NCBI GenBank assembly: GCA_016916535.1
Contig: CP070276.1
Span: forward strand, 2,046,001 to 2,110,000
Direction: 5' to 3'
From: Dysgonomonadaceae bacterium zrk40
GTDB lineage: Bacteria > Bacteroidota > Bacteroidia > Bacteroidales > Dysgonomonadaceae
DNA length: 64,000 nucleotides
Below, in pieces: positions 1 through 64,000 of this stretch. The position numbers were made by a program, and so were the translations under genes. The notes below the pieces were generated by a model. The model was not told the origin of the DNA and ran no database searches. It saw only the letters and a program-made list of their open reading frames with translations. Position 1 is the first letter of the stretch. Each line of letters starts with the position of its first letter.

Positions 1-246
1 CAGTACGGTGGGGGCATTCTTGTCGATGATCTTCTCTCCATAGGTCACCGGGTTGCCGTCGGTCTCCATCACCTCGGCCTTGTCGGCACCCGCAGCCAGC
101 AGGAGCTCTTTCCATTTTTCGGCCGCACGGTACATGTCCGGTTTGTGCTCAGGAAGCGATGAGATGGATGGGATGCGGATCAATTCGAACAGTTCATCAA
201 GGAAACGTTGTTCGTGGGTTTTTACATACTTGTCGATTTCATTCAT
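1..246 (-). CDS. M20-family metallopeptidase (dipeptidase), N-terminal part
   Basis: Only the first 82 codons lie in the window; the gene runs off the left edge. The start is the ATG at 244-246 (MNEIDKYV...). The N-terminus has the usual opening of cytosolic M20 dipeptidases: a helix (FLDELFELIRIPSIS), then a segment ending GEKIIDKNAPTVL, which normally leads into the first zinc-binding YGHYDVQP motif just beyond the edge. The family hydrolyses di- and tripeptides with a two-zinc centre. No signal peptide is visible. The catalytic residues cannot be checked, so the call rests on N-terminal pattern alone. Confidence 0.75.
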   Translation of the reverse strand, partial: MNEIDKYVKTHEQRFLDELFELIRIPSISSLPEHKPDMYRAAEKWKELLLAAGADKAEVMETDGNPVTYGEKIIDKNAPTVL

Positions 247-279
247 TACGGTTAATTTTATAATGATTTTTGATTGTTA

Positions 280-287
280 CAAATATA
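280..287 (-). promoter_or_regulatory. Candidate Bacteroidota -7 box for the M20 peptidase gene
   Basis: Reads TATATTTG on the minus strand, matching TAnnTTTG, about 35 bases upstream of the ATG at 246. No convincing -33 TTTG is present. Confidence 0.35.
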
Positions 288-345
288 GGAAAATTACTGC
301 TCTTTGCCTTTTCATTCTGCATTATTGGTCGATTCGTAGGAACAT

Positions 346-1227
346 TTATCGCACCCCTCTCGTCTTCATCTTCAGGATGTAGACCGATGTGCGGGCAGTG
401 ATGAACAGGATGTCACGCTTTTCTCCGCCAAAACAGACGTTGGAAGGACTCTCCGGCACTTCAATCTCACTGATCAACCTCCCTTCAGGTGAGTAGACCC
501 ACACCTTTCCCATTGTAAGGTAGATGTTTCCACCGTCGTCGATGGTCATTCCGTCCGACCCATGGGGAGCAAAGTAGGTCTTGTTCTCCAGGGAGCCGTC
601 AGGCAGGATGTCGTATCGCCAGATTTTCCGGTCCTCGATATCGGCCACGTAGAGTGTTTTGCCATCCGGGGTGCCGATGATGCCGTTGGGTTGCTTGTAG
701 TCGTCGATCAACCGAGTCACCTCCCCGTCGGGTGTGAGGAGGTACACCCCCCGTGCTTCCTGTATCTCGCTGTAGCCTTCGGGCCAGTAGGGACGGTGGT
801 AGTAAGCATCTGTGAAATAGATATCACCATTGGGTGCTATCCAGAGGTCGTTGGGTCCATTGAGGTGCTTCTCTTCGTAATCCTCAAAGAGCACCTTCCG
901 CTTATCGCGGTTCTCAAAGAGGATGATCCTGTTCTGCGCATCGGCACAAGCCACCAGCTTCCCCTCTTGGTTGAAGTACAAACCATTGGAGCGTTCGGTA
1001 CCCTCCAGCCAGAGGGAGATGCCCTCCTGTTCATCCCAGCGGTAGATGCGGTCGTTGGGCTGGTCGGTGAAGTAGACACTTCCATCTTTGGCCACAGCGG
1101 GGCCTTCGGTGAATGCGTAGCCGGTTCCCGCTTTTTGTGGAACGACTCCCTCTGCAACAATGTCGCATTCCTGGGCGGTTAGTGCTGTTGTGAGAAGGAT
1201 GCATGCAAGGGTTATGGATGGTTTCAT
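346..1227 (-). CDS. SMP-30/gluconolactonase-like secreted protein
   Basis: A 293-residue protein with a signal peptide (MKPSITLACILLTTALTAQE, cleavage near residue 19). The rest is a six-bladed propeller of the SMP-30/gluconolaconase/LRE type. The expected metal ligands are in place: E41 in FTEGPA, N126 in NGPNDL, N181 in QPNGI and D225 in SDGMTID. Family members are calcium- or zinc-dependent sugar lactonases. The natural substrate cannot be told from sequence. It lies 27 bases downstream of the oxidoreductase gene on the same strand, which suggests a small carbohydrate-processing operon in which a lactone formed by oxidation could be opened. Confidence 0.85.
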   Translation of the reverse strand: MKPSITLACILLTTALTAQECDIVAEGVVPQKAGTGYAFTEGPAVAKDGSVYFTDQPNDRIYRWDEQEGISLWLEGTERSNGLYFNQEGKLVACADAQNRIILFENRDKRKVLFEDYEEKHLNGPNDLWIAPNGDIYFTDAYYHRPYWPEGYSEIQEARGVYLLTPDGEVTRLIDDYKQPNGIIGTPDGKTLYVADIEDRKIWRYDILPDGSLENKTYFAPHGSDGMTIDDGGNIYLTMGKVWVYSPEGRLISEIEVPESPSNVCFGGEKRDILFITARTSVYILKMKTRGVR

Positions 1228-1254
1228 ATATGTAAAATGGTTACTCTGAATATT

Positions 1255-2538
1255 CTACGGTCGCTTGTAACCTTCACGGTAAGGTCTGGCGAGCATTGCT
1301 GCACCTGTCTCGTTGCCGGTGATGGTCTGCCGCTCCGCATCCCACTTTATACTGCTGCCGGTCTCGTAGGCGATCATAGCCAGCTGCACCGTGGCGGTGG
1401 AGCGGAAGGCATCGTCAATGGTGCAGCTGATCAGATCTCTCTTACCGGTTCTCACGGCCCTGATGAACTCAGCCACATGCTCCTCTTGCATGCGGGGAGA
1501 GGGAATCTCCATCACCTCCTGTCGGCTGTTGCGGCCCGCCGGCTTCAGCACCAGCCGGTTGTCGGCAGCAAAGAGGGTACCCTTCTCACCGTGGAAGAAG
1601 ATGCCGTTGTTGTACTGCGGATCCATCTCTCCCGTGCCCCAGAGGCGATGCTGCCAGATGAGTGGCACCTCGCCGAACTGCATCGTCGCCCTCAAGGTGT
1701 CGGGGGTGTTGGTCAGCCCCTGCAGTGCATGGATGCCTCCCTGGGCTTCAATTGATGTGGGCATGTCGTACCCAATGATGGTGCGGATGATGTCGATGTT
1801 GTGAATGCCCCAGTCCACCAGGTGACCGTTGCCATAGGCTTTCTCGAAACGCCACGACATATGTCCTTTAGAGGGACTGTAAGGCAGCAGGGGTGCCGGG
1901 CCGCACCAGGCATCCCAGTCGAGCGATGCCGGCGGATCCTGGATGGTGGTGTCATCAATATTGGGGTTGTAGTGTATCTGTGCTTCTATCTGGTGCACCT
2001 TACCGATCCTGCCTTCACCGATCAGCTCCTTGGCCCTGCTGAACGCCTTGTTCTGTCGCCGCTGAAAGCCTATCTGCACGATGTTGCCCGCCTCGTGGGC
2101 CGCCTTCACCATCGCCTTCCCCTCCTCGATGTCGTAGGCCAGAGGCTTTTCACAATAGACGGGCAGCCCTTTTCGGTTGGCGGCGATGAACTGAAGTGCA
2201 TGCCAGTGAGTAACCGTGCCGATCAACACCGCCTCGAGACCACTTGTCTCCAGCAGCTCCCTGTAGTCCTTGAACCCTTGTGGACGACTGCCCTGCAGTG
2301 ATGCCAATTCGTTCAGGCTGTTCGCCAGATGTTGGCTGTCCACATCGGCGACAGCGATCACCTCCACGCCGCCGGCCTCCAGTGCCGCCTTGGCGATTAC
2401 CATGCCGTACCAGCCACTGCCGATCAGGCCGATCTTCAGTTTCCTGTCGTGATCGTTTGCAAATAGAGGAGCGGATAATCCGGCGGCCAATCCTGCCGTC
2501 GCCAGTGATGAGCTTTTGATAAATGTTCGTCGGTTCAT
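1255..2538 (-). CDS. Gfo/Idh/MocA-family oxidoreductase, exported
   Basis: The start is placed at the ATG ending at 2538, giving 427 residues that begin MNRRTFIKSSSLATAGLAAG, a twin-arginine-type signal. An upstream in-frame ATG would add 18 residues that hide this signal. A Rossmann fold follows (LKIGLIGSGWYG), then the family motif EKPLAYD and the C-terminal Gfo/Idh domain with WGIHNIDI. Such enzymes carry out NAD(P)-dependent redox steps on sugars or sugar derivatives; exported Bacteroidota members often carry a tightly bound cofactor. It probably forms an operon with the SMP-30-like gene. Confidence 0.88.
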   Translation of the reverse strand: MNRRTFIKSSSLATAGLAAGLSAPLFANDHDRKLKIGLIGSGWYGMVIAKAALEAGGVEVIAVADVDSQHLANSLNELASLQGSRPQGFKDYRELLETSGLEAVLIGTVTHWHALQFIAANRKGLPVYCEKPLAYDIEEGKAMVKAAHEAGNIVQIGFQRRQNKAFSRAKELIGEGRIGKVHQIEAQIHYNPNIDDTTIQDPPASLDWDAWCGPAPLLPYSPSKGHMSWRFEKAYGNGHLVDWGIHNIDIIRTIIGYDMPTSIEAQGGIHALQGLTNTPDTLRATMQFGEVPLIWQHRLWGTGEMDPQYNNGIFFHGEKGTLFAADNRLVLKPAGRNSRQEVMEIPSPRMQEEHVAEFIRAVRTGKRDLISCTIDDAFRSTATVQLAMIAYETGSSIKWDAERQTITGNETGAAMLARPYREGYKRP

Positions 2539-2645
2539 AAGATCAGGAGAATTTGTGTGGGGTATTTGTGATTCACAGTAGGTGAAACACATTTGCAGTA
2601 TAAAATGTTTGCCATCAGCCGTTCGGTTGATTCGGAAAATTGTGC

Positions 2646-2653
2646 TATATTTG
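2646..2653 (+). promoter_or_regulatory. Candidate -7 box for the metallopeptidase lipoprotein gene
   Basis: TATATTTG matches TAnnTTTG. Transcription would start near 2660, which makes the ATG at 2661 almost leaderless and favours the second in-frame ATG at 2670. Confidence 0.5.
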
Positions 2654-2669
2654 AAATAAAATGAGTCTT

Positions 2670-4730
2670 ATGAAGCTAAACACATTCAGTGCCATTGTCA
2701 TGGTGGTAACCCTACTGGCGGCATGTACAAACAATCAGAAGATGAATCAGGATATGAATCAGGCGACCTATATCACACCGGTACAGGCCGAAGAGGTGAT
2801 CGCACAATTGAATGACTCGCTCGGTGAGGCATCTGCATTCCGCATTGAACGGGGTGTAGAGCAGGTGGCTGCCCTCTGGCGAGAGCAGGATGGAGACGCT
2901 GAAGCGTTTGCACAGTTCTGCAAGAGCTCGTTCGTGGGCGACACGGCGGCACTCGTCACGCTGTTCACTACGCTGGAACGCAACTTCGAGGTGATGGGCG
3001 GATACTTTCACAAGATGGATGTGGAGCTCAAGATGCCGTTGCAGTTGGAGGGGCCTGCAATCACACCTGTGGATATGATGTTCGGTAGCTACGATGCGTC
3101 GGCACATCTTACCGACGACCTCTACGGCAACAAAGTTGCTTTCCTTACCGCACTCAACTTCCCCTTCTACTCTCTTGAGGAGAAGACGGAGCTGGGCACC
3201 GGATGGAGCAGGAAAGAGTGGGCCTATGCCCGGATGGGGGACCGCTTTATCTCACGTGTGCCGGCAGCCATACAGCAGGATATCTCCAAGACATTGACGG
3301 AGGCCGATGCTTATATCTCCGACTACAATATTTTGATGGATCACCTGCGGAACGATGCTGGTGAACAGCTCTTCCCCGAAGGGATGAAGCTGATCACACA
3401 CTGGGGGTTGCGCGACGAACTGAAGTCGAACTATGCCGACAAGGAGCGGGGAGTGGAGAAGCAGCGCATGATTTACAAGGTGATGCAGCGTATCATCGAC
3501 CAGTCCATTCCGATGGAGGTGATCAACAATGGATCCCACACCTGGAACCCGATGACCAATGAGCTCTTCGCTGCCGGAGAGATCGTACAGGGTACCCCTG
3601 AAGAGACGCGCCGCTATGAGGTGTTTCTGGAGAATTTCCTCGCCATGCGCCAGCTCGACGCTTACTCTCCCCATTATCCCACCCAGCTGACCCGTGCCTT
3701 TGACGGCACCATGGAGGTGCCGCAGAAAGATGTGGAGGCGCTCTTCGTGGGGTTGCTCTCCTCACCGCAGGTGAAGGAGGTGGCCTCCTTTATCGCCTCA
3801 CGCCTGGGACGGGAGCTGGAGCCGTTCGATATCTGGTACAACGGTTTCAAGGGCGGTGAAGGAATCCCCGAGGAGCAGCTGACAGCGCTCACCTCAAAGA
3901 AATATCCCGATGCGGAGGCTCTGGGAAATGACCTGCCCAACATCCTGGTGAAGCTGGGCTGGAACCCTGAGAAAGCGAAGGAGATCACCTCGCTGATCAC
4001 CGTCGACGCCTCCCGCGGTGCCGGACACGCCTGGGGGGCCGCCATGCGGAACGACCTCTCCCGCCTACGTACCCGTATCGGTGAGGGAGGGATGGATTAC
4101 AAGGGATACAACATCGCCGTGCATGAGTTTGGACACAACGTGGAACAGACCATCACCATGAACGATGTGGATTACTACATGCTGAACGGCGTTCCCAACA
4201 CCTCGTTCACCGAGGCGGTTGCGTTCCTCTTCCAGAAGCGTGACCTGGAGCTGCTGGGCCTGAAGAACAGCAACCCCGACGAGGCGTATTGGCTTGCCCT
4301 TAGCAGTTTCTGGTCCGCCTATGAGATCATGGGTGTCTCGCTGGTCGATATTCGTGTATGGGAGTGGCTTTACGCACATCCCGATGCCACGGCGGTGCAG
4401 CTCAAGGAGGCGGTGATCGACATTGCCAAAGAGGTTTGGAACAGTTACTATGCCGGTGTGCTGGGGGGTGAGGATGAGACGCTGCTCGGCATCTACTCAC
4501 ACATGATTGATTACCCGCTCTACCTGCCCAACTACCCGATGGGTCACCTGATTGATTTCCAGATTGAGCAACAGGTGAAGGGGAAAAACCTGGCAGAAGA
4601 GATCGAACGGATGTACACCCAAGGGAGTATCATTCCCCAGCAATGGATGCAGCATGCCGTGGGGGCACCCATCTCCATCGACCCTTTGCTGGACGCCACA
4701 GCGGAGGCACTGAAGTCATTGAAGCAATAA
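2670..4730 (+). CDS. Putative zinc metallopeptidase lipoprotein (HExxH)
   Basis: About 686 residues from the ATG at 2670. A second ATG lies three codons upstream. The N-terminus is a lipoprotein signal (MKLNTFSAIVMVVTLLAAC). A gluzincin-type zinc site HEFGH lies at about residues 485-489, with a likely third ligand Glu in TSFTEAVAFLF about 26 residues later. It resembles M3/M32-like thimet folds in layout (long helical N-terminal half, zinc helix in the C-terminal third), but I do not recognise a named family. Spacing HEFGH differs from the HELLGH of dipeptidyl peptidase III. It is a single-gene unit followed by tRNA-Ser. Confidence 0.75.
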   Translation: MKLNTFSAIVMVVTLLAACTNNQKMNQDMNQATYITPVQAEEVIAQLNDSLGEASAFRIERGVEQVAALWREQDGDAEAFAQFCKSSFVGDTAALVTLFTTLERNFEVMGGYFHKMDVELKMPLQLEGPAITPVDMMFGSYDASAHLTDDLYGNKVAFLTALNFPFYSLEEKTELGTGWSRKEWAYARMGDRFISRVPAAIQQDISKTLTEADAYISDYNILMDHLRNDAGEQLFPEGMKLITHWGLRDELKSNYADKERGVEKQRMIYKVMQRIIDQSIPMEVINNGSHTWNPMTNELFAAGEIVQGTPEETRRYEVFLENFLAMRQLDAYSPHYPTQLTRAFDGTMEVPQKDVEALFVGLLSSPQVKEVASFIASRLGRELEPFDIWYNGFKGGEGIPEEQLTALTSKKYPDAEALGNDLPNILVKLGWNPEKAKEITSLITVDASRGAGHAWGAAMRNDLSRLRTRIGEGGMDYKGYNIAVHEFGHNVEQTITMNDVDYYMLNGVPNTSFTEAVAFLFQKRDLELLGLKNSNPDEAYWLALSSFWSAYEIMGVSLVDIRVWEWLYAHPDATAVQLKEAVIDIAKEVWNSYYAGVLGGEDETLLGIYSHMIDYPLYLPNYPMGHLIDFQIEQQVKGKNLAEEIERMYTQGSIIPQQWMQHAVGAPISIDPLLDATAEALKSLKQ

Positions 4731-4742
4731 ATGGTTACGGGG

Positions 4743-4775
4743 TTGCACTTTTTTCACGGAAAAAGTGTAATTTTG
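4743..4775 (+). promoter_or_regulatory. Promoter of tRNA-Ser
   Basis: TTG at 4743-4745 and TAATTTTG at 4768-4775 form a -33/-7 pair with 22-base spacing. The predicted start is about 4782, four bases before the mature tRNA 5' end. Confidence 0.55.
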
Positions 4776-4785
4776 TACCTGAACA

Positions 4786-4872
4786 GGAAAGATGCCGGAG
4801 TGGTCGATCGGGGCGGTCTCGAAAACCGTTGTACTCTCACGGGTACCAAGGGTTCGAATCCCTTTCTTTCCG
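4786..4872 (+). tRNA. tRNA-Ser(CGA)
   Basis: An 87-base class II tRNA. The acceptor stem GGAAAGA (4786-4792) pairs with TCTTTCC (4865-4871), with discriminator G at 4872. The anticodon loop CTCGAAA gives anticodon CGA, which decodes UCG. There is a long variable arm containing GTAC...GTAC, and a T arm AAGGG-TTCGAAT-CCCTT. No CCA is encoded, so the CCA-adding enzyme must complete the end. Confidence 0.95.
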
Positions 4873-4882
4873 CAATTCTTCA

Positions 4883-4920
4883 CCCAGTCATGCACCATAA
4901 GGAGCAGGATTGGGTTTTTT
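4883..4920 (+). terminator. Rho-independent terminator after tRNA-Ser
   Basis: CCCAGTC (4883-4889) pairs with GATTGGG (4908-4914), with one G-T pair and an 18-base loop, followed by six T. It overlaps the stop of the convergent TolC-like gene. Confidence 0.5.
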
Positions 4921-6250
4921 AATGCTTCATGGAGACCAGTCCGGTGAACAGGTCGTAGGCGGTCTGGAGGTAGCTTTGCCAGGCAAGTTGTGCCTTCAGC
5001 TGCTCGCTGAGTAGTTGCTGTTGTAGGGTATACTCCTTTTCGTATTGCATCTGTGCTGCCTTAAGGTTCTGCATACTCAATACCAGATTTTCTTCGCAGA
5101 GGCGATAGCTCTCACGCAGTACCACGAGCTGCGACACCTCTTCCAGCCGCTCCTTCTCCTGGCGGTTGCGTATCTCCAGCAGGCTTGCCTCTTCCAGTCG
5201 TTGTTGCAGCCTGAGTCGTGACACCTCTTTGGCGGTGCTCAGCGACTGGCTGATGGGTATCTTCAGCGAAAGGCCGAGGTAGCTGTTGCCACGCCAGTAT
5301 CGGTCGTTAAAGAGCTGAAGATCATTGTTGTAATAGTTGGTACCCAGGTAGCCATTGAGTGTGAGAGTGGGGGCATACTTCCATTCTGCCGAACGGGTAC
5401 GCAAGGCTGCTAGCGACATCCTCTCATTTTGCTTCATCACTTCGAGCTCCTTCCCGGTCAGAGTTGTGGATGCAGGTTGATCCACCTTAGCCAGCAGGGA
5501 AGGGATATCCTCTTCCAGCTGCAACGCCGCTACGGTTTGGGATGTGACCTTAGCCCCCGCCAGGAAGAGCAGGTTGGCCCCTGTATCGGCTGCAATCTTT
5601 TCTGCACGCAGGCAGTTCGCCACAGATTCGTTATAGGCTTTTTGTATCTCATTTTTCTCCACCAGGGAGAGCTGTTCTTTTTCGTAGAGATCACCGGCGT
5701 TCCGCAGTAGCAGGGTATAATAGGATGTATCCTGTCTGCAGGAGCGGAGCTGTTCCTTTGCGATCACACATTCGGCATAGGCAATGGCGATCTGTTCCCG
5801 TAGCTCCTTTTCCGATATCATCTCATCATATTGCTGAATCTTCAACTGCTGCTTTTGTTCGCCCACGCTGTTCACCTTCTCGGGGTTGAAGAGGTCATAG
5901 CTGAGGTTGAGGCCTGCCGAAGCGTTCCAGGTGGTGTTGAACCGCAGGTACATCAGTTCACCCTCCGATGCATCGGGGTCGAAGAGATGGGCCGGCACCG
6001 GGGTGGAGGGGATGATCAGATTGCGCCGCAGATCGCTGGAGGCGTAGATGTCGGGCAGCTGCTGCAGACGGGTTTCATTGAGTCGTATCGCCGCTTCATC
6101 CACCATCAGTTTCTGTCTGATCCGCTCCGGTGCATGTTCCAGCGCGTAGGCAATGGTTTCTTCCAGTGTCAACCGTTCCGGACGCAACTCTTGTGCCGGC
6201 AGAAACAGGGTCAACGACAGCAACAGTGAAAGGGTGATTGATCTCTTCAT
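4919..6250 (-). CDS. TolC-family outer membrane efflux protein
   Basis: 443 residues with a signal peptide (MKRSITLSLLLSLTLFLPAQE). Long amphipathic helices and the repeated structure of the TolC/OEP family follow, for example LTLEETIAYALEHAPE near the N-terminus and a second LTGKELEVMKQNERMSLAALR half. It would form the outer-membrane channel-tunnel of the exporter encoded just upstream. It is the last gene of the four-gene operon, 11 bases after the permease stop. The exported substrate is unknown. Confidence 0.88.
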   Translation of the reverse strand: MKRSITLSLLLSLTLFLPAQELRPERLTLEETIAYALEHAPERIRQKLMVDEAAIRLNETRLQQLPDIYASSDLRRNLIIPSTPVPAHLFDPDASEGELMYLRFNTTWNASAGLNLSYDLFNPEKVNSVGEQKQQLKIQQYDEMISEKELREQIAIAYAECVIAKEQLRSCRQDTSYYTLLLRNAGDLYEKEQLSLVEKNEIQKAYNESVANCLRAEKIAADTGANLLFLAGAKVTSQTVAALQLEEDIPSLLAKVDQPASTTLTGKELEVMKQNERMSLAALRTRSAEWKYAPTLTLNGYLGTNYYNNDLQLFNDRYWRGNSYLGLSLKIPISQSLSTAKEVSRLRLQQRLEEASLLEIRNRQEKERLEEVSQLVVLRESYRLCEENLVLSMQNLKAAQMQYEKEYTLQQQLLSEQLKAQLAWQSYLQTAYDLFTGLVSMKH

Positions 6251-6261
6251 AGTTTCACAAT

Positions 6262-7398
6262 TTATCGGAATACGGATGAGGGTTCCACCTTTCTCAGTTT
6301 GTTGATGGAGAAATAGGAGCTACCTACCGAGATCAGCAGTGTCATTAGAAAGAGGAAGGTGAGCAGGGGCGGTGAGAGGCTGATGATCAGTCCGGCCCCG
6401 GCCATCCCGATTTTGGAGATGAACAGCAGCAGGAGTGATACCAGGAAGCCGGTCACAGCGTAGATCAACGACTGGGCGATCACCAGGCGGGTGATGTAAC
6501 GGCCTGAGGCACCAATCGCCTTGAGGGTGCCGTAATCCTTAATTCGGTCGTAGGTAGCTGAGTACATGGTGAGGCCGATGATGAAGAAGCCGCTGATGAT
6601 TCCGAAGATGACCAGTGTGGCAAAGCTCATGCCCATGTTGTTGGCGGTCATCACGTTGACGATGGTTCCGGTGCGGAGCTCCTCTGCAGGCCATGCCTTC
6701 AGGTCGGGTGCAGTCTGGTTGATGCGACGGACCACCGGTTCAATCATTTCAGGATTGCGTACGGTGACGATGATGCCGCTCACCATTGTTTCCGACAGTC
6801 CCGAGTAATAACGAGCCTTGTCGAGTGTGGTGTAGAGCAGTGGTGCGTTGAACCCCTTGGCATGTCGTGTGGTGACACCCACCGTGGCTGCCTTTCCGTT
6901 GATCTCGAAGCGGGTACCCCTTTGCACCTCATATCGCAGTGCCTTGTTGTCGTAATAGTCGGTCGACACGATCTCCGGTGCAGCCAGGTCGTGCAGCGAG
7001 CCACTCTCAATCAGCCCTGAGCTGGGTCCAGCCGCCAGTGCAGGGTAAACTGATCCGACAATCATGGCGGGGGCATCCTTGCCGTTGGGGAATTTGACCG
7101 TGACGGGAGTAATCACGAAGCCGTGGGTATCGTCCACCCCCTCGATGCTGCGCAGCTGGTTGATCCATCGCACGTCGAAGGGTGAGAGTTGGTTGGCGTT
7201 CTCAGTCTGCCGGTTCACCACGAACACCTGTGCATAGTCCGGGTTGGCATTTCCCACCAGTCCCCCGATCAGATTCGCCAGGTAGAAGAACATCCCCAGC
7301 TCGATGCCTATCAGGTAGATGCTGATGATGATGGCCGTGAGGATGCCCATGCTCTTGGACTTCTCGAAACGGACAAATTTATAGGCTGTAGTGAACAT
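6262..7398 (-). CDS. ABC transporter permease, FtsX/DevC type
   Basis: 378 residues. One transmembrane helix lies near residues 18-45 (ILTAIIISIYLIGIELGMFF), then a periplasmic domain of about 210 residues, then three C-terminal helices with the FtsX signature region (KDYGTLKAIGASGRYI). This is the layout of MacB/DevC permeases that act in tripartite exporters with a fusion protein and TolC. It lies 6 bases downstream of the membrane fusion gene. Such systems act as mechanotransmitters moving substrates from the periplasm rather than translocating through the inner membrane. Confidence 0.88.
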   Translation of the reverse strand: MFTTAYKFVRFEKSKSMGILTAIIISIYLIGIELGMFFYLANLIGGLVGNANPDYAQVFVVNRQTENANQLSPFDVRWINQLRSIEGVDDTHGFVITPVTVKFPNGKDAPAMIVGSVYPALAAGPSSGLIESGSLHDLAAPEIVSTDYYDNKALRYEVQRGTRFEINGKAATVGVTTRHAKGFNAPLLYTTLDKARYYSGLSETMVSGIIVTVRNPEMIEPVVRRINQTAPDLKAWPAEELRTGTIVNVMTANNMGMSFATLVIFGIISGFFIIGLTMYSATYDRIKDYGTLKAIGASGRYITRLVIAQSLIYAVTGFLVSLLLLFISKIGMAGAGLIISLSPPLLTFLFLMTLLISVGSSYFSINKLRKVEPSSVFR

Positions 7399-7404
7399 GT
7401 GCGA

Positions 7405-8340
7405 TCAGTTTAGCTCTACCCTGCACTCCACTTTCGACTCAATGAACAATGTCTGTGGCACCTCATCGAGCAACACCTCTATCTCCCGTATGCGACGGTC
7501 TTCCAGGTCACTGCCGCTGTCGGAGAAGAGCGACTTGCGCTTCAGGTCGGGTGAGAGGCGCGTGATCCTGCCGGAGGCGGCAATGTTGCTGTCACCCGGG
7601 AGGTGAATGTTGCAGCGTTGCCCCACCGCCAGCCTGTCGGCAAACAATTCATCGATCTCGGCCATCACTACAAGAGGACTCTCGGGTGCGATGCGGCCAT
7701 AGGGCTGATGCATCGTCACCGCCTCTCCAGTGCGGGGTGTGAGTGTGAGCAACGTGCCCCTGGCAGGTGCTCTGAAGGAGCGTTGCGACAGGTCGTTTTC
7801 CCGTGTAGCGCGTGCTGTTTGCATCTCCCACAGGCGGGACTGCTGCAAGCGGTAGTCGTTCTCCACTTTCTTCAACTGCTCGGTACCCTGATCCAGTTCC
7901 TTTTGCAGGCGACGCACCTCCTCTCCCGTAACGGCACCCACTGTCAGCAGCTCAACCGCATCCACATGACGCCGCCGCAGATCATCCAGTACGATCCGCT
8001 CCTGTTCCAGTGCCAGCCGTGCCGACTCCACCTGCAGTTGTTGCGTGGCGATACCGGCATCGCTCTCCTGCAGGGAGAGGGTCTCCACATTTTTCTCCAA
8101 CACCAGGATCAGGTCACCTTCTCCGACCTTGTCTCCCGCTTCAAAGTAGCGCTCCTCCACAATGCCGGAGGCGGGAGCCGCCAGCTCCACCACGCCTCCC
8201 TGCGGGATCACTTTTCCGATTCCCACCACCTGATTGACGGAGAGGGACTCTACTGCGGGGGTGCTGTTTTTTTCGTTCCTGTTACCACAGGCTGTTAGTA
8301 GCAATATGGCCGACAACCAGCCAATCTGGTGTTTCATCAT
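7405..8340 (-). CDS. HlyD-family membrane fusion lipoprotein
   Basis: About 311 residues from the ATG ending at 8340; an ATG four codons upstream is also possible. The start is a lipoprotein signal (MMKHQIGWLSAILLLTAC, lipid Cys18). The order is a biotinyl-lipoyl-like half (GIVEERYFEAGDKVGEGDLI), a long coiled coil, the second lipoyl half (FRAPARGTLLTLTPRTGEAV) and a beta-barrel. It is the periplasmic adaptor linking the ABC permease to TolC, comparable with DevB or MacA. Lipid anchoring replaces the usual N-terminal transmembrane helix. Confidence 0.88.
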   Translation of the reverse strand: MMKHQIGWLSAILLLTACGNRNEKNSTPAVESLSVNQVVGIGKVIPQGGVVELAAPASGIVEERYFEAGDKVGEGDLILVLEKNVETLSLQESDAGIATQQLQVESARLALEQERIVLDDLRRRHVDAVELLTVGAVTGEEVRRLQKELDQGTEQLKKVENDYRLQQSRLWEMQTARATRENDLSQRSFRAPARGTLLTLTPRTGEAVTMHQPYGRIAPESPLVVMAEIDELFADRLAVGQRCNIHLPGDSNIAASGRITRLSPDLKRKSLFSDSGSDLEDRRIREIEVLLDEVPQTLFIESKVECRVELN

Positions 8341-8401
8341 TATGCGTATCATCGTTCAATCTAAGATTTCCATTTCAAGGGCTCAAAAAGGATTCCGCAA
8401 A

Positions 8402-9097
8402 CTAAAACTCATCTTCGATGTCAGTATCACTGATCATCCCTTCCGAGACGTAAATGGTGCGGTCTGCATATTTCTTCAGCCGCACATCGTGGGTCACCAC
8501 GATCACTGCCCTGTTCTCGAGGGAGAGCTGGCTCAGCATCTCCATCACCATTCTGGCACTGTTGTGGTCGAGTGAGGCGGTGGGCTCGTCACAGAGGATC
8601 AGCTGCGGGTTGGTAATCAGCGAGCGGGCGATTGCGATTCGCTGCTGTTGGCCACCACTCAGGTTGCGGGGCAGGTTGTGAATTCTCTCCTGCATACCGA
8701 AGGTGTGGATCAGCTCCATCGCCTGTTTTCGGGCATCGTGGCGGTTCACCCCCTGCAACAGCAGCGGGTGCATCACGTTCTCCAGTGCGCTGAGGGGTGC
8801 CAGCAGGTTGAATCCTTGGAAGACGAAGCCTATCCGTCTTAAGCGCAATTGCGCCAGTTCCCGCTCCGGGAGGTCGTTTACGCGGGTGTCACCCACCCAC
8901 ACCTTTCCCATGGTGGGATAAATCACACACCCCAGCAGTGAGAGCAGGGTGGTCTTGCCTGAGCCGGAGGGCCCGACGATCAGGGTGATCTCACCCTTTC
9001 TAAACTCAGTAGTGGTGGGTTGCAGTGCGACGATGGTCGATTCACCCGTCTTGTACTCCTTGCCGGCTGCCTCGAGCCGTGCTGCAATTTCGGTCAT
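8402..9097 (-). CDS. ABC transporter ATP-binding protein (MacB/DevA/LolD type)
   Basis: 231 residues. Walker A GPSGSGKT is at 42-49, signature LSGGQ at 146-150, Walker B LILCDEP at 166-172 and the H-loop VVTHD follows. The motif order and the short length fit the LolD/DevA class that powers FtsX-type permeases. It is the first gene of the exporter operon; the order ATPase, adaptor, permease, TolC is that of DevBCA-like exporters. There are 61 bases to the adaptor start. Confidence 0.9.
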   Translation of the reverse strand: MTEIAARLEAAGKEYKTGESTIVALQPTTTEFRKGEITLIVGPSGSGKTTLLSLLGCVIYPTMGKVWVGDTRVNDLPERELAQLRLRRIGFVFQGFNLLAPLSALENVMHPLLLQGVNRHDARKQAMELIHTFGMQERIHNLPRNLSGGQQQRIAIARSLITNPQLILCDEPTASLDHNSARMVMEMLSQLSLENRAVIVVTHDVRLKKYADRTIYVSEGMISDTDIEDEF

Positions 9098-9151
9098 ATG
9101 CTTTTCGTTACAGCAAAAGAAGAGATTTTATTGCACATCTGCAAACATAAT

Positions 9152-9877
9152 CTATTCCATTTTCCGGATACGGACATCGATGCCGCTCTCTTCCAGTTGC
9201 TCCTTGATTGGCTTTACATCGGTTTCACCGAAGTGGTAGGGGTAAAGCACATCGGGAGAGAAGAGCTTAGCGGCACGTACTGCCTGTACCACGGTCATGG
9301 TGTAGGGTTGGTTGACCGGCAAAAATGCGATGTCGATTGCCTTCAGTTCACTCATCTCAGGGATGTCTTCTGTGTCGCCGGCAATGTAAATTCTCAGTCC
9401 GTCAATGGTGAGGATGTAACCGTTGTCACGGTGACGTGGATGATACTGCTCCCGTCCCGGGGTCGTGTTGTAGGCAGGGACGGCATCCAGGTTTATCTCC
9501 TTGGTTAACTGCAGCCGTTCCCCGTTTCGAATTGCTTTTCCCTTGCCCAGGATTTCCTTTGAGGAGGGGTTGAGGATTAGCTGCGTCTTATCTTTCGTAA
9601 GTGCATCGATTGCCTTTGAATCGAGATGGTCGCCATGCTCATGGGTCACCAGGATGAAATCAGCCTTCGGGAAGGTAGTGTAGTCGGCAAACATGGTCAC
9701 CGGATCCACCTGTATCTGCAGATTATCATAGCTGAGCATCAGAGATCCATGCTTGATAAAGGTGATCACTACCTCCTTGCCGTTGTTGGTGCGGAAAGTA
9801 TCTTTATCGTAGTCTCCCGCCAGTAGCAGATGGGTCATGAGTAGAGTCATTGCAAGAAAGAGAATTCCAGGTTTCAT
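9152..9877 (-). CDS. Metallo-beta-lactamase-fold hydrolase, secreted
   Basis: 241 residues with a signal peptide (MKPGILFLAMTLLMTHLLLAG). The MBL zinc motif is HEHGDH at residues 79-84, followed by IAGDTEDIPE with the bridging Asp and the final PYHFGETD His. It resembles the UPF0173/L-ascorbate-lactonase-like branch (compact, one domain), although periplasmic. The substrate is unknown. It stands alone, 54 bases upstream of the exporter ATPase gene. Confidence 0.82.
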   Translation of the reverse strand: MKPGILFLAMTLLMTHLLLAGDYDKDTFRTNNGKEVVITFIKHGSLMLSYDNLQIQVDPVTMFADYTTFPKADFILVTHEHGDHLDSKAIDALTKDKTQLILNPSSKEILGKGKAIRNGERLQLTKEINLDAVPAYNTTPGREQYHPRHRDNGYILTIDGLRIYIAGDTEDIPEMSELKAIDIAFLPVNQPYTMTVVQAVRAAKLFSPDVLYPYHFGETDVKPIKEQLEESGIDVRIRKME

Positions 9878-9960
9878 AATGCTTGATCTTTAAAGTGATA
9901 ACGTACGCTTGATATTAAAAACAAGCAGTAGCGCCATCTTGTTCAGGCGGACAATGGGAA

Positions 9961-10665
9961 CTATCTCACTTTCGTGGCCCGCAGCATCTCCCTTTTTCCC
10001 GGGGGACCGGGAAGGCGTTCCACGGTGAAGCCGGCTGATTGCAGCATCCTTCGTACCGCTCCCTTGGCGCAGTAGGTGGTGAGGATGCCATCGTCAGCAC
10101 ACAGTGTGTAAAGCCGTTGGAAGATTGTCTCCTGCCACATTTCCGGCTGTTTTTCTGGTGCAAATGCATCGAAGTAGATCAGGTTGTACTGTCTTGGCGG
10201 TTGAAATTGTTCTGGATGGCTGAAGTCGTTCTCCTCCTTCAGCAGGGTGAAGTAGGGTGTGAGGACTTCCACCCTTTCCCATGGTGATTGATGCAGCAGG
10301 CGAAAAAACGGTTCGGGTTGATACTGTTTCAGCAACGCCAGGGTTTCATTTTTCATTTTTATCTGCTCCGGATAGTTGAGCTGCATGGCTGCAGCTTCCG
10401 CTAGCGGGTATCGCTCCAGCGAGTGATAAAAGACTTTCTTCTGCAGTTTTTCCGCCTCCAGCAGGGTCAGCAAGCCGTTCAGTCCCGTGCCGAACCCGAT
10501 CTCCAGCAGGTGAATGTGTTCTTTGTTACAATGCCGCAGCCCTGCATCGATAAAGACATGCATCGATTCTTGTATGGCACCGTGGGTGGAGTGGTAATGC
10601 TCCTCCAGCTCCGGCACATAAAGGGTGTGCGATCCGTCTTCGGTGGTTTCTAATATGGTTTTCAT
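9961..10665 (-). CDS. mnmD: tRNA (mnm5s2U34) methyltransferase MnmD
   Basis: The reading frame is open far upstream, but the protein starts at the ATG ending at 10665 (MKTILETTEDGSHTLYVPEL), giving 234 residues. Family features are the opening DGSHTL...HYHSTHGA, the SAM-binding LLEIGFGTGLNGLL, the YFDAFAPEKQPEMW motif and the C-terminal TYCAKGAVRRMLQSAGF. It transfers a methyl group from SAM to the aminomethyl uridine at the tRNA wobble position. It is the stand-alone methylase half of MnmC; the FAD-dependent oxidase half is absent, as in most non-gammaproteobacteria. Confidence 0.92.
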   Translation of the reverse strand: MKTILETTEDGSHTLYVPELEEHYHSTHGAIQESMHVFIDAGLRHCNKEHIHLLEIGFGTGLNGLLTLLEAEKLQKKVFYHSLERYPLAEAAAMQLNYPEQIKMKNETLALLKQYQPEPFFRLLHQSPWERVEVLTPYFTLLKEENDFSHPEQFQPPRQYNLIYFDAFAPEKQPEMWQETIFQRLYTLCADDGILTTYCAKGAVRRMLQSAGFTVERLPGPPGKREMLRATKVR

Positions 10666-10730
10666 TGTTATATGGTGGAACAAATGTAGGAAATCTTTGT
10701 TTACTATTTCCACCGACTCTCTAATTTTCG

Positions 10731-10738
10731 TACTTTTG
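10731..10738 (+). promoter_or_regulatory. Candidate -7 box for the zinc ABC operon
   Basis: TACTTTTG, 17 bases upstream of the ATG at 10756. No -33 box at the right distance. I see no clear Zur palindrome around it. Confidence 0.45.
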
Positions 10739-10755
10739 TCGTTCAAAATCAACCT

Positions 10756-11667
10756 ATGCAGAAATATCTTTCCATTCTCCTGATACTCATTCTGGCTGTT
10801 GCCTGCAACAACCCTTCCAAGAACAGAAGTGAAACGGAGAAGCCACAGCTCACCGTCACCATCGAGCCGCAACGCTACTTCCTGGAGCAGCTGGCAGGTG
10901 AGGATTACCGCATCAACACGCTGGTCCCTCCAGGCACCAGTCCCGAGACCTATGAACCCTCTCCCTCGGTGTTGATCGACCTTGGAAAGAGCGCCATCTA
11001 CTTCCGGGTCGGCGACTTGGGGTTTGAGAAGGCATGGAGCCGACGACTGGCGGAGAACAACCCGGATGTGAAGGTTGTGGATTGTTCCGCGGGGATAGAG
11101 CTGATAGCGGGTGATCTGCATGACCATGAGGATGAGCACGGGGATCACTCAGACCCCTCAGATCATGTGGGGCACGACCATAACCACAGTGCGCTCGATC
11201 CCCATGTATGGTCCTCCCCCCGCGCCATGCGTGTTTTTGCACGAAACATGCTGGATGCGCTGGTGCAAGCCAACCCGGGGAGAGCCGAATTCTACCAGGA
11301 GAATCATCGTGATCTCACCAAAAAGATTGATGCGGTGGACAGCACGCTCACCACATTGCTTAATAAAGCACCCTCACGTTCTTTCATCATCTACCACCCG
11401 GCACTGGGCTACCTTGCCCGCGATTACGGATTGCAGCAACACAGTATCGAGTTTGAGGGGAAGAACCCTTCACCGGCACAGCTAAAGGAGCTGGTCGACC
11501 TGGCACAGGAGGAAAAGATCAACACCCTCTTCGTGCAACGCGGCTTTGACCTGAAAAACGGAGAAGTGATTGCCCGTGAGGTGGGTGCCGAGCTGTTTGA
11601 GATCGATCCCCTGCGCTATGAATGGGATGAGGAGCTGATCAGGATTGCCACCATCCTCTCACGATAA
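10756..11667 (+). CDS. znuA: Metal (zinc-type) ABC transporter substrate-binding lipoprotein
   Basis: 303 residues with a lipoprotein signal (MQKYLSILLILILAVAC, Cys17). The fold is cluster A-I metal-binding ZnuA/TroA. There is a His/Asp-rich loop at about residues 122-150, typical of zinc binders, followed by DPHVWSSP and later YHPALGY and FEGKNPSP. At the usual first His ligand (SPHxYEP) this protein has Glu65 (TSPETYEPSP), so the ligand set is altered. It is the first gene of a plus-strand operon with the ATPase 4 bases after its stop. Confidence 0.86.
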   Translation: MQKYLSILLILILAVACNNPSKNRSETEKPQLTVTIEPQRYFLEQLAGEDYRINTLVPPGTSPETYEPSPSVLIDLGKSAIYFRVGDLGFEKAWSRRLAENNPDVKVVDCSAGIELIAGDLHDHEDEHGDHSDPSDHVGHDHNHSALDPHVWSSPRAMRVFARNMLDALVQANPGRAEFYQENHRDLTKKIDAVDSTLTTLLNKAPSRSFIIYHPALGYLARDYGLQQHSIEFEGKNPSPAQLKELVDLAQEEKINTLFVQRGFDLKNGEVIAREVGAELFEIDPLRYEWDEELIRIATILSR

Positions 11668-11671
11668 AGCG

Positions 11672-12469
11672 ATGAAAAGACTGATTGAAATCACCAACCT
11701 GACGGTGGGTTACGAGAACAAACCCGATGTGCTGAAAGACGTGTCACTCACCATCTACGATGATGACTTCCTCGGCATCATCGGTCCCAACGGCGGTGGG
11801 AAGACTACCCTGCTGAAGACCGTGCTGGGGCTGATCACGCCTGTAGGGGGTACTATTCGCTTCTACGACGGCGAGCGGCAGGTGCCCTCCCTCAACATCG
11901 GCTACCTGCCGCAGATCAACCAGATAGACCGCAAGTTCCCTATCTCAGTCTCTGAGGTGATCCTCTCGGGACTGACCCTGCGCAAGCAACTCTTCAGACG
12001 ATACAGTGCAGATGATAAACAGCGGGTGAGAGAGGTGTCTGGGCGGCTGGGTATCAGCGAACTGCTGCCCCGCGCCATCGGCGAACTGTCAGGTGGACAA
12101 CTGCAACGGGTGTTGCTGGGCAGGGCCATCATCGACAACCCGAAGCTGATCATTCTGGATGAGCCGAGCACCTATGTGGACAAGCTCTTTGAAACCAATT
12201 TCTACAAGCTGCTGGGTGACATCAACAAGGAGATCGCCATCATGCTGGTATCGCACGACGTGGGCACCATCATCTCGCTGGTGAAGAACATCGCCTGTGT
12301 GAACCAGGGACTCCATTACCACTCCGGCAGCGGGATTTCTCAGGAGTGGCTGAACAACGCCTACGACTCCTGTCCCATCGAGCTGTTGGGTCACGGTTCA
12401 CTGCCGCACCGGGTGCTGATGCAGCACGACCATGATGAAACAGCACCTCACACCCACTCACACGACTGA
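11672..12469 (+). CDS. znuC: Metal ABC transporter ATP-binding protein
   Basis: 265 residues from the ATG at 11672; a longer reading would overlap the upstream gene. Walker A GPNGGGKT is at 38-45, with signature LSGGQLQR, Walker B LIILDEP and H-loop VSHD. The C-terminus carries a His-rich tail (HDHDETAPHTHSHD), which suggests metal sensing or storage near the ATPase. It should energise zinc uptake with the binding protein upstream. The integral permease (ZnuB) normally found next to it is missing here; a DUF456 gene follows after 3 bases. Confidence 0.9.
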   Translation: MKRLIEITNLTVGYENKPDVLKDVSLTIYDDDFLGIIGPNGGGKTTLLKTVLGLITPVGGTIRFYDGERQVPSLNIGYLPQINQIDRKFPISVSEVILSGLTLRKQLFRRYSADDKQRVREVSGRLGISELLPRAIGELSGGQLQRVLLGRAIIDNPKLIILDEPSTYVDKLFETNFYKLLGDINKEIAIMLVSHDVGTIISLVKNIACVNQGLHYHSGSGISQEWLNNAYDSCPIELLGHGSLPHRVLMQHDHDETAPHTHSHD

Positions 12470-12472
12470 CCT

Positions 12473-12955
12473 ATGGGAGATACAATCGGAATCATTCTTG
12501 CCGTGCTATTGCTGGTGGTAGGTGCCATCGGTACCGTGGCCCCGGTGATTCCCGGGGTGCCGCTCAGCTGGGGCGGCCTCCTGTTGCTGAAGTTCCTCCC
12601 CTCCACGCAGGATGAAATTTCCTGGGTGGCAATTGTTTTGCTGGGTATCCTGACGGTGGGGGTCACACTGCTTGACAATATTCTTCCTGTGTGGGGCACC
12701 AAAAAGATGGGAGGAAACAAAAAAGTGGTGTGGGGTGCCACCATCGGACTGTTGGTGGGCTTCTTCCTCGGCCCCTGGGGAATCATCCTTGGCCCTTTCG
12801 TTGGGGCACTTGCCGGCGGAATCCTTTCCGGGACGAAATTTTTCCATGCTGTGAAACATGCCACCGGTGCCTTCTTGGGTTACATCACGGGACTCGTGCT
12901 CAAGCTGATCACCGTGGGATTGATTGCCTTCTTTTTCCTGCGGATATTGCTGTGA
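12473..12955 (+). CDS. DUF456-family membrane protein
   Basis: 160 residues, nearly all membrane helices rich in Gly, Pro and Leu (IGIILAVLLLVVGAIGTVAPVIPGVPLSWGG at the start is typical of DUF456). Four to five transmembrane segments are seen, with GPWGIILGPFVGALAGG in the middle. The function is unknown. It starts 3 bases after the ABC ATPase gene, so it is almost certainly cotranscribed with it. It is too small to be a ZnuB permease (normally about 260-280 residues) and has no similarity to one. Confidence 0.82.
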   Translation: MGDTIGIILAVLLLVVGAIGTVAPVIPGVPLSWGGLLLLKFLPSTQDEISWVAIVLLGILTVGVTLLDNILPVWGTKKMGGNKKVVWGATIGLLVGFFLGPWGIILGPFVGALAGGILSGTKFFHAVKHATGAFLGYITGLVLKLITVGLIAFFFLRILL

Positions 12956-12999
12956 TATGATTTCACAATGTAGCAGTGCCGAACAGTAGTAGACTGTAT

Positions 13000-13389
13000 T
13001 TAGAAGAAGCGTTGCTGCTCACCCGGTTCCGGTAAACGACAGGCATCCCGCTTCCCAAACCATCTGTATCTGTTCCTGGCAATGAATGCGTAAAGCGCGT
13101 TTGAGATTTTCCGGGGGATGATCCTAAGTAGTATGGAGAGCCACGAATAACCTCTCAGTTGTCTGGTGATGCTGATTACGGCCTCCACCCCCTCCAGCCA
13201 TTCATCCCCATCGATAAAGACAATCGTTTTCAGTGCGGTGTCAGCTTTGCCATGTTGCTCCAGCAACCTCCTGCCCTGTTCGCTTTGTTGTGGTGAGAAG
13301 CGAAAGATTTCCTGCTTGTCCTTTTTCAGGATGAAATTGACAGTGGCGTTACAGAAGTTACAGACACCATCAAACAGTATGATTTTCAT
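13000..13389 (-). CDS. DCC-family thiol-disulfide oxidoreductase-like protein (DUF393)
   Basis: 129 residues. The N-terminal DGVCNFC motif (Cys10 and Cys13) defines the DCC family, followed by FIDGDEWLEGVEAVI and a C-terminal stretch typical of the family. The CxxC in a thioredoxin-like context suggests thiol chemistry, but the physiological role is not known. It is convergent with the DUF456 gene and sits 57 bases downstream of asd. Confidence 0.85.
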   Translation of the reverse strand: MKIILFDGVCNFCNATVNFILKKDKQEIFRFSPQQSEQGRRLLEQHGKADTALKTIVFIDGDEWLEGVEAVISITRQLRGYSWLSILLRIIPRKISNALYAFIARNRYRWFGKRDACRLPEPGEQQRFF

Positions 13390-13446
13390 TGCTTTTTAAA
13401 CGCAATGAAGGTGTCATTGCCTATGACACCCTCATTGGAAAGAGAA

Positions 13447-14445
13447 TTATTGTTTGATCAGGTACTCCGCAATTTGCACGGCATTCAGTGCGGCACCCTT
13501 GCGGATCTGATCCGATACCGACCAGAAGCTGAGTCCCTTGTCGTTGGTCAGGTCCTTTCGGATACGTCCCACGTAAACAGGGTCCTTGCCGCTGAGGTCT
13601 AATGGCATAGGGTACTCCTTGTTGGCGGGATTGTCTATCACCACCACACCTTCGGCTTTTTCAAACGCCTCACGGGCTTCCACAACCGAGACGGGGCGTT
13701 CTGTCTCGAGCCAGATGGCTTCGGAGTGAGCACGCATCACCGGCACCCGTACGCAGGTGGCACTCACCTCAATGTCGGAGTGCATGATCTTGCGGGTCTC
13801 GTTGTACATCTTCATCTCCTCCTTGGTGTATCCGTTGTCGGTGAACAGGTCCACCTGCGGAATCAGGTTGTAGGCAAGCTGATAGGCAAACTTGCTGATG
13901 GTGGGTTCCTCGCCGTTCACCAACTGTTTCTGCTGCTCTTCCAGCTCCTGCATCGCTGCGGCTCCGGCACCCGAAGCTGCCTGGTAGGTGGCCACATGCA
14001 CCTTTGTGATGGGGGATAGATCGTTGATCGCCTTCAGTGCCACCACCAGCTGTGCCGTGGTGCAGTTGGGGTTGGCGATAATGTTGCGGGGACGGTTCAA
14101 TGCATCTTCTGCATTCACCTCGGGTACCACCAGGGGTACATCCTCCTCCATGCGGAAGGCGCTGGAGTTGTCGATCATGATGGCTCCGTGCTTGGTGATG
14201 GTGTCGGCGAATGCGATGGATGTGCCACCACCGGCAGAAACGAATGCTATATCGATTCCCTTGAAATCGTCGTTGTGCTGCAGCTCTTTCACCTTAATCT
14301 CCTTGCCTTTGAAGCTATAGGTGGTTCCGGCACTGCGTGATGAGCCGAACAAAAAAAGTTCATCGAGGGGGAAGTTCCTCTCTTCCAGTACGCGCAGCAA
14401 CTCTTGTCCTACTGCTCCGCTGGTTCCTACAATCGCGATGTTCAT
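13447..14445 (-). CDS. asd: Aspartate-semialdehyde dehydrogenase
   Basis: 332 residues. The N-terminal Rossmann motif is [15 protein letters not shown] and the active-site Cys128 lies in ANPNCTT. The conserved [15 protein letters not shown] and the His of MRAHSEA follow. It reduces aspartyl phosphate to aspartate semialdehyde with NADPH, the branch point to lysine/diaminopimelate, threonine and methionine. It is monocistronic by appearance, with 144 bases to the next upstream gene. Confidence 0.95.
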
Positions 14446-14589
14446 GAGAATAAAAATTTAATAATGTTGATAACCAAACCGACCTCCTTGTTCATCATTA
14501 CTGAATGAAGGAAGATCATATAAATGTAAACCACAAAGATATATAAAAGCGGATAAATGAAGCAATCTGTAAATGTTAAAATGTGATTA

Positions 14590-14934
14590 TTACCGGATGG
14601 CAATCTTTTTCGTGGTCTTTCCAATTTTCAGGATGTAGTATCCCCTGGGCAGATTGACCGGGTATTCACCAGTGCCGGGTGGTATGCGACGACTGTAAAC
14701 CTTCACTCCCATGATGTTGAAAATTTCCAGAATCATCTCTTTTTGGAGATTCTCTACTGAAATCCTGTTTTCAAATACCTTGATTTCAATTACCGATTCC
14801 TGGTTCTCCCTCCCTTGTCTGATCGTATCAGTTTGTTGTGCCGTGATCCTGGCAGGGTCGTTTCCCTGCGCCAGGGCAGGAAAAACAGTAGCGCAAGCAA
14901 AAGCCAACAGCAAGATGAGCCAGTATTGTTTCAT
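14590..14934 (-). CDS. Small secreted protein consisting mostly of a T9SS type A sorting domain
   Basis: 114 residues from the ATG ending at 14934 (an ATG two codons upstream also exists). A signal peptide (MKQYWLILLLAFACATVFPALAQ) is followed by about 40 polar residues. The C-terminal 65 residues match a type IX secretion C-terminal domain: IEIKVFENRISVEN, LEIFNIMGVKVYSRR and LPRGYYILKIGKTTKKIAIR. Such domains normally sit at the end of large cargo proteins and direct them through the Por system. Here there is no cargo domain. It could be a decayed gene end, a decoy or a small surface peptide. Confidence 0.78.
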   Translation of the reverse strand: MKQYWLILLLAFACATVFPALAQGNDPARITAQQTDTIRQGRENQESVIEIKVFENRISVENLQKEMILEIFNIMGVKVYSRRIPPGTGEYPVNLPRGYYILKIGKTTKKIAIR

Positions 14935-14949
14935 GGGCAATTGTTTCTG

Positions 14950-15864
14950 TCACAAAGATAGTATTTTTCCTTCATCAGCCAGATCCACTTCCGGGAAGAG
15001 TACCCTGGCTTCATTGAGCAGTGTCCCCAACTCATTGTAGCGTGATGAAAAGTGGCCGATCACCAGTTTCTTTACACCGGCAGCAACTGCGATCTCAGCT
15101 GCCTGTCGGGCGGTGGAGTGGTAGGTCTCTACAGCTCTGTTAAACTCACTCTCGGCGAAAGTGGCTTCATGGTAGAGCAGGTCTACCCCCTCAATGATAG
15201 GGATGATTTCAGGAGCATAGGCGGTGTCGGAGCAGTAGGCATACCGTCTGGGCGGGGCTGACGGGCGGGTAAGGATCCTATTGGGGATTACTGTTCCGTC
15301 GCCGGAGACAAAGTCGGCTCCCTCTTTGATGGCAGTGATCTCTTTGACCGGTATGCTGTAGTAGTTGATCATCTCCCGGATGATATGGTTTGGAGCCTCC
15401 TTCTCTTCGAAAAGAAAGCCGTTGGTGTGAACCCTGTGTTTCAGTGGAAAGGAGCTGATCCGGATATTTTTGTTCTCATAAATCACCTCCCTTTCCAGGG
15501 GATTGAGTGGATGGAGATGAATCTTGAAAGAGATATGGCTGCCCATGTAGGTCAACAGGGCTTTGAGCATAAAATCGATCTCTTTGTGGGCGTAAATGTG
15601 GAGGTCGTCAGTGCGTCCAAGCAGGCTAAGGGTGGATATCAGCCCGGGCAGGCCAAAGATATGGTCGCCATGCAGATGAGAGATGAAGAGGCTGTGTAGT
15701 TTCCCGATACGAGCTTTGTACTTCCTCATCTGTAGCTGTGTTCCCTCTCCGCAGTCTATCATGAACAACTTCTCGTTCAACTCCACCAGCTGTGACGGAG
15801 GGTTGTGCAGGGTGGTGGGCATGGCGGAACCGCAACCCAGGATGGTGATGTCGAACCTTGTCAT
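14950..15864 (-). CDS. rnz: Ribonuclease Z
   Basis: 304 residues from the ATG ending at 15864 (MTRFDITILGCGSAMPT), chosen because it avoids overlap with queE and matches the family start. The zinc motif SHLHGDH lies at residues 62-68, followed by GLPGLISTLSLLGR, the exosite region, YCSDTAYAPEI and HSTARQAA. It removes 3' trailers from tRNA precursors. This matters here because the two tRNA genes in the window lack an encoded CCA, the situation in which RNase Z processing followed by CCA addition is used. Confidence 0.94.
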   Translation of the reverse strand: MTRFDITILGCGSAMPTTLHNPPSQLVELNEKLFMIDCGEGTQLQMRKYKARIGKLHSLFISHLHGDHIFGLPGLISTLSLLGRTDDLHIYAHKEIDFMLKALLTYMGSHISFKIHLHPLNPLEREVIYENKNIRISSFPLKHRVHTNGFLFEEKEAPNHIIREMINYYSIPVKEITAIKEGADFVSGDGTVIPNRILTRPSAPPRRYAYCSDTAYAPEIIPIIEGVDLLYHEATFAESEFNRAVETYHSTARQAAEIAVAAGVKKLVIGHFSSRYNELGTLLNEARVLFPEVDLADEGKILSL

Positions 15865-15865
15865 A

Positions 15866-16447
15866 TCAGCGGATACCAATCAATTTATGTGTCTGCAGAC
15901 TGAGCGCCCACTCAGGATGCTCTCTGACCAAGGAGATGCAGTAATCTACATTCTCAGGAATCATCTGTTGGTTGTCAAAGATAGGACTTAGCAGATATCT
16001 TTCCGTTTTGGGAAGGATGGAGATGTCTGGCAACGGATCACCCTTCTCTATCGGAAAACGCAGTTCGTCTACGACGGGAATAAGCTCTTTCACCTTTTCG
16101 AAATGTTGCTTGGGACTGCAGGTGATATAGTCTATACCTTTCGGGACGCGACGGGTGCCGTTGGTTTCAATTGCCTGGGAGTATCCTCTCTCCTTGAAGA
16201 AGGCTACCACCGCATCGGTTAGTTGGAGGGTGGGTTCCCCTCCTGTCCAGACAATCCATTTGCAGGGCCAGTCTTCAATCTCGTTCAGCACCTCCTCCAG
16301 TGTCATTTTCACTCCCCTTTCAAAGTCGGTATCGCAGAAGCTGCAGGCCAGGTTGCACTTGGCCAGACGGATGAAGATGGATGCCTGCCCAGTACGTCCC
16401 CCCTCCCCTTGGAGGGAGTAGAAGATCTCATTCACATTCAGGTTCAT
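15866..16447 (-). CDS. queE: 7-carboxy-7-deazaguanine synthase
   Basis: 193 residues from the ATG ending at 16447. It is a radical SAM protein with the CxxxCxxC motif at C31, C35 and C38 (KCNLACSFCDTDF), SLQGEGGRTG near the N-terminus and TGGEPTLQ. It converts 6-carboxytetrahydropterin to 7-carboxy-7-deazaguanine in queuosine biosynthesis. It overlaps the end of queD by 20 bases, so the two steps are coupled in one operon. The smaller size compared with E. coli QueE is usual for Bacteroidota. Confidence 0.94.
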   Translation of the reverse strand: MNLNVNEIFYSLQGEGGRTGQASIFIRLAKCNLACSFCDTDFERGVKMTLEEVLNEIEDWPCKWIVWTGGEPTLQLTDAVVAFFKERGYSQAIETNGTRRVPKGIDYITCSPKQHFEKVKELIPVVDELRFPIEKGDPLPDISILPKTERYLLSPIFDNQQMIPENVDYCISLVREHPEWALSLQTHKLIGIR

Positions 16448-16793
16448 AGATGGCTGAGGTCTTGGGCGTTTCACTTACTTCGATGGCGTATAGTTCCGGG
16501 AGCAGCGGCTTGAAGTGATCGAAGATCATCTTCGCCAGGTTCTCTGCCGAGGAGTTGAGGGGAGCCATGATGTCGTTGAGGTTCCTGTGGTCAAGTTGAG
16601 TGTCGATGTACTCCTTCACAACATGTAATTCGTTGTAATCACGTACGAAACCCTGGCTGTTCAGTTTTTCTGCACGCAGGTGAACGGTGACCACATAGTT
16701 GTGCCCATGGAGTCGGCTGCAGGGATGGTCATCGGGGAGGCCGTGCAGCGAGTGGGCAGCCGAGAAAGGAAATTGCTTGCTTATCTTGTACAT
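16428..16793 (-). CDS. queD: 6-carboxytetrahydropterin synthase
   Basis: 121 residues. Zinc-binding His14 (SAAHSL), His29 and His31 (LHGHNY), and the catalytic Cys25 (PCSRLHGHN) are present, with the C-terminal ETPKTSAIYEPE. It converts dihydroneopterin triphosphate to 6-carboxytetrahydropterin, the substrate of QueE. It is the first gene of the queD-queE pair. Confidence 0.95.
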   Translation of the reverse strand: MYKISKQFPFSAAHSLHGLPDDHPCSRLHGHNYVVTVHLRAEKLNSQGFVRDYNELHVVKEYIDTQLDHRNLNDIMAPLNSSAENLAKMIFDHFKPLLPELYAIEVSETPKTSAIYEPECE

Positions 16794-16811
16794 TGTGATT
16801 TTGCTGATGTT

Positions 16812-17957
16812 TTACTCTTTTTCTTCGCTGTTGTCCACCCATTTCAGGTGGGTCCTTAGCGGATAATGGTCTGAGAATGGTACCCTGTCGACTTTTGTAC
16901 GAAAGGGTTTCAATTCTTCACTGTGAAGGATGTAGTCGATGCGAAACAGGAAGAGGTCTTCGTGATAGGTGATCCCCGGTCCAAAGGCGGTGGAAACGTA
17001 GGCATCTTTCAATCCCCTTTTCATCCTTGAGTAGGCGTATGAGATGGGGGTATCGTTGAAGTCACCGCAGATGATGGTTCCATCAGTTTCCTGTGTTGTG
17101 ATATACTTCTTCACTTTCTCTGCCTGTTTGGCACGCAGGCGGTAGGCACTGCCCAACCGACTACGGATGTTGCTGGCAACCTGCTCCAACTTTACCGAAT
17201 CGCTGTTCTGGATGAAATCGCTGTAGAGCTTCTTGTCCTCCGCCATGATGCTGTTCGACTCCAGGTGTACATTCGCTACCGTATACCTCTTACCCTCTAT
17301 GTTGATGGTGTAGACCGCTGCACCGTTGTAGGAGGACTCGAAAACAATCTCCTCCGTATCCTCAATGGGATGCTTTGAGAAACATGCCAATCCGAAGATA
17401 TGATATTTTCCGGAAGATTCCAAACCTGTAACCGATCTGTAAGGATATTTATTCAGAATGCGGTTTACATCTCGCTGTGAAAAGATCGATTGTCCAGTCT
17501 TGCTCACCAGATACTCCTGCAGGCAGACGATGTCGGCATCGGTCGCAGCGATATAATCGAGGATAGGGTGCTCCTCAGAGTTCTTGTTCCGTTCCTCCGG
17601 AAAGCCTTGCACGTTGTAGGTCAGCACTTCTATTGTGCCGTGGGGCTCTTTCACCGGGAAAAGATGCATCGGGAAGAAAGTGGTGACCGGTTTGTGGCAG
17701 ATCAGGATTGCCGCCAGGGAAATCAGGGCCAACTTCCACTTCGAGAAAAAGATCCAGAAGAGGAGGTAGGCCATATTGAGCAGAAAGATGAGGCCGAACC
17801 CCAACCCAATGTATGAGAAGAGGTTGGATTTCAGGGGTGACACCTTCCAGGAGAGAAAGGAGGTGAAGAGCAGCAGGATCACGACCAGGTTGGTGGCAAA
17901 GATGATCCACTTAATAAAGTCCCTGAACGACCGCTTTTTTTTACTTCTTGCTCGCAT
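16812..17957 (-). CDS. Membrane-anchored endonuclease/exonuclease/phosphatase-family protein
   Basis: About 381 residues from the ATG ending at 17957; other in-frame ATGs lie up to 39 bases upstream. Three transmembrane helices lie within the first 110 residues (WIIFATNLVVILLLF, FSYIGLGFGLIFLL and a third). The EEP catalytic domain follows: LTYNVQGF, CLQEYL, ANVHLES, CGDFNDTP and the final SDHYPL with Asp-His. The active domain should face the periplasm. Substrates in this family range from DNA to phospholipids, so the role is open. The start overlaps the end of the upstream rhomboid gene. Confidence 0.86.
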   Translation of the reverse strand: MRARSKKKRSFRDFIKWIIFATNLVVILLLFTSFLSWKVSPLKSNLFSYIGLGFGLIFLLNMAYLLFWIFFSKWKLALISLAAILICHKPVTTFFPMHLFPVKEPHGTIEVLTYNVQGFPEERNKNSEEHPILDYIAATDADIVCLQEYLVSKTGQSIFSQRDVNRILNKYPYRSVTGLESSGKYHIFGLACFSKHPIEDTEEIVFESSYNGAAVYTINIEGKRYTVANVHLESNSIMAEDKKLYSDFIQNSDSVKLEQVASNIRSRLGSAYRLRAKQAEKVKKYITTQETDGTIICGDFNDTPISYAYSRMKRGLKDAYVSTAFGPGITYHEDLFLFRIDYILHSEELKPFRTKVDRVPFSDHYPLRTHLKWVDNSEEKE

Positions 17958-18828
17958 CGAAAAGCTTCTTTTTTTCATCTGATGAGAGGCTGCCATAACC
18001 AGACTGTTTCAACTTGTCCAGGATTGCATCAATCACCTCCTGCTCTTCATTCTTCCGCCTGTTGTACTCCCAGTCGGTCTCATTACGGCTGTGCTTCACC
18101 TTCATTCTTGCACTTTTCTGTCGTGGTTTGAAGAGACCTGCCACTCCATCGAGCAGGCGACTCATCCAGTTGGTGATATCTTTTCCTTGCTTGTATTGCA
18201 TGGCAAAGAGGAAGCCCAGCAGCGCTCCCCCAATATGGGCTACATGTCCCCCGGGATTGGAAGCGCTTCCCAACGACAAGAAGTCGATCAAAAAAGCAAA
18301 AATGGCGATGTAGACGATCTTGATTGGACCCAGGAAAAGGAGATTTATCTGTACCTCGGGACGGTAGAAGGCAGCACCCATCACGATGGCCATCACCGCT
18401 GCAGAGGCACCTATCATCCATCCCCGGTCCATATCTGTATAGTAAGGGATTGTGTTGAAAGCAACCACGTAGAACAGGGCACCCGCCAATCCCCCCAACA
18501 GGTAGAGACTTCCCAGGGTGCGTCCGGAGAAATACTGCAGGAAGATTTGCCCAAACCAATAGAGCCAGAGCATGTTGAACAGCAGGTGCAGGAATCCCTC
18601 ATGCACGAACATGTAGGTGAGAGGGGTCCAGATGCGACCCAGCAGTATAGGAACATGAGAGGGTACACCCAGGAAGGTGACCGGATCTAAAGCATGGACA
18701 TTGAATAGCGTGAAGAAGACCATCACCACCTTCAGTGCAACAAATACAAGGGTGTTGATGAACAACAGGCGTGTGATCACATTCCCGGTTTTGTATTTAT
18801 GTTTCAGGTTGTCAATAATATCGGCCAT
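17941..18828 (-). CDS. Rhomboid-family intramembrane serine protease
   Basis: 295 residues with six predicted membrane helices. Ser142 in IGASAAVMA and His198 in GHVAHIGGALLG form the catalytic dyad. The HLLFNMLWLYWFG motif of helix 2 is present. The cytosolic C-terminal tail of about 80 residues is charged (RKNEEQEVIDAILDKLKQ), ending in the SHOCT-like LDKLKQSGYGSLSSDEKKKLF found in Bacteroidota rhomboids. It cleaves transmembrane proteins within the bilayer. It overlaps the upstream rhomboid gene by 17 bases. Confidence 0.9.
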   Translation of the reverse strand: MADIIDNLKHKYKTGNVITRLLFINTLVFVALKVVMVFFTLFNVHALDPVTFLGVPSHVPILLGRIWTPLTYMFVHEGFLHLLFNMLWLYWFGQIFLQYFSGRTLGSLYLLGGLAGALFYVVAFNTIPYYTDMDRGWMIGASAAVMAIVMGAAFYRPEVQINLLFLGPIKIVYIAIFAFLIDFLSLGSASNPGGHVAHIGGALLGFLFAMQYKQGKDITNWMSRLLDGVAGLFKPRQKSARMKVKHSRNETDWEYNRRKNEEQEVIDAILDKLKQSGYGSLSSDEKKKLFDASKK

Positions 18829-19495
18829 GGTTCCTGTCTTTTTTTCTCCAGTATAAAATCATAATGATACCAAACAGCATCCCTCCCAGGTGGGCAAAAT
18901 GGGCCACGTTGTCGCCCGATCGGTTTGCAACGCCGAAGATGAGCTCCAGCAAGCCATAACCGATCACGAACCACTTTGCTTTGATTGGAAAAGGAAATGG
19001 AATGATGAACAGCTCGGCATTGGGGAAGAGCATACCAAAAGCGAGCAGGATGCCGAAAACGGCACCGGAGGCGCCCACGGTGACACTGTCAACCATGTAG
19101 AACATCTCCTGAGGGAGAACGGATTGAACCCTGATGAAGAGTATTAACAATTGGATGAGTCCTGCACCAATTCCGGTAACCAGGTAATAGGTCAGGAATC
19201 TTTTGGGTCCCCACACCTGCTCCAGGGTCCGTCCGAACATGAAGACTGCGAACATGTTGAAGAAGACATGGGAGATAGAATAGGGGTCATGCAGGAACAT
19301 GTAGGTGACCAACTGGTAGATCCGAAAATCTTCTGACGCCGGAAAATGAAGTCCGAATTGCCCGGACAGGTCAATGTTTGCCCTGTTGAACAATACGAAC
19401 TGCGCCAACCATATGATTCCGTTGATGATGATCAGGTTCTTGGTGACCACCGGTAACATTCCCGCAAAACTGTTTCTTGAATTGTACATATTCAT
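18812..19495 (-). CDS. Rhomboid-family intramembrane serine protease
   Basis: 227 residues from the ATG ending at 19495; the longer reading frame has no plausible coding character. It has the catalytic Ser143 (GASGAVFGIL), His202 (VAHFAHLGGMLFG) and the helix 2 motif HVFFNMFAVFMFG. This protein lacks the long C-terminal tail of its neighbour. Two rhomboids in tandem with overlapping ends is a common Bacteroidota arrangement, and the two probably have different substrates. Confidence 0.9.
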   Translation of the reverse strand: MNMYNSRNSFAGMLPVVTKNLIIINGIIWLAQFVLFNRANIDLSGQFGLHFPASEDFRIYQLVTYMFLHDPYSISHVFFNMFAVFMFGRTLEQVWGPKRFLTYYLVTGIGAGLIQLLILFIRVQSVLPQEMFYMVDSVTVGASGAVFGILLAFGMLFPNAELFIIPFPFPIKAKWFVIGYGLLELIFGVANRSGDNVAHFAHLGGMLFGIIMILYWRKKDRNHGRYY

Positions 19496-19601
19496 ACCCA
19501 ACTGTTGAGGCGCAAAATTACGATTATTTCCTTCAAAATGCGGTTTTTCGCCACACAAAAGGATTTTTTTTATAAAAAACAAATACTTTTTATCATTTTT
19601 C

Positions 19602-19632
19602 TTGATTTTATAGGTTTTAACGCTTATATTTG
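19602..19632 (+). promoter_or_regulatory. Promoter of the HU gene
   Basis: TTG at 19602-19604 and TATATTTG at 19625-19632 with 20-base spacing fit the Bacteroidota -33/-7 pattern. The leader to the ATG at 19697 is about 58 bases and AT-rich. Confidence 0.6.
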
Positions 19633-19696
19633 GCGATTAGAAATAAGGCTCAGCCTTGACTTATAGTATGTTTAATTAATTTATTTACCATTTCTT

Positions 19697-19963
19697 ATGA
19701 ACAAATCAGAACTTATTAGCGCTATTGCCGAAAAAGCCGGTCTTAGCAAAGTGGATGCAAAGAAAGCACTGGACGCCACCCTCGACACCATCTCCGGTGA
19801 AGTTAAAGCAGGTGGTAAAGTTGTATTGGTTGGATTCGGCACATTCTCAGTGTCTGAAAGAAGTGCACGTAAAGGGATTAACCCTCGTACAAAGAAAGCC
19901 ATTAACATTCCTGCAAAGAAAACCGCTAAATTTAAAGCCGGTTCGGAATTGTCTAATCTCTAA
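19697..19963 (+). CDS. HU-family DNA-binding protein
   Basis: 88 residues of the usual HU length. MNKSELISAIAEKAGLSK opens the helical dimer part, and GFGTFSVSERSARKGINP is the start of the DNA-binding arm with the conserved proline, ending AKFKAGSELSNL. It bends and compacts DNA as a dimer. It is monocistronic, with its own promoter and a strong terminator. Confidence 0.96.
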   Translation: MNKSELISAIAEKAGLSKVDAKKALDATLDTISGEVKAGGKVVLVGFGTFSVSERSARKGINPRTKKAINIPAKKTAKFKAGSELSNL

Positions 19964-19980
19964 GGGCTTGGTCGAAGCAT

Positions 19981-20015
19981 AAAAAAGGAACAAATCACAG
20001 GTTTGTTCCTTTTTT
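19981..20015 (+). terminator. Terminator of the HU gene
   Basis: AAAAAAGGAACAAA pairs with TTTGTTCCTTTTTT around a short loop; the T-run ends at 20015. Confidence 0.8.
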
Positions 20016-20089
20016 GCCTCTTCACCCTCCGGCGGTTAATTGGCTATCCTCCGAGTTTATTTTGTGCGTCCTAAAAAAGTGGTGAATAT

Positions 20090-20122
20090 TTTGCAGCCAT
20101 AAAAAAAATATTTGTACCTTTG
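20090..20122 (+). promoter_or_regulatory. Promoter of tRNA-Lys
   Basis: TTTG at 20090-20093 and TACCTTTG at 20115-20122, spacing 21. The start site is predicted a few bases before the tRNA at 20136. Confidence 0.65.
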
Positions 20123-20135
20123 TCATCCTGAAAAT

Positions 20136-20208
20136 GACTCCGTAGCTCAGTTGGTAGAGCAATTGACTCTTAATCAATGGGTCGAGAGTTCGAGCCTCTC
20201 CGGGGTCA
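20136..20208 (+). tRNA. tRNA-Lys(CTT)
   Basis: 73 bases. Acceptor GACTCCG pairs with CGGGGTC (one T-G pair). The D arm is GCTCAGTTGGTAGAGC. The anticodon loop CTCTTAA gives CTT, reading AAG. The T arm is GAGAG-TTCGAGC-CTCTC. Discriminator A is at 20208, with no encoded CCA. Confidence 0.95.
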
Positions 20209-20216
20209 CTTGATAA

Positions 20217-20574
20217 TCAAGCACTTACCGCGTCAACCGGTAGGTGCTTTTTCTTTTGGGTAAACATTGGCTCAAACAAATAGGTGCTAAACGTGCAGTT
20301 CATCTTGGGATATGCCATCACACGCGATCCGAAGACGCCAATGAGGTAGGGAACATCGATATTCTCATACCGTAACCTGCAGAGGACTCCGAAGTTCAAG
20401 CCGATGCAGTAGAACATGAAGACGCATAGGTCACGCGTGCTGACCACTCTGAATTCCTCTTTCACCGAGTCAATCTTATCCTTGAAAGCTTGATTAAGAG
20501 TGAAATCCTTTGAATTCTTGTTCAGAAACCTGGTATCAAAGGAAGCTGGGGAAAACTGATTGTTGGATGCAAGA
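20217..20574 (-). pseudogene. Probable 3' remnant of an unidentified gene
   Basis: An open minus-strand frame without an ATG lies between the GH43 stop and tRNA-Lys. About 119 codons are open, with only a GTG at 20465 as a possible start. The encoded text contains KDFTLNQAFKDKIDSVKEEF and LRYENIDVPYLIGVFGSR, which look like real protein sequence rather than a shadow. The last codons lie inside the tRNA terminator hairpin. The beginning of the gene is missing. The pattern resembles the end of a beta-barrel protein, but I do not recognise the family. Low certainty. Confidence 0.35.
20219..20255 (+). terminator. Terminator of tRNA-Lys
   Basis: AAGCACTTACCG (20219-20230) pairs with CGGTAGGTGCTT (20238-20249) with one T-G pair, followed by a T-rich tail. 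Confidence 0.75.
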
Positions 20575-22212
20575 TCATTTCGAAATCACTCTTTTTGGCC
20601 CGTCATAATCATACCGGAACCAGTTAAAGAGTGCCGTTCCCCCATTTTCTACTTCGTTGTAACTGAACAAGGCGATGCGGGCTCCTTTCCAGAAGCTGAA
20701 TATGGCATCGAAAGATCGTCCGAAGAGGATGAAACGAATGTTGTCACTGCTGTAGTAGAACCGGTTCTCATGTGAGTTGAAATCGTACTGCATTTTCAGG
20801 TAAATCAGATCTCCGCTGAAGGGGATCTTCTCCAGATAGTTGGAATCGGTGTTGAAGTAATTGACTCTGATTCTAGCACCCGGGAGGCGATGGGATGCGT
20901 CAAACAGATCCTGGTTGCTTTCGAAGAAGAGATGGTTGCCATCTTCCTCTACACTAACACCAATCAGGTTGTACATCGAGCCAAAGCTGGCCAGCCCCGC
21001 TCTTTGTCCTTTTGCCAGCTTTGTAAGGTTGAGCGCTGTCACTGCCTCCCCGCTTTTGCCCATAATCTTTTGTGTCAAGCTGTTCTTAGCCCTCAGAAAG
21101 CTTTCGCTTTGGAGTGCTGTAAGGCTCAGGTAACCGGGATGAGAGGTCAGTGACCAGGCATCATTCACGGGGTTGTGGTTAAACTGCCACTGTAGACCCA
21201 GACGAGGTGCGTTGAAATCATCATCTGTTTGGGGGGCATCTATCCCGGAGCTGCTTCCGGTATGCGGTTTCTTCCATACGTAGACCGGCTCACCGATCCC
21301 GTTGCGGTCGATATCTGCACCCACCACCGGCCAGTCGTCCTGCCAGCCTGCAGGCTGCAGGTGCACCACTCTCCCCATGGGGCCGTCGGACTGGAAATGA
21401 TAAAACCAGGACTCACCTTCGGGAGTTTCTACGAATGCACCCTGGTGGGGACCGTTGATGGTGGTGGATCCGGTCTCGAGGACCACCCTCTTCTCGTAGG
21501 GCCCATATATGTTTTTCGAGCGGAGCACCGTCTGCCAACCGTGCGTAACCCCACCTTCGGGGATGCTGATGTAGTAATAGTCGTTGCGTTTGAACATCTT
21601 GGGACCTTCTGCCACGGGTCCGGTATAGACCGTGAAGCCATCATCCAGCAGCGTTGTGCCATCGCTGCTCATCCGGTGGATGATGATGGGGCCGGCACCA
21701 TGAAGACTGTGCGCAAGATAGGCATTGCCGTCGTCATCCCACAGGGGGCAGGGGTCTTCCCATTTTTCGACCGCTTTCACCTGTAGCAATGGTGACCATG
21801 GTCCTTCCGCCTTCTCCGCATTGCTCATAAACAATCCCTCTGTCGGTGTACAGAAGTATACCCAGAACCTGTTGTCGTGGTAACGAATGGAGGGGGCCCA
21901 CGAACCGTTGGAGTAGCTCTCCACGCTGTCGTACGCCGGGAAATCGAGACGTGAATAGATCTGAGCCACGAGGCGCCAGTTGACCATATCTTCCGACTCA
22001 AGCACAGGCATGCCCATGTACTGAAACTCGGAACATACCATGTAATATTTGTCATCTACCCGTACCACATCAGGGTCGGAATAGTCGGCATATAGAATTG
22101 GATTGATGTAGGTGCCGTTCCCCTGATCCCCCCAGGAGCCTGTTTGTGCCGAATTTTGTGCTGCCGCGGGCAACGTGATGCAGGCCAACAGGATAATGAA
22201 TGCGATTTTCAT
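20575..22212 (-). CDS. Glycoside hydrolase family 43 protein (xylosidase/arabinofuranosidase type)
   Basis: 545 residues from the ATG ending at 22212 (MKIAFIILLACITLPAAAQ, signal peptide); an ATG nine codons upstream is less likely. The GH43 five-bladed propeller occupies roughly residues 35-330. The catalytic base Asp lies in YSDPDVV, the pKa-modulating Asp in WEDPCPLWDDDG and the acid Glu in VAEGPKMFKR. The C-terminal 200 residues form a beta-sandwich of the GH43 C2/concanavalin type, often a substrate-side module. It should release xylose or arabinose from plant polysaccharides in the periplasm. No SusC/SusD pair is nearby. Confidence 0.9.
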   Translation of the reverse strand: MKIAFIILLACITLPAAAQNSAQTGSWGDQGNGTYINPILYADYSDPDVVRVDDKYYMVCSEFQYMGMPVLESEDMVNWRLVAQIYSRLDFPAYDSVESYSNGSWAPSIRYHDNRFWVYFCTPTEGLFMSNAEKAEGPWSPLLQVKAVEKWEDPCPLWDDDGNAYLAHSLHGAGPIIIHRMSSDGTTLLDDGFTVYTGPVAEGPKMFKRNDYYYISIPEGGVTHGWQTVLRSKNIYGPYEKRVVLETGSTTINGPHQGAFVETPEGESWFYHFQSDGPMGRVVHLQPAGWQDDWPVVGADIDRNGIGEPVYVWKKPHTGSSSGIDAPQTDDDFNAPRLGLQWQFNHNPVNDAWSLTSHPGYLSLTALQSESFLRAKNSLTQKIMGKSGEAVTALNLTKLAKGQRAGLASFGSMYNLIGVSVEEDGNHLFFESNQDLFDASHRLPGARIRVNYFNTDSNYLEKIPFSGDLIYLKMQYDFNSHENRFYYSSDNIRFILFGRSFDAIFSFWKGARIALFSYNEVENGGTALFNWFRYDYDGPKRVISK

Positions 22213-22246
22213 AGGTAGTGAAATTCTAAAAAAACGCAAGATACAA

Positions 22247-22861
22247 TTATTTTAAGAGATTCAATCCCTCTTTGGCCGACTGATCATCGGGTGATATGAT
22301 CAGGACAATCTGGAAGAGTCGTTTAGCCTCATTCACCTTGCCCAGGAAATATTTGGTCCACCCGGACATCAGAGAAGAGTAGTAATCAAAGGGATACATG
22401 CGTTGAACCTTGTCGAAATAGATCTCTGCCTGCTTGAAATCTTTCCTGTAGTAGTAGATGTTCCCCAGGGCATAGTTGACTTTCGAGTTCATGCTGTCGA
22501 GCCGGAGAATCTCTTTGTATACTTTTTCCAGTTCCTCCCCGTATTTTTCGGCTTCAAGCGGATAGCAGAGTCCCAGAAGTGGCTCAATGGCAGAAGGTGC
22601 CATGCTGACCGCCTGGCGGTAGTAGCGTTTGCTGGCTTCGTAATTACGGGAGAGATAGTTGAGCCAACCCAGGCGTAGTGTCTTGTGGTAGTCATACCCG
22701 TTAAGGCTGCTGAGAGCGCTGATCGCTTTCTCATAGTCGCCCGCCGATTCGTGGCGGTAGCTTTCGGCAAAGATTTGCGAGGGGTTGATCTGCGCTTCAA
22801 GGGCGAATGAAAGAGAGAGTAGCAGGATGACCAGCATCCACTTTTTTTTCAGAAGTTCCAT
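22247..22861 (-). CDS. Periplasmic tetratricopeptide-repeat protein
   Basis: 204 residues from the ATG ending at 22861 (or one two codons upstream). It has a signal peptide (MELLKKKWMLVILLLSLSFALEAQ) and then four to five TPR-like units, for example LGNIYYYRKDFKQAEIYFDKV and YFLGKVNEAKRLFQIVL. It overlaps the end of the beta-barrel gene by 13 bases and closes the PqqD/ATP-grasp operon. It probably scaffolds the envelope components of that system. The specific partner is inferred from position only. Confidence 0.78.
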   Translation of the reverse strand: MELLKKKWMLVILLLSLSFALEAQINPSQIFAESYRHESAGDYEKAISALSSLNGYDYHKTLRLGWLNYLSRNYEASKRYYRQAVSMAPSAIEPLLGLCYPLEAEKYGEELEKVYKEILRLDSMNSKVNYALGNIYYYRKDFKQAEIYFDKVQRMYPFDYYSSLMSGWTKYFLGKVNEAKRLFQIVLIISPDDQSAKEGLNLLK

Positions 22862-24087
22862 GACCATGCGAAGTTTATCAGGTGATTGTTGTAACGGTAT
22901 GTTTTGTAGTCGGTTGCAGACCATGAATAGCCCTCTTTCTGCTGCCATCCGTAGCCGGCACTCCATGTCATCTGCCGGACGAACCAGGAGAGGGTGACGC
23001 TGGCAGTGGCCATCAACGGGTCGTAGGTATCGTAGACGGTGAAGGAACGGTCGCTGATGTAGTTCAGGTGGTTGCCGATGCTGCCTCCGGTGTCGGCCCA
23101 CAGCTGTCCAAACAGCCTGAACCCCAGATGCTGTGAGAAGAGGTATTGATGGGTGGTCCACCCCCCCGGGGTGTGGATAAGCGCGGCGGCAGTAGTGCCA
23201 TAGAAGTTAAGGTTCCCCAGCGGGTAATAGGTGAGTGAACCCTTCGCCTGGTACTGGCTGATCCCTCCGAAGTCGGACCAGGAGAGGGCGATCTCCGGGA
23301 GGGTGTAGCGAGATCGTTTAGCGAGAAATGTGGTCACTGAGTAGTTGTTGCTGCTGCCCACATCGTTCCGTTCAATGTTGTAATAACCGCCGGCGAAGCC
23401 CCAGGAGATGTTGCCTGGAGTGAAGAACGACAGTGAAGCCACAAGCTGGTGCTGGGCAAGCTGATCTTCCCGGAGAAGCAGGGTGCCTGAGGAGCGCTGA
23501 AAGCGGGTGTTGTAGTATTGGTATCCAAACTTCAGGCGGCTGCGTGGCGATAGGTTGAAGTCGATGCCCAGTGTGGTGAAGGCCATGTCTCCATACTGGT
23601 TGAGTGAGTCATACCCGCTGCCGGCAGCGATGGAGCGATCATTTTCATTCATCAGGTATCCGCTGGCCAGTGAGATCCGGTCGACTGCCTTGGTGTGGTA
23701 ACCAGTCACCGCCTGGGTGTGAGGTGCGAATGATGCAGCCAGGATGTGTGCCTTCTCCTGTTGACCGCTCAGCAGGAGAGCATAGTAGAGGCTCTCCTGC
23801 AGCAGGGCATCGTTGGGTGTTACTGCCAGCGCCCGCTCGTAGAAGGTTGCGGCAGCGGCATGGTTCTTCAGAGCATCGTAGGCAATTGCGGTGCGGTAGT
23901 CCAGGTAGTAGAAGGTGACCCCCTGGTTTCGTGCGGTACGGCTTGTCTCAATCAGTGCACGGTAATCTCCGTCAAGGTATTGGCGGTAGGTGATGCTATC
24001 TGTCTGCCTTATCAGCAGCGAATCCTGTCCGACCAGTACTACGGCGGTCATCCAGCAGAGCAGGAAAGTTAATCCCATTCGATGCAT
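22849..24087 (-). CDS. TPR plus outer-membrane beta-barrel protein (YaiO-like)
   Basis: 412 residues. A signal peptide (about MGLTFLLCWMTAVVLVGQ) is followed by a short TPR region (residues about 30-130, DYRTAIAYDALKNHAAAATFYERAL). Alternating beta strands then run to a terminal aromatic residue (INFAWSWNF), the C-terminal signature for BAM-assembled barrels. This N-terminal TPR plus barrel layout is that of YaiO-family proteins. It overlaps the transporter-peptidase gene by 19 bases. A role as outer-membrane pore or anchor for the operon product is inference. Confidence 0.75.
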   Translation of the reverse strand: MHRMGLTFLLCWMTAVVLVGQDSLLIRQTDSITYRQYLDGDYRALIETSRTARNQGVTFYYLDYRTAIAYDALKNHAAAATFYERALAVTPNDALLQESLYYALLLSGQQEKAHILAASFAPHTQAVTGYHTKAVDRISLASGYLMNENDRSIAAGSGYDSLNQYGDMAFTTLGIDFNLSPRSRLKFGYQYYNTRFQRSSGTLLLREDQLAQHQLVASLSFFTPGNISWGFAGGYYNIERNDVGSSNNYSVTTFLAKRSRYTLPEIALSWSDFGGISQYQAKGSLTYYPLGNLNFYGTTAAALIHTPGGWTTHQYLFSQHLGFRLFGQLWADTGGSIGNHLNYISDRSFTVYDTYDPLMATASVTLSWFVRQMTWSAGYGWQQKEGYSWSATDYKTYRYNNHLINFAWSWNF

Positions 24088-26240
24088 AACGGTTGTTTTT
24101 GGTTTTCAATCATGATCTTTCGCGGGGTGATTGTTACCGTCGCCTTCCTCTGTTGGCGCCAGAAGCGAAGCAGGGTGGAGGTGGTCTCGGTATGGTAGAT
24201 AATCATTCCAGGGTAGTGGATGTTGTCGGTCTCAGCCAGCAGCGATCGATAACGTATGTTGGTGAAGAGTACAAAGGGTGCCAGCAAATCCTGCAACCAC
24301 CGGGTGCCTGTGGGATGTTCATAGGTGAGCGGCATGCGGTCGTTCACTTCAATCCCTTTTCCGGCGCTGAGCAGTAACTTGAAGCAGCTTTGGTAGAAGT
24401 GGTAGAGAGGGGAGGTTTTTATCCCTTCAAAATCGGTGAAATAGAACAATGTGCCGTCGTTTTCGAAGTATGCCTTCGACCGGCTTTTCGGACAGCGGAT
24501 GTAGCTTTTGTTGTAGGCGTCTGTGGCGATCTGCCAATCCCAGCTTTCGCTCCCCCGGCTCACCCTCAGCTGTCGTCCCGGCTTTGCCGCCAGTGCATCG
24601 AGCGCCAAGACCATCGGTGACAGCATGAAAAGGATCTCTCCCTCATTGGGTATCTTGCCTGTGTGCAACAGGGTCTTTCCTCCCTCTTCGGTAAAGAAGT
24701 AGCCGAAGGGGTAGGGGTGGGTGGCGGCTCCCAGCTCCGGTGTCAGCTGGACCTGAAAATGTAGGTGTGGCACCGGGGAGCGCCCTGAGTTGCCGCAGGC
24801 TGCGACCACCGCTCCCCTCTTCACGTAGTCGCCTGTGCGGACCCTGAAGCTCTCTTTCTTCAAGTGACTCATCTGCGTGTAGAGGCCGTTGAGGTGGTTG
24901 ATGATGATGCTGTTCCCCCAGTTCTTCTCCATATCCATGTTGCCGATCTCATTCTCGTCTGTGATGTTGCTGACCAGGCTTACGTAACCATCTGCCGGTG
25001 CCAGTACCGGCTTGTTGTAGCAGTAATACTCCTCCCTCAGGTTCCCATTTCCGGAAAAGGGAGACCCATGCTCATCGGTGATCTCAAAATCGAGCGCTTT
25101 GCCCCAGGGCCCCAGGTGGGTGATCTCCCCGTCATAGCCTTGGCTCACAATCCACCGGTCGAGGAAGGGAAGCTGAAGCTTGAAGAGCATTTCCTGCCCG
25201 AAGCGATGCATGTAGTTGACATACTTGTAGACCGTTTTCTCCGGGTGGTAGTGCTGGATGTATGGAAAGATGAAAAAGCGGTTGTTGCTGCGTTGCTTGA
25301 GGATGTAGATCAGCAGGATGGAGAGTAGGCTGAAGGAGAGGGTGTAGGAGGAGAGTCCGATTCCGGTGATCAGCTGCTCGGTGCCGGTGTAGATGAGAAA
25401 GAGTACCGGGGTGAGGCCAATCACCAGCAGGTAGCTGTAGCTATTGGGCACCAGAAAGAAACTACCAATGGCCATCCCCCAGAAGATGTAGTTTACTCCT
25501 GCAAGATTCTGGGTCAGTATCCGCAGATCGACGCCCAGCCACTTGCTGGTGACAAAGGCAAAGAGGAAGCCGAGGAAGGCGACGGTCGATTTGATGCGGG
25601 AGTGGAGCAGCAGCGCGATCACCAGCATTGCTCCCACCAGGATACTGTCACTGAAGAAGACCGATGCCATCGTCCTGAGGTAATAGTAGAGCATCTGCGG
25701 CAGTTGCATATGGTCGAGGCTGTGTACCCAGTCGTACCATGGCAGCTTCATCTGTGCTGCCAGCAGGGTGGTGACCCGCTCAAATGGCAGGATTGGCATC
25801 ACCCGGGTAAAAGCCTGGTAGGAGAGGTCGATGACGAAGAGTGTCAGTACGAAGGGGAGGGTGAGGATGGGGAGCTGATGTTTGTTGAAGAGGGTCTCAA
25901 GCCATATGCTCAGCATGAAGCCGAGAATGACGGCGAAGAGGAAGAGCAGCAGGAAGGGCAGGTTGATGTGGAACTTGTAACACATGCTGATGCCGATGAA
26001 GACGGCGTTGAAACCGTAGAGACCTGTTTTGATCTTCTCCTTCGGAAAGCCCAGAAGGTGTGCCAGCAGGTTGCTCAGCAGCACCGCCACCAGCCCACCC
26101 GCCCCCAGTCGCAGGTCGAGCAGACTCAGCAGCAACAGCATTCCTCCATAGAGCTTGCTGCGGGTGAAAAAGATCTGCCCGTAGCTCTGGATGATGCCGT
26201 TTAGGTGGAATACGGCAAAGGGATGAAGCGACCTTCCCAT
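24069..26240 (-). CDS. Urea-transporter-like membrane domain fused to an M23 peptidase
   Basis: 723 residues. Residues about 20-325 form a hydrophobic channel of the urea transporter family, with GLYGFNAVFIGISMC and about ten helices. Residues about 375-510 form an M23/LytM-type domain: KALDFEI, APADGYVS, NGLYTQMSHL, GDYVKRG and the zinc motif PHLHFQV near residue 491. A further 210-residue C-terminal domain (SWDWQIATDAYNKSYIRCP...) is unassigned. M23 enzymes cut peptide bonds in peptidoglycan; UT domains pass urea or similar small amides. It sits between the PLP decarboxylase and the barrel gene in a tight operon. Confidence 0.85.
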   Translation of the reverse strand: MGRSLHPFAVFHLNGIIQSYGQIFFTRSKLYGGMLLLLSLLDLRLGAGGLVAVLLSNLLAHLLGFPKEKIKTGLYGFNAVFIGISMCYKFHINLPFLLLFLFAVILGFMLSIWLETLFNKHQLPILTLPFVLTLFVIDLSYQAFTRVMPILPFERVTTLLAAQMKLPWYDWVHSLDHMQLPQMLYYYLRTMASVFFSDSILVGAMLVIALLLHSRIKSTVAFLGFLFAFVTSKWLGVDLRILTQNLAGVNYIFWGMAIGSFFLVPNSYSYLLVIGLTPVLFLIYTGTEQLITGIGLSSYTLSFSLLSILLIYILKQRSNNRFFIFPYIQHYHPEKTVYKYVNYMHRFGQEMLFKLQLPFLDRWIVSQGYDGEITHLGPWGKALDFEITDEHGSPFSGNGNLREEYYCYNKPVLAPADGYVSLVSNITDENEIGNMDMEKNWGNSIIINHLNGLYTQMSHLKKESFRVRTGDYVKRGAVVAACGNSGRSPVPHLHFQVQLTPELGAATHPYPFGYFFTEEGGKTLLHTGKIPNEGEILFMLSPMVLALDALAAKPGRQLRVSRGSESWDWQIATDAYNKSYIRCPKSRSKAYFENDGTLFYFTDFEGIKTSPLYHFYQSCFKLLLSAGKGIEVNDRMPLTYEHPTGTRWLQDLLAPFVLFTNIRYRSLLAETDNIHYPGMIIYHTETTSTLLRFWRQQRKATVTITPRKIMIENQKQPLCIEWD

Positions 26241-26267
26241 GGGCTTTTCAGGTTTGATGGGTTATCC

Positions 26268-27623
26268 TTACAGCTTGCATGCTTTCAGGTGGTCGGGCAC
26301 TAACTCCTGACCGGTGATGCTCTCCAGGGTCTCATTTTTCCGGATCGTGTGGATACCCCCTGATGTATCAATCAATACCACCGCGGGGCGGAAGGTGATG
26401 AACTGCATCCACTGTGTCATGTTGTAGGCTCCCACCTCGTGTACCACCACCCGGTCACCTTTCTTCAGCAATGGCAGGCTTATGCTCTCGCGGATGCAGT
26501 CGATGTTCATGCAAAGGGGGCCGTAGAGAGCCATCTCTTCGCTGTGCTGCGTAAATTCCTGGGCAGGTGATATCCGGTGGTTGTACCAGAAGGAGGTGAA
26601 GAGGATGTTGACACCGATGTCGAGGATGGTGGATCTTCGTCCGTCAGAGAGTCGTTTGGAGGCCAGCACCGTTCCCAGCAGGTAGCCTGCCTCGTCGATT
26701 AGTGCGCGGCCGGTTTCAAGGATCAACAGCGGCAGCTCTTCCGGACGGAAGCCAAACTGCATGATGCTGCTGACGATAGCCTCTGCGTAGTCGTCGAAGG
26801 AGGGGATCACATCCGCCCCCTGGAGATATGTGCCCTTGAGGGTATTGGAGGAGCAGAAGCCACCCCCCATGTCGAGGTACTTCACCCGGACACCTGTTTT
26901 ACCGGCAGTTGTCTGCATCAGTTGGCATAGCTTATTCGCCGCTGTTGCGTAGGCGGAGGGTGTCAGCATGTAGGTGCCGATGTGGCAGTGCAATCCCTCC
27001 AGCTCCAGGCTGTGCTGGGTGACGATCTTCATGATGGCGTTCCAGGCTTCGCCCGACTCATAATTGAATCCAAACCGGTCCCACTGAGGATAGACCCCGG
27101 TATCCATATTGATCCGGATGGCCACCCTGGCCTTTTTCCCGGTACCCTCCAGCAACTCGATCAGGGTGTAAAGCTCGTCGAAATGGTCGAGGTGGATCAG
27201 CGAGCGGTTGTCGACCGCCAGCCGCAGATCCTCCCTGCTTTTGTCGGGACCGTTGAAGATGATCAGGTTGCCAGGCACTCCGTTCCGGATTGCTTTCTGG
27301 TACTCAAACCCTGATACTACCTCCGCCCAGCTTCCCTCCTGGTGGAAGATGTTGCAGACGGCATCCAGGTAGTTGGTCTTGTAGCTCCAGGCGAACTGCA
27401 CTTTCGGGTAGCGCATGGTGAAGGCGCGCATTGCCCGTCGAAAGGTCTGCCTGATGGTCCGTTCACTGAGGACAAACAGGGGGGAGCCATGTTCCTCCAT
27501 CAGACTGCTGACCGATACTCCCTCGATCTCCTTCATCGGCTGTTGGAGGTTTCTGCTTCCGAACTTGTTCAGCATACCCGTGTTCAGCTTCTGAATCATT
27601 GGGCGTTCGTAGGTTGGTTTCAT
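26268..27623 (-). CDS. Fold-type III PLP-dependent decarboxylase (DapDC/ornithine decarboxylase family)
   Basis: 451 residues. The PLP lysine is K82 (WSYKTNYL). Further family motifs are LHCHIGTY (about 211), DMGGGF (251), LETGRALI (303), GPLCMNIDC with active-site Cys371, and EVGAYN with Tyr400 near PLP phosphate. The family decarboxylates meso-diaminopimelate, ornithine, lysine or carboxylated polyamines. The usual EPGR is ETGR here, and the sequence is not a close match to LysA, so the substrate is likely different. It follows the ATP-grasp gene by 26 bases, which suggests the two act on the same metabolite. Confidence 0.85.
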   Translation of the reverse strand: MKPTYERPMIQKLNTGMLNKFGSRNLQQPMKEIEGVSVSSLMEEHGSPLFVLSERTIRQTFRRAMRAFTMRYPKVQFAWSYKTNYLDAVCNIFHQEGSWAEVVSGFEYQKAIRNGVPGNLIIFNGPDKSREDLRLAVDNRSLIHLDHFDELYTLIELLEGTGKKARVAIRINMDTGVYPQWDRFGFNYESGEAWNAIMKIVTQHSLELEGLHCHIGTYMLTPSAYATAANKLCQLMQTTAGKTGVRVKYLDMGGGFCSSNTLKGTYLQGADVIPSFDDYAEAIVSSIMQFGFRPEELPLLILETGRALIDEAGYLLGTVLASKRLSDGRRSTILDIGVNILFTSFWYNHRISPAQEFTQHSEEMALYGPLCMNIDCIRESISLPLLKKGDRVVVHEVGAYNMTQWMQFITFRPAVVLIDTSGGIHTIRKNETLESITGQELVPDHLKACKL

Positions 27624-27649
27624 TATTTCTTTTATTAATGACCTGTAAA

Positions 27650-28705
27650 TTACATCTCACCCGTGGTAGAGATCTTCTCGAAGGCTGAGATATCAACAAC
27701 CATGTCGTAGGAGTACCGGATGAACATCTTCCCGCTCTCATAGCGTGTGAACGGCTCCACCTCCTCGCCTAGCGCCATCTTCACCAACGCCTCGGGATGG
27801 TTCTGCCCGCATCCGTTGGCCAGGTATACCCAGGCCGGAAAACGGGGGTTCATCTCAAGCAAGTAGTACTCATCTTTTTTACTCTTGATAAACTCCAGCT
27901 CACATCCTCCCCGCCAACGGCTCTTCTCTACCAGGCTGCGTGCTGTTTCCAGCAGCTTCTCATCCTCCAATGAGATCCCCGACCAGGCTTTCCCCTTGTC
28001 GGTGATGTAGAGCTTGCGCATCGGTACCGCACCGATGCATCTTCCGTTGCCATCTCCCAGGGCGGTGACGTTCACCTCGGTACCGGCGATGAACTGTTGC
28101 AGAATGACCGGGTAGCCCCACTTGGCCACGATCTTGTAGAAATAGGAACTGGCCTGTTCGAACGAGGAGGCGATCCAGGCATCGTAATAGCGCCCCTTCA
28201 CCACGATGGGATATTCCACCTTCTCCTCCTCCTCCAGTTTTTTCAGTTCCTGGAGCTGGGTGATCATATGGCTCTCCGGAACTTTCACCCCATATTTCTC
28301 GCCGAATTTGTTCAATTCCGATTTCTGTCGCTCTTCGAACGATTCGTGCGTGGGCAGGAAGGAGGCGATGCCCAGCTCCTCCTTCATCCAGCCGGCAATT
28401 TTGATGAAGTTGTGCAGCTCCGCATCGAAGTTGGGGATAATCACGTCGGGTTGCTCCTTCTCCCGGATGTAGCGCAGTCGTTCCTGCAGCATGCCAGTGC
28501 CGCCCGTGGGGAGGGGGAGCTGGTAGACCCTGTGGGCCATCTCCTCCATGTAGATGCCCGGCTCGAGCGTTTCGTAGGAGAGACCGATGATGCGGACGTC
28601 GAAATCACGACTCTCCCGCAGCGCCCGGATCACCGGGATGCCGGGGCCGGGACTGTCGATGTTGTTCAGCCCGGTAACGGCGACGGTGATCTTACGCCTC
28701 TTCAT
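27650..28705 (-). CDS. ATP-grasp ligase (carbamoyl-phosphate-synthase-like fold)
   Basis: 351 residues. An N-terminal Rossmann-like preATP-grasp domain (KITVAVTGLNNIDSPGPGIPVIRAL) precedes the ATP-grasp domain. YPIVVKGRYYDAWIA contains the ATP-binding Lys, and CELEFIKSKKDEYYLLEMNPRFPAWVYL carries the Mg-binding Glu and Asn. Family members ligate a carboxylate to an amine or thiol through an acyl phosphate. The substrate is unknown. The start overlaps the end of the PqqD-like gene by 14 bases, so the two are translationally coupled. It is not CarB: it is a third of the size and has no duplicated half. Confidence 0.87.
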   Translation of the reverse strand: MKRRKITVAVTGLNNIDSPGPGIPVIRALRESRDFDVRIIGLSYETLEPGIYMEEMAHRVYQLPLPTGGTGMLQERLRYIREKEQPDVIIPNFDAELHNFIKIAGWMKEELGIASFLPTHESFEERQKSELNKFGEKYGVKVPESHMITQLQELKKLEEEEKVEYPIVVKGRYYDAWIASSFEQASSYFYKIVAKWGYPVILQQFIAGTEVNVTALGDGNGRCIGAVPMRKLYITDKGKAWSGISLEDEKLLETARSLVEKSRWRGGCELEFIKSKKDEYYLLEMNPRFPAWVYLANGCGQNHPEALVKMALGEEVEPFTRYESGKMFIRYSYDMVVDISAFEKISTTGEM

Positions 28706-28943
28706 ACTCGGTGAGTTGGTAGCTCTTCAGCATGGTGAAGAAGTCGCTGAGATCCATCTCGGCGCTGTTTTTGTCCAGTTCGAACCTCTCACGGAATCTT
28801 TCCATAATCGATTCGGTCTCTTTTCCCTCCTGCAGCATGTGCAGCACAAATAGACCGGTCTCGTTCACGCTGAAGCTATCTCCCGTGAGCGGATTGAATA
28901 TAAAACCGGTCTCGCTGATGGCGATGTTTTTTCTGATCTTCAC
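28692..28943 (-). CDS. PqqD-family protein (peptide-recognition-like)
   Basis: 83 residues. The PqqD fold pattern is visible: a beta-hairpin (IRKNIAISETGFIFNPLTGDSFSVNETG), then LFVLHMLQEGKETESIMERF and a C-terminal helix LSDFFTMLKSYQL. PqqD proteins bind the leader or core of ribosomal peptides and hand them to a modifying enzyme; related small proteins also occur next to ATP-grasp enzymes without any known peptide. It is the first gene of the operon. No obvious precursor peptide ORF lies immediately beside it. Confidence 0.8.
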   Translation of the reverse strand: MKIRKNIAISETGFIFNPLTGDSFSVNETGLFVLHMLQEGKETESIMERFRERFELDKNSAEMDLSDFFTMLKSYQLTEYEEA

Positions 28944-28982
28944 GGTGTGAGTGTAATGGTTATTTGCAGTAAATGTATAAAT

Positions 28983-29006
28983 TAATCGGGAGCAGACTCC
29001 CGATTA
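28983..29006 (-). terminator. Terminator hairpin after the EF-hand gene
   Basis: TAATCGGGA (28983-28991) and TCCCGATTA (28998-29006) form a perfect 9-bp stem with a 6-base loop. In the minus direction it is followed by TTTATAC-type AT-rich sequence. It separates the EF-hand operon from the PqqD operon. Confidence 0.5.
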
Positions 29007-29027
29007 CCCAATTATTTAACGAATCCT

Positions 29028-29474
29028 TTACTTTTTAACAGGTTCTCTCCGGTCACAGATGCCATTGTTGTTTGCATCTACAAAATTCACCGCTCGTCCC
29101 TTGCCGTTGCGCAGCCCGGCACCATTTCCTGGTCTGCGTCCGGCCCTGCCGCTTTCATAATAGTCGCAGATACCGTTCTCATCTGCATCTACGAAACCGC
29201 GACCTCCCCTGCCGCGACCGTTGCGCATGCCCTTGCCATTGACTCTTCCGCTGCCGTCTAGCAGCCGTCCTTTACCGTTGGCATTGGGATTTCCGGGCGT
29301 CCCCTTCTCAAAGTTGTCGCAGATGCCGTTGTTGTCGTTGTCCACGAACGCTGGCCCATTTTGGGTGGTGGTTTCCTTTTCGGTTTCTACAGGTTCCTGT
29401 GCAGTGGCCAGACCGATGGAAAGCACGACGGCCAATGCTGAAAGAAAAATTTTTGTTTTCATCTTGTTGTTCAT
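29028..29474 (-). CDS. Secreted protein with three EF-hand-like Ca-binding repeats
   Basis: 148 residues from the ATG ending at 29474 (or 144 from 29462, MKTKIFLSALAVVLSIGLATAQ). After the signal peptide come three near-identical units, FVDNDNNGICDNFE, FVDADENGICDYYE and FVDANNNGICDRRE, each with an Asp/Asn-rich calcium-type loop and one Cys. They are separated by Gly/Arg/Asn-rich linkers (GKGMRNGRGRGGRG). It is the last gene of a sigma-factor operon. Metal binding is likely, Ca being the usual ligand for such loops. The function is unknown. Confidence 0.8.
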   Translation of the reverse strand: MNNKMKTKIFLSALAVVLSIGLATAQEPVETEKETTTQNGPAFVDNDNNGICDNFEKGTPGNPNANGKGRLLDGSGRVNGKGMRNGRGRGGRGFVDADENGICDYYESGRAGRRPGNGAGLRNGKGRAVNFVDANNNGICDRREPVKK

Positions 29475-29520
29475 TTTATAGAGTTTGTATGGTTGTTTTA
29501 TCGTTTGAGCCACCAATACT

Positions 29521-30087
29521 TCATTCGCTTCTGCCGTTCCTGCCATAGCGGTGCCGGTATCCTGGAGTAATTGCGGTACTGTCGTTCCAGTTATAACCCC
29601 TGCCCCGGTTCATGGTCCCGTCGCGAAACAGCGGAGTGAATGCCTGTTGTAGTTGTAGGCACTGCGAGGAGTCGCAAAGGGTTCGCAGAGTGAGGTAAAG
29701 ATTATTGGTGATTTTTTTCAGGTCGGCATGGTGGCTCCCTACATGTTCCGAGAGAGTGTTCAGTCGGACTGTATCGGGTAAGGAAGCGTTCAGCTCGGTG
29801 AAAAGTTCATTTTTCAGTGAGTCCATCTCGAAGATCAGCTCGTTTGCCGTGTACTGGAAGTTACGGTGCGCATCCCTGAATTTCTGCATCTGTGCATCAT
29901 TGAAGCCAAGTTGTTGTCTGAAAAATTTTCCCGTGAGGGGATTGGGCTGATCCTCATCCAACACGATGGCAACCTCCTGCTCCTTAGCCATTGCCCGATT
30001 TCTGACAAGGATGGTGCCAATGGTGGAGAGATTGAGAATCACCAGCAAGGCGATGACCCACCATAGAATTTTAGTCGTTCTGTTCAT
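29521..30087 (-). CDS. Membrane-anchored Spy/CnrX-like periplasmic sensor
   Basis: 188 residues from the ATG ending at 30087 (MNRTTKILWWVIALLVILNLSTIG, one N-terminal helix). The periplasmic part is helical: LGFNDAQMQKFRDAHRNFQYTANELI, then LSEHVGSHHADLKKIT. It follows the LTxxQ/CnrX pattern of heavy-metal or envelope stress sensors. The His residues around HRN and SHHADL are in the region where CnrX binds metal. It overlaps the upstream gene by 17 bases. The likely role is to modulate the sigma factor encoded in the operon in response to an extracytoplasmic signal. Confidence 0.75.
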   Translation of the reverse strand: MNRTTKILWWVIALLVILNLSTIGTILVRNRAMAKEQEVAIVLDEDQPNPLTGKFFRQQLGFNDAQMQKFRDAHRNFQYTANELIFEMDSLKNELFTELNASLPDTVRLNTLSEHVGSHHADLKKITNNLYLTLRTLCDSSQCLQLQQAFTPLFRDGTMNRGRGYNWNDSTAITPGYRHRYGRNGRSE

Positions 30088-30394
30088 GATCGGTGAAGTT
30101 GTAATATCCCAGGTTTTCGATTTGTCCATCGTTGATGTTGAGGCTCATACCCGCGGTTGGCCGCTCACTGTAACTGCTGCCGATGGTGATGCCCAGAAAA
30201 ACTACCGCGACGATTGTTCCCGCCAGCACGACGCTCTGCCAGATCGGCACCCTTCTGCCCGCTCTGTCGCTTCTCCGCTCAATTTCTGCCATCACGCGAC
30301 TGGCAAGGAAAGGGTTGGATTCCGTTGCCCTTTCACGCCGGATAAGTTCATCGACAAGATGTTCTCTTTTCATCATTTTCATCAGTTCGTTCAT
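30071..30394 (-). CDS. Small membrane protein, probable anti-sigma factor
   Basis: 107 residues. A cytosolic helical part (MNELMKMMKREHLVDELIRRERATESNPFLASRVMAEIERR) is followed by one transmembrane helix (VVLAGTIVAVVFLGITIGSS) and a short periplasmic tail. Size, topology and position 27 bases after an ECF sigma gene fit an anti-sigma factor. There is no zinc HxxxCxxC motif, so it is not a ZAS-type anti-sigma. The assignment is by context. Confidence 0.65.
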   Translation of the reverse strand: MNELMKMMKREHLVDELIRRERATESNPFLASRVMAEIERRSDRAGRRVPIWQSVVLAGTIVAVVFLGITIGSSYSERPTAGMSLNINDGQIENLGYYNFTDHEQND

Positions 30395-30421
30395 TGTTTA
30401 GACACACGGTGCAGAGATTTC

Positions 30422-30958
30422 CTACGGACTCTGCAGTTTTTTTCTCAGTTTCTCGTTGGCTCGTTGCAATAGCTGCTCAACCGCGCCCTCCGTGCGGTTC
30501 ATGATGGTTGCGATTTGCTTCTGTGGCAACTCCTCGTAGCGGCTCAGGACGAAAGCCATCCGTTGCTTTTCAGGCAGTGCGTCGATCGCTGCCCGAATCT
30601 CCCGATCCTGCTCTTCACGTTCCAGCATCTCAAGTGGTGTCTTATCACTGCTGCCCCTGTTGAAAATCGTATCGAGCGATTGCAGCAGCCGTTTCTTCTT
30701 GTTTTTGCGGAGTTGGTTGAGCGACATGTTAAGGGTGATCCGGTAAAGCCAGGTGCTGAATGCCGCTTCTCCATGGAAGGTGTGGAGCATTTCGTAGACG
30801 CGGATGAAGACCTCCTGTGTGAGATCTTCCGCATCCTCCTTAGCATGCAGGTACCCCATTACCACACGGAACACCTGCTGCTGATAACGTTCCATCAGGG
30901 TTCTGAAGGCAGTGGAGTTGCCTGATATGATCTCTTTTATGAGTTGTTGGTCCGACAT
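30422..30958 (-). CDS. RNA polymerase sigma-70 factor, ECF subfamily
   Basis: 178 residues from the ATG ending at 30958 (MSDQQLIKEIISGNSTAF). Region 2 contains RYQQQVFRVVMGYLHAKEDAEDLTQEVFIRVY. Region 4 contains LPEKQRMAFVLSRYEELPQKQIATIMNRTEGAVEQLLQRA. A frame extension of 27 codons upstream is unlikely. It heads an operon with a likely anti-sigma factor, a Spy/CnrX-like sensor and the EF-hand-repeat protein, so it probably directs an envelope metal or stress response. Confidence 0.9.
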   Translation of the reverse strand: MSDQQLIKEIISGNSTAFRTLMERYQQQVFRVVMGYLHAKEDAEDLTQEVFIRVYEMLHTFHGEAAFSTWLYRITLNMSLNQLRKNKKKRLLQSLDTIFNRGSSDKTPLEMLEREEQDREIRAAIDALPEKQRMAFVLSRYEELPQKQIATIMNRTEGAVEQLLQRANEKLRKKLQSP

Positions 30959-31141
30959 GCAGTTTGGTTGGCACACTTTTGCTATGTTTGACACGATAGG
31001 AAGCCGATTCCTACGGTAAAGGTATTCTTTTTTTAGCAAGCAGCTATTCCTGCCTGGGAATGATTCGGTTGACTTTGCTCGTCATTGCCGGTTAGATTTG
31101 CCAGATGAGTATCTCATCTAGAAATAGCGTTACACTAAAAA

Positions 31142-31302
31142 GTGAACCTTTTCTGATATTTTTGGAAGCTCATCCTATATTTTAAGTTTATTGCACCCTT
31201 ATATCCACTCCAATAATTATGGGAGTGGATATAAGGGTGCAATAAGGCTAGAGCTTTTCAGAACCCATGAAAGTCCTTGTCTCGTCCTGAAATAGGGTTC
31301 AC
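31142..31302. repeat. Possible non-autonomous element or IS remnant with imperfect ends
   Basis: GTGAACC at 31142-31148 and GGTTCAC at 31296-31302 face each other, with AT-rich flanks (AAAAAGTGAACC and its near mirror). Between them lies a 58-base hairpin. No ORF is present. The layout is that of a MITE or collapsed IS, but the inverted ends are short and imperfect. This covers most of the 500-base gap between the sigma factor and the transposase. Confidence 0.35.
31188..31245. repeat. Long perfect inverted repeat (24-bp arms)
   Basis: Arms at 31188-31211 and 31222-31245 are exact reverse complements, and the 10-base loop at 31212-31221 is itself AT-rich (AATAATTATG). No T-run follows, so it is not a standard terminator. 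Confidence 0.85.
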
Positions 31303-31306
31303 AAAA

Positions 31307-31345
31307 AGGCCGTCTCATGTGATATGATGAGACGGCCTCTTTGAA
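31307..31345. terminator. Terminator-like hairpin beside the IS
   Basis: AGGCCGTCTCAT (31307-31318) pairs exactly with ATGAGACGGCCT (31327-31338) with an 8-base loop; a T-rich stretch follows. It may insulate the IS from upstream transcription. Confidence 0.6.
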
Positions 31346-31357
31346 TTTTTTCTTTTA

Positions 31358-32391
31358 ACGTGAGTTCGGGATAAGAAAAGCATAAAAAAAGTTGTGATAT
31401 AGGGAGATTATTTGTATATTTATAGCTGATAATCAAACAAATAACAAACATCAGCCCTATGATCACAACAGACAAAGTTATTGAAATATTTTGTATTGCC
31501 GACGATTTTTGTGCAGAATATGAGAATGAAATTCAGAATCATCAACTTCAAGCCGGGGGTACAACTAAAAGGAGAAACAGGAAAACGCAAATGTCCCAGA
31601 GCGAGATTATTGCCGTGATGGTCTGTTTCCACTGCGGAACCTTCCATAATTTCAAGAATTATTACCTGTTTTATATTTGCAAACACATGAAGAGCTATTT
31701 TCCAAATGCCGTTTCCTACAACCGTTTTGTCGAGTTGCAACCCAGGGTGATTGTACCTTTCATGCTCTTGCTCAAACTCTTTGGATTTGGTGAATGCACA
31801 GGCATTACATATGTGGATAGCACTCCCATTAAAGTATGTCATAACAAGCGTATACACTCGAATAAAGTATTCAGGGATCTGGCACAAAGAGGGAAAAGTA
31901 CGATGGGCTGGTTTTTTGGATTCAAGCTTCATCTGGTCTGTAACGAAAAGGGTGAATTGCTGAATTTCTCTCTCACAAAAGGCAATGTCGACGATAGAAA
32001 CCCTGACGTAATCAATGTTCTTACCAAAGATCTTTTCGGTAAACTATATGCAGACAAGGGTTACATCAGCACAAAGCTCTTCGAGATGCTGTTTGACCAG
32101 GGTGTTCATTTAGTGACCGGTATACGCTCAAATATGAAAAATTCCCTGATGTCATTCCGCGACAAGATTCTCTTACGCAAAAGATCTGTAATTGAGTCCA
32201 TCAATGATGAACTGAAGAATATCTGCCAGATAGAACATTCAAGGCATCGTTCCACACATAATTTCATCATGAACATAATTGCTGCATTGGTGGCATATTG
32301 TTTCTTTCCCAAAAAGCCTTCAATCAAATTTGAAGTGGAAAAGTCAAGTCAATTAACCATTTGGGGATAATATGTTATCCCGAACTCACGT
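31358..32391 (+). mobile_element. Complete IS982-family insertion sequence
   Basis: About 1.03 kb, bounded by perfect terminal inverted repeats AACGTGAGTTCGGGATAA (31357-31374) and its complement (32375-32392), one transposase gene inside. A possible 5-base direct repeat TTTTA flanks the element if the ends are set at 31358 and 32391; IS982 duplications are usually a little longer, so this is tentative. It inserted 14 bases past the stop of the QmoC-like gene. With intact ends and transposase it may still be active. Confidence 0.85.
31459..32370 (+). CDS. IS982-family transposase
   Basis: 303 residues, full length for the family. It is a DDE enzyme: Asp in TYVDSTPIKVCHNKRIH, Asp in LYADKGYIS and Glu in KRSVIESINDELKN. 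The N-terminal MSQSEIIAVMVCFHCGTFHNFKNYY and STMGWFFGFKLHLVCNEKGE are typical IS982 stretches. No frameshift is present. It lies between the inverted repeats described for the element. Confidence 0.93.
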   Translation: MITTDKVIEIFCIADDFCAEYENEIQNHQLQAGGTTKRRNRKTQMSQSEIIAVMVCFHCGTFHNFKNYYLFYICKHMKSYFPNAVSYNRFVELQPRVIVPFMLLLKLFGFGECTGITYVDSTPIKVCHNKRIHSNKVFRDLAQRGKSTMGWFFGFKLHLVCNEKGELLNFSLTKGNVDDRNPDVINVLTKDLFGKLYADKGYISTKLFEMLFDQGVHLVTGIRSNMKNSLMSFRDKILLRKRSVIESINDELKNICQIEHSRHRSTHNFIMNIIAALVAYCFFPKKPSIKFEVEKSSQLTIWG

Positions 32392-32405
32392 TTTTAGTCT
32401 GCTGT

Positions 32406-33467
32406 TCAGGATTGCTGCAGACTCCTGATCTTCGTGAAATAGTGTGCGAAGGAACGGTAGAGGAAATGGGTCCACTTACCGAAAGGCACGATGATCAGTG
32501 CCCACTGAGCAAGTATGGTGAGGTGGAGGATGTGCATCCAGATATTGCTTTCGAGCAGCTGAAGGTCGATGAAGAGGCGCACCAGGAAGGCGGTCAGTCC
32601 CATCATCAGCAGCCAGATTACGAAGAACCAGTCGGAGGGTTGAGAGAACTTGTTCAACGACTTGTTCTTTTTGATCCTTCCGGAGACGAAATGGATGGTG
32701 ATCACGAATACCAGCAGACTCTCCAGGTAACCCAACAGGATCACGAAGAGATGCTCTGTGCCAAACCAGTTTAGAAAGACCGTGGTGAAGAGCAGCGACA
32801 GGTAGGCGAATACCAGTACCATGTGTTCCAGCCAGCGGAAGTTGTCCTCTTCGTCGCAATCTTTGGCCCTTTTCTGGGTGAACATGTTTACGAAAAGTTC
32901 GGTGAGTGCCGTGAAATAGCTCTTCAGCGGAACCTTCACCTTCTGCTTCACGATTGTGAAATACCACATCCGTAAAAGGTTTGGCACGAAGATCACCAGG
33001 AAGACGGTTGCGATGGCCATCATCTCGAAGAGGTGTCCCGCATGGATCAATCTCTCAGCATCAAAGCCTGTGGAGCGGGCGAAGAAGAAAACACCTGCGG
33101 CTACCAGCAGCAGTGCCATGATGGTGAAGGGTAGAGAACGGTAGAGCAGTCCCGAGAGACCGGTCCAGTCATACTTGGCGGTGAGCCAGCGCCGCAGCGA
33201 CATCATCAGCTCACCCGGGTTGGCAGTCTGCGGACACTGCGCGGTGCACTCGCCGCAATAGTAGCACTCCCAGGGCTTAAGCGACTGCTTCAGTTCATCC
33301 TCCAATCCCAGTGCACTGAGCCGCACCATCTCACGCGGAAAGGATTGGTCTGGGGTGGATAGTGAGCAGACAGCTGTGCAGTTACCACAGTTGTAACATG
33401 CATTGAAATTGACGGAACCGTACTTCTTCAGCTCCTCCGCGAAACGGGGATTTATTTTACTTGCCAT
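32406..33467 (-). CDS. QmoC-like quinone-interacting membrane oxidoreductase subunit
   Basis: 353 residues. The N-terminal HdrC-like ferredoxin part has two 4Fe-4S motifs, CYNCGNCTAVC (C24, C27, C30, C34) and CYYCGECTAQCP (C68, C71, C74, C78). Six membrane helices of the cytochrome b/NarI type follow (ILLGYLESLLVFVITIHF and others). This fusion is that of QmoC, which passes electrons between menaquinol and soluble HdrA-type flavoproteins. The ATG overlaps the stop of the upstream small gene by one base (TAATG). It is the last gene of the sulfur operon. Confidence 0.85.
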   Translation of the reverse strand: MASKINPRFAEELKKYGSVNFNACYNCGNCTAVCSLSTPDQSFPREMVRLSALGLEDELKQSLKPWECYYCGECTAQCPQTANPGELMMSLRRWLTAKYDWTGLSGLLYRSLPFTIMALLLVAAGVFFFARSTGFDAERLIHAGHLFEMMAIATVFLVIFVPNLLRMWYFTIVKQKVKVPLKSYFTALTELFVNMFTQKRAKDCDEEDNFRWLEHMVLVFAYLSLLFTTVFLNWFGTEHLFVILLGYLESLLVFVITIHFVSGRIKKNKSLNKFSQPSDWFFVIWLLMMGLTAFLVRLFIDLQLLESNIWMHILHLTILAQWALIIVPFGKWTHFLYRSFAHYFTKIRSLQQS

Positions 33468-33745
33468 TATTTTACCAGTTTATACGAATAGTATTCGTCC
33501 ATGTCGTCGATCTCGCCGGTGGCTACCACCCCATATTTCACCAGGGTGAGCAGGTAGTATGTCGCTTCGTGGAGGGGCATCTGCAGTCGTTCAGCGAGCT
33601 GCGCGATGGTGAGCTCCTCCTGCTCCAGTGCACCGGTGATTGCCCGTTTGATCCGGTTGAACTCTTTCAGCTCCTCTTTCACCCGTTTAGGGACACCCTG
33701 TTTCTCCCGCAGGTAGCGGGATGTTTTTCCTTTTTCTACTTCCAT
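33467..33745 (-). CDS. Small winged-helix-like protein of unknown function
   Basis: 92 residues from the ATG ending at 33745. It is basic at the start (MEVEKGKTSRYLREKQGVPKRVKEELKEF). A winged-helix-like core follows, ITGALEQEELTIAQLAERLQMPLHEATYYLLTLVKYGVV, and an acidic hairpin DDMDEYY. There are no cysteines. It lies 4 bases after the HdrA-like gene and is coupled to the QmoC gene, so it is part of the operon. It could be a local regulator or an assembly/structural subunit; nothing in the sequence decides. Confidence 0.7.
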   Translation of the reverse strand: MEVEKGKTSRYLREKQGVPKRVKEELKEFNRIKRAITGALEQEELTIAQLAERLQMPLHEATYYLLTLVKYGVVATGEIDDMDEYYSYKLVK

Positions 33746-33749
33746 ACTC

Positions 33750-35474
33750 TTATACCAATGCGTCAATCATACTCATTATCTCTTCACTCGAATAGTTGAT
33801 CAGGTTGATGGCGTCTGGCGGACATACCGGGGTGCACATGCCGCATCCCTTGCAGACTGAATTGTTGACTGCAGCCACCATTTTGCCGCCCACCTCCTGC
33901 TGCAGGATGGCATCGAAGGGACAAGCCTCGGCACACTTCCCGCACCAGCTGCAGGTGTCGCTGTTCACCTCCGCCACGATTGGCTCTGTTTCGAGTGTAC
34001 CCTTGCTGATCAGCGAGTAGGACTTAGTTGCTGCCGAGAGGGCCGAGTTGACCGATTCGGTGATGTTCTTCGGGCCCTGACAACTGCCGGCGATGGTGAC
34101 CCCGTCGATCACAGTCTCCACCGGACGCAGCTTCATATGGACCTCGTTGAAGAAGTGGTCTCTTCCCTTGGGTAACTTGAAGAGAGTTCCCACCTTGTTG
34201 TCGGCGCGCGGCACCATACCGGTTACCAGCACCACCAGGTCGGCTTCGAGCTCCAGCTCGCGGTTGGCCGAGAGGATATCACGCAGGGTGATTGTTGTCT
34301 TCTTCCCTTCCGTTACTACTGCCGGTGGGGTCTCCTCTGCCCATTGCAGATACAGATCGCCCAGCGCCAGCGACTCGGCATAGAGCAGCTCCTGCTTGCC
34401 GTAGGTGCGGATGCCGCGGTTAAGGTGGTAGTTGCTGATCTTCCGAAATCTCTTTTTTGCCAGGATGGAGGCATGGATGGCCGAGGTGCAGCAAAAGCGG
34501 GAACAGTAGGTGTTCTCCCCGTTGGTCTGACGGCTGCCCACACAGTAGATGTAAGCGATGTTGCGAATTTTCCTCCCTTTGTAGATAAGTTCTTTCCCTT
34601 CGGCATGGTCAATCAGGTGACGGAAATCAGGTAGCGTGATCACGTTGTCGCTCTGTGCAAAGCCAAACTCACCCTCCTTGGGCTGGTAGGAGTCGAAGCC
34701 GGTGGCTACCACTACCGAACCCACGGTGAACTCGGCGGTTTCTACCGGATCACCCTCCTTCAGTGGCCGCTTGCGCACCTTGAGGGTGAAGTTACCGATG
34801 CTTCCCTTGGAGGTGATTACCTCCGTACCGGTCATGATGGTCACATTCTCCCGTTGCAACAGGTCGTTGTAGATCCGCTCCGAGAGTGCACTCCCGCTCT
34901 CTTCGCTCATCGCCAGGGGACCCCAGGTGGCGGTATGTCCCCCCACGCGATGCTCCTTCTCGATCAACAGCACCTCCGTCCCTTTGTCCGCCAGGGCGGC
35001 TGCCGCCTTCATCCCGGCGATGCCGGCGCCGATCACTGCGATGGATTTCTCGGCTTCGAACAGGTTTGGGTGGAGCGGCTCAGCGTATCGTGACTTGGCG
35101 ATGGCGGCTTTCACCAGTCGGATCGCCTTGTCGGTAGCACCCTCCTTGTCGTCGGAGTGCGCCCAGGAGGCCTGTTCGCGGATGTTGGTGTGTACGTAGG
35201 TATACTTGTTCAGATCACCCCGCTCCGTCACGTTTCTGAAGGTGGTGAGGTGGAGCTTCGGGGAGCAGGAGGCCACGATTACCCCGTCGAGGTTGTGGGT
35301 GTGAATGTCCTCCACCATGTCGTTCTGGTTGGCGTCGGAGCAAGCGAAGACCGTTGTCTTGGCCATCGCTACCCCTGTTTCATGTTCCACTGCCTGACGC
35401 ACCTTCTCCACATCGACATAATCGGATATGTTGCCGCCGCAATGGCAGATGTAGACACCTATTCTCTCTTTCAT
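33750..35474 (-). CDS. HdrA/QmoB-like FAD iron-sulfur oxidoreductase
   Basis: 574 residues. The HdrA N-terminal region is GVYICHCGGNISDYVDVEKV, with FACSDANQNDMVEDI and ASCSPKLHLTTFRN. An FAD-binding fold follows near residue 145 (VIGAGIAGMKAAAALADKG). A C-terminal two-cluster ferredoxin module contains CSWCGKCAEACP and CKGCGMCTPVCP. In Hdr and Qmo complexes this subunit bifurcates or relays electrons between ferredoxin-like centres and FAD. It is 6 bases from the QmoA-like gene. Confidence 0.88.
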   Translation of the reverse strand: MKERIGVYICHCGGNISDYVDVEKVRQAVEHETGVAMAKTTVFACSDANQNDMVEDIHTHNLDGVIVASCSPKLHLTTFRNVTERGDLNKYTYVHTNIREQASWAHSDDKEGATDKAIRLVKAAIAKSRYAEPLHPNLFEAEKSIAVIGAGIAGMKAAAALADKGTEVLLIEKEHRVGGHTATWGPLAMSEESGSALSERIYNDLLQRENVTIMTGTEVITSKGSIGNFTLKVRKRPLKEGDPVETAEFTVGSVVVATGFDSYQPKEGEFGFAQSDNVITLPDFRHLIDHAEGKELIYKGRKIRNIAYIYCVGSRQTNGENTYCSRFCCTSAIHASILAKKRFRKISNYHLNRGIRTYGKQELLYAESLALGDLYLQWAEETPPAVVTEGKKTTITLRDILSANRELELEADLVVLVTGMVPRADNKVGTLFKLPKGRDHFFNEVHMKLRPVETVIDGVTIAGSCQGPKNITESVNSALSAATKSYSLISKGTLETEPIVAEVNSDTCSWCGKCAEACPFDAILQQEVGGKMVAAVNNSVCKGCGMCTPVCPPDAINLINYSSEEIMSMIDALV

Positions 35475-35480
35475 AATCGT

Positions 35481-36788
35481 TTATGCTTCCTGGTGCTGTT
35501 TGATGTAACTGATTGCTTCTGATGATGCTGAGCCTGCCGAGAGGATTGAATCGGGAATATCCATCGGGGCGGCAGCGGTGCCGGCCACGAAGACTCCGTC
35601 GATGCTGGTCTTGGCTGGGCTGCCCATCAGGTCGGTCTGGGCCACAAAGCGCTGGGGATCGAGCTTCAGTGTTCCCTGCGGGAAGATCTTCCCCGCATCG
35701 GGGTTCGATTTCACCCCTACCGAGAGCACCACCATGTCGTGCTCCGCCTCCTTGACCACCCCCTCGCTAATATCCTCATATCGCAGGATCAGGTTGCCGT
35801 TCTCTTTCTCACTGATGGTGCCGATCTTGCCCTTCACGAACGAGACACCCATTCCCTTGGCCTGCTGGTAAAACTCCTCAAAACCCTTCCCGAAAGAACG
35901 GATGTTGATGTAGTAGATGGTGACATCTGCCATGGGCAGGGCACCCATAAGCAACTGTGCCTGCTTGATGGAATACATGCAGCATATCTGCGAGCAGATG
36001 GGGTTGCCCACCGAGGCATCGCGTGATCCGGCGCAGAGCACGTAGGCGATCTTGTCGGGTACCTTGCCGTCGCCCGGTCGTAAGATGGTGTTGAAGGGAC
36101 GAGTGGGGGCGATCTCTCGCTCCATCTGCATGGAGGTGATCACGTTCTTGTGCTGTCCATACCCGTAGCGTGGTATCTCCAGCGGATCGAAGAGTTTGAA
36201 GCCGGTTGCCATCACCACAGTGCGGGCATGCAATTCGAACTGCTCCGGCTTCATGGTGAAGTCGATACAGTTGGTGGGGCACACCTTCTCGCAAGCACCG
36301 CAGAGCGTGCAGTTCTCGATGTCGATGGCTGCTGCCTTGGGGTTGGCGATGCTGAAGGGGATGAACGCTGCTTTTCTGCCAATGAGCCCCTCTTGGTACT
36401 CATCGCGCACACTTACCGGGCAGGCCTGTTCACAGAGCTGACAGGCAGTGCAATCCTCCACGTGCACGTATCGCGGTTTTTTTGTGATCTGCGCCACGAA
36501 ATCGTTTTCCGATCGTTTGTCAATGGCGGTCACCTCACTCTCGGTGAAGATGGTGATGTTCTTGTGGCGGGCGATCTCCGACACCTTGGGTGTGGTGATG
36601 CAGGCGGAACAGTCGAGGGTGGGGAATACCTTGCTCAGCAGGATCATCTTGCCCCCCAGGGAACGTTCTTTTTCCACCAGCAACACCCTGTAACCGGTGT
36701 TGGCCAGGTTGAGCGCAGCCTCGCCGCCGGCGATGCCGCCCCCTACCACCAGGGCATCGTAGTGAATGATCTTCTTCTCTTCGTTCAT
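35481..36788 (-). CDS. HdrA/QmoA-like FAD iron-sulfur oxidoreductase
   Basis: 435 residues. FAD motif VVGGGIAGGEAALNLANTGY is at 14-33. The Hdr-type Cys segment DCSACITTPKVSEIA is at about 59-73. Two 4Fe-4S sites follow: C113, C116, C119, C123 and C160, C163, C166, C170. The C-terminal GVFVAGTAAAPMDIPDSILSAGSA closes the FAD fold. It is the second flavoprotein of a Qmo-like pair. A long open frame on the opposite strand is a shadow of this gene. 6 bases separate it from the MvhD-like gene. Confidence 0.88.
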   Translation of the reverse strand: MNEEKKIIHYDALVVGGGIAGGEAALNLANTGYRVLLVEKERSLGGKMILLSKVFPTLDCSACITTPKVSEIARHKNITIFTESEVTAIDKRSENDFVAQITKKPRYVHVEDCTACQLCEQACPVSVRDEYQEGLIGRKAAFIPFSIANPKAAAIDIENCTLCGACEKVCPTNCIDFTMKPEQFELHARTVVMATGFKLFDPLEIPRYGYGQHKNVITSMQMEREIAPTRPFNTILRPGDGKVPDKIAYVLCAGSRDASVGNPICSQICCMYSIKQAQLLMGALPMADVTIYYINIRSFGKGFEEFYQQAKGMGVSFVKGKIGTISEKENGNLILRYEDISEGVVKEAEHDMVVLSVGVKSNPDAGKIFPQGTLKLDPQRFVAQTDLMGSPAKTSIDGVFVAGTAAAPMDIPDSILSAGSASSEAISYIKQHQEA

Positions 36789-36794
36789 CAGAAT

Positions 36795-37190
36795 TTATGT
36801 GTGGATTGTTTTGATCAGGTATTCGTTGAAGCTGCGTATCTGCTTCACGAACGCTTCACTGCATACGGAACAGATGGCAGCCATGCGCAGACGGGCGGGG
36901 TCGAGGTTTTGTGCCTTCATCCGCTCGTGTGTATCGCCCACCAGGTTGCCCGTCTTTTCCGTGCAACTCTCTCCATAGACACAGTCGCTGCCGTCGGCCG
37001 CGATGAACACCCCGTCGAACCCTCGTTCGTAGGCATGCAGGATCCAGCTGGGCTTGATGCCGCTGGAACAGGGAACCGTGATGGTGTAGACCGTTGGCGG
37101 GTAATGGAGCTTCAGCAACCCCGCCATGTCGATGGCGGGATCGGAGATTTTTTCCGTCGAAAAAACCAGTATCCTGGCACTTTTTTTCAT
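36795..37190 (-). CDS. MvhD-like hydrogenase iron-sulfur subunit
   Basis: 131 residues. The family is recognisable from ILVFSTEK, VPCSSGIKPSWILHAYERGFDGVFIA, GSDCVYGESC and AICSVCSEAF. Five cysteines (C41, C70, C76, C107, C110) can hold the 2Fe-2S/4Fe-4S centre. In methanogens MvhD passes electrons from hydrogenase to HdrA; here no hydrogenase is near, so it more likely links another redox partner to the HdrA-like pair. It is 13 bases after tusA. Confidence 0.85.
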   Translation of the reverse strand: MKKSARILVFSTEKISDPAIDMAGLLKLHYPPTVYTITVPCSSGIKPSWILHAYERGFDGVFIAADGSDCVYGESCTEKTGNLVGDTHERMKAQNLDPARLRMAAICSVCSEAFVKQIRSFNEYLIKTIHT

Positions 37191-37203
37191 CGTTGCTGGA
37201 AAC

Positions 37204-37455
37204 TTATTTCTTCTTCATGTATACCTTGAAGTAGCCGTTCTCCTCCACGGCGCCGAGGTACTCGTGTCCCTGCTTCTTGCACCACTTGGGGATGTCTGAT
37301 TTGGTACCCTCGTCGGCCGAGAGAATCTCCATCACGTCGTCCGTGCCGATAGTGCCGATTGCTTTCTTCGCTTCGAGGAGCGGTCCCGGGCAGGCTGTGC
37401 CCCTTGCATCTACTGATTTAGCCACTGTCAGGGCTCTTAATTCTTCTGTTGTCAT
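37204..37455 (-). CDS. tusA: TusA-family sulfur carrier protein
   Basis: 83 residues. The CPxP motif, Cys22 in DARGTACPGPLLEAKKAI, carries persulfide sulfur in this family. DVMEILSADEGTKSDIPKWCKKQGHEYLG is the typical two-layer fold. Its place directly between DsrE-like and MvhD/Hdr genes argues for sulfur trafficking in energy metabolism rather than tRNA thiolation. Confidence 0.9.
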   Translation of the reverse strand: MTTEELRALTVAKSVDARGTACPGPLLEAKKAIGTIGTDDVMEILSADEGTKSDIPKWCKKQGHEYLGAVEENGYFKVYMKKK

Positions 37456-37503
37456 TGTTTTAATTATTTAGGTGTGAATAAATTTTATTTCAATTTTGTA
37501 ACG

Positions 37504-38070
37504 TTAGATGAACCATTGCATGCTGCTCTCGCCGGCATCTGCCACAAAGGTGGTGGCTCCGGCATAGCGCAGGTGCGGGTAGTCGATGATCTCCTCCTTC
37601 TTGAATCCCATCAGGTTCATCGACATCTCGCAGACGGTGATCTCAATGCCCAGGTCGGCGGCTTCCTTAAACATCTCATCGAGTGACATTACATTCTGCT
37701 GTTTCATCAGCCGCTTGATCATCACCGGTCCCATGCCGCACATATTCATGTTGGAGAGCTTCAGCTTGTTGCGCCCGTTGGGTAGCATCATGCCGAACAT
37801 TTTTGAAATGAAATCTTTACCCTTCGCCTTCTTTTTAGGATCGCGCAATGCGGAGAGTGCCCAGAAGGAGAAGAAGAGCTTCACCTCTGAATCCATTGCT
37901 GCGGCGGCCAGTGAGATGATCATCGCGGCCAGGATCTTGTCCATGTCGCCCGACACGATGGCGATCGAGAGCTGGTCTTTCCGTGCTTCCTCAATGTCGG
38001 AGGTTTTAGCCTTGAGCTTCTCCAACTCTTGCTGGAGCAGTTCCATTGAAAGGGGAGTTGATTTTTCCAT
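37504..38070 (-). CDS. DsrE/DsrF-like (DsrE2-type) sulfurtransferase
   Basis: 188 residues. The core DQLSIAIVSGDMDKILAAMIISLAAAAMDSEVKLFFSFWAL matches the DsrE2 branch, with conserved Cys147 in IEITVCEMSMNLMG and a second Cys111 in NMNMCGMGP. A helical N-terminal extension of about 30 residues precedes it. In sulfur oxidisers DsrE2 and TusA exchange sulfane sulfur. It is the first gene of the seven-gene operon, divergent from a Crp/Fnr gene. Confidence 0.87.
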   Translation of the reverse strand: MEKSTPLSMELLQQELEKLKAKTSDIEEARKDQLSIAIVSGDMDKILAAMIISLAAAAMDSEVKLFFSFWALSALRDPKKKAKGKDFISKMFGMMLPNGRNKLKLSNMNMCGMGPVMIKRLMKQQNVMSLDEMFKEAADLGIEITVCEMSMNLMGFKKEEIIDYPHLRYAGATTFVADAGESSMQWFI

Positions 38071-38165
38071 AATTTGTCAGTATGATTTTGTAATTGAACA
38101 GTATGCAAATTACGGAAAAAAATCTGCAATATTTTTTTTTGTGCCGGTGCAGAATGATACACTAT

Positions 38166-38199
38166 TTTGTGCGATATATCACATCTTTCCCTATCTTTG
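38166..38199 (+). promoter_or_regulatory. Promoter of the first Crp/Fnr regulator gene
   Basis: TTTG at 38166-38169 and TATCTTTG at 38192-38199, spacing 22. The -33 part overlaps the palindrome at 38168-38183. Confidence 0.6.
38168..38183. promoter_or_regulatory. CRP-like operator palindrome
   Basis: TGTGCGATATATCACA matches TGTGA-N6-TCACA in nine of the ten fixed positions. It lies between the divergent DsrE operon and the Crp/Fnr gene. The regulator's recognition helix has RESINR, matching the RExxxR pattern by which CRP reads this motif, so autoregulation and control of the sulfur operon are both plausible. Confidence 0.55.
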
Positions 38200-38270
38200 C
38201 AGGGTTAGCAGGTTAACCGGGTGAATGCCACATGTTTCTTCGGAAGACTACACATAAAAGTATAGCAGCA

Positions 38271-38948
38271 ATGAAAAATGAATGTATCGATTGCGACTGT
38301 GTCCTGAAATCATCCGTTCAGATGAAGGATTGTCAGCTGGAGCTGCTGGGTGGCAGCCATGCAGTGGTTAAATTCAAAAAAGGAGATACCATCATCCGGC
38401 AAGGTGTCTTCTCCACCAATGTGGTATTCCTGCGCAAGGGGATGGCCAAGGTTCATCTCACCGGCCCTTCCCGCGAGCAGATCGTGAAGCTGGTGAAGGC
38501 TCCCACCTACCTGGGACTACCCACTACCTTTGGTGACAAGATCAACCAGTACAGCGTTACGGCTGTGGTGGAGTCGGAGGTTTGTTTCATCGATATCGAG
38601 GTGTTCAAAAAGCTGTTGGCCGAGAATCCAGACTTTTCTGCCTACATACTTATGGAGTTATGCAAGAGCGAGTTGGAGGCATACCACCGTTGTGCCGGTC
38701 GTACGCAAAAGCAGCTCAGGGGCAACCTGGCCGATGTGCTGCTGGAGTTTTCCGAACGGCTGTTCGAATCGGACCGCTTCCTGCTTCCCCTCTCCCAGTC
38801 GGATATCGGCAACTGGGTGGATGCCGGCAGGGAGAGTATCAACCGTGCGCTTTCGGAGTTCATCGCCGACGGCATCATCCAGATGGATGGTAAGCAGGTG
38901 ACCATCACCGACAAGAAACTACTGCAGTTAATCAGTCAAAACGGATGA
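38271..38948 (+). CDS. Crp/Fnr-family regulator with FNR-like cysteines
   Basis: 225 residues from the ATG at 38271. The cNMP-binding-like beta roll spans about 25-115. The HTH follows (LSQSDIGNWVDAGRESINRALSEFIADGII). Cysteines C5, C8, C10 and C21 at the N-terminus, and C105 at the end of the beta roll (ESEVCFIDIE), align in position with the iron-sulfur ligands of FNR. The HTH reads RESINR, closer to CRP (RExxxR) than to FNR (ExxSR). It probably senses redox state, oxygen or NO and controls the neighbouring operon. Confidence 0.85.
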   Translation: MKNECIDCDCVLKSSVQMKDCQLELLGGSHAVVKFKKGDTIIRQGVFSTNVVFLRKGMAKVHLTGPSREQIVKLVKAPTYLGLPTTFGDKINQYSVTAVVESEVCFIDIEVFKKLLAENPDFSAYILMELCKSELEAYHRCAGRTQKQLRGNLADVLLEFSERLFESDRFLLPLSQSDIGNWVDAGRESINRALSEFIADGIIQMDGKQVTITDKKLLQLISQNG

Positions 38949-38987
38949 TTGCTTTCATCTCATCCTTTAAACCCCGTTGTTTACTGC

Positions 38988-39680
38988 TTATCCCAGTCTT
39001 TCAATCTTCTCCAATTCTGTTTTGTTGAGAATGGTGATTCCTTTCCCCTCAAGGGCGATGATCCCATCCCGTTCAAACTCCTTGAGCAATTTGATGGCGC
39101 TTTCGGTGGCTACCGATGCAAAGTTCGCCAGATCCTGGCGCGACAGGTATTGAAACAGGTTTTGCTCACTGAAATTTTCTCCACTCAGGTAGAGCAGTGT
39201 GGATGCCAACTTCCCTCTCATCTGCTTGTAGGTCATGTTCGCAATTATGGTGAGGAGTTGTCGCTCGTTGCGGTAGTTGCGGGAGGTGATGCGCATTGCA
39301 AATTGGGCATTGTTGAGCAAGATATTGCGCATCTGCTCCTTGTCGATCATGCATACCTCCGTGTCGGTAAGTGCAACGGCAGAGGTGGCATGCAGCGTCT
39401 CGCCGAAGAGAGAAGCGAAGCCCAGAAAGTCTCCTGTCTGCGCCAGCTGCAGATTCAGTTGCTTCTCCCGTCCGGTCTGAAGGTAAACCTTGACCAGTCC
39501 CCTGGTAATCAGTAACAGGTGCGTCGAGAAAGCACCCTGTTTGAAAAGGTTCTCACCAGCCAGGTAGGTCAGCTCAGTCTTACCACTGTTGATCTGTTCC
39601 AACTCTTGCGTCGTGAGGTCACGGAAGCAGGCAACCAACTTTCCGCAGTTGTCCGGTTCATTTATGTTCCTACCATTCAT
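38988..39680 (-). CDS. Second Crp/Fnr-family transcriptional regulator
   Basis: 230 residues from the ATG ending at 39680. Beta-roll domain (YLAGENLFKQGAFSTHLLLITRGLVKVYL) and HTH (LSRQDLANFASVATESAIKLLKEFERDGII). It has three cysteines at similar places to FNR ligands (C12, C18, C110), but one too few for a full FNR cluster unless another ligand helps. It is convergent with the first regulator and divergent from the thioredoxin gene, with an FNR-type box in the shared upstream region. Confidence 0.86.
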   Translation of the reverse strand: MNGRNINEPDNCGKLVACFRDLTTQELEQINSGKTELTYLAGENLFKQGAFSTHLLLITRGLVKVYLQTGREKQLNLQLAQTGDFLGFASLFGETLHATSAVALTDTEVCMIDKEQMRNILLNNAQFAMRITSRNYRNERQLLTIIANMTYKQMRGKLASTLLYLSGENFSEQNLFQYLSRQDLANFASVATESAIKLLKEFERDGIIALEGKGITILNKTELEKIERLG

Positions 39681-39699
39681 AGGATTGTTGTTTGATCTC

Positions 39700-39707
39700 C
39701 AAAGATA
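39700..39707 (-). promoter_or_regulatory. Candidate -7 box of the second Crp/Fnr gene
   Basis: Reads TATCTTTG on the minus strand, 20 bases from the ATG at 39680. Confidence 0.5.
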
Positions 39708-39744
39708 CAACTTTTCATGTAACTGTTCTCCATCATGCGGGAAA

Positions 39745-39758
39745 CTGATGCATATCAA
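39745..39758. promoter_or_regulatory. FNR-type box between crp/fnr and thioredoxin genes
   Basis: CTGATGCATATCAA matches TTGAT-N4-ATCAA at nine of ten positions. It is centred about 58 bases upstream of the predicted start of the regulator gene and about 76 bases from that of the thioredoxin gene. Confidence 0.5.
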
Positions 39759-39813
39759 CTTTACAGGCGGTATCTCTCATCCTCTCAGTCGTCGGAGGAG
39801 CAACTATTGCCGT

Positions 39814-39821
39814 TACCTTTG
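39814..39821 (+). promoter_or_regulatory. Candidate -7 box of the thioredoxin/reductase pair
   Basis: TACCTTTG, about 38 bases upstream of the ATG at 39860; no clear -33 box, which fits an activator-dependent promoter. Confidence 0.5.
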
Positions 39822-39859
39822 CACCCGGAAACAAAAGAACAATTTAAAGACGAAACAAA

Positions 39860-40207
39860 ATGAATTATTTACGGACCAATATCCAGGAGGTTGAAACAGC
39901 AGATGAACTGCAGAAGATCATCAACGAGAATGAAAATGTAATGGTGTGTTGTGGACGGATGGGCCCCATGTGTATCCCTGTCTATGAGATCATGGAAGAG
40001 CTCGAGGAGGAGTACGAAAATGTGAAGTTCTATTCTATGGGCTTTGACAATCCCGAATCGGTTGTGATTCGCAGTGCACCCGAGTGCCGTGGATTCATGG
40101 GACTCCCCTTCACCATGTACTACAAGAACGGTCAGGTAGCCAAGGCAACCACCAGCATCCAGAATATGACGCAGGTGAAAGAGAACCTTGATAACCACCT
40201 TGCTTGA
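39860..40207 (+). CDS. Atypical thioredoxin-like protein
   Basis: 115 residues with a thioredoxin-like layout, including cis-proline P83 in GFMGLPFTMYY. The canonical WCGPC is replaced by VCCGRMGPMCIP, with C30, C31 and C38, and a further C76 in APECRG. The redox pair is therefore C30 or C31 with C38, spaced by six or more residues, or a pair involving C76. It is transcribed with the reductase gene 85 bases downstream. Function as the reductase's partner is inferred from position. It is probably redox active, but not a standard thioredoxin. Confidence 0.8.
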   Translation: MNYLRTNIQEVETADELQKIINENENVMVCCGRMGPMCIPVYEIMEELEEEYENVKFYSMGFDNPESVVIRSAPECRGFMGLPFTMYYKNGQVAKATTSIQNMTQVKENLDNHLA

Positions 40208-40292
40208 GGAATAACGATAATAGTGGAGGCAGTACTTGCCTCAGGTGAAAATCAATGCCGGAGTCATCCGGAGAATGGAATAGAGAAACAAA

Positions 40293-41219
40293 ATGGACAA
40301 GATATTTGATGTGATGATTTTGGGTGCAGGCGCTGCCGGGCTAACTGCGGGGATTTATACTTCCCGCGGTAAGCTCGACACGCTGATCCTGAGCGAAGGT
40401 GTCACCGGGGGACAGATGGTGCTGACCAACGAGATTGCCAACTATCCCGGTGTGGATACCATCAAGGGGTATGAACTCTCCGCCATCATGAAGCGGCAGG
40501 CGAAGAACTTCGGTTGCACCATGAAGGCCAATGTGAAGATAAGCAAATACCGGCTCAGCGACGAGGTGAAATCGGTTGAACTGGAAGATGGCAGGATGTT
40601 CCGTGCCAAAGCTGTGATCCTGACTCCCGGCGGCAGACCAAGATCGCTCGACATCCCAGGTGAGAAGGAGTTTGAAGGAAGGGGCATTTCCTACTGTGCC
40701 ACCTGCGATGCAGACTTCTTCCGGGACAAGCGGTTGGTGGTGGTTGGAGGCGGTAACTCTGCCCTGGAAGAGGCGGTCACCCTGACTCACTTTGCATCAC
40801 ATGTCACCATCGTCCACCAGTTCGAACATTTCCAGGCTTTTGCCCATGCGGTGGAAGAGGCGGAAAAGAATCCGAAGATCAGCTTCATCATGGAATCGGA
40901 GCTGAGAGCCTATATTGGAGGAGAACAACTGGAAAAGGTAATGATTGAGAACCTGAAAACAGGAGAGATGCGGGAACTCGAAACTGACGGGGTCTTCGTA
41001 TTCATCGGTTACCAGCCCAACACTGAAGCCTTCAACGGACTGATTGAGATCAACGAACGGGGTGAGTTCCCGGTTGACCAGGCGATGAAAACGAATCTTC
41101 CGGGTGTATTTGCAGCCGGCGACTGTATTGCGAAACGCTACCGGCAGGTTACAACCTCTGTGAGTGACGGTACCATTGCGGCTCTCAGTGCCATCGAATA
41201 TATCCGTACCGGGAAATAA
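40293..41219 (+). CDS. trxB: Thioredoxin reductase-like flavoprotein, altered cofactor motif
   Basis: 308 residues. FAD motif GAGAAGLTAG at 11-20, redox CATC (C135, C138), GGGNSALEEA at 152-161 and C-terminal GVFAAGDCIAKRYRQ. The NADPH-specific HRRxxxR is replaced by HQFEHFQ at 175-181, so binding of the 2'-phosphate is unlikely. The natural donor may be NADH or a reduced ferredoxin/flavin protein. It should reduce the unusual thioredoxin encoded upstream. Confidence 0.88.
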   Translation: MDKIFDVMILGAGAAGLTAGIYTSRGKLDTLILSEGVTGGQMVLTNEIANYPGVDTIKGYELSAIMKRQAKNFGCTMKANVKISKYRLSDEVKSVELEDGRMFRAKAVILTPGGRPRSLDIPGEKEFEGRGISYCATCDADFFRDKRLVVVGGGNSALEEAVTLTHFASHVTIVHQFEHFQAFAHAVEEAEKNPKISFIMESELRAYIGGEQLEKVMIENLKTGEMRELETDGVFVFIGYQPNTEAFNGLIEINERGEFPVDQAMKTNLPGVFAAGDCIAKRYRQVTTSVSDGTIAALSAIEYIRTGK

Positions 41220-41259
41220 AAAATGAAGAAGTAAATCTAAAGACTGTTATGTAACCCTT

Positions 41260-41298
41260 ACCCGTGAAAGCCTTGCCGCTTTCGCGGGTATTTTTTTT
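41260..41298 (+). terminator. Terminator of trxB
   Basis: ACCCGTGAAAGC (41260-41271) pairs with GCTTTCGCGGGT (41278-41289), one T-G pair, followed by A and eight T. Confidence 0.85.
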
Positions 41299-41551
41299 AT
41301 TTAGCAAGCATTCATATAGACACAGAAAAAGAGGCCACCTCGAACGAGAAGGCCCCTTTTGTGATGGTTAACGTGATATCAGCGTTAAGGTAAAAAAGAT
41401 TGTTTTAGGTTATCGATACAAAGATAGAGGAGTATTTTGAACGGGCAAAATAAAAAAACATATTATAAAACATAGTTTTAGAATATGTTTTTGGTTTTAC
41501 TTCTCTCATCTCTTCTTACTTGTCAGATTCTATGATTGTTATGGATAAAAC

Positions 41552-41588
41552 AAAAAGAGGGAAGAAACATGATTCAACCCTCTTTTTC
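41552..41588 (-). terminator. Terminator of rpsO
   Basis: AAAAAGAGGG pairs with CCCTCTTTTT around a 16-base loop; in the minus direction it ends in a T-run. Confidence 0.7.
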
Positions 41589-41605
41589 TTTTTTTCATGA
41601 GAAAA

Positions 41606-41875
41606 TTATTTTCTGATACCCAATTCTTTGATGATTGCACGATATCTTTCGATATCTTTCTCAATCAGGTAATCGAGTAAACGACGACGTTTACCCACCA
41701 AAATTCTCAATGACCGTTCCGTGTTATAATCTTTTTTGTTTGACTTCAGATGCTGAGTCAAATGCGAAATACGGTATGAAAACAATGCTATCTGCGACTC
41801 AGGTGAGCCGGTATCAGTGTTAGACTTTCCGTGCTTTGCAAAGATTTCCTCCTTTTTGGTAGAATCTAAATACAT
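41606..41875 (-). CDS. rpsO: 30S ribosomal protein S15
   Basis: 89 residues, standard length. GKSNTDTGSPESQIALFSYRI, HLKSNKKDYNTERSLRILVGKRRRLLDYL and the final YRAIIKELGIRK are typical. It binds 16S rRNA helices 20-22 and is a primary assembly protein. It is monocistronic with its own promoter and terminator. Confidence 0.97.
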   Translation of the reverse strand: MYLDSTKKEEIFAKHGKSNTDTGSPESQIALFSYRISHLTQHLKSNKKDYNTERSLRILVGKRRRLLDYLIEKDIERYRAIIKELGIRK

Positions 41876-41916
41876 ACTTGTTTGTAAATATTACTTGTGT
41901 ATAAATATTTGGGATG

Positions 41917-41947
41917 CAAAGATACTCCTAATATTTAAAAAAACAAA
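41917..41947 (-). promoter_or_regulatory. Promoter of rpsO
   Basis: On the minus strand TTTG (41944-41947) and TATCTTTG (41917-41924) are 19 bases apart, an exact match to the Bacteroidota consensus. Confidence 0.75.
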
Positions 41948-41960
41948 CCCTTTTCACTTT

Positions 41961-43229
41961 TTATTCACTCCTGCGTTTCAGTTTGCCGCTCAGCCGTTTG
42001 ATTGCATCGCTGATTTCCTGGTCCGGTTCAATCACGTTGTATGCGCCCCAGAAGTTGGGGTCGAGAAAATGCTCGACCTTCTCGGCGATCACATCTGTGG
42101 AGCGGATTCTTTCCTTGCGGGGGAATTTCACCACGTTGTCGTTATACTTGTCAGTGATGGCCATCTCCGAGCGGATGGTGTAGTTAGTGGCAAAAAGGCC
42201 GAAGAAACGATTGGTCCATCGCACGCGGAACGAAACCTCTGTACTGCTGTAATTGAAATACCATTTCCCCCCATTCTCCGTATAATCTACTACGTATCCG
42301 GCACCGGAGACCTCCACCCGCATCTTGGAGGGTTTACGTCTGATAAAGATGCTTGCCGCATCATTGCGATCTTCAACGTTCATGTTAAAAACCATGCGGG
42401 CAAAAGCCAAGGATGCTGCATCCAGGTAGATTGTTCCCCTGAAGAGAATCTCTTCGATACCTTCGTTGGGTTTAAAGGCAATGATGTAGTGAGGTTTGTT
42501 GTTGATGTTGATGAGTCCCTCTATATGGAAGTCATACTCATCACCTTCTGTGCCGAAGACTACCTCGGGGTTTTTTGCGATATCAAGCAACAGCGCGTCA
42601 CTGATGCCTCCCTGGAACTTGAGCAGCACCGTGTCACGAGGTGAGATATCGGTTGCTTTCCGTCCGATGTAAATGCGAGCCTGGTCATTGCTGTAGGATC
42701 GGTATGATGCTTTGTAAATATCAAGTACCGCCTCCACCAGTGAGATGTAGTTGTTCCCCTTCTCTACCGACTCACGGTAGAAGGCAATCATCATGTTGGG
42801 ATCGGTAGCGTAGTTCTCGGGGATGCGTTGCAAAGCTTCCTTCACCAGGTCCCTTCCGTCGCCCGAAACCACCAACACCTCGCTTAGCTGGATGGGTGAG
42901 GGGCTCATCATGATGTGGTTGTTGGGACTTTCAATCAGTGTGATTACCGGTATGCTCTTGTTCTGGTAGCCCAGGTGTCGTATCACAAGTTGTGCATTAC
43001 GGGAAGACGAAGGTACCCGGATGGAGAAATATCCTTCCTGGTTGGTGATGCTTGAGACACTAATCTCTTCGACCATGATGCTTGCATTGACGAGTGGTTG
43101 GTTCGTGTCACTGCCTACAACTCTGCCTCTTAGTACAAAAGTGCTGTCACCCTCTTGAGTTGTCTCTGCTAAAGAGAGAGCGGGTGAAATGAGAAAAAAG
43201 ATGAGAGAGAAAATTACCGGTAATTTCAT
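41961..43229 (-). CDS. Carboxypeptidase-regulatory-like domain outer-envelope protein
   Basis: 422 residues. After the signal peptide (MKLPVIFSLIFFLISPALSLAE) a CarboxypepD_reg-like beta domain spans about 30-110 (LRGRVVGSDTNQPLVNASIMVEEISVSSITNQEGYFSI). The remainder is a conserved Bacteroidota region starting DLVKEALQRIPENYATDPNMMIAFYRE, similar to the middle part of DUF5686-type proteins, without a long C-terminal barrel. It is probably attached to the periplasmic or outer membrane face. The role is unknown. Confidence 0.75.
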   Translation of the reverse strand: MKLPVIFSLIFFLISPALSLAETTQEGDSTFVLRGRVVGSDTNQPLVNASIMVEEISVSSITNQEGYFSIRVPSSSRNAQLVIRHLGYQNKSIPVITLIESPNNHIMMSPSPIQLSEVLVVSGDGRDLVKEALQRIPENYATDPNMMIAFYRESVEKGNNYISLVEAVLDIYKASYRSYSNDQARIYIGRKATDISPRDTVLLKFQGGISDALLLDIAKNPEVVFGTEGDEYDFHIEGLININNKPHYIIAFKPNEGIEEILFRGTIYLDAASLAFARMVFNMNVEDRNDAASIFIRRKPSKMRVEVSGAGYVVDYTENGGKWYFNYSSTEVSFRVRWTNRFFGLFATNYTIRSEMAITDKYNDNVVKFPRKERIRSTDVIAEKVEHFLDPNFWGAYNVIEPDQEISDAIKRLSGKLKRRSE

Positions 43230-43457
43230 CTTATTGTTGTTTTGTGTCAGATAATTCTTTTCCGCGCGATTTTATCCAATTACAATGATACCAGATGCTT
43301 TTTGCAACACCATCTACCGGTACAAAGTAAGTAAAAGGAAACAATATGACAAATAAACCACTCATTTTTAACTTAGTTTCCTTCTATTTCATTTCCTGCA
43401 TCTGTGGCAACCATGTCCTAAAAAAAGGAATCTGTGACAAATGACACAATAATTGTG

Positions 43458-43465
43458 TAAATTTG
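43458..43465 (+). promoter_or_regulatory. Candidate -7 box of nadB
   Basis: TAAATTTG, 27 bases upstream of the ATG at 43493. Confidence 0.5.
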
Positions 43466-43492
43466 TGGAATCATAAACCAAAATGAGAGACG

Positions 43493-45073
43493 ATGGTACA
43501 CAGGTATGATTTCCTGGTAATCGGTTCCGGCATTGCCGGGATGAGTTTCGCCCTGAAGGTAGCCAAAGAGGGCAGGGTGGCTATTGTGGCCAAAAACCCT
43601 CTTGAAGATGCAAATACCTATTATGCACAAGGTGGCATCGCCTCTGTTACCAACCCCTGGGATAATTTTGAGAAGCATATCGCTGACACCCTCGACGCAG
43701 GTGGAGGGCTTTGTGACCGAAGGGTGGTAGAGAAAGTAGTGCGGGAAGCTCCCGCTCAGATCAGGGAGCTGATCAGCTGGGGGGTGGATTTCGACCGGGA
43801 TGAAACAGGTAATTTCGACCTGCACCGGGAGGGAGGGCATTCCGAGAATCGCATCCTGCACCATAAAGACAGTACCGGAGCGGAGATTCAGGTGAGTTTG
43901 ATCGATGCTATCCGCAACCATCCGCAGATTGATGTTTACGACCATCATTTTGCCATTGAGATACTCACGCAACATCACCTGGGACAGATAGTAACACGCC
44001 ATACGCCGGGCATAGAGTGCTACGGTGCTTATATTCTGGATCAGGAGACCAACGAGATTGATACGTTCCTTGCACGTGTTACCATGATGGCTACCGGCGG
44101 TATCGGATCGGTATACCAGACTACCACCAATCCACTGGTGGCTACCGGCGATGGTATTGCCATGGTTGCTAGAGCCAAGGGTGAGATTAAAGGGATGGAG
44201 TTTGTACAGTTTCACCCTACCGCACTCTATCATCCCGGTGCACGTCCATCTTTCCTGATTACCGAAGCAATGCGTGGTTATGGGGGCGTGTTGAAAACAA
44301 CGGATGGTAATGAGTTCATGCATAAGTATGACCGTCGCGGTTCACTCGCTCCACGTGACATCGTGGCGCGTGCCATCGACAGCGAGATGAAGGAGCGGGG
44401 TGATGAACATGTCTTTCTCGATGTCACACACAAGGATGCAACAGAAACCAAAAAACATTTCCCCGGGATATATGAGAAGTGTCAGTCGTATGGTATCGAT
44501 ATCACACAAGAGATGATTCCTGTCGCACCTGCTGCCCATTACCTTTGTGGTGGTGTTGTTGTGGACTTACATGGATGCACCAGTATTGGTCGGCTTTATG
44601 CCAACGGCGAGTGTGCCTGTACCGGTTTGCATGGCGCCAATCGTCTCGCCTCCAACTCGCTGATAGAGGCGGTGGTGTTTGCCGATGCTGCTGCACGGCA
44701 TTCGATACCCTTTTTCAGGCACTACCCTCTTAGGGAGGATATCCCTGCCTGGAATGCCGAGGGTACAAGTTCCCCCGAGGAGATGGTGCTTATTACCCAG
44801 AGTTACCGTGAGGTGGGACAGCTGATGGCCTCCTATGTGGGGATTGTACGTTCTGACCTGCGGTTACGCCGTGCCATGGATCGACTCAATATTTTGTTCC
44901 GTGAAACGGAGGATTTTTTCCACCGTTCGGTGGTGTCGCGTGAGATCTGTGAACTACGTAACATCATCAAGGTAGGGTACATGGTAATCAAGCAGGCAAT
45001 GGCACGTAAGGAGAGCCGTGGGCTTCATTATACCATTGATTACCCAAATCTCGATCCGGATTCGGTGTTGTAG
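43493..45073 (+). CDS. nadB: L-aspartate oxidase
   Basis: 526 residues. FAD motif IGSGIAGMSFALKVA; YYAQGGIASV; EGGHSENRILHHKD; the substrate-side GMEFVQFHPTALYHPG; and HGANRLASNSLIEAVVF. A succinate-dehydrogenase-like C-terminal helical domain ends the protein. It oxidises aspartate to iminoaspartate for NAD synthesis; fumarate can replace oxygen as acceptor in anaerobes. nadA and nadC are not adjacent here. Confidence 0.95.
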   Translation: MVHRYDFLVIGSGIAGMSFALKVAKEGRVAIVAKNPLEDANTYYAQGGIASVTNPWDNFEKHIADTLDAGGGLCDRRVVEKVVREAPAQIRELISWGVDFDRDETGNFDLHREGGHSENRILHHKDSTGAEIQVSLIDAIRNHPQIDVYDHHFAIEILTQHHLGQIVTRHTPGIECYGAYILDQETNEIDTFLARVTMMATGGIGSVYQTTTNPLVATGDGIAMVARAKGEIKGMEFVQFHPTALYHPGARPSFLITEAMRGYGGVLKTTDGNEFMHKYDRRGSLAPRDIVARAIDSEMKERGDEHVFLDVTHKDATETKKHFPGIYEKCQSYGIDITQEMIPVAPAAHYLCGGVVVDLHGCTSIGRLYANGECACTGLHGANRLASNSLIEAVVFADAAARHSIPFFRHYPLREDIPAWNAEGTSSPEEMVLITQSYREVGQLMASYVGIVRSDLRLRRAMDRLNILFRETEDFFHRSVVSREICELRNIIKVGYMVIKQAMARKESRGLHYTIDYPNLDPDSVL

Positions 45074-45238
45074 ATGCTTGCAGGTTACATAGTTGGGTAG
45101 TTATTTAGGTGTTGGTTTGAAGTTCAAGGTTATTAAATTCACAGACTGGTAGGTTTGTAAGCAGAATAATTTGAAGAACTTCGAAGCAAGAACTAATATT
45201 TTAACAGCTTGTTGTTTTTATTACTTAAACAAATCATT

Positions 45239-46093
45239 TTGAGGAAAACAATCAACATCGATGGAGAACTGCTGGATCTCACCACCCCAAAGGTGATGGG
45301 GATACTAAACGTGACCCCTGACTCCTTTTACTCCGGTAGCCGAAAGCAGACGGAAGAGGAGATCCTCCAGCGCTGCCGTCAAATTCTGGAGGAGGGTGGA
45401 GCGATGATTGATGTTGGGGCACAGTCAACGGCACCTACATCTTCTTTACTTACAGCAAAGGAAGAGGCTGCGAGGCTGATGCCGGCATTAAAGCTAATCA
45501 GACGGGAGCTGCCGGAAGTCATTCTCTCAGTCGATACCTTTTATGCCGATGTGGCCAGGCAGGCTGTTGAGGAGCATGGAGTTCAGATCATCAACGATAT
45601 CTCTGCCGGACAGATTGATTCACGGATGTTTTCAGTGATGGCTGAGTTGAAAGTTCCATATGTATTGATGCATATGAGAGGCACTCCACAAAACATGCAA
45701 AAGCAGACCAACTACGATAATCTATTCCAGGATATAACATACTTCTTCTCCGAACGAATTGCACAACTTAAAAGCCTTGGAGTGAACGATGTGATTGTTG
45801 ATCCCGGTTTCGGTTTTAGCAAAACGGTGATGCAAAACTTTGAACTGATGGCTTATCTCAAATATTTTCATATCTTTGATGAACCCATACTGGTAGGGAT
45901 CTCGAGGAAATCGATGATTTATCGGTTGCTTGGGAATACCCCGGAGGAGAGCCTCAACGGCACCACCGTCCTCAACAGTATCGCTCTGCTTTCGGGTGCA
46001 TCCATCCTCCGCGTACACGATGTAAAAGAGGCGGTGGAGTGTGTGTTGCTTACAAGCCAGATTAAACAATTTGATCATCAAACTGCTCAATAG
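45239..46093 (+). CDS. folP: Dihydropteroate synthase, TTG start
   Basis: 284 residues with the start placed at TTG 45239 (MRKTINIDGELLDLTTPKVMGILNVTPDSF). There is no ATG before the conserved VMGILNVTPDSF block, and an earlier TTG at 45209 would add ten hydrophobic residues not typical for the family. Further motifs: IDVGAQSTAP, SVDTFYADVA, NDISAG, VLMHMRGTPQNMQ, DPGFGFSKT and GISRKSMI. It joins p-aminobenzoate to the pterin in folate synthesis. cdaA follows after 7 bases, a conserved Bacteroidota pairing. Confidence 0.93.
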   Translation: MRKTINIDGELLDLTTPKVMGILNVTPDSFYSGSRKQTEEEILQRCRQILEEGGAMIDVGAQSTAPTSSLLTAKEEAARLMPALKLIRRELPEVILSVDTFYADVARQAVEEHGVQIINDISAGQIDSRMFSVMAELKVPYVLMHMRGTPQNMQKQTNYDNLFQDITYFFSERIAQLKSLGVNDVIVDPGFGFSKTVMQNFELMAYLKYFHIFDEPILVGISRKSMIYRLLGNTPEESLNGTTVLNSIALLSGASILRVHDVKEAVECVLLTSQIKQFDHQTAQ

Positions 46094-46100
46094 CTACTCT

Positions 46101-46865
46101 ATGTTCGCACATTTCGGGATAAAGGACTTTATTGATGTTCTGCTGGTGGCCTTTCTTCTTTACTACCTTTTCCGGCTGGTAAAGATTTCCGGGTTGAGAC
46201 CACTTTTCATCGGTATTCTTGTGTTCATGGTGATTTGGATTCTGGTGTCACGTGTCTTCAACATGGTGCTGTTGGGTTCAATCCTTGACCAGTTTGTCAG
46301 TGTGGGGCTGTTTTTACTGGTGATCCTCTTTCAGGATGAAATACGTCGATTCCTGATGTCACTTGGTTCAAAGAGAGGTTGGAACTTCATCTCGAAGCTC
46401 TTCTTCCCCAGCGACAGGCAAAAGAAAGACAATTCACACCTTACTGCAATTGTGCTGGCTTGCATGAATATGTCGAAAAGCTACACAGGTGCCTTGATAG
46501 CAATTCAGGGGGATATTCACCTGGGACTTTATGAACAGACCGGTGAGATTGTCAATGCAGAGATCTCATCCCGCCTCATTGAAAACATTTTTTTCAAGAA
46601 CAGTCCCCTGCATGATGGTGCGATGATAGTTGTGGGCGATAAGATTAAGGCTGCCGGGTGTATTTTACCCATCTCTCAGAATCCCAATATCCCGACCCAC
46701 CTGGGGCTGAGACACCGGGCTGCACTTGGTATCTCACAAGAGACCGATGCAAGGGTGATCATTGTCTCTGAAGAGAGGGGGAAAATCTCATTCGCATCAA
46801 AAGGACGACTTAAGGTGAATATTTCACCCGAAGATCTGCAAAGGCTCTTGCTGACAGATGAGTAG
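46101..46865 (+). CDS. cdaA: Diadenylate cyclase CdaA
   Basis: 254 residues from the ATG at 46101. Three N-terminal membrane helices (to about residue 80) precede the DAC domain, with the catalytic DGA at 172-174 (SPLHDGAMIV) and RHR at 204-206 (GLRHRAALG). It makes cyclic di-AMP from two ATP at the membrane. The upstream open frame overlapping folP is not part of the protein. No CdaR-like regulator is next to it; folP is the only operon partner. Confidence 0.94.
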   Translation: MFAHFGIKDFIDVLLVAFLLYYLFRLVKISGLRPLFIGILVFMVIWILVSRVFNMVLLGSILDQFVSVGLFLLVILFQDEIRRFLMSLGSKRGWNFISKLFFPSDRQKKDNSHLTAIVLACMNMSKSYTGALIAIQGDIHLGLYEQTGEIVNAEISSRLIENIFFKNSPLHDGAMIVVGDKIKAAGCILPISQNPNIPTHLGLRHRAALGISQETDARVIIVSEERGKISFASKGRLKVNISPEDLQRLLLTDE

Positions 46866-46937
46866 TTGGGGATGCTCCCTAAGGATTGAAATCACTGCCG
46901 GGGACATGACCTGTTCCGCATTAAACATAACTTTTAA

Positions 46938-48044
46938 ATGATATTACAATCTCTCTCAATCATCAACTATAAGAATCTGAGGCAGGCAGAGCTGCAGTTC
47001 TCCCCCAAGATGAACTGTTTCATCGGTAACAACGGGATGGGTAAGACTAACCTGCTGGATGCGGTTTATTATCTATCGTTCTGTAAAAGCTACACAAATC
47101 CCGTTGACTCGCAGATAATATGTCACGATGCTGATGTATGCATGTTACAGGGACGCTATCACACGGAAGATGGTAAAGAGGAAGAGGTATACAGCAGTAT
47201 CCGTCGCCGACAAAAAAAACAGTTTCGCCGCAACAAAAAGGAGTACGAACGGCTTTCGGATCACATAGGGTTAATTCCCCTGGTGATGATTTCGCCAGCT
47301 GACAACGACCTGATTACAGGTGCCAGTGAGGAACGGCGAAAATTCATGGATATGGCGATCTCTCAGTTTGACAGGGAATACCTCCGTGCACTGGTTCGTT
47401 ACAACAAAGCTCTCCAGCAGCGCAATGTACTGCTCAAGAGCGAAGAGGGGGCAATTGATCCTGATGTTCTGGAGTTGTGGGAGGAGCAGCTTGTGGTGGA
47501 AGGCAACTATATACACCGGGAGCGGAAGGCATTCATAGACGTTTTTACTCCAATATTCAATCGCTTTTATGAACGAATCAGCGGTTCTCATGAGGATGTT
47601 TCCTTCGCTTATAGCTCCCAGCTTAACGTGGATGATTTTGGTGAAAGACTAAGACGTAACAGACAGCGAGACATGATTATGGGGCACACTACAACAGGTA
47701 TTCACCGTGATGAGCTGGAGATGTTGTTGGACGGGTATCCAATCAAGAAAGTTGGCTCACAGGGGCAGAACAAGACTTTTTTTGTTTCGCTCAAACTGGC
47801 ACAGTTTCACTTTCTGTTGTTGAAAGGAGGTGCCAAGCCGATACTTTTGCTCGATGACATCTTCGACAGGCTTGATGCTGCACGCGTGGAGGAAATCGTG
47901 AAACTGGTCTCCGAGCCTGAATTCGGACAGATATTTCTCTCCGATACCAACCGTGAGTCTCTCGATCGAATCCTGCAGGGTGTCGGCAACAACTCTCATA
48001 TCTATACCGTCATTGATGGCGAGATTACACTGATAAACGATTAG
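46938..48044 (+). CDS. recF: DNA replication and repair protein RecF
   Basis: 368 residues. Walker A GNNGMGKT at 30-37, the signature TGASEERRKFMD region, and Walker B in PILLLDDIFDRLD. SMC-like ATPase that helps RecO/RecR load RecA at gaps. It lies 15 kb from dnaA rather than beside it, and is followed by the DUF721 gene after 6 bases. Confidence 0.95.
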   Translation: MILQSLSIINYKNLRQAELQFSPKMNCFIGNNGMGKTNLLDAVYYLSFCKSYTNPVDSQIICHDADVCMLQGRYHTEDGKEEEVYSSIRRRQKKQFRRNKKEYERLSDHIGLIPLVMISPADNDLITGASEERRKFMDMAISQFDREYLRALVRYNKALQQRNVLLKSEEGAIDPDVLELWEEQLVVEGNYIHRERKAFIDVFTPIFNRFYERISGSHEDVSFAYSSQLNVDDFGERLRRNRQRDMIMGHTTTGIHRDELEMLLDGYPIKKVGSQGQNKTFFVSLKLAQFHFLLLKGGAKPILLLDDIFDRLDAARVEEIVKLVSEPEFGQIFLSDTNRESLDRILQGVGNNSHIYTVIDGEITLIND

Positions 48045-48050
48045 AAGCCT

Positions 48051-48344
48051 ATGGAGAAGAAAAATGCCCAACCCTTGTCGGAAGTACTCTCCGATTTCTT
48101 CGACAGTAACAGTCCACTAAAAATGAAACTTGCCGAACACCGCGCCGTTAAAGGGTGGTATGAGTTGCTGGGAGAGGGAGTTGCAGCATATACTCGAAGT
48201 GCATATTTCAGTCGTGGAGTGCTTTATGTACAACTCTCTTCATCAGTCTTGCGTGCTGAATTGCTGATGAATAAAAAGGGGCTTGTAGAGAAGATCAACC
48301 AACATGCAGGAATGAACGTTGTACGTGATATCGTGTTAAGATAA
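48051..48344 (+). CDS. DUF721 (DciA-like) protein
   Basis: 97 residues. The DUF721 core is visible: LSEVLSDFF, then VKGWYELLGEGVAAYTRSAYFSRGVLYVQLSSSVLRAELLMNKKGLVEKIN. DUF721 includes DciA, which supports loading of the replicative helicase. Its place after recF supports a replication role. It is shorter than proteobacterial DciA, as usual for Bacteroidota. Confidence 0.85.
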   Translation: MEKKNAQPLSEVLSDFFDSNSPLKMKLAEHRAVKGWYELLGEGVAAYTRSAYFSRGVLYVQLSSSVLRAELLMNKKGLVEKINQHAGMNVVRDIVLR

Positions 48345-48360
48345 TGAATGGCTGGTCTTC

Positions 48361-49002
48361 TCAGAAGAAAGCCGAAACCCCGAGGTAAAAACCTTCCGGA
48401 TGTGGTGAATTCACATGCTGCACCAGGTCGTAATTCAAAGTGATATGTGATCTCCCGATACGTAGACCACCACCCACGACCAGAGAGGGGACCATGCCTC
48501 TACTCCTTTCCTTATTCCCATTTGATTTGTATATCAATGTTGAATGTATATAATTTAGCTCCGGTTGCGCAAAGAACGTGATGAATCGGGTGGGATATAG
48601 ATAACCGAAGAGGTTTGCTCCCGTGAGATTGCTTTTGATCTCATAGCTGGTTGTGGCTGCGCGGGTGTAATAGTACTTGATACCCGCACCGGCCAGCAGG
48701 TAACGGTTCAGTTGGTATCCAATCTGCGGGCCTATCCCCAGGCGGGTGTAGTTTCTGCTGATTGACAATCCCAGGTCTGCTCCGAAACGAAGCTTCTTGC
48801 GGTCGAACATCGGAACGTCATTTCCATTTAACTGATTGTCTGTTGATTTGAGGGGTTTTGCCACCGTGTGGTGGTATTGCCCGTCGGCAGGATAGATGTT
48901 TCGTTCATCATCAGCAGAGACGCTGATGGTGTCGTAACGAATTGTCTGTGCTTCAGTAAGGAGGCTGAATGTGAGAAGAAGGACTGTTAGAAGCTGTTTC
49001 AT
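48361..49002 (-). CDS. Outer-membrane beta-barrel protein
   Basis: 213 residues with a signal peptide (MKQLLTVLLLTFSLLTEAQ). A spacer of about 45 residues is followed by alternating strands of an eight-stranded-type barrel (FGADLGLSISRNYTRLGIGPQIGYQL, GGLRIGRSHITLNYDLVQHV), ending in aromatic FF. It resembles OmpA/PorT-like small barrels. The function is unknown. It is convergent with the recF operon. Confidence 0.78.
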   Translation of the reverse strand: MKQLLTVLLLTFSLLTEAQTIRYDTISVSADDERNIYPADGQYHHTVAKPLKSTDNQLNGNDVPMFDRKKLRFGADLGLSISRNYTRLGIGPQIGYQLNRYLLAGAGIKYYYTRAATTSYEIKSNLTGANLFGYLYPTRFITFFAQPELNYIHSTLIYKSNGNKERSRGMVPSLVVGGGLRIGRSHITLNYDLVQHVNSPHPEGFYLGVSAFF

Positions 49003-49043
49003 AAGGAATCAGACAAAAAGGAGGGAGAGAGGTTTAACTAAAA

Positions 49044-49077
49044 AAAAAGAAGTTGAAAAACAATTCAACCTCTTTTT
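49044..49077 (-). terminator. Terminator of the secG operon
   Basis: AAAAAGAAGTTGAA pairs with TTCAACCTCTTTTT with one mismatch; in the minus direction a T-run follows. Confidence 0.7.
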
Positions 49078-49103
49078 GTCATTTTTTCTATTCCTGAACA
49101 GAA

Positions 49104-49472
49104 TTACTCTGCGGTTCCCCCTTCTTCCGGTATCGGTTGAGTTGGGACCTCCGTCGGAATGGGCAAACCGGGTGCTACATCGGGAGCCGTGGAGGGGTTG
49201 AGGGGAGCAGGCTGCTGTACTTCTACTTGCGACTGAGGGCTGTTGCTCTGAGAGGTAGTAAATTTGGCAGTCAGGACGCTCAGCACAATCATGATGCCGG
49301 CCAATGTCCAGGTGAATTTTTCCAGGAAATCGGTCGTTTTGCGTACCCCCATGATCTGATTTGATGAAGAGAACCCGCTTGCCAGGCCACCTCCCTTTGA
49401 TTTTTGAACCAGTACGGCGAGTATCATCAGGATGGCTGCCAGCAGGATGAGAATTGTGATGAAAATATACAT
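49104..49472 (-). CDS. secG: Preprotein translocase subunit SecG
   Basis: 122 residues. Two membrane helices frame the SecG signature (LILLAAILMILAVLVQKSKGGGLASGFSSSNQIMGVRKTTDFLEKFTW). A Pro/Gln/Ser-rich C-terminal tail of about 50 residues follows. It supports SecYE during protein export. It is the last gene of the sigma-54 regulator/LptE/helical-protein/secG run, 3 bases after its neighbour. Confidence 0.93.
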   Translation of the reverse strand: MYIFITILILLAAILMILAVLVQKSKGGGLASGFSSSNQIMGVRKTTDFLEKFTWTLAGIMIVLSVLTAKFTTSQSNSPQSQVEVQQPAPLNPSTAPDVAPGLPIPTEVPTQPIPEEGGTAE

Positions 49473-49475
49473 GTC

Positions 49476-50219
49476 TTATTTGTTTTTGTTCTTCTCGTTT
49501 GCAATCAATAATTCCAAGAAACGAATTTGGTCGGCAAAGTAAACACTTTTTTTTGGAAAATTCAAACTTAATCGTTTAATAATTGTGAGTGCCTGCTCAT
49601 ATTTATGCTGTTTAATATAAATACGAGCAAGTGTTTCGGTAAGGAACTCACCTCCATCCTCATCATTCCTGTTCTCCAATCTTCTTTCCCTGGGAGCCTG
49701 TTCAGAGGAGGTGAAAAGATCATCTGTCTCTGCTTTCTCAATAAAAGCATCGATGATGCCTTGATGTTGAAAAGGTTGACTCTCTGTATCCACTTGTTTA
49801 TCAGTTTCGCCAAGTGACTCCAGGTAGGCGAAATAGTCGGTACCGGCAACTTGTAGATAGTCATCCGGGAGAGAGAGCTCATTCGTCTCCATTGAAAGTG
49901 TGCTCAGAAAGGAGTCGAGAAGGGTTTCGGTGCGATCTTCCGTTTGCTCCTTCCCTTCTGCGTGATTTGTCACAAATTGGGCATATTTTTCATGGCGAAT
50001 CAGGTAAAGAAGCTGCCTCCTGTCGCTGCAAAGCACCGCTGTCCTTGCCAGCTCTTCCTCAAACCGTTCACTGATGTGCATTTCCAGGCTTTTGGTGAGG
50101 AGCATCCGCGAAGTGGGAAAACAGGGGTACTCCTCCACCACCTTCTCCAACACCTGGAGGCTTGTATCATCCATGCCGCCGGGGTCGTCCATCCATTTGT
50201 AAAGCAATTCTTTCGTCAT
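49476..50219 (-). CDS. Conserved helical protein of the LptE-SecG block
   Basis: 247 residues, acidic, without a signal peptide. The C-terminal part has a TPR-like unit (TETLARIYIKQHKYEQALTIIKRLSLNFPKKSVYFADQIRFLELL). The N-terminus begins LYKWMDDPGGMDDTSLQVLEKVVEEYPCFPTSRMLL. It is known to me only as a conserved hypothetical in this Bacteroidota gene order. It could serve LPS transport or Sec function, judging by its neighbours; no direct evidence. Confidence 0.75.
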   Translation of the reverse strand: MTKELLYKWMDDPGGMDDTSLQVLEKVVEEYPCFPTSRMLLTKSLEMHISERFEEELARTAVLCSDRRQLLYLIRHEKYAQFVTNHAEGKEQTEDRTETLLDSFLSTLSMETNELSLPDDYLQVAGTDYFAYLESLGETDKQVDTESQPFQHQGIIDAFIEKAETDDLFTSSEQAPRERRLENRNDEDGGEFLTETLARIYIKQHKYEQALTIIKRLSLNFPKKSVYFADQIRFLELLIANEKNKNK

Positions 50220-50222
50220 AGA

Positions 50223-50732
50223 CTACCAGTTAGCCATGGTTGCATTGAATATTTGGTCAACGATCTCTTCTATCAGTTCTCCCATCAGCTGATCCTGTAC
50301 ACTGTCGAAGACGGTGTTGCTGGAAAAGGTGCGGTTTGCGGATATACGCTCTTCAATTTGGGGAGCGTCAGTTTTGTTGTTGCGGAAACGCATTCTTACG
50401 GTCATGGTGAGCTTGGTCTCCGATGCGAAAGCATCCTCCTGTACCGCAAGAGGTGTTAGTTCATACCCTACGATTTCTCCTTCAATCTCCATGTCACCAT
50501 TTTGGTTTACCAGTTGCAGACGGGTGTTTCGGGTGAACATATCTTTCATCTCCTCATTGAAACGTTGCTCCAGTGGTGGATATACCAGAGGGGCCTGGTT
50601 CACGAAATGAGCTATCATCAGAGTTTTCGTCAGTTCATAGTCAATCGAAGTAGTCCTGAAAGAGTAAGATATCCTACAAGAGCTAGCCATCACAGAGAGT
50701 ATGAGAAGAAACAGGATTTTTTTCATCATCAT
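50223..50732 (-). CDS. LptE-family LPS-assembly lipoprotein
   Basis: 169 residues with a lipoprotein signal (KKILFLLILSVMASSC). The LptE pattern of Bacteroidota follows: YSFRTTSIDYELTKTLMIAHFVNQAPLVYPPLEQRFNEEMKDMF, then NGDMEIEGEIVGYELTPLAVQ. It should sit in the lumen of LptD and assist LPS insertion in the outer membrane. The start overlaps the stop of the sigma-54 regulator gene by 4 bases. Confidence 0.88.
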   Translation of the reverse strand: MMMKKILFLLILSVMASSCRISYSFRTTSIDYELTKTLMIAHFVNQAPLVYPPLEQRFNEEMKDMFTRNTRLQLVNQNGDMEIEGEIVGYELTPLAVQEDAFASETKLTMTVRMRFRNNKTDAPQIEERISANRTFSSNTVFDSVQDQLMGELIEEIVDQIFNATMANW

Positions 50733-51994
50733 CCTTCCAGTTTGTATTCCTTGATTTTGCGGTATAACGTTCGTTCGGAGATCCCCAGATCGGTTGCGGC
50801 CAGCTTTCTCTTTCCCTGATGTCTTTCGAGTGCTCTTGCAATCATCTCCTTTTCTACCTCGCTGATGGAGAGTGCACTTTCTTCGTACTCTGTGGCCTCC
50901 TGAACGTCTCCTCGCTCGTGTTCCTGCAGTTTGATTTTCTTTGGCATTGTATCAAGTTTTACCGGTAGGGAGACATCTGCCTCTTCATGACGAATCAAGG
51001 AGGAGTGCATAGCAGCTGCATCTGTATCGTATGAAGACGAGCTGTTTCCCGTTCCCTCCATCAGATTTTTCACCACCTGTTTCAGGTCGGTGATATCTTT
51101 CTTCATGTCAAAGAGCACCTGGTAAAGGATCTCCCGTTCGTTTGCAAAAGAACGTTGGTCTGAATCGTTTAGTTGCGAAACAGGCACGGGCAGCATGCCC
51201 ACTTCATTGTAGGGGAGGTATTTTTGCAGGATATCAGCGTTGATCACCCGTTCCTGCTCGATAATGGAGATCTGTTCGGTGATGTTCTTGAGTTGGCGTA
51301 CGTTTCCCGGCCAACGGTAATTTTTCAGCAGTTCACGTGCATCGTCGGTAAGGCTGATGGGCGGCATCATGTATTTCTCTGCACAGTCACCTGTGAACTT
51401 GCGAAACAGAAGAGGAATGTCATCTTTTCGGTCACGAAGCGGCGGGATTCTTATCGGCACGGAGTTGAGACGATAGTAAAGATCTTCACGGAACTTGCCC
51501 TTCTCAACCGCTTTTACCATGTCCAGGTTGGTGGCTGCTACCACCCTCACATCGCTCTTCTCCACCTTAGAGGATCCCACCTTGATGAACTCCCCGCTTT
51601 CCAGCACGCGCAACAGACGTGCCTGCGTGGAGAGCGGCAGTTCACCCACCTCGTCGAGGAAAAGTGTCCCACCGTCAGCCACTTCAAAGTAGCCCTTACG
51701 GCTACCGGTAGCTCCGGTGAAGGAGCCTTTCTCATGGCCGAACAGTTCAGAGTCTATGGTTCCTTCAGGGATCGATCCGCAGTTGATGGCGAAATAGGGC
51801 CCATGCTTGCGACGGCTGTACTGGTGCACAATTTGTGGAAAGTTCTCCTTGCCGGTACCACTCTCTCCCGTGATCAGCACCGAAAGGTCGGTGGGAGCCA
51901 CTTGCAAAGCTACGTCGATTGCCCGGTCCAGCTCGGGAGAGCTGCCGATGATACCGAAACGCTGCTTGATTTGCTGTATAGGGTTCTTAGCCAT
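50729..51994 (-). CDS. Sigma-54-type AAA+ transcriptional activator without receiver domain
   Basis: 421 residues from the ATG ending at 51994. It starts directly with the AAA+ domain: Walker A GESGTGKE (43-50), the sigma-54 loop as GSFTGA (90-95), Walker B TLFLDEV and the WPGNVRQLKN sensor segment. A Fis-type HTH closes the protein (ERHQGKRKLAATDLGISERTLYRKIKEYKL). About 110 low-complexity residues separate the two. It has no sensory domain, so activity is set by expression or partner proteins. It is cotranscribed with lptE and secG. Confidence 0.9.
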   Translation of the reverse strand: MAKNPIQQIKQRFGIIGSSPELDRAIDVALQVAPTDLSVLITGESGTGKENFPQIVHQYSRRKHGPYFAINCGSIPEGTIDSELFGHEKGSFTGATGSRKGYFEVADGGTLFLDEVGELPLSTQARLLRVLESGEFIKVGSSKVEKSDVRVVAATNLDMVKAVEKGKFREDLYYRLNSVPIRIPPLRDRKDDIPLLFRKFTGDCAEKYMMPPISLTDDARELLKNYRWPGNVRQLKNITEQISIIEQERVINADILQKYLPYNEVGMLPVPVSQLNDSDQRSFANEREILYQVLFDMKKDITDLKQVVKNLMEGTGNSSSSYDTDAAAMHSSLIRHEEADVSLPVKLDTMPKKIKLQEHERGDVQEATEYEESALSISEVEKEMIARALERHQGKRKLAATDLGISERTLYRKIKEYKLEG

Positions 51995-52023
51995 ATCTGT
52001 TTGTTGTAATGCAAATGAACTAC

Positions 52024-52031
52024 CAAAGATA
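52024..52031 (-). promoter_or_regulatory. Candidate -7 box of the sigma-54 regulator operon
   Basis: Reads TATCTTTG on the minus strand, 29 bases upstream of the ATG at 51994. Confidence 0.5.
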
Positions 52032-52040
52032 CACAATTAT

Positions 52041-52871
52041 TCAGATTCTGCCCAACGAGTAGGTTCTAGCTTTGAGAAATCTGCCCAGTGCTTGAGTGTC
52101 ATCTTCAAAGTGGCCGATTTCCTCCGGCAGGATGGGATCGCCAAAGGTGAGTATCATCTCATATCCTTTTTTGTTATAGAGTTCGTGACAGAGTCGCAGG
52201 TTTCTTATACGCCACCCCAGTATGCGTGAAAGGTAGAACAGGGGACTGTTGTGGCCGGAGATGTGCAATGGGATCACTGGAGCCTTCACCTTGCGAATGA
52301 TCTTCAGGGCTGCAGGTTGCCAATCCCGGTCTTCAATCACCATCCCGCTTTTTTTTAAGTAAAGGTTAGAGACAGCACCGGCAGGGAAGAAGCCCAGAGG
52401 ATGTCCGTGACGGAGATGGGCAATGCTTTCACGGATGCCAGCATAGGTGACGCTCTTTTTCTCAGAATCCTTCATTGGATTCACTTTAATAAAGTTCTCC
52501 TCCATGGTATCTATAAGTCCCAGGAAGAAGTTGACCATCATGCGGTAATTGGGAAAACGAGTGGCCAAAGCCTCGATGATAGCAATGCCATCGATATGGC
52601 CATAAGGATGGTTTGAGACGGTGATAAAGGGCCGATCGCGGAACTGTTCCAAAACTTCTGAATTACGCAAGGTGCGCTTCACTCCCAGTTTGTCCAGCAC
52701 ATCACGACAAAAGTCCGGTCCCGTAAGGTGTTTGGAACGTTCGTAGATCTCGTTTGGTACGTTCAGTGCAGCAATCTTCATGCCCAGATCGATGAACCAG
52801 TCCCCATGTCTGCCACGGAAAATGGGGTGGATTCCCCGCACGTCATCGTGGCTTACAAGCATCTCTTTCAT
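52041..52871 (-). CDS. Lysophospholipid acyltransferase-like protein
   Basis: 276 residues. The acyltransferase motif is spaced wider than PlsC: VSNHPYGHIDG (H88 to D94, HxxxxxD), like the OlsA/hemolysin-like branch. A second block GFFPAGAVS with the substrate-binding residues and a third PVIPLHISG are present. No signal peptide; membrane association is expected. It probably esterifies a lyso-lipid, possibly an ornithine or glycine lipid typical of Bacteroidota; the substrate is inference. Confidence 0.83.
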   Translation of the reverse strand: MKEMLVSHDDVRGIHPIFRGRHGDWFIDLGMKIAALNVPNEIYERSKHLTGPDFCRDVLDKLGVKRTLRNSEVLEQFRDRPFITVSNHPYGHIDGIAIIEALATRFPNYRMMVNFFLGLIDTMEENFIKVNPMKDSEKKSVTYAGIRESIAHLRHGHPLGFFPAGAVSNLYLKKSGMVIEDRDWQPAALKIIRKVKAPVIPLHISGHNSPLFYLSRILGWRIRNLRLCHELYNKKGYEMILTFGDPILPEEIGHFEDDTQALGRFLKARTYSLGRI

Positions 52872-52969
52872 CCTTCTACAATGTTTTTCCGTTTATCTAA
52901 CTCAAATGCCACGTCATGGAGATGAAGTGGCATGCGAGCGGTTAATCAATATGTTGTACAGGGCTTCTT

Positions 52970-54352
52970 CTATGTTAGTTCCCTGATTAGGTCAATAATT
53001 TCTTTGCCGATTTTCTCGGCCGCATCAGCTGAGGCTGCCTCTGAATAGATGCGAATGATCGGTTCGGTGTTGGATTTGCGTAAATGAACCCATTTGTCAG
53101 GAAAGTCGATTTTCACCCCGTCGATATCGGTCACCTGCTGGTCGCTGAAGCGTTCTTTCATTTGCTGAAGTATAGCATCGGTGTCTATGTCGGGTGTTAG
53201 CTCCACTTTTTGCTTGGCCATGAAGTAGGAGGGGTACTCCTTTCGGAGCTGCGAAGGTGTTTTCCCGGTACGGGCCAGGTAGGTGAGGAAGAGCGCAATC
53301 CCCACCAAAGCATCCCTCCCGTAGTGTGATGCGGGATAGATTACACCTCCGTTGCCTTCACCACCAATGACAGCTCCCACCTCTTTCATCTTCTCAACCA
53401 CATTCACCTCTCCCACGGCAGCGGTATGGTAGGAACCTCCCCTGGCCAGGGTGATATCACGCAGGGCGCGACTGGAACTGAGATTTGAGACTGTGTTGCC
53501 GGGTGTATACTGCAGGACATAGTCGGCCATTGCGACTAGTGTGTATTCTTCACCAAATGGCTCCCCATCTTCACAATAGATTGCCAAACGGTCCACATCA
53601 GGATCGACAGCAAATCCCACTGTAGCTTTTGAACTGCGTGTGAGCGAAGATAGCTCGGTGAGGTGCTGTGGCAATGGCTCTGGGTTGTGAGAGAAGTTGC
53701 CGTGAGGGGCACAGTGGAGTTTGAAGATCTCTTTCACTCCCAGTGCGTAAAGCAATTCGGGGATAGCGATGCCCCCAACCGAGTTGACGCAGTCCACCGC
53801 AACGCGAAAGTTCGCAGCAGCGATTGCATCAACATCTACCAGCTCGAGCGAAAGTACCGACTGTATATGATCATGTAAGAACTGTTTTTGTGTGATCTTT
53901 CCCAGATTATCCACCGGCGGGAAGGTAAAGGCGCCTCCCTCAGCCAGTGCCAGAATCTCTGCCCCTTCAGCCGCATTTAGGAATTCACCTTTGTGGTTCA
54001 ACAGTTTCAGGGCGTTCCACTGGCGCGGATTATGGCTTGCAGTGATAATGATTCCTCCTTGGGCAGACTCTCGGGTTACAGCAATCTCAGTGGTGGGGGT
54101 AGTTGCCATGCCGATGTCAGTAACATCGCATCCCATCGCAATGAGTGTACCTGTGAGGATGCGATGTACCATCTCACCTGATATGCGGGCGTCACGTCCT
54201 ACTACAATCCTGGTTTTGCCCTCTTTCGATTGGTTCTTGATAAAGGTGGCGTAGGCTGCCGTAAATCGCACAATATCTGAAGGTGTAAGGTTGTCTCCTG
54301 GCTCACCGCCAATTGTGCCTCTGATGCCGGAAATTGATTTGATCAATGTCAT
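52970..54352 (-). CDS. glmM: Phosphoglucosamine mutase/phosphohexomutase (GlmM-like)
   Basis: 460 residues from the ATG ending at 54352 (MTLIKSISGIRGTIGG). Catalytic phosphoserine S106 lies in TASHNPRQWNALKLL, the metal loop is DPDVDRLA, sugar-binding GEGNGGVIYP and the phosphate-binding RKSNTEPIIRIYSE. It converts glucosamine-6-P to glucosamine-1-P or a related hexose phosphate. The gene symbol is likely but other hexose specificity cannot be ruled out. Confidence 0.9.
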   Translation of the reverse strand: MTLIKSISGIRGTIGGEPGDNLTPSDIVRFTAAYATFIKNQSKEGKTRIVVGRDARISGEMVHRILTGTLIAMGCDVTDIGMATTPTTEIAVTRESAQGGIIITASHNPRQWNALKLLNHKGEFLNAAEGAEILALAEGGAFTFPPVDNLGKITQKQFLHDHIQSVLSLELVDVDAIAAANFRVAVDCVNSVGGIAIPELLYALGVKEIFKLHCAPHGNFSHNPEPLPQHLTELSSLTRSSKATVGFAVDPDVDRLAIYCEDGEPFGEEYTLVAMADYVLQYTPGNTVSNLSSSRALRDITLARGGSYHTAAVGEVNVVEKMKEVGAVIGGEGNGGVIYPASHYGRDALVGIALFLTYLARTGKTPSQLRKEYPSYFMAKQKVELTPDIDTDAILQQMKERFSDQQVTDIDGVKIDFPDKWVHLRKSNTEPIIRIYSEAASADAAEKIGKEIIDLIRELT

Positions 54353-54392
54353 GTTCTGTATCTCGGTTTTGTATGCTCTATAGGTATAATTT

Positions 54393-54947
54393 TCAGTATT
54401 TTCCCTGGAAACGATACTGTACAAAATCGTAGTAGGAGGGTTGGTATTGTGACCGATCGTTAGATGAACCCATGGTGAATGGAATGATCATCTTTACCTC
54501 CCCGTTGTGCCCCACACGCTCCAATGGTATCATCCAACCGGGGTTACTGTAGTAGCTTTTTGTGGTTGAGTTTACCGGGCCCAGATACTTCACTTCGACC
54601 GGATAAGCCAGATTTGAGTAGCGGATGGTGTCATCTGCCATGAAGTAGTGAAGGTCACGGAAACGAATATAGACAACCTGGTTTTGTGTTAGATTCGTAG
54701 TCGTGTCACCGTATGAGATGACATGGTAGTAAACACCTGAAGCAGGATCCTTGTAAAATTCTTTCTCCCCGAAGTTGCCACTCGCGGGATATTCGTCTAA
54801 GATGGTCAATTGTTGTTGGGCTATGAAAAGATCAATTGCTTTTTCTTCATCATTCAGGTAATCCGCATAGGTCTTCCGATCGTTGCAGGCGGGAATGATG
54901 AGCAACATTCCTAAAAGCGCAAATATGATAAGTATTGTTTTGTTCAT
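54393..54947 (-). CDS. DUF4827-type lipoprotein
   Basis: 184 residues from the ATG ending at 54947 (MNKTILIIFALLGMLLIIPAC, lipobox). The body begins NDRKTYADYLNDEEKAIDLFIAQQQLTIL and contains NQVVYIRFRDLHYFMADDTIRYSNLAYPVEVKYLGPVNSTTKSYYSNPGWMIPLERVGHNGEVKMIIPF. The late part looks FKBP-like, as described for this Bacteroidota family. The function is unknown. It lies directly upstream of glmM on the same strand. Confidence 0.8.
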   Translation of the reverse strand: MNKTILIIFALLGMLLIIPACNDRKTYADYLNDEEKAIDLFIAQQQLTILDEYPASGNFGEKEFYKDPASGVYYHVISYGDTTTNLTQNQVVYIRFRDLHYFMADDTIRYSNLAYPVEVKYLGPVNSTTKSYYSNPGWMIPLERVGHNGEVKMIIPFTMGSSNDRSQYQPSYYDFVQYRFQGKY

Positions 54948-55049
54948 ATATCTCTGTCGTCTAATTGATACTGATTGCAAAAGTACACAATCTGTACTAA
55001 AAATAACTTTATTACGCCGAAATAAACATTATCTATTCTTAAAAATGAA

Positions 55050-56108
55050 TTAATCCTGATTTATCGATTGTTTTAGGAGCTCTTCATACTTTTCGAGTCC
55101 TTCAGTAAATCTTTGCAAAGCCATTTCCAGGGAACCGTAAAACTCTCCACCCGATGCATTCAAGTGTCCACCTCCATTGAAAAAGTCTGAGGCAAACTCA
55201 TTGCAAGGGAATGATTGTTGTGAGCGAAAGGAGAGCTTGATCAGCCCCTCATCCTCACGAATGAAGGTGGAGAAGATGATTCCCCTGATGCTGAGGGGAT
55301 AGTTTACAAACCCTTCGGTGTCTCCCTTGTTGAACTGAAACTGGGCCTGATCCTCTTTTGAGAGCCAGATCAGTGCCGCATGCAGGTCGGGATATACCTC
55401 CATGCGTTTGGAGAGGGTGAACCCTAATAGGCGGAATCGTTCGGCTGAGTAGTTGTGAAACACCTTCGAGTAGATTGCATCTTTATTGATCTCTTTACGC
55501 AGAAGCAAACTGATGATCTCGAAAATTTCAGGATCACTGGAGTTGTAGGTGAATCCCCCAGTGTCGGTCATCATGCCGCAATAGATGCATTCCGCCTCTG
55601 TTTTCGACATCACTTCATACTTCCCTGCCTGAAACAGGAGTCGGAAAATTAGTTCGCTAGTGGAGGAAATATCAGGGTGGGATGCCACGATGTCGAACCC
55701 GTTGCCGGGAAGGAGGTGGTGGTCGATCAGAATCTTCGTTGCCGGTGATGCCTCCAACATGGGAGCCATCAGTCCTATTCGCTTGTGAATGTTGTAGTCG
55801 AGTGAGAAAATAAGATCGGCATGAAACAAAATATGCCTGGCTGCTTCTGGATTGTACTCTGCCACGCTGATATCACCAGCACCCTTCATCCATTTCAGGA
55901 AGTGGGGGAAAGAGTTGGGTACGATGATCCTGGCCTGTTTTCCCTGCTTCTTCAGGAAATGGTAAAGTGCAAGTGATGATCCAATGGCATCCCCGTCGGG
56001 GGAGAGGTGGGTGGTGATCACGATCTGCTCAGCCTCATTGATGGCTTGCATAATCTGATTCACCTTCCCAGGTTCAATCACGTCGGTGAGTGTTTCAGTA
56101 AACTTCAT
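55050..56108 (-). CDS. nrnA: DHH-family oligoribonuclease/PAP phosphatase NrnA
   Basis: 352 residues. DHH motifs: HLSPDGDAIGSS with D38 and D40, FSLDYN, LIDHHLLP and MMTDTGGF. The C-terminal DHHA1 domain has FNGGGHLNASGGEFYGS. It degrades short RNA (nanoRNA) and dephosphorylates 3'-phosphoadenosine 5'-phosphate, and in other phyla also pApA, so it may close the c-di-AMP pathway with CdaA encoded in this window. Confidence 0.92.
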   Translation of the reverse strand: MKFTETLTDVIEPGKVNQIMQAINEAEQIVITTHLSPDGDAIGSSLALYHFLKKQGKQARIIVPNSFPHFLKWMKGAGDISVAEYNPEAARHILFHADLIFSLDYNIHKRIGLMAPMLEASPATKILIDHHLLPGNGFDIVASHPDISSTSELIFRLLFQAGKYEVMSKTEAECIYCGMMTDTGGFTYNSSDPEIFEIISLLLRKEINKDAIYSKVFHNYSAERFRLLGFTLSKRMEVYPDLHAALIWLSKEDQAQFQFNKGDTEGFVNYPLSIRGIIFSTFIREDEGLIKLSFRSQQSFPCNEFASDFFNGGGHLNASGGEFYGSLEMALQRFTEGLEKYEELLKQSINQD

Positions 56109-56144
56109 TGAGAACGTTTCTTTTGATGATAAGCGGCAAAAGTA

Positions 56145-58109
56145 CTAAAAATTCAGTGAATAGGCTCCATCTTGTCGCACATCATGCACCGGGATACCCC
56201 TGTTGCGACAGCTCTCTCTGAATCTCACAGCCGAATAGCTCGACAGTGAGCTGTCGAGCACAATTAGTGAGGGCTGGAAGATACTGTAAAGTTGTTCCAC
56301 ATTGAAACAACAATATTGGGAAAGAATCAGGATATCTACTGGGAAGGTGTTGCTGTTTGTGAAATCGTTGAACGATCCATCGGAGAGACGGATGATTTTC
56401 TTGTTGGGGTGAGGCAATACCCCATTATCCGGTATCAGTATGGGGAAGTTATTCTCCTCTACATAAATCGAGATCTCACTGTAAGGTGAGTTGTTGAAAA
56501 CGACCAGCTGAGGGGAGGGGGGCTGCAAATGATCCAAAAGAGAAAGCAGTTGAAACAAGAGCAGTGATGATAGGGCAAGGATTAGTACACGGGGCCGTTT
56601 TTTTTTCATGAAGTGGCTAATCAGAAAAATGAAAATCAGCAGTAGTATAGAAGAAGGCAGTGAAATCTTTAGGCCGGTGAGTTGAGCGAAGGGAAGTGAT
56701 TCGATGAACTGAACAATGGTTAGCATGAGGTTTGTCAATAATTGAACAAGGCTATGGAGAATCTGAGGTAGCCACTCAAGAAAGTTCGACAGCGTTTTTG
56801 GCAACAAGCCGGTCAGCAACAACGGTATCATCGAATAGATGATGCCTCCCAAAAGCGGTACCACAAGGATGTTGGTGATGAAGAACCAGGTTGGAAAGGT
56901 GCCGAAATGGTATAACAAGAGTGGAAAGAGGCCTAGTTGAGCCGACAGAGAGAGGGTCATCAGGTTCCAGAGGTATTTTGTTATTTTCTTTTTGGTTATG
57001 ACCAGTGCCGCAATCCGAGGTTGAAACCATAGAATCGAAAAGACTGCTCCGAAGCTCAATTGAAAACTGATGTCATAGAAGCTGTTTGGTTGAAATATAA
57101 GAATCAGGAAAGCGGCTGCGGCCAGTGTGTTTACGGTGAAAGAGCTTTCTTGTCTAAGGCGCCCAATGCAATAAAGTGAAAGCATGATTACGGCCCTAAC
57201 TACCGATGCTGAGAGTCCTGCTAGGAAAGCATAACCGCAAAGCATCAGGATGATTGTCCATTGGCGGATGTGGAAGCCTATTCCCCTTGTACCAAGTGGT
57301 GACAGGAGCAGGGAGAGTATCAGATAGATTATCCCTGTGTGAAGTCCGCTTACTGCCAGCAGGTGAGCTGTGCCGGAGGCTTGGAAAGCCTTCTTGATGT
57401 CGTCCGAAAGGTATGCCTTGTAGCCGAGTGTTACTGCTGCTATAAAGGCATAAGTGTCCCCTACAAGCCCAAGAGAACGATAGTAACTGAGAATATTTAT
57501 CCGGCATCTTTGTGCCAACAGATAAGGAGTATTAATGCTTCTTCCTGTTATACTCCATTCATTGTCAGTAATATAATCTCTGGCGGCAAATCCTTTGTTG
57601 CACATATATCCGGCATAGTCCCATTCTCCGGGATTCCCGAAGTTGCGAAATGGTTCCGGTTGTGCACTGATAACAATTTCGTCGCCAGGCAATAGTTTCA
57701 TCGCACGGTTGCTTTTTTCCAGGTAGAGCATCACTTTCTTTTCCAATGGTGGAGCTGTTCGCACTGGGCATTGTACCGATCGCTCTTTCTCTTCAGGAAT
57801 ATCAAGTAGAACTGCGAGGTATGTTTTGCGATGTTCGGGGAAGGTGAATTTGCTGAATGCTCTCTGTTCACGGCATTGGAGCAGGGTTAAGCCAAAAAGA
57901 AAGAGGTAGGTGCCGGCACCGAAGATCCACCTGCATGCAAAGTGATTTAGGTTATGTCGTAAGAATGATAGGAAGAAGAGCAGGGCACCCAATAAAGTCA
58001 AAATCACATTCAGCAGTCCGATGTCTGAAAGGAATGGACTGGAAATGATAGCACCGACAACGGGGAGTAGAAGTCGGATAAAGGGCGTTTTACCAATCAC
58101 TTCGTTCAT
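56145..58109 (-). CDS. ComEC/Rec2-family DNA uptake protein
   Basis: 654 residues. An N-terminal DUF4131/OB-like part (LPGDEIVISAQPEPFRNFGNPGEWDYAGYMCNKGF), then the competence domain with HLLAVSGLHTGIIY and many helices. The C-terminal 110 residues replace the usual metallo-beta-lactamase domain and have no HxHxDH. It forms the inner-membrane DNA channel for natural transformation in competent species. Without the nuclease-like domain it is like other Bacteroidota ComEC proteins; activity cannot be judged here. Confidence 0.88.
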   Translation of the reverse strand: MNEVIGKTPFIRLLLPVVGAIISSPFLSDIGLLNVILTLLGALLFFLSFLRHNLNHFACRWIFGAGTYLFLFGLTLLQCREQRAFSKFTFPEHRKTYLAVLLDIPEEKERSVQCPVRTAPPLEKKVMLYLEKSNRAMKLLPGDEIVISAQPEPFRNFGNPGEWDYAGYMCNKGFAARDYITDNEWSITGRSINTPYLLAQRCRINILSYYRSLGLVGDTYAFIAAVTLGYKAYLSDDIKKAFQASGTAHLLAVSGLHTGIIYLILSLLLSPLGTRGIGFHIRQWTIILMLCGYAFLAGLSASVVRAVIMLSLYCIGRLRQESSFTVNTLAAAAFLILIFQPNSFYDISFQLSFGAVFSILWFQPRIAALVITKKKITKYLWNLMTLSLSAQLGLFPLLLYHFGTFPTWFFITNILVVPLLGGIIYSMIPLLLTGLLPKTLSNFLEWLPQILHSLVQLLTNLMLTIVQFIESLPFAQLTGLKISLPSSILLLIFIFLISHFMKKKRPRVLILALSSLLLFQLLSLLDHLQPPSPQLVVFNNSPYSEISIYVEENNFPILIPDNGVLPHPNKKIIRLSDGSFNDFTNSNTFPVDILILSQYCCFNVEQLYSIFQPSLIVLDSSLSSYSAVRFRESCRNRGIPVHDVRQDGAYSLNF

Positions 58110-58197
58110 TTCACGCGCATGGTGAAACCGATCGAAACTTCTCCGCTCTGCGAATAAAAGAGCCGAAGTCGCCTCTTTTAGAATTGTGTATTGTGTC

Positions 58198-58848
58198 TTA
58201 AAGCGCCTTCAGCTGTCGAATGGTCTCTTCAGGATCATCGGAAGAGAAAACGAAGCTGCCGGCCACCAGCACGTTAGCGCCGGCATCAACAAGTCTTCTG
58301 CCGGTCTCCAGATTAACACCTCCGTCAACCTGGATCAGTGTGGGAAGGTTTCTTTTTTCAATCATTTCCCTAAGCCTGGCAACCTTTCTAACAGTAGATT
58401 CAATGAACTGTTGTCCACCAAATCCGGGGTTTACAGACATCAGGAGTACCATGTCCAACTCCGGTAGAATCTCATCCAACAATGCAATCGGAGTATGGGG
58501 GTTCAGTGTAACTGCCGGCTTCATTCCTTTACGGCGAATCTCCTGAACCACCCGGTGCAGGTGATTGCATGCCTCGTAGTGAACATTCATGAAGGAGGCA
58601 CCGGCTGCCCTAATCTCATCGGTGAATTTTTCAGGACTGACAATCATCAGATGTACATCCAGCTTTTTTTGTGTGACGCTCTTCAATTGATTGATCACCG
58701 AAAATCCGAATGAAATATTCGGGACAAAGACACCATCCATGATATCCAGGTGGATCCAGTCTGCCTCACTTCTGTTGAGCATCTCAATATCCCTTTTGAG
58801 ATGAAGAAAATTGGCCGCCAGTAGGGACGGTGCTACAATCGTACTCAT
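58198..58848 (-). CDS. rpe: Ribulose-phosphate 3-epimerase
   Basis: 216 residues. TIM-barrel motifs: APSLLAANFLHL, DWIHLDIMDGVFVPNISFG, DVHLMI, LMSVNPGFGGQQF and IQVDGGVN. The metal-binding His and Asp residues are present. It interconverts ribulose-5-P and xylulose-5-P in the pentose phosphate pathway. A TACCTTTG -7 box at 58869-58876 on the minus strand probably drives it. Confidence 0.95.
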   Translation of the reverse strand: MSTIVAPSLLAANFLHLKRDIEMLNRSEADWIHLDIMDGVFVPNISFGFSVINQLKSVTQKKLDVHLMIVSPEKFTDEIRAAGASFMNVHYEACNHLHRVVQEIRRKGMKPAVTLNPHTPIALLDEILPELDMVLLMSVNPGFGGQQFIESTVRKVARLREMIEKRNLPTLIQVDGGVNLETGRRLVDAGANVLVAGSFVFSSDDPEETIRQLKAL

Positions 58849-59236
58849 TTGTTTATTTTTTCTGCTTCCAAAGGTAAAGAAAAATCTTTATTTGTGAAAA
58901 TTGAGGCCTTTTCACTCCTGATTATATTAATCAGGTATTCAATTCAGAATGAACAGTTTCTCGTTTTGAGGTATTCTTTTCTTAGGACAGTAGCATCTTG
59001 CATACTGACGAATGATCAGCAGTGATGTTAGGGAAGGGTGCACCTGTTCGCAGGGAGGCTTTTTTGCTGTTTTCTTTTCCTGTGGATTTTTTTTGTTCAT
59101 CAGCTCTTTGGCTTCTTAAAGGTAAACGTCCGGAGGATACAATTATTGCCATGACCCCAAAAATAACCTTCTTGTAGTAGACAAATCCCACTCTTTTACA
59201 TATCTTTGCCCACTTAAATCCATAAATACGACAATA
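58849..59236. other. Intergenic region between rpe and the TlpA-like gene
   Basis: Divergent promoters sit at both ends: TACCTTTG on the minus strand at 58869-58876 and TATCTTTG on the plus strand at 59201-59208. A small palindrome CCTGATT-ATATT-AATCAGG lies at 58917-58935. A minus-strand open frame at 58982-59191 has no protein-like features. No other signal seen. Confidence 0.55.
59201..59208 (+). promoter_or_regulatory. Candidate -7 box of the TlpA-like gene
   Basis: TATCTTTG, 28 bases upstream of the ATG at 59237. Confidence 0.55.
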
Positions 59237-60349
59237 ATGAGAAAATTATTTTATCTTTTTATATCAGCATTAATTCTGATCTCTTGTCAGAATGCAAATG
59301 AGTATACCATCAAAGGTACGGTTGCTAATCCAGGTTTTGAAGGAACAAATGTATATCTGCAGGAGATGACTGACGACGCAATGGTCACAACCGATACAGC
59401 AGTGGTGGAGAATGGTCGGTTTAGTTTCACGGGTGCGTCGGATGCTACCCACCTGCGCTTTGTCCTCTTGGATGAGTCGGTTGATCCGCGACAGGAGACC
59501 CGTATACCAATTTTATTGGAACCGGGAAAGTTAAAAGTCGCTTTCGACAGCGTGGTGACAGTAAGTGGCTCAACAATCAACGAAGCATATACCGATTTCA
59601 GGTCAAAACAACGTGAATTGGGGATGCAGATTCGCGAAGTAGTGGAACGTTACAACAGTGCCCAAGCTAACGGTACAATCACCGGGGAGATGGAAGCCGA
59701 GATCAACGCCAGCTACGACAGCATCAGTAACGAAATGACCGATTTGAACTTCAACTTCATCAAAGAGAACATCGGCAACGACTTGGGGCAGTACTCCTTC
59801 ATGGCTTCTTCTTCGATGTTTGAACCGGAACAACAGCGTGAGATTCTCGATTTAGCGGATGAGTCTTTCAAGTCTAAAGAGAATATTCAGCGTGTGGTAA
59901 AACGGTTAGAGAACCTGGAGAATGTAGCTATTGGAAAGAAATTTGTTGATTTCACACTGAACGATCCCAATGGCAATGAGGTATCGCTGTCACAATATGC
60001 AGGTCAGGGCAAGTATGTACTTGTCGATTTCTGGGCTGCCTGGTGTGGTCCCTGCCGTCAGGAGATGCCCAATGTGGCTGCAGCTTATGAAAAGTATAAA
60101 TCGAAAGGATTTGAAGTGGTTGGTGTTTCTTTCGACAGAAATCGCGACGAGTGGCTTGAGGGAATCAACCAGATGGAAATGGGTTGGCCGCAGATGTCAG
60201 ACCTGATGTATTGGGATAGTCCGATAGTGGACCTTTATGCCATTCAGGGTATTCCCCACACCATCCTGCTAGACAAGGAAGGCATTATCATTGAGAAAAA
60301 CCTGAGAGGTGAAGCATTGGATGCAAAACTGGAAGAGTTGATGCCATAA
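59237..60349 (+). CDS. TlpA-like thiol:disulfide lipoprotein with DUF4369
   Basis: 370 residues with a lipoprotein signal (MRKLFYLFISALILISC). An N-terminal DUF4369 beta domain (YTIKGTVANPGFEGTNVYLQEM) and a helical linker are followed by an AhpC/TSA-thioredoxin domain from about 235, with WAAWCGPC (C270 and C273), then cis-Pro GIPHTILL. It reduces or exchanges disulfides in the periplasm or at the outer membrane, a common Bacteroidota type. It is monocistronic, with a terminator directly after. Confidence 0.92.
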   Translation: MRKLFYLFISALILISCQNANEYTIKGTVANPGFEGTNVYLQEMTDDAMVTTDTAVVENGRFSFTGASDATHLRFVLLDESVDPRQETRIPILLEPGKLKVAFDSVVTVSGSTINEAYTDFRSKQRELGMQIREVVERYNSAQANGTITGEMEAEINASYDSISNEMTDLNFNFIKENIGNDLGQYSFMASSSMFEPEQQREILDLADESFKSKENIQRVVKRLENLENVAIGKKFVDFTLNDPNGNEVSLSQYAGQGKYVLVDFWAAWCGPCRQEMPNVAAAYEKYKSKGFEVVGVSFDRNRDEWLEGINQMEMGWPQMSDLMYWDSPIVDLYAIQGIPHTILLDKEGIIIEKNLRGEALDAKLEELMP

Positions 60350-60374
60350 CCTGACCGAACAGATAAACATAAGA

Positions 60375-60405
60375 ATGGAGCTACCCCAGGTGAGCTCCAT
60401 TTTTT
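60375..60405 (+). terminator. Terminator of the TlpA-like gene
   Basis: ATGGAGCT (60375-60382) pairs with AGCTCCAT (60393-60400), followed by T-run. An apparent upstream start of the amidase gene lies inside this hairpin and is not used. Confidence 0.7.
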
Positions 60406-60443
60406 GTTTCAATAAAATTATTTCCTATTTTTGTGGAAAAGAT

Positions 60444-61544
60444 ATGCAGATGATGCCACGCAATCAGTTTTTGGTATTTCTATTATTGGGTTTTTTGCTA
60501 GCCCTTTATCCTGGTACCATTTCATTCGCACAAAATAGACCATTTACGGTGGTTATTGATCCCGGTCATGGGGGTAAGGACCCGGGAGCTGTCGGCGCCA
60601 CCTCCCGTGAAAAAGATATAGTTCTCTCTGTTGCTCTAAAACTTGGTACACTCATCGAGAAGCACCACAAGAATGTGAAGGTGCTTTATACGCGTGACAG
60701 CGACCGGTTTGTGGAACTGAATAAACGAGCCGAGATTGCCAATAAAGCACATGCCGACCTCTTCATCTCGCTTCATTGCAATGCATTGGATCGGAAACGT
60801 ACCTCACCACAAGGTGTCGAGACATTCGTGCTGGGTTTGCATCGCAGCAAGGATAACCTCGATGTTGCTAAGGCTGAGAACGCAGTGATCATGTATGAAG
60901 AAGATTATTCTCTCAAGTATGAAGGCTTTAATCCCAACGAACCTGAATCATACATCATTTTTGAGTTCATGGCCAACACGTTTCTCTCACAAAGTGTGTA
61001 CCTGGCTTCCATTGTGCAAAACCAGCTGGTGACAAGTGCAAAAAGAGTAAACCGTAATGTGAGACAAGCTGGTTTTCTGGTGCTGCGTGAGGTTGCAATG
61101 CCCAGTATCCTGGTAGAGCTGGGATATATCAGCAACCCCCATGATGAAAAATACCTAAAGAGCATTAATGGGCAGAATGCACTGGCCAGTGCGATCTATA
61201 ATGGTTTCAAGGAGTATAAGCGAGAGCATGATAAGAAGAGTTTTGTTTTTAATGGCAATTCATCTTCTCGGGAGGAGGATGGCTTAGCTTCCACCGCTTC
61301 TATTTCAACAGTAGAAAGTGAATACAGGATCCAGTTTCTCACCTCATCGCGCAAGTATGAGAAGGGAGCAAAAGTTTTCAAAGGATTGGATCCTGTTGAA
61401 TATTATGTTGACGGGGGGTTGTATAAATACACCTACGGCAACACATACAATCAGTCAGAGATCACCCGAACCCTGCGAGAGGTGCGCCGCAAGTTCAAGG
61501 ACGCATTTGTCATCGAGCTTGTGGAGGGAAAACGTGTGAAATAA
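60444..61544 (+). CDS. N-acetylmuramoyl-L-alanine amidase (AmiC type)
   Basis: 366 residues from the ATG at 60444; a TATTTTTG box at 60426-60433 and the terminator upstream support this start. It has a signal peptide (PRNQFLVFLLLGFLLALYPGTISFAQ). The Amidase_3 zinc fold has DPGHGGKDPGAVG (His42), E57 in SREKDIVLS, LFISLHCNA and the catalytic Glu in ILVELGYISNPHDE. A C-terminal SPOR-like region follows (YRIQFLTSSRK...GLYKYTYGN). It splits septal peptidoglycan during division. The MlaD gene follows after 8 bases. Confidence 0.92.
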   Translation: MQMMPRNQFLVFLLLGFLLALYPGTISFAQNRPFTVVIDPGHGGKDPGAVGATSREKDIVLSVALKLGTLIEKHHKNVKVLYTRDSDRFVELNKRAEIANKAHADLFISLHCNALDRKRTSPQGVETFVLGLHRSKDNLDVAKAENAVIMYEEDYSLKYEGFNPNEPESYIIFEFMANTFLSQSVYLASIVQNQLVTSAKRVNRNVRQAGFLVLREVAMPSILVELGYISNPHDEKYLKSINGQNALASAIYNGFKEYKREHDKKSFVFNGNSSSREEDGLASTASISTVESEYRIQFLTSSRKYEKGAKVFKGLDPVEYYVDGGLYKYTYGNTYNQSEITRTLREVRRKFKDAFVIELVEGKRVK

Positions 61545-61552
61545 TCAATCAG

Positions 61553-62443
61553 ATGAAGAAAACTTCCAGAAATGCGCTTATTGGTCTGGCATTTCTCGCC
61601 AGCCTGTTCATGATCTATTTCGGCATTCATTTCCTGAAAGGAATTAATGTGATGAAACAACAAAAGCAATATTTCGCACTCTTCGATGATGTTACCAGCC
61701 TGCTGCTCTCTTCTCCAGTTTACGTGAAGGGATACCAAGTGGGATTAATAAGCAGCATTACAATGGCCGAAACGGATCCGATGCGATTCGCAGTGGCCCT
61801 GAGTCTTACAGAGGAGTTTCCTATATCGGACGACAGTTACCTGGAGTACGGTACCGATCTTTTCGGTGCCTCTATGGCAACGCTGGTACTTGGTCGTTCG
61901 TCGGTGCTGCTACAACCTGGTGATACAATCAATGGCAGAAAAGTGACCGGTTTGATGGATGGCGCCGCTAATTTAATGCCTCGGGCCGACTCAATCTTCC
62001 TGCGTATTGACTCGCTGCTGCTATCACTGCAACGACTTACCGCCCATCCCTCTTGGGAGGAGTCCATTAACGGAATTGGTCAAACAGTGAATCAGCTGAA
62101 TCAGACCAGTGTTAGTCTGAACAGGATGATGGCTGCCATCGAAAAAGATTTACCCCAGATCAGCAGCAATCTGCATGCTGTCACAGACGATTTAAACAAG
62201 GTGAGCAGCGATCTGAGTGAGATGGATTTCAAGCGTACCTTCATAGGGATTGATGAAACAGTCAATAACTTGAAAATTCTCTCTGAGAGAATTAACAGTA
62301 ACGACAATTCATTGGGTCTCCTGATTAACGATACAAAATTGCATGACAGCCTTAATGTGACCATTGATGCAGCCACAAGGCTTCTGGAAGATATTAGGCT
62401 GAATCCGGGTCGATATCTTAAGGTGAAAGTGAGTTTGTTTTGA
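61553..62443 (+). CDS. MlaD/MCE-family lipid transport protein
   Basis: 296 residues. One N-terminal helix (NALIGLAFLASLFMIYFGIHFLKG) precedes the MCE domain (residues about 38-115, YFALFDDVTSLLLSSPVYVKGYQVGLI). The rest is a helical region with heptads (NQLNQTSVSLNRMMAAIEKDLPQISSNLHAVTDDLNKVSSDLSEM) that could form a tunnel or tether. MCE proteins form hexameric rings that carry phospholipids between membranes. MlaE and MlaF genes are not in the window. Confidence 0.9.
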   Translation: MKKTSRNALIGLAFLASLFMIYFGIHFLKGINVMKQQKQYFALFDDVTSLLLSSPVYVKGYQVGLISSITMAETDPMRFAVALSLTEEFPISDDSYLEYGTDLFGASMATLVLGRSSVLLQPGDTINGRKVTGLMDGAANLMPRADSIFLRIDSLLLSLQRLTAHPSWEESINGIGQTVNQLNQTSVSLNRMMAAIEKDLPQISSNLHAVTDDLNKVSSDLSEMDFKRTFIGIDETVNNLKILSERINSNDNSLGLLINDTKLHDSLNVTIDAATRLLEDIRLNPGRYLKVKVSLF

Positions 62444-62815
62444 TTCAATGGGGTTTCAATTGGGGATCTGTGGAATTGTCTAATTAGAATAAATCTAAAT
62501 AAGACCTTGCTTGCTTTTCAGTATAAAACACGTTGATTGACTGCACTTACGTAACAAAAAAGAAACATTAAATTGGAGGGGGAGATATTAAGCCGTTTCC
62601 TTATATCGACTTGATAATCAAATTGGTCTCCATGTTTTGATTTGTTTAATGCTTTGAAAAACAGATTGATACTTCTATCCTGTTGATAAATAACGTTTTT
62701 TTTTTGAAAGTGTGAAAAACAAAAAAAAGTTCATTTTTTTTTCTCGTTTATTTTTCCAAAATTTGTAATCTCTTAGCTGGAACGGCGGGAAAACAAAGAT
62801 CATTTTAGAAATTCA
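62444..62815. other. AT-rich intergenic region upstream of dnaA
   Basis: 372 bases without a gene. It contains long T and A runs (for example 62696-62705) and TGTTGATAA at 62681-62689, one mismatch from a DnaA box in reverse. No cluster of DnaA boxes is seen, so oriC is not supported here. A region before dnaA is a normal place for its promoter, but I see no clear -7 box. Confidence 0.5.
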
Positions 62816-64000
62816 ATGAGTAACGATTGTCAGATTTTGTGGAAAAATTGTTTGGATGTGATTCGGGATAATATCCCCGAACCGGCATTCAATACATGGT
62901 TTCTCCCAATTGTTCCACTCAATTACCAGGATCATGTGCTCACAGTTCAGGTACCCAGTCAGTTTTTCTATGAATACCTTGAGGATAAATACCTCGATCT
63001 GATTCAACAGACACTTTACCGTGAGATCGGAGAAGGGACCATACTCAATTACCGCATACTTGTGGAGACTGAAAGCAATACTGTCGTGGAATTGCGGGGT
63101 GAGAGTAAGTCGTTCGTTACAACCGACAAGAATTTTCGGAAAAAAGTTTCGGAGAAGGTGCCAAGTCCTTTTGACCGGGTTGAAACTACTGAGTTTGACT
63201 CACAGATCAACGGTAAGTATCGGTTTGAGAATTTCTTTGAAGGTGAAAGTAACCGACTGGCACGTACAGCAGCTGAGGCGGTTGCAAACAATCCGGCGAA
63301 AACTGCTTTTAATCCTTTATTTGTACATGGTCATTCCGGAGTGGGTAAGACGCACCTCTGTCATGCCATCGGTTCAAAGGTGAAGGATCTTTATCCAGAG
63401 AAGAAGGTGCTCTATCTCTCGGCACATCTCTTTAAGGTACAGTTTACCGACGCACGACGCTTCAACACCATCAACGATTTCATTAACTTCTACCAAAGCA
63501 TTGATGTGTTGATCATCGATGACATCCATGAGTTGTCCGGACTGGAAAAAACGCAAAACACCTTCTTCCATATATTCAACCATTTGCATCAGAATAACAA
63601 GCAGCTGGTGATGACCTCTGATTGTGCTCCCATGGATATGCAGGGAATGGAAGAGCGGCTGTTGACCCGTTTTCGTTGGGGACTATCCACTAAACTGGAG
63701 CGCCCTGACAAGGAGTTGCGTAAAAAGATTCTTCAAAATAAAGTCTTGTCAGACGGCCTTTCAATTCCGGCCAACGTGATTGATTTCATCGCCGAGAATG
63801 TAACTGAGAACGTGCGTGACCTCGAAGGAATTGTAGTCTCACTGATGGCCCATTCCATCATCAACAACAGGGAGATTGACATGAGCCTTGCCCGCAGGGT
63901 GATGGAACAAAGCATCCGGTTTGAACGGAAAAGGATCACAGTAGAGCGGATTCAGGATACCGTTTCTCAGTTTTTTAACATTAAGAAAGAGCTGATACAA
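62816..64000 (+). CDS. dnaA: Chromosomal replication initiator DnaA, truncated by window end
   Basis: 395 codons are open and the frame continues past the edge. The start is the ATG at 62816. Domain I runs from SNDCQILWKNCLDVIRDNIPEPAFNTWF, then a linker to about 115. AAA+ domain III has Walker A GHSGVGKT at 172-179, Walker B VLIIDDIHE, MTSD sensor I and RLLTRFRWG. Domain IV, the DnaA-box-binding part, begins at ITVERIQDTVSQFFNIKKEL and is cut off. It opens the origin as an ATP filament. Confidence 0.96.
   Translation, partial: MSNDCQILWKNCLDVIRDNIPEPAFNTWFLPIVPLNYQDHVLTVQVPSQFFYEYLEDKYLDLIQQTLYREIGEGTILNYRILVETESNTVVELRGESKSFVTTDKNFRKKVSEKVPSPFDRVETTEFDSQINGKYRFENFFEGESNRLARTAAEAVANNPAKTAFNPLFVHGHSGVGKTHLCHAIGSKVKDLYPEKKVLYLSAHLFKVQFTDARRFNTINDFINFYQSIDVLIIDDIHELSGLEKTQNTFFHIFNHLHQNNKQLVMTSDCAPMDMQGMEERLLTRFRWGLSTKLERPDKELRKKILQNKVLSDGLSIPANVIDFIAENVTENVRDLEGIVVSLMAHSIINNREIDMSLARRVMEQSIRFERKRITVERIQDTVSQFFNIKKELIQ

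Follow-up and report, generated by a model that had tools for sequence, protein, structure and literature searches.

A seven-gene operon joining TusA, HdrA-like flavoproteins and a QmoC-like membrane subunit in a Dysgonomonadaceae bacterium

What could a sulfur carrier, two HdrA-like flavoproteins and a QmoC-like membrane subunit do together in a genome where the sulfur-reductase families that we searched for are missing? The question is raised by an operon of Dysgonomonadaceae bacterium zrk40, in a window of 64,000 nucleotides (contig CP070276.1, positions 2,046,001 to 2,110,000) that is the whole stretch of DNA analysed. The original prediction had placed seven tightly packed genes at 32406..38070, and all of these frames are present there, running on the minus strand from 38070 to 32406 in the order DsrE2-like, TusA, MvhD/FlpD, HdrAa, HdrAb, winged-helix (wHTH) and QmoC-like (Table 1). 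Genes 1–5 are separated by 48, 13, 6 and 6 bp. For the wHTH gene the likely start is the ATG at 33745, which leaves a gap of 4 bp after HdrAb, and most frames in relatives begin at or near the equivalent ATG; the wHTH stop codon shares 1 bp with the start of the QmoC-like gene. A published description of this seven-gene operon was not found in the open-access papers searched.

Table 1 Features of the operon and its divergent regulator, with positions in the window.
Feature	Position	Strand	Evidence
DsrE2-like sulfurtransferase, 188 aa	37504..38070	-	PF13686, 149.5 bits
TusA sulfur carrier, 83 aa, CPGP motif at Cys22	37204..37455	-	PF01206, 79 bits
MvhD/FlpD-like iron-sulfur subunit, 131 aa, five cysteines	36795..37190	-	PF02662, 91.4 bits
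HdrAa, HdrA-like flavoprotein, 435 aa	35481..36788	-	Pfam, residues, tree
HdrAb, HdrA-like flavoprotein, 574 aa	33750..35474	-	Pfam, residues, tree
wHTH protein, 92 aa from likely ATG 33745	33467..33766	-	fusion in relatives
QmoC-like membrane subunit, 353 aa	32406..33467	-	NF038018, 136 bits, cut-off 300
Presumed Crp/Fnr operator, palindrome TGTGCGATATATCACA	38168..38183	.	between regulator and operon
Divergent Crp/Fnr-family regulator	38232..38948	+	46/53 loci; 47/47 sequences

Conserved residues and family names

Among aligned copies, Cys147 of the DsrE2-like protein is invariant (58/58) and Cys111 is variable (20/58), the CPxP cysteine of TusA, C22, is kept in 64 of 64, and all five cysteines of MvhD are kept in 67 of 67. 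The QmoC-like protein contains two [4Fe-4S] motifs and four histidines (H145, H215, H315 and H334) that are presumed to be b-haem ligands; its 8 cysteines and 4 histidines are invariant in 80/80 sequences, taken from the best 80 of 168 loci. The claim that every gene carries intact cysteine motifs does not hold for the wHTH protein, which has zero cysteines. The names QmoC and DsrE2 denote homology here and not equivalog calls, since the former reaches its NCBIfam model with 136 bits in place of 300 (135 bits in a genome-wide search) and the latter, while passing PF13686, scores 62 bits against an equivalog cut-off of 210. The QmoC cut-off is passed by 13 of 395 genomes of the phylum, the source genome falling below it.

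The fold of the wHTH protein is nearest to MarR- and ArsR-type repressors, with a weak IclR HTH match, which would agree with a DNA-binding repressor of the operon. We consider such a role quite unlikely: in 25 of the best 80 of 168 loci the protein is a C-terminal extension of HdrAb, joined behind a low-confidence stretch in the structure model, and it has no cysteine; it is probably a subunit rather than a regulator. A separate Crp/Fnr gene and a conserved palindrome, TGTGATnnnnATCACA, moreover already stand at the promoter. This palindrome, the presumed Crp/Fnr operator, is conserved beside the divergent gene, whose product has invariant Cys18, Cys21 and Cys118 (numbered from 38232) and likely starts at an internal ATG at 38271.

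Relation to known Hdr and Qmo systems

HdrAa comprises an FAD domain with an inserted ferredoxin and lacks the N- and C-terminal domains of HdrA, a QmoA-like layout, and HdrAb comprises the HdrA N-terminal domain, the FAD domain and a C-terminal 2x[4Fe-4S] domain, the inserted ferredoxin being missing. The best PDB matches of both are HdrA from methanogen-type complexes. A search of plasmids returned two records of named HdrA relatives. The equivalent of HdrA Lys409, which passages of PMC10734219 and PMC6405883 describe as the lysine next to FAD N5 in flavin-based bifurcating HdrA, is retained in HdrAa in 71 of 73 rows, the exceptions (L026 and L036) being truncated HdrAb rows included by mistake, and is replaced by His in HdrAb. 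QmoA and QmoB also retain this lysine, so it is not diagnostic of a bifurcating HdrA. The phylogenetic comparison with QmoABC proposed in the original prediction did not bear out a QmoB affiliation: in a FastTree tree of 61 rows, HdrAb clusters with hydrogenase-linked HdrA2 (support 0.950), apart from QmoA and QmoB (0.999), and the placement of HdrAa relative to Qmo is poorly supported (0.556).

QmoABC of sulfate reducers and Chlorobia is similar to the operon in having two HdrA-type flavoproteins, an MvhD-type module and a QmoC with a 4Fe-4S pair and a membrane domain. In QmoABC the MvhD-type module is the C-terminus of QmoB, whereas the operon's MvhD is a separate protein; HdrAb differs from QmoB in its position on the tree and in its lost lysine, and Sat-AprBA (named by eye) stands in the QmoABC reference loci where the operon has TusA and DsrE2. 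The QmoC score and the tree rule out QmoABC proper, and no AprAB was seen by eye among the window frames between 26 and 45 kb. A candidate affiliation is with the published but uncharacterised 'type II' Qmo group, in which HdrA-like QmoA and QmoB accompany QmoC, also in organisms other than those with Dsr/Apr; the operon resembles it in layout and HdrA-likeness. Bacteroidales, TusA, a winged-helix subunit and a variant with an NAD(P)H module are not mentioned in the available portion of that account (PMC10504309).

Genome-wide, no match was found to the CCG/HdrB domain PF02754 (12 of 14 control genomes positive), the NIR_SIR domain PF01077 (11/14) or the molybdopterin oxidoreductase PF00384 (11/14). 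The operon itself contains no hydrogenase. The 'no hydrogenase' of the original prediction holds for the operon, and its verdict that the locus is neither classical Hdr nor Dsr fits these results. HdrABC-MvhAGD and its relatives share HdrA and MvhD with the operon, which, unlike them, has neither HdrB nor hydrogenase and in which the two HdrA-like proteins each retain a different part of HdrA; the non-cubane cluster protein that defines heterodisulfide reductase, HdrB, was not found in the source genome. The sHdr system (hdrC1B1A-hyp-hdrC2B2 with LbpA) likewise places TusA and DsrE carriers in one cluster beside an HdrA-like protein, as set out in part of PMC6067878, but the source genome is without CCG/HdrB, and the operon has a quinone module and no match to a lipoate-binding protein among its seven proteins. 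Sulfur oxidation of the sHdr type is ruled out by the genome-wide absence of PF02754, and Dsr, Psr and Phs respiration by that of PF01077 and PF00384. In the YTD cluster of sulfur disproportionators tusA also adjoins a dsrE-type gene, but HdrA, MvhD and QmoC do not appear in the accessible part of its description (PMC12998232); we set this cluster aside on finding no genome-wide match to the YeeE/YedE family PF04143, for which only 6 of 14 control genomes were positive.

Two related operons (L104 and L113) combine HdrA-QmoC-HdrA-MvhD with a [NiFe] hydrogenase and, as far as they were read, are free of sulfur genes, indicating that the core is able to function without TusA. The QmoC of L113 is 52% identical to that of the window, and QmoC thus looks like a reused quinone adaptor. 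A 508-bit QmoC match (G663) is this same hydrogenase-linked operon, so bit score alone cannot sort operon types. A distant operon from another family (L106) has TusA, a wHTH-like gene and a DsrE alongside HdrAa, HdrAb and QmoC.

Recurrence and an apparently exchangeable inner block

The gene order of the window recurs across Bacteroidales loci, to the limits of the contigs, and so is not a chance arrangement. Among the best 80 of 168 confirmed loci, 56 hold full-length DsrE2, TusA, MvhD, HdrAa, HdrAb and QmoC by our own cut-offs; a few have a different DsrE, or none within reach. Since the first gene may be DsrE2, another DsrE, or a DsrE at the far end, DsrE2 itself appears dispensable for the layout. 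The original prediction had turned to Petrimonas for comparison. The nearest named relative among the listed matches is instead a Proteiniphilum MAG (L002; 91–99% identity across the seven proteins), but Petrimonas sp. IBARAKI (L027, by coordinates G844) does carry the operon, in a variant other than that of the window.

Within the organism's family, QmoC is matched in 32 of 101 genomes, and 25 of the 33 QmoC matches have a TusA match within 8 kb on the same contig. One of these pairs is split in two pieces (G841) and another has only a partial QmoC (G871). No TusA lies within 8 kb of QmoC in G866, G834, G852, G863, G872, G853, G888 and one G878 copy, and several of these eight matches sit at contig ends. 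In many operon-free family genomes TusA is matched in an open frame of ~815 aa. Six genomes without QmoC (G817, G827, G832, G833, G836 and G887) have the match in a frame of 76–113 aa, so a small TusA is not limited to operon carriers. Near-complete operon-free genomes of the same genus, such as G847, G851 and G868, have no TusA match, which argues against a household gene in the genus and makes one unlikely for the family.

The identity matrices of TusA, MvhD, HdrAa and HdrAb correlate with one another at 0.88–0.96, but with those of DsrE2 and QmoC at just 0.29–0.56. On the HdrAb tree the inner block of a long type forms one clade (SH-aLRT 96.8), whereas the long type requires 6 changes on the QmoC tree and 6 on the DsrE2 tree, all of these being quick trees; AU p is 0.042, a borderline value, for the QmoC tree and 1.3e-7 for the DsrE2 tree. 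Apparently, TusA-MvhD-HdrA-HdrA has been swapped between operons as one block, with DsrE2 and QmoC left in place. In the single long HdrAa that was scanned there is a GltD-like NAD(P)H module, and a nucleotide is the likely partner in this variant.

A possible electron route between sulfane sulfur and menaquinone

Our preferred reading, to which we give an even chance, is that the gene products form a Qmo-like complex through which TusA-bound sulfane sulfur exchanges electrons with menaquinone and with a nucleotide or ferredoxin partner, mostly in the reductive direction. The operon would encode a membrane-anchored HdrA-type electron-transfer complex with TusA as its sulfur-carrying substrate; HdrAa would match QmoA in layout, and HdrAb and the free-standing MvhD together would make up a split QmoB. 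NAD(P)H or ferredoxin would donate electrons, entering through MvhD in the form found in the window and through the GltD-like module of HdrAa in the long one, with the menaquinone pool as second partner, reached through the two [4Fe-4S] clusters and b haems of the QmoC-like subunit. DsrE2 would load or unload TusA, the wHTH protein may be an HdrAb subunit or docking piece, and persulfidated TusA would take the place that AprAB has with true Qmo. Net flow would be mostly reductive, turning the sulfane sulfur of elemental sulfur or polysulfide into sulfide, which is probably the released product. We infer that there is a single complex on which TusA docks, and likewise its cofactors, substrate and direction, the role of the palindrome as operator and any coupling to energy conservation. 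The sulfur–menaquinone exchange proposed in the original prediction fits the co-variation of TusA with the HdrA/MvhD block, although its Qmo names stand for homology.

According to part of PMC5940944, Petrimonas sp. IBARAKI was isolated from sulfide-black colonies, and P. sulfuriphila, with a 16S 99% identical to it, reduces sulfur to H2S. No molybdopterin oxidoreductase was found in IBARAKI; its link between operon and sulfur is a correlation in one organism. Several observations count against the preferred reading. Molybdopterin oxidoreductase is present in 8 of the 32 QmoC-matching family genomes, the operon proteins show neither a non-cubane HdrB site nor any known sulfur-active site at which the S-S bond would be cleaved, a small TusA also occurs in the six family genomes without a QmoC match, and the first gene varies. 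SudAB or an NAD(P)H sulfur oxidoreductase are alternative sulfur-reducing routes that could account for sulfide.

A bolder version, which seems unlikely to us, is a flavin-based electron-splitting sulfur machine, in which HdrAa, having kept the FAD lysine, would split or join electrons and HdrAb would be a plain relay. TusA-persulfide would then be the middle-potential partner, ferredoxin or NAD(P)H the low-potential and menaquinone the high-potential one, and an exchangeable TusA-MvhD-HdrA-HdrA-wHTH cassette would be flanked by a sulfur loader and a quinone adaptor that are both resident. Sulfur respiration would then need neither molybdenum nor non-cubane clusters, and a winged-helix domain would have changed from binding DNA to serving as an enzyme subunit. 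Equally improbable in our judgement is the oxidative direction, in which electrons taken by the complex from sulfide or TusA-persulfide would go to menaquinone, fumarate being the likely final acceptor. Standard potentials favour it, the step from sulfide to sulfane sulfur with menaquinone being downhill. The QmoC-like quinone module agrees with this direction, as does the fact that sulfur-oxidising Hdr-like clusters use TusA and DsrE-type carriers (in part of PMC6067878); however, the CCG and NIR_SIR domains are missing genome-wide, a lipoate-binding gene is missing from the operon, and a near relative is reported, in part of PMC5940944, as a sulfur reducer.

Somewhat less probable still is a role in persulfide homeostasis or biosynthesis, with TusA and DsrE2 handling sulfur for tRNA, cofactors or detoxification and the HdrA complex just keeping the carrier reduced. 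TusA is a general sulfur carrier in many bacteria, the genome's single TusA match is that of the operon, and the six small TusA frames without QmoC would suit such a role. Against it stand the patchy occurrence of the operon, the same-genus non-carriers without TusA and the co-variation of TusA with the HdrA block; a conserved set of seven genes that includes a quinone module and has a regulator of its own would also seem costly for housekeeping. Similarly doubtful is a core that serves another electron transfer, such as from ferredoxin or NAD(P)H to menaquinone, with sulfur genes that only mature or repair the complex. The hydrogenase operons without sulfur genes and the NAD(P)H module of the long variant are consistent with this, but TusA lies inside the co-varying block with its cysteine kept throughout, and the distant L106 operon retains TusA, the wHTH-like gene and DsrE.

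If the preferred reading is true, the operon would supply genes for sulfur reduction in a source genome where the searched sulfur-reductase families are missing, and would give candidate genes to the molybdopterin-free IBARAKI, close kin of a reported sulfur reducer. TusA-persulfide, in the place of AprAB, would be a testable substrate for the type II Qmo group, and cassette exchange within an operon would separate core from adaptor subunits. Anaerobic Bacteroidales may thus have a little-studied route for electrons between sulfur and the quinone pool.

Layout, conservation and regulation of the operon

As the original prediction held, seven tightly packed genes, all co-directional, make up the operon (table). 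By eye, an IS element ends 16 bp beyond the stop codon of the QmoC-like gene; despite this neighbour the gene looks whole, since its C-terminus ends like that of its nearest relative. Scanned against named genomes, the QmoC-like protein yielded 168 confirmed relatives, of which the best 80 were analysed as loci. All 80 are titled Bacteroidota or a group within it, and gene order is preserved among them up to contig limits. DsrE2, TusA, MvhD, HdrAa, HdrAb and QmoC are all full-length by length cut-offs in 56 of these 80; many of the remaining loci are interrupted by contig ends, and some have a different DsrE. In alignments of the window with those loci above a length cut-off, we observed invariant TusA Cys22 (64/64), DsrE2 Cys147 (58/58), five MvhD cysteines (67/67) and, in QmoC, eight cysteines with four histidines (80/80). 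The expectation of intact cysteine motifs in every gene fails for the small winged-helix protein (wHTH), which is cysteine-free. An extra DsrE precedes DsrE2 in some operons, and therefore two DsrE proteins may serve sulfur loading.

Counting the zrk40 genome itself, the QmoC-like protein has matches at E ≤1e-30 in 83 of 393 genomes sampled from the order, 45 of which score at least 550 bits. The phylum sample has matches in 5 of 392 genomes, exceeding 310 bits only in zrk40, and the family in 32 of 101, with carriers and non-carriers within one genus.

Of 53 loci surveyed, all having a DsrE2 of at least 150 aa and no less than 1.5 kb of upstream sequence, 46 carry a divergent Crp/Fnr-family gene next to the operon. 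Its Cys18, Cys21 and Cys118 occur in all 47 sequences (window included), and this CxxC with a distant cysteine is reminiscent of Fnr; against Fnr models the regulator scores far below the cut-offs (best 50 of 300 bits). The gap between regulator and operon contains the palindrome TGTGATnnnnATCACA, present at 12/12 positions in 24 of 47 loci, at 11 in 13, at 10 in 9 and at 9 in one, although these loci, being related to each other, are not independent cases. Markov shuffles gave 0 per 47 at 12 positions, 0.13 at 11 and 1.8 at 10.

Features in the window and in comparison sequences (L, related loci; G, genomes of comparison sets; C, contigs)
Sequence	Coordinates	Strand	Feature
Window	38070-32406	minus	DsrE2-like, TusA, MvhD/FlpD, HdrAa (435 aa), HdrAb (574 aa), wHTH, QmoC-like, in this order
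Window	38168-38183		Palindrome copy TGTGCGATATATCACA, score 10
Window	31360-32389		IS element: DDE transposase (PF13612, 252 bits), terminal inverted repeats (by eye)
Window	26268-28943		Consecutive PqqD-like chaperone, ATP-grasp enzyme, PLP decarboxylase; resembles a pathway for a natural product or small peptide
Window	29028-29546		172 aa protein, three FVDxDxNGICDxxE-like repeat copies (by eye); no family above its cut-off
Window	30422-31039		ECF-sigma-like gene (by eye), near the 172 aa repeat protein
Window	38988-41219		After the regulator: second Crp-family gene, thioredoxin-like 115 aa protein with CCGRMGPMC, thioredoxin-reductase-like flavoprotein; L111 has a similar pair ~5.4 kb off the operon
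L019	5020-5245		Operon TusA split in two pieces (mutation or assembly error)
G841, C101	5246-5429		Operon TusA split in two pieces (mutation or assembly error)
G871, C118	86626-86892		QmoC-like match covering just the initial quarter of the protein, TusA nearby; possible decayed operon
L110	5051-5419		Extra 122 aa DsrE protein before DsrE2 (Pfam)
L111	13340-13708		Extra 122 aa DsrE protein before DsrE2
L104	1227-8871		HdrA, QmoC, HdrA, MvhD, [NiFe] hydrogenase subunits in a single operon
L113	599-8234		Same order as L104
G522, C1	2352868-2353077		TusA domain within a ~815 aa open frame, a different TusA fusion seen in many operon-free family genomes

Co-variation of the inner genes

Among the best 80 of the 168 loci, 22 have an HdrAa of 745-967 aa (long type). 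That of L006, the one scanned, contains Fer4_20 and Pyr_redox_2 (156 bits), the domain combination found in NAD(P)H enzymes of the GltD/NfnB type. All 22 also carry an HdrAb fused to wHTH, and one locus, L077, has the fusion without the HdrAa insert. Within the same 80 loci wHTH is a separate gene in 52 and the C-terminal domain of an HdrAb longer than 650 aa in 25 (24 by blastp, L043 by tblastn at that place), while three end at contig ends and fall in neither class. AlphaFold gives the window's wHTH a confident winged-helix fold (mean pLDDT 87.9), matched in Foldseek by MarR- and ArsR-type repressors, and recovers these elements in a fused HdrAb (residues 674-733), preceded by residues 615-671 with pLDDT <50. 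Its fusion with an enzyme subunit favours a role for wHTH in structure or docking, with DNA binding compatible too.

Across 56 complete loci (19 long type) and the window, with wHTH left out, identities correlate at 0.88-0.96 among TusA, MvhD, HdrAa and HdrAb, versus 0.29-0.56 between these and DsrE2 or QmoC. Long-type L006 matches the window at 84% in DsrE2 and 80% in QmoC, and at 63, 55, 61 and 50% in TusA, MvhD, HdrAa and HdrAb; for short-type L009 the values are 87 and 79%, and 93, 84, 88 and 77%. In quick trees without bootstrap, the long type, a label fixed by HdrAa length before the trees yet after the identity pattern had been seen, is a single clade for HdrAb (96.8; one change). It requires six changes for QmoC (at least five forced by strong branches; single clade rejected at a borderline p of 0.042) and six for DsrE2 (at least three forced; p 1.3e-7). 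Read most simply, the inner block has apparently been swapped several times among operons, DsrE2 and QmoC staying resident. TusA moves together with the flavoproteins, the behaviour expected of a direct docking partner.

Kinship with Qmo and HdrA

Against methanogen-type HdrA, the alignment of HdrAa begins with the FAD domain and stops just before the C-terminal ferredoxin, and that of HdrAb covers the N-terminal domain, FAD domain and C-terminal ferredoxin, without the inserted ferredoxin; in other loci HdrAb is ~643 aa, and the one scanned, L040, has a weak 4Fe-4S match in the inserted stretch. QmoB joins an HdrA-type part to an MvhD-type module. By domain layout, therefore, HdrAa resembles QmoA, and HdrAb with MvhD resembles a QmoB split in two. 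A quick FastTree phylogeny (61 rows, long branches), with Qmo references from three loci of Sat-AprBA-QmoABC order named by eye, groups QmoA and QmoB together (0.999). It counters the proposed Qmo kinship for HdrAb, which falls outside QmoB and clusters instead (0.950) with the second HdrA that hydrogenase-linked operons encode; for HdrAa, the node with Qmo reaches just 0.556.

In the solved structure, HdrA Lys409 is positioned at N5 of the FAD (PMC10734219, PMC6405883). HdrAa, QmoA and QmoB retain this lysine, and HdrAb-type rows have His, Tyr, Gln or Ala in its place, which makes HdrAb the odd flavoprotein; the lysine in HdrAa is no proof of bifurcation, as Qmo has it twice.

Operons of the order HdrA-QmoC-HdrA-MvhD that include [NiFe] hydrogenase subunits likewise have a QmoC-like subunit (assigned by Pfam in L104 and L113, and by eye in L103, where the whole-genome search places QmoC). 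Those of L104 and L113, from genomes in the same taxonomic order as zrk40, represent a sister of the sulfur-linked complex that is tied to hydrogen. A distant operon from another family (L106) runs TusA, MvhD, HdrAa, HdrAb, wHTH-like, QmoC, DsrE, its wHTH-like gene having 25% identity and no Pfam match.

Proposed role in sulfur metabolism and electron flow

The 3.47 Mb zrk40 genome (99.9% complete) has a single TusA match, in a search positive in 11 of 14 control genomes, and no further HdrAa- or HdrAb-like places at E 1e-5. Genome-wide searches found no CCG domain (positive in 12/14 controls), molybdopterin oxidoreductase (11/14), NIR_SIR domain (11/14) or YeeE/YedE-family Sulf_transp domain (just 6/14); the predicted lack of HdrB and DsrAB is thereby upheld for the CCG and NIR_SIR domains. 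Of the 101 family genomes, 16 encode a molybdopterin oxidoreductase, as do 8 of the 32 that match QmoC; Petrimonas sp. IBARAKI, identified because L027 coincides in coordinates with the match in G844, has a long-type operon and no such enzyme. The IBARAKI genome note states the sulfur reduction attributed to Petrimonas for P. sulfuriphila, reported to reduce elemental sulfur to H2S, and says that IBARAKI was isolated out of sulfide-black colonies (PMC5940944). Small TusA is not limited to carriers, being present in six genomes of the family that lack a match to QmoC.

In the portions available of the literature searched, we found no earlier description of a link to a sulfur carrier, of wHTH as a subunit, of a variant with an NAD(P)H module or of an exchange of the cassette. 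Potentials are about -320 mV for NADH, -270 for S0/sulfide and -75 for menaquinone. Sulfide release would thus be downhill by NAD(P)H or ferredoxin and uphill by menaquinol alone, which makes a two-partner scheme attractive, if unproven. The sequences directly establish the layout, the conserved residues, the co-variation and the adjacent regulator. The operon may encode a Qmo-like membrane complex with putative cofactors, on which TusA would dock with sulfane sulfur as the probable substrate, electrons passing between it, menaquinone and a nucleotide or ferredoxin partner in a mostly reductive direction. We regard this model as a whole as evenly poised between right and wrong; within it the reductive direction is the weaker part, and the link from TusA to the complex the firmer.
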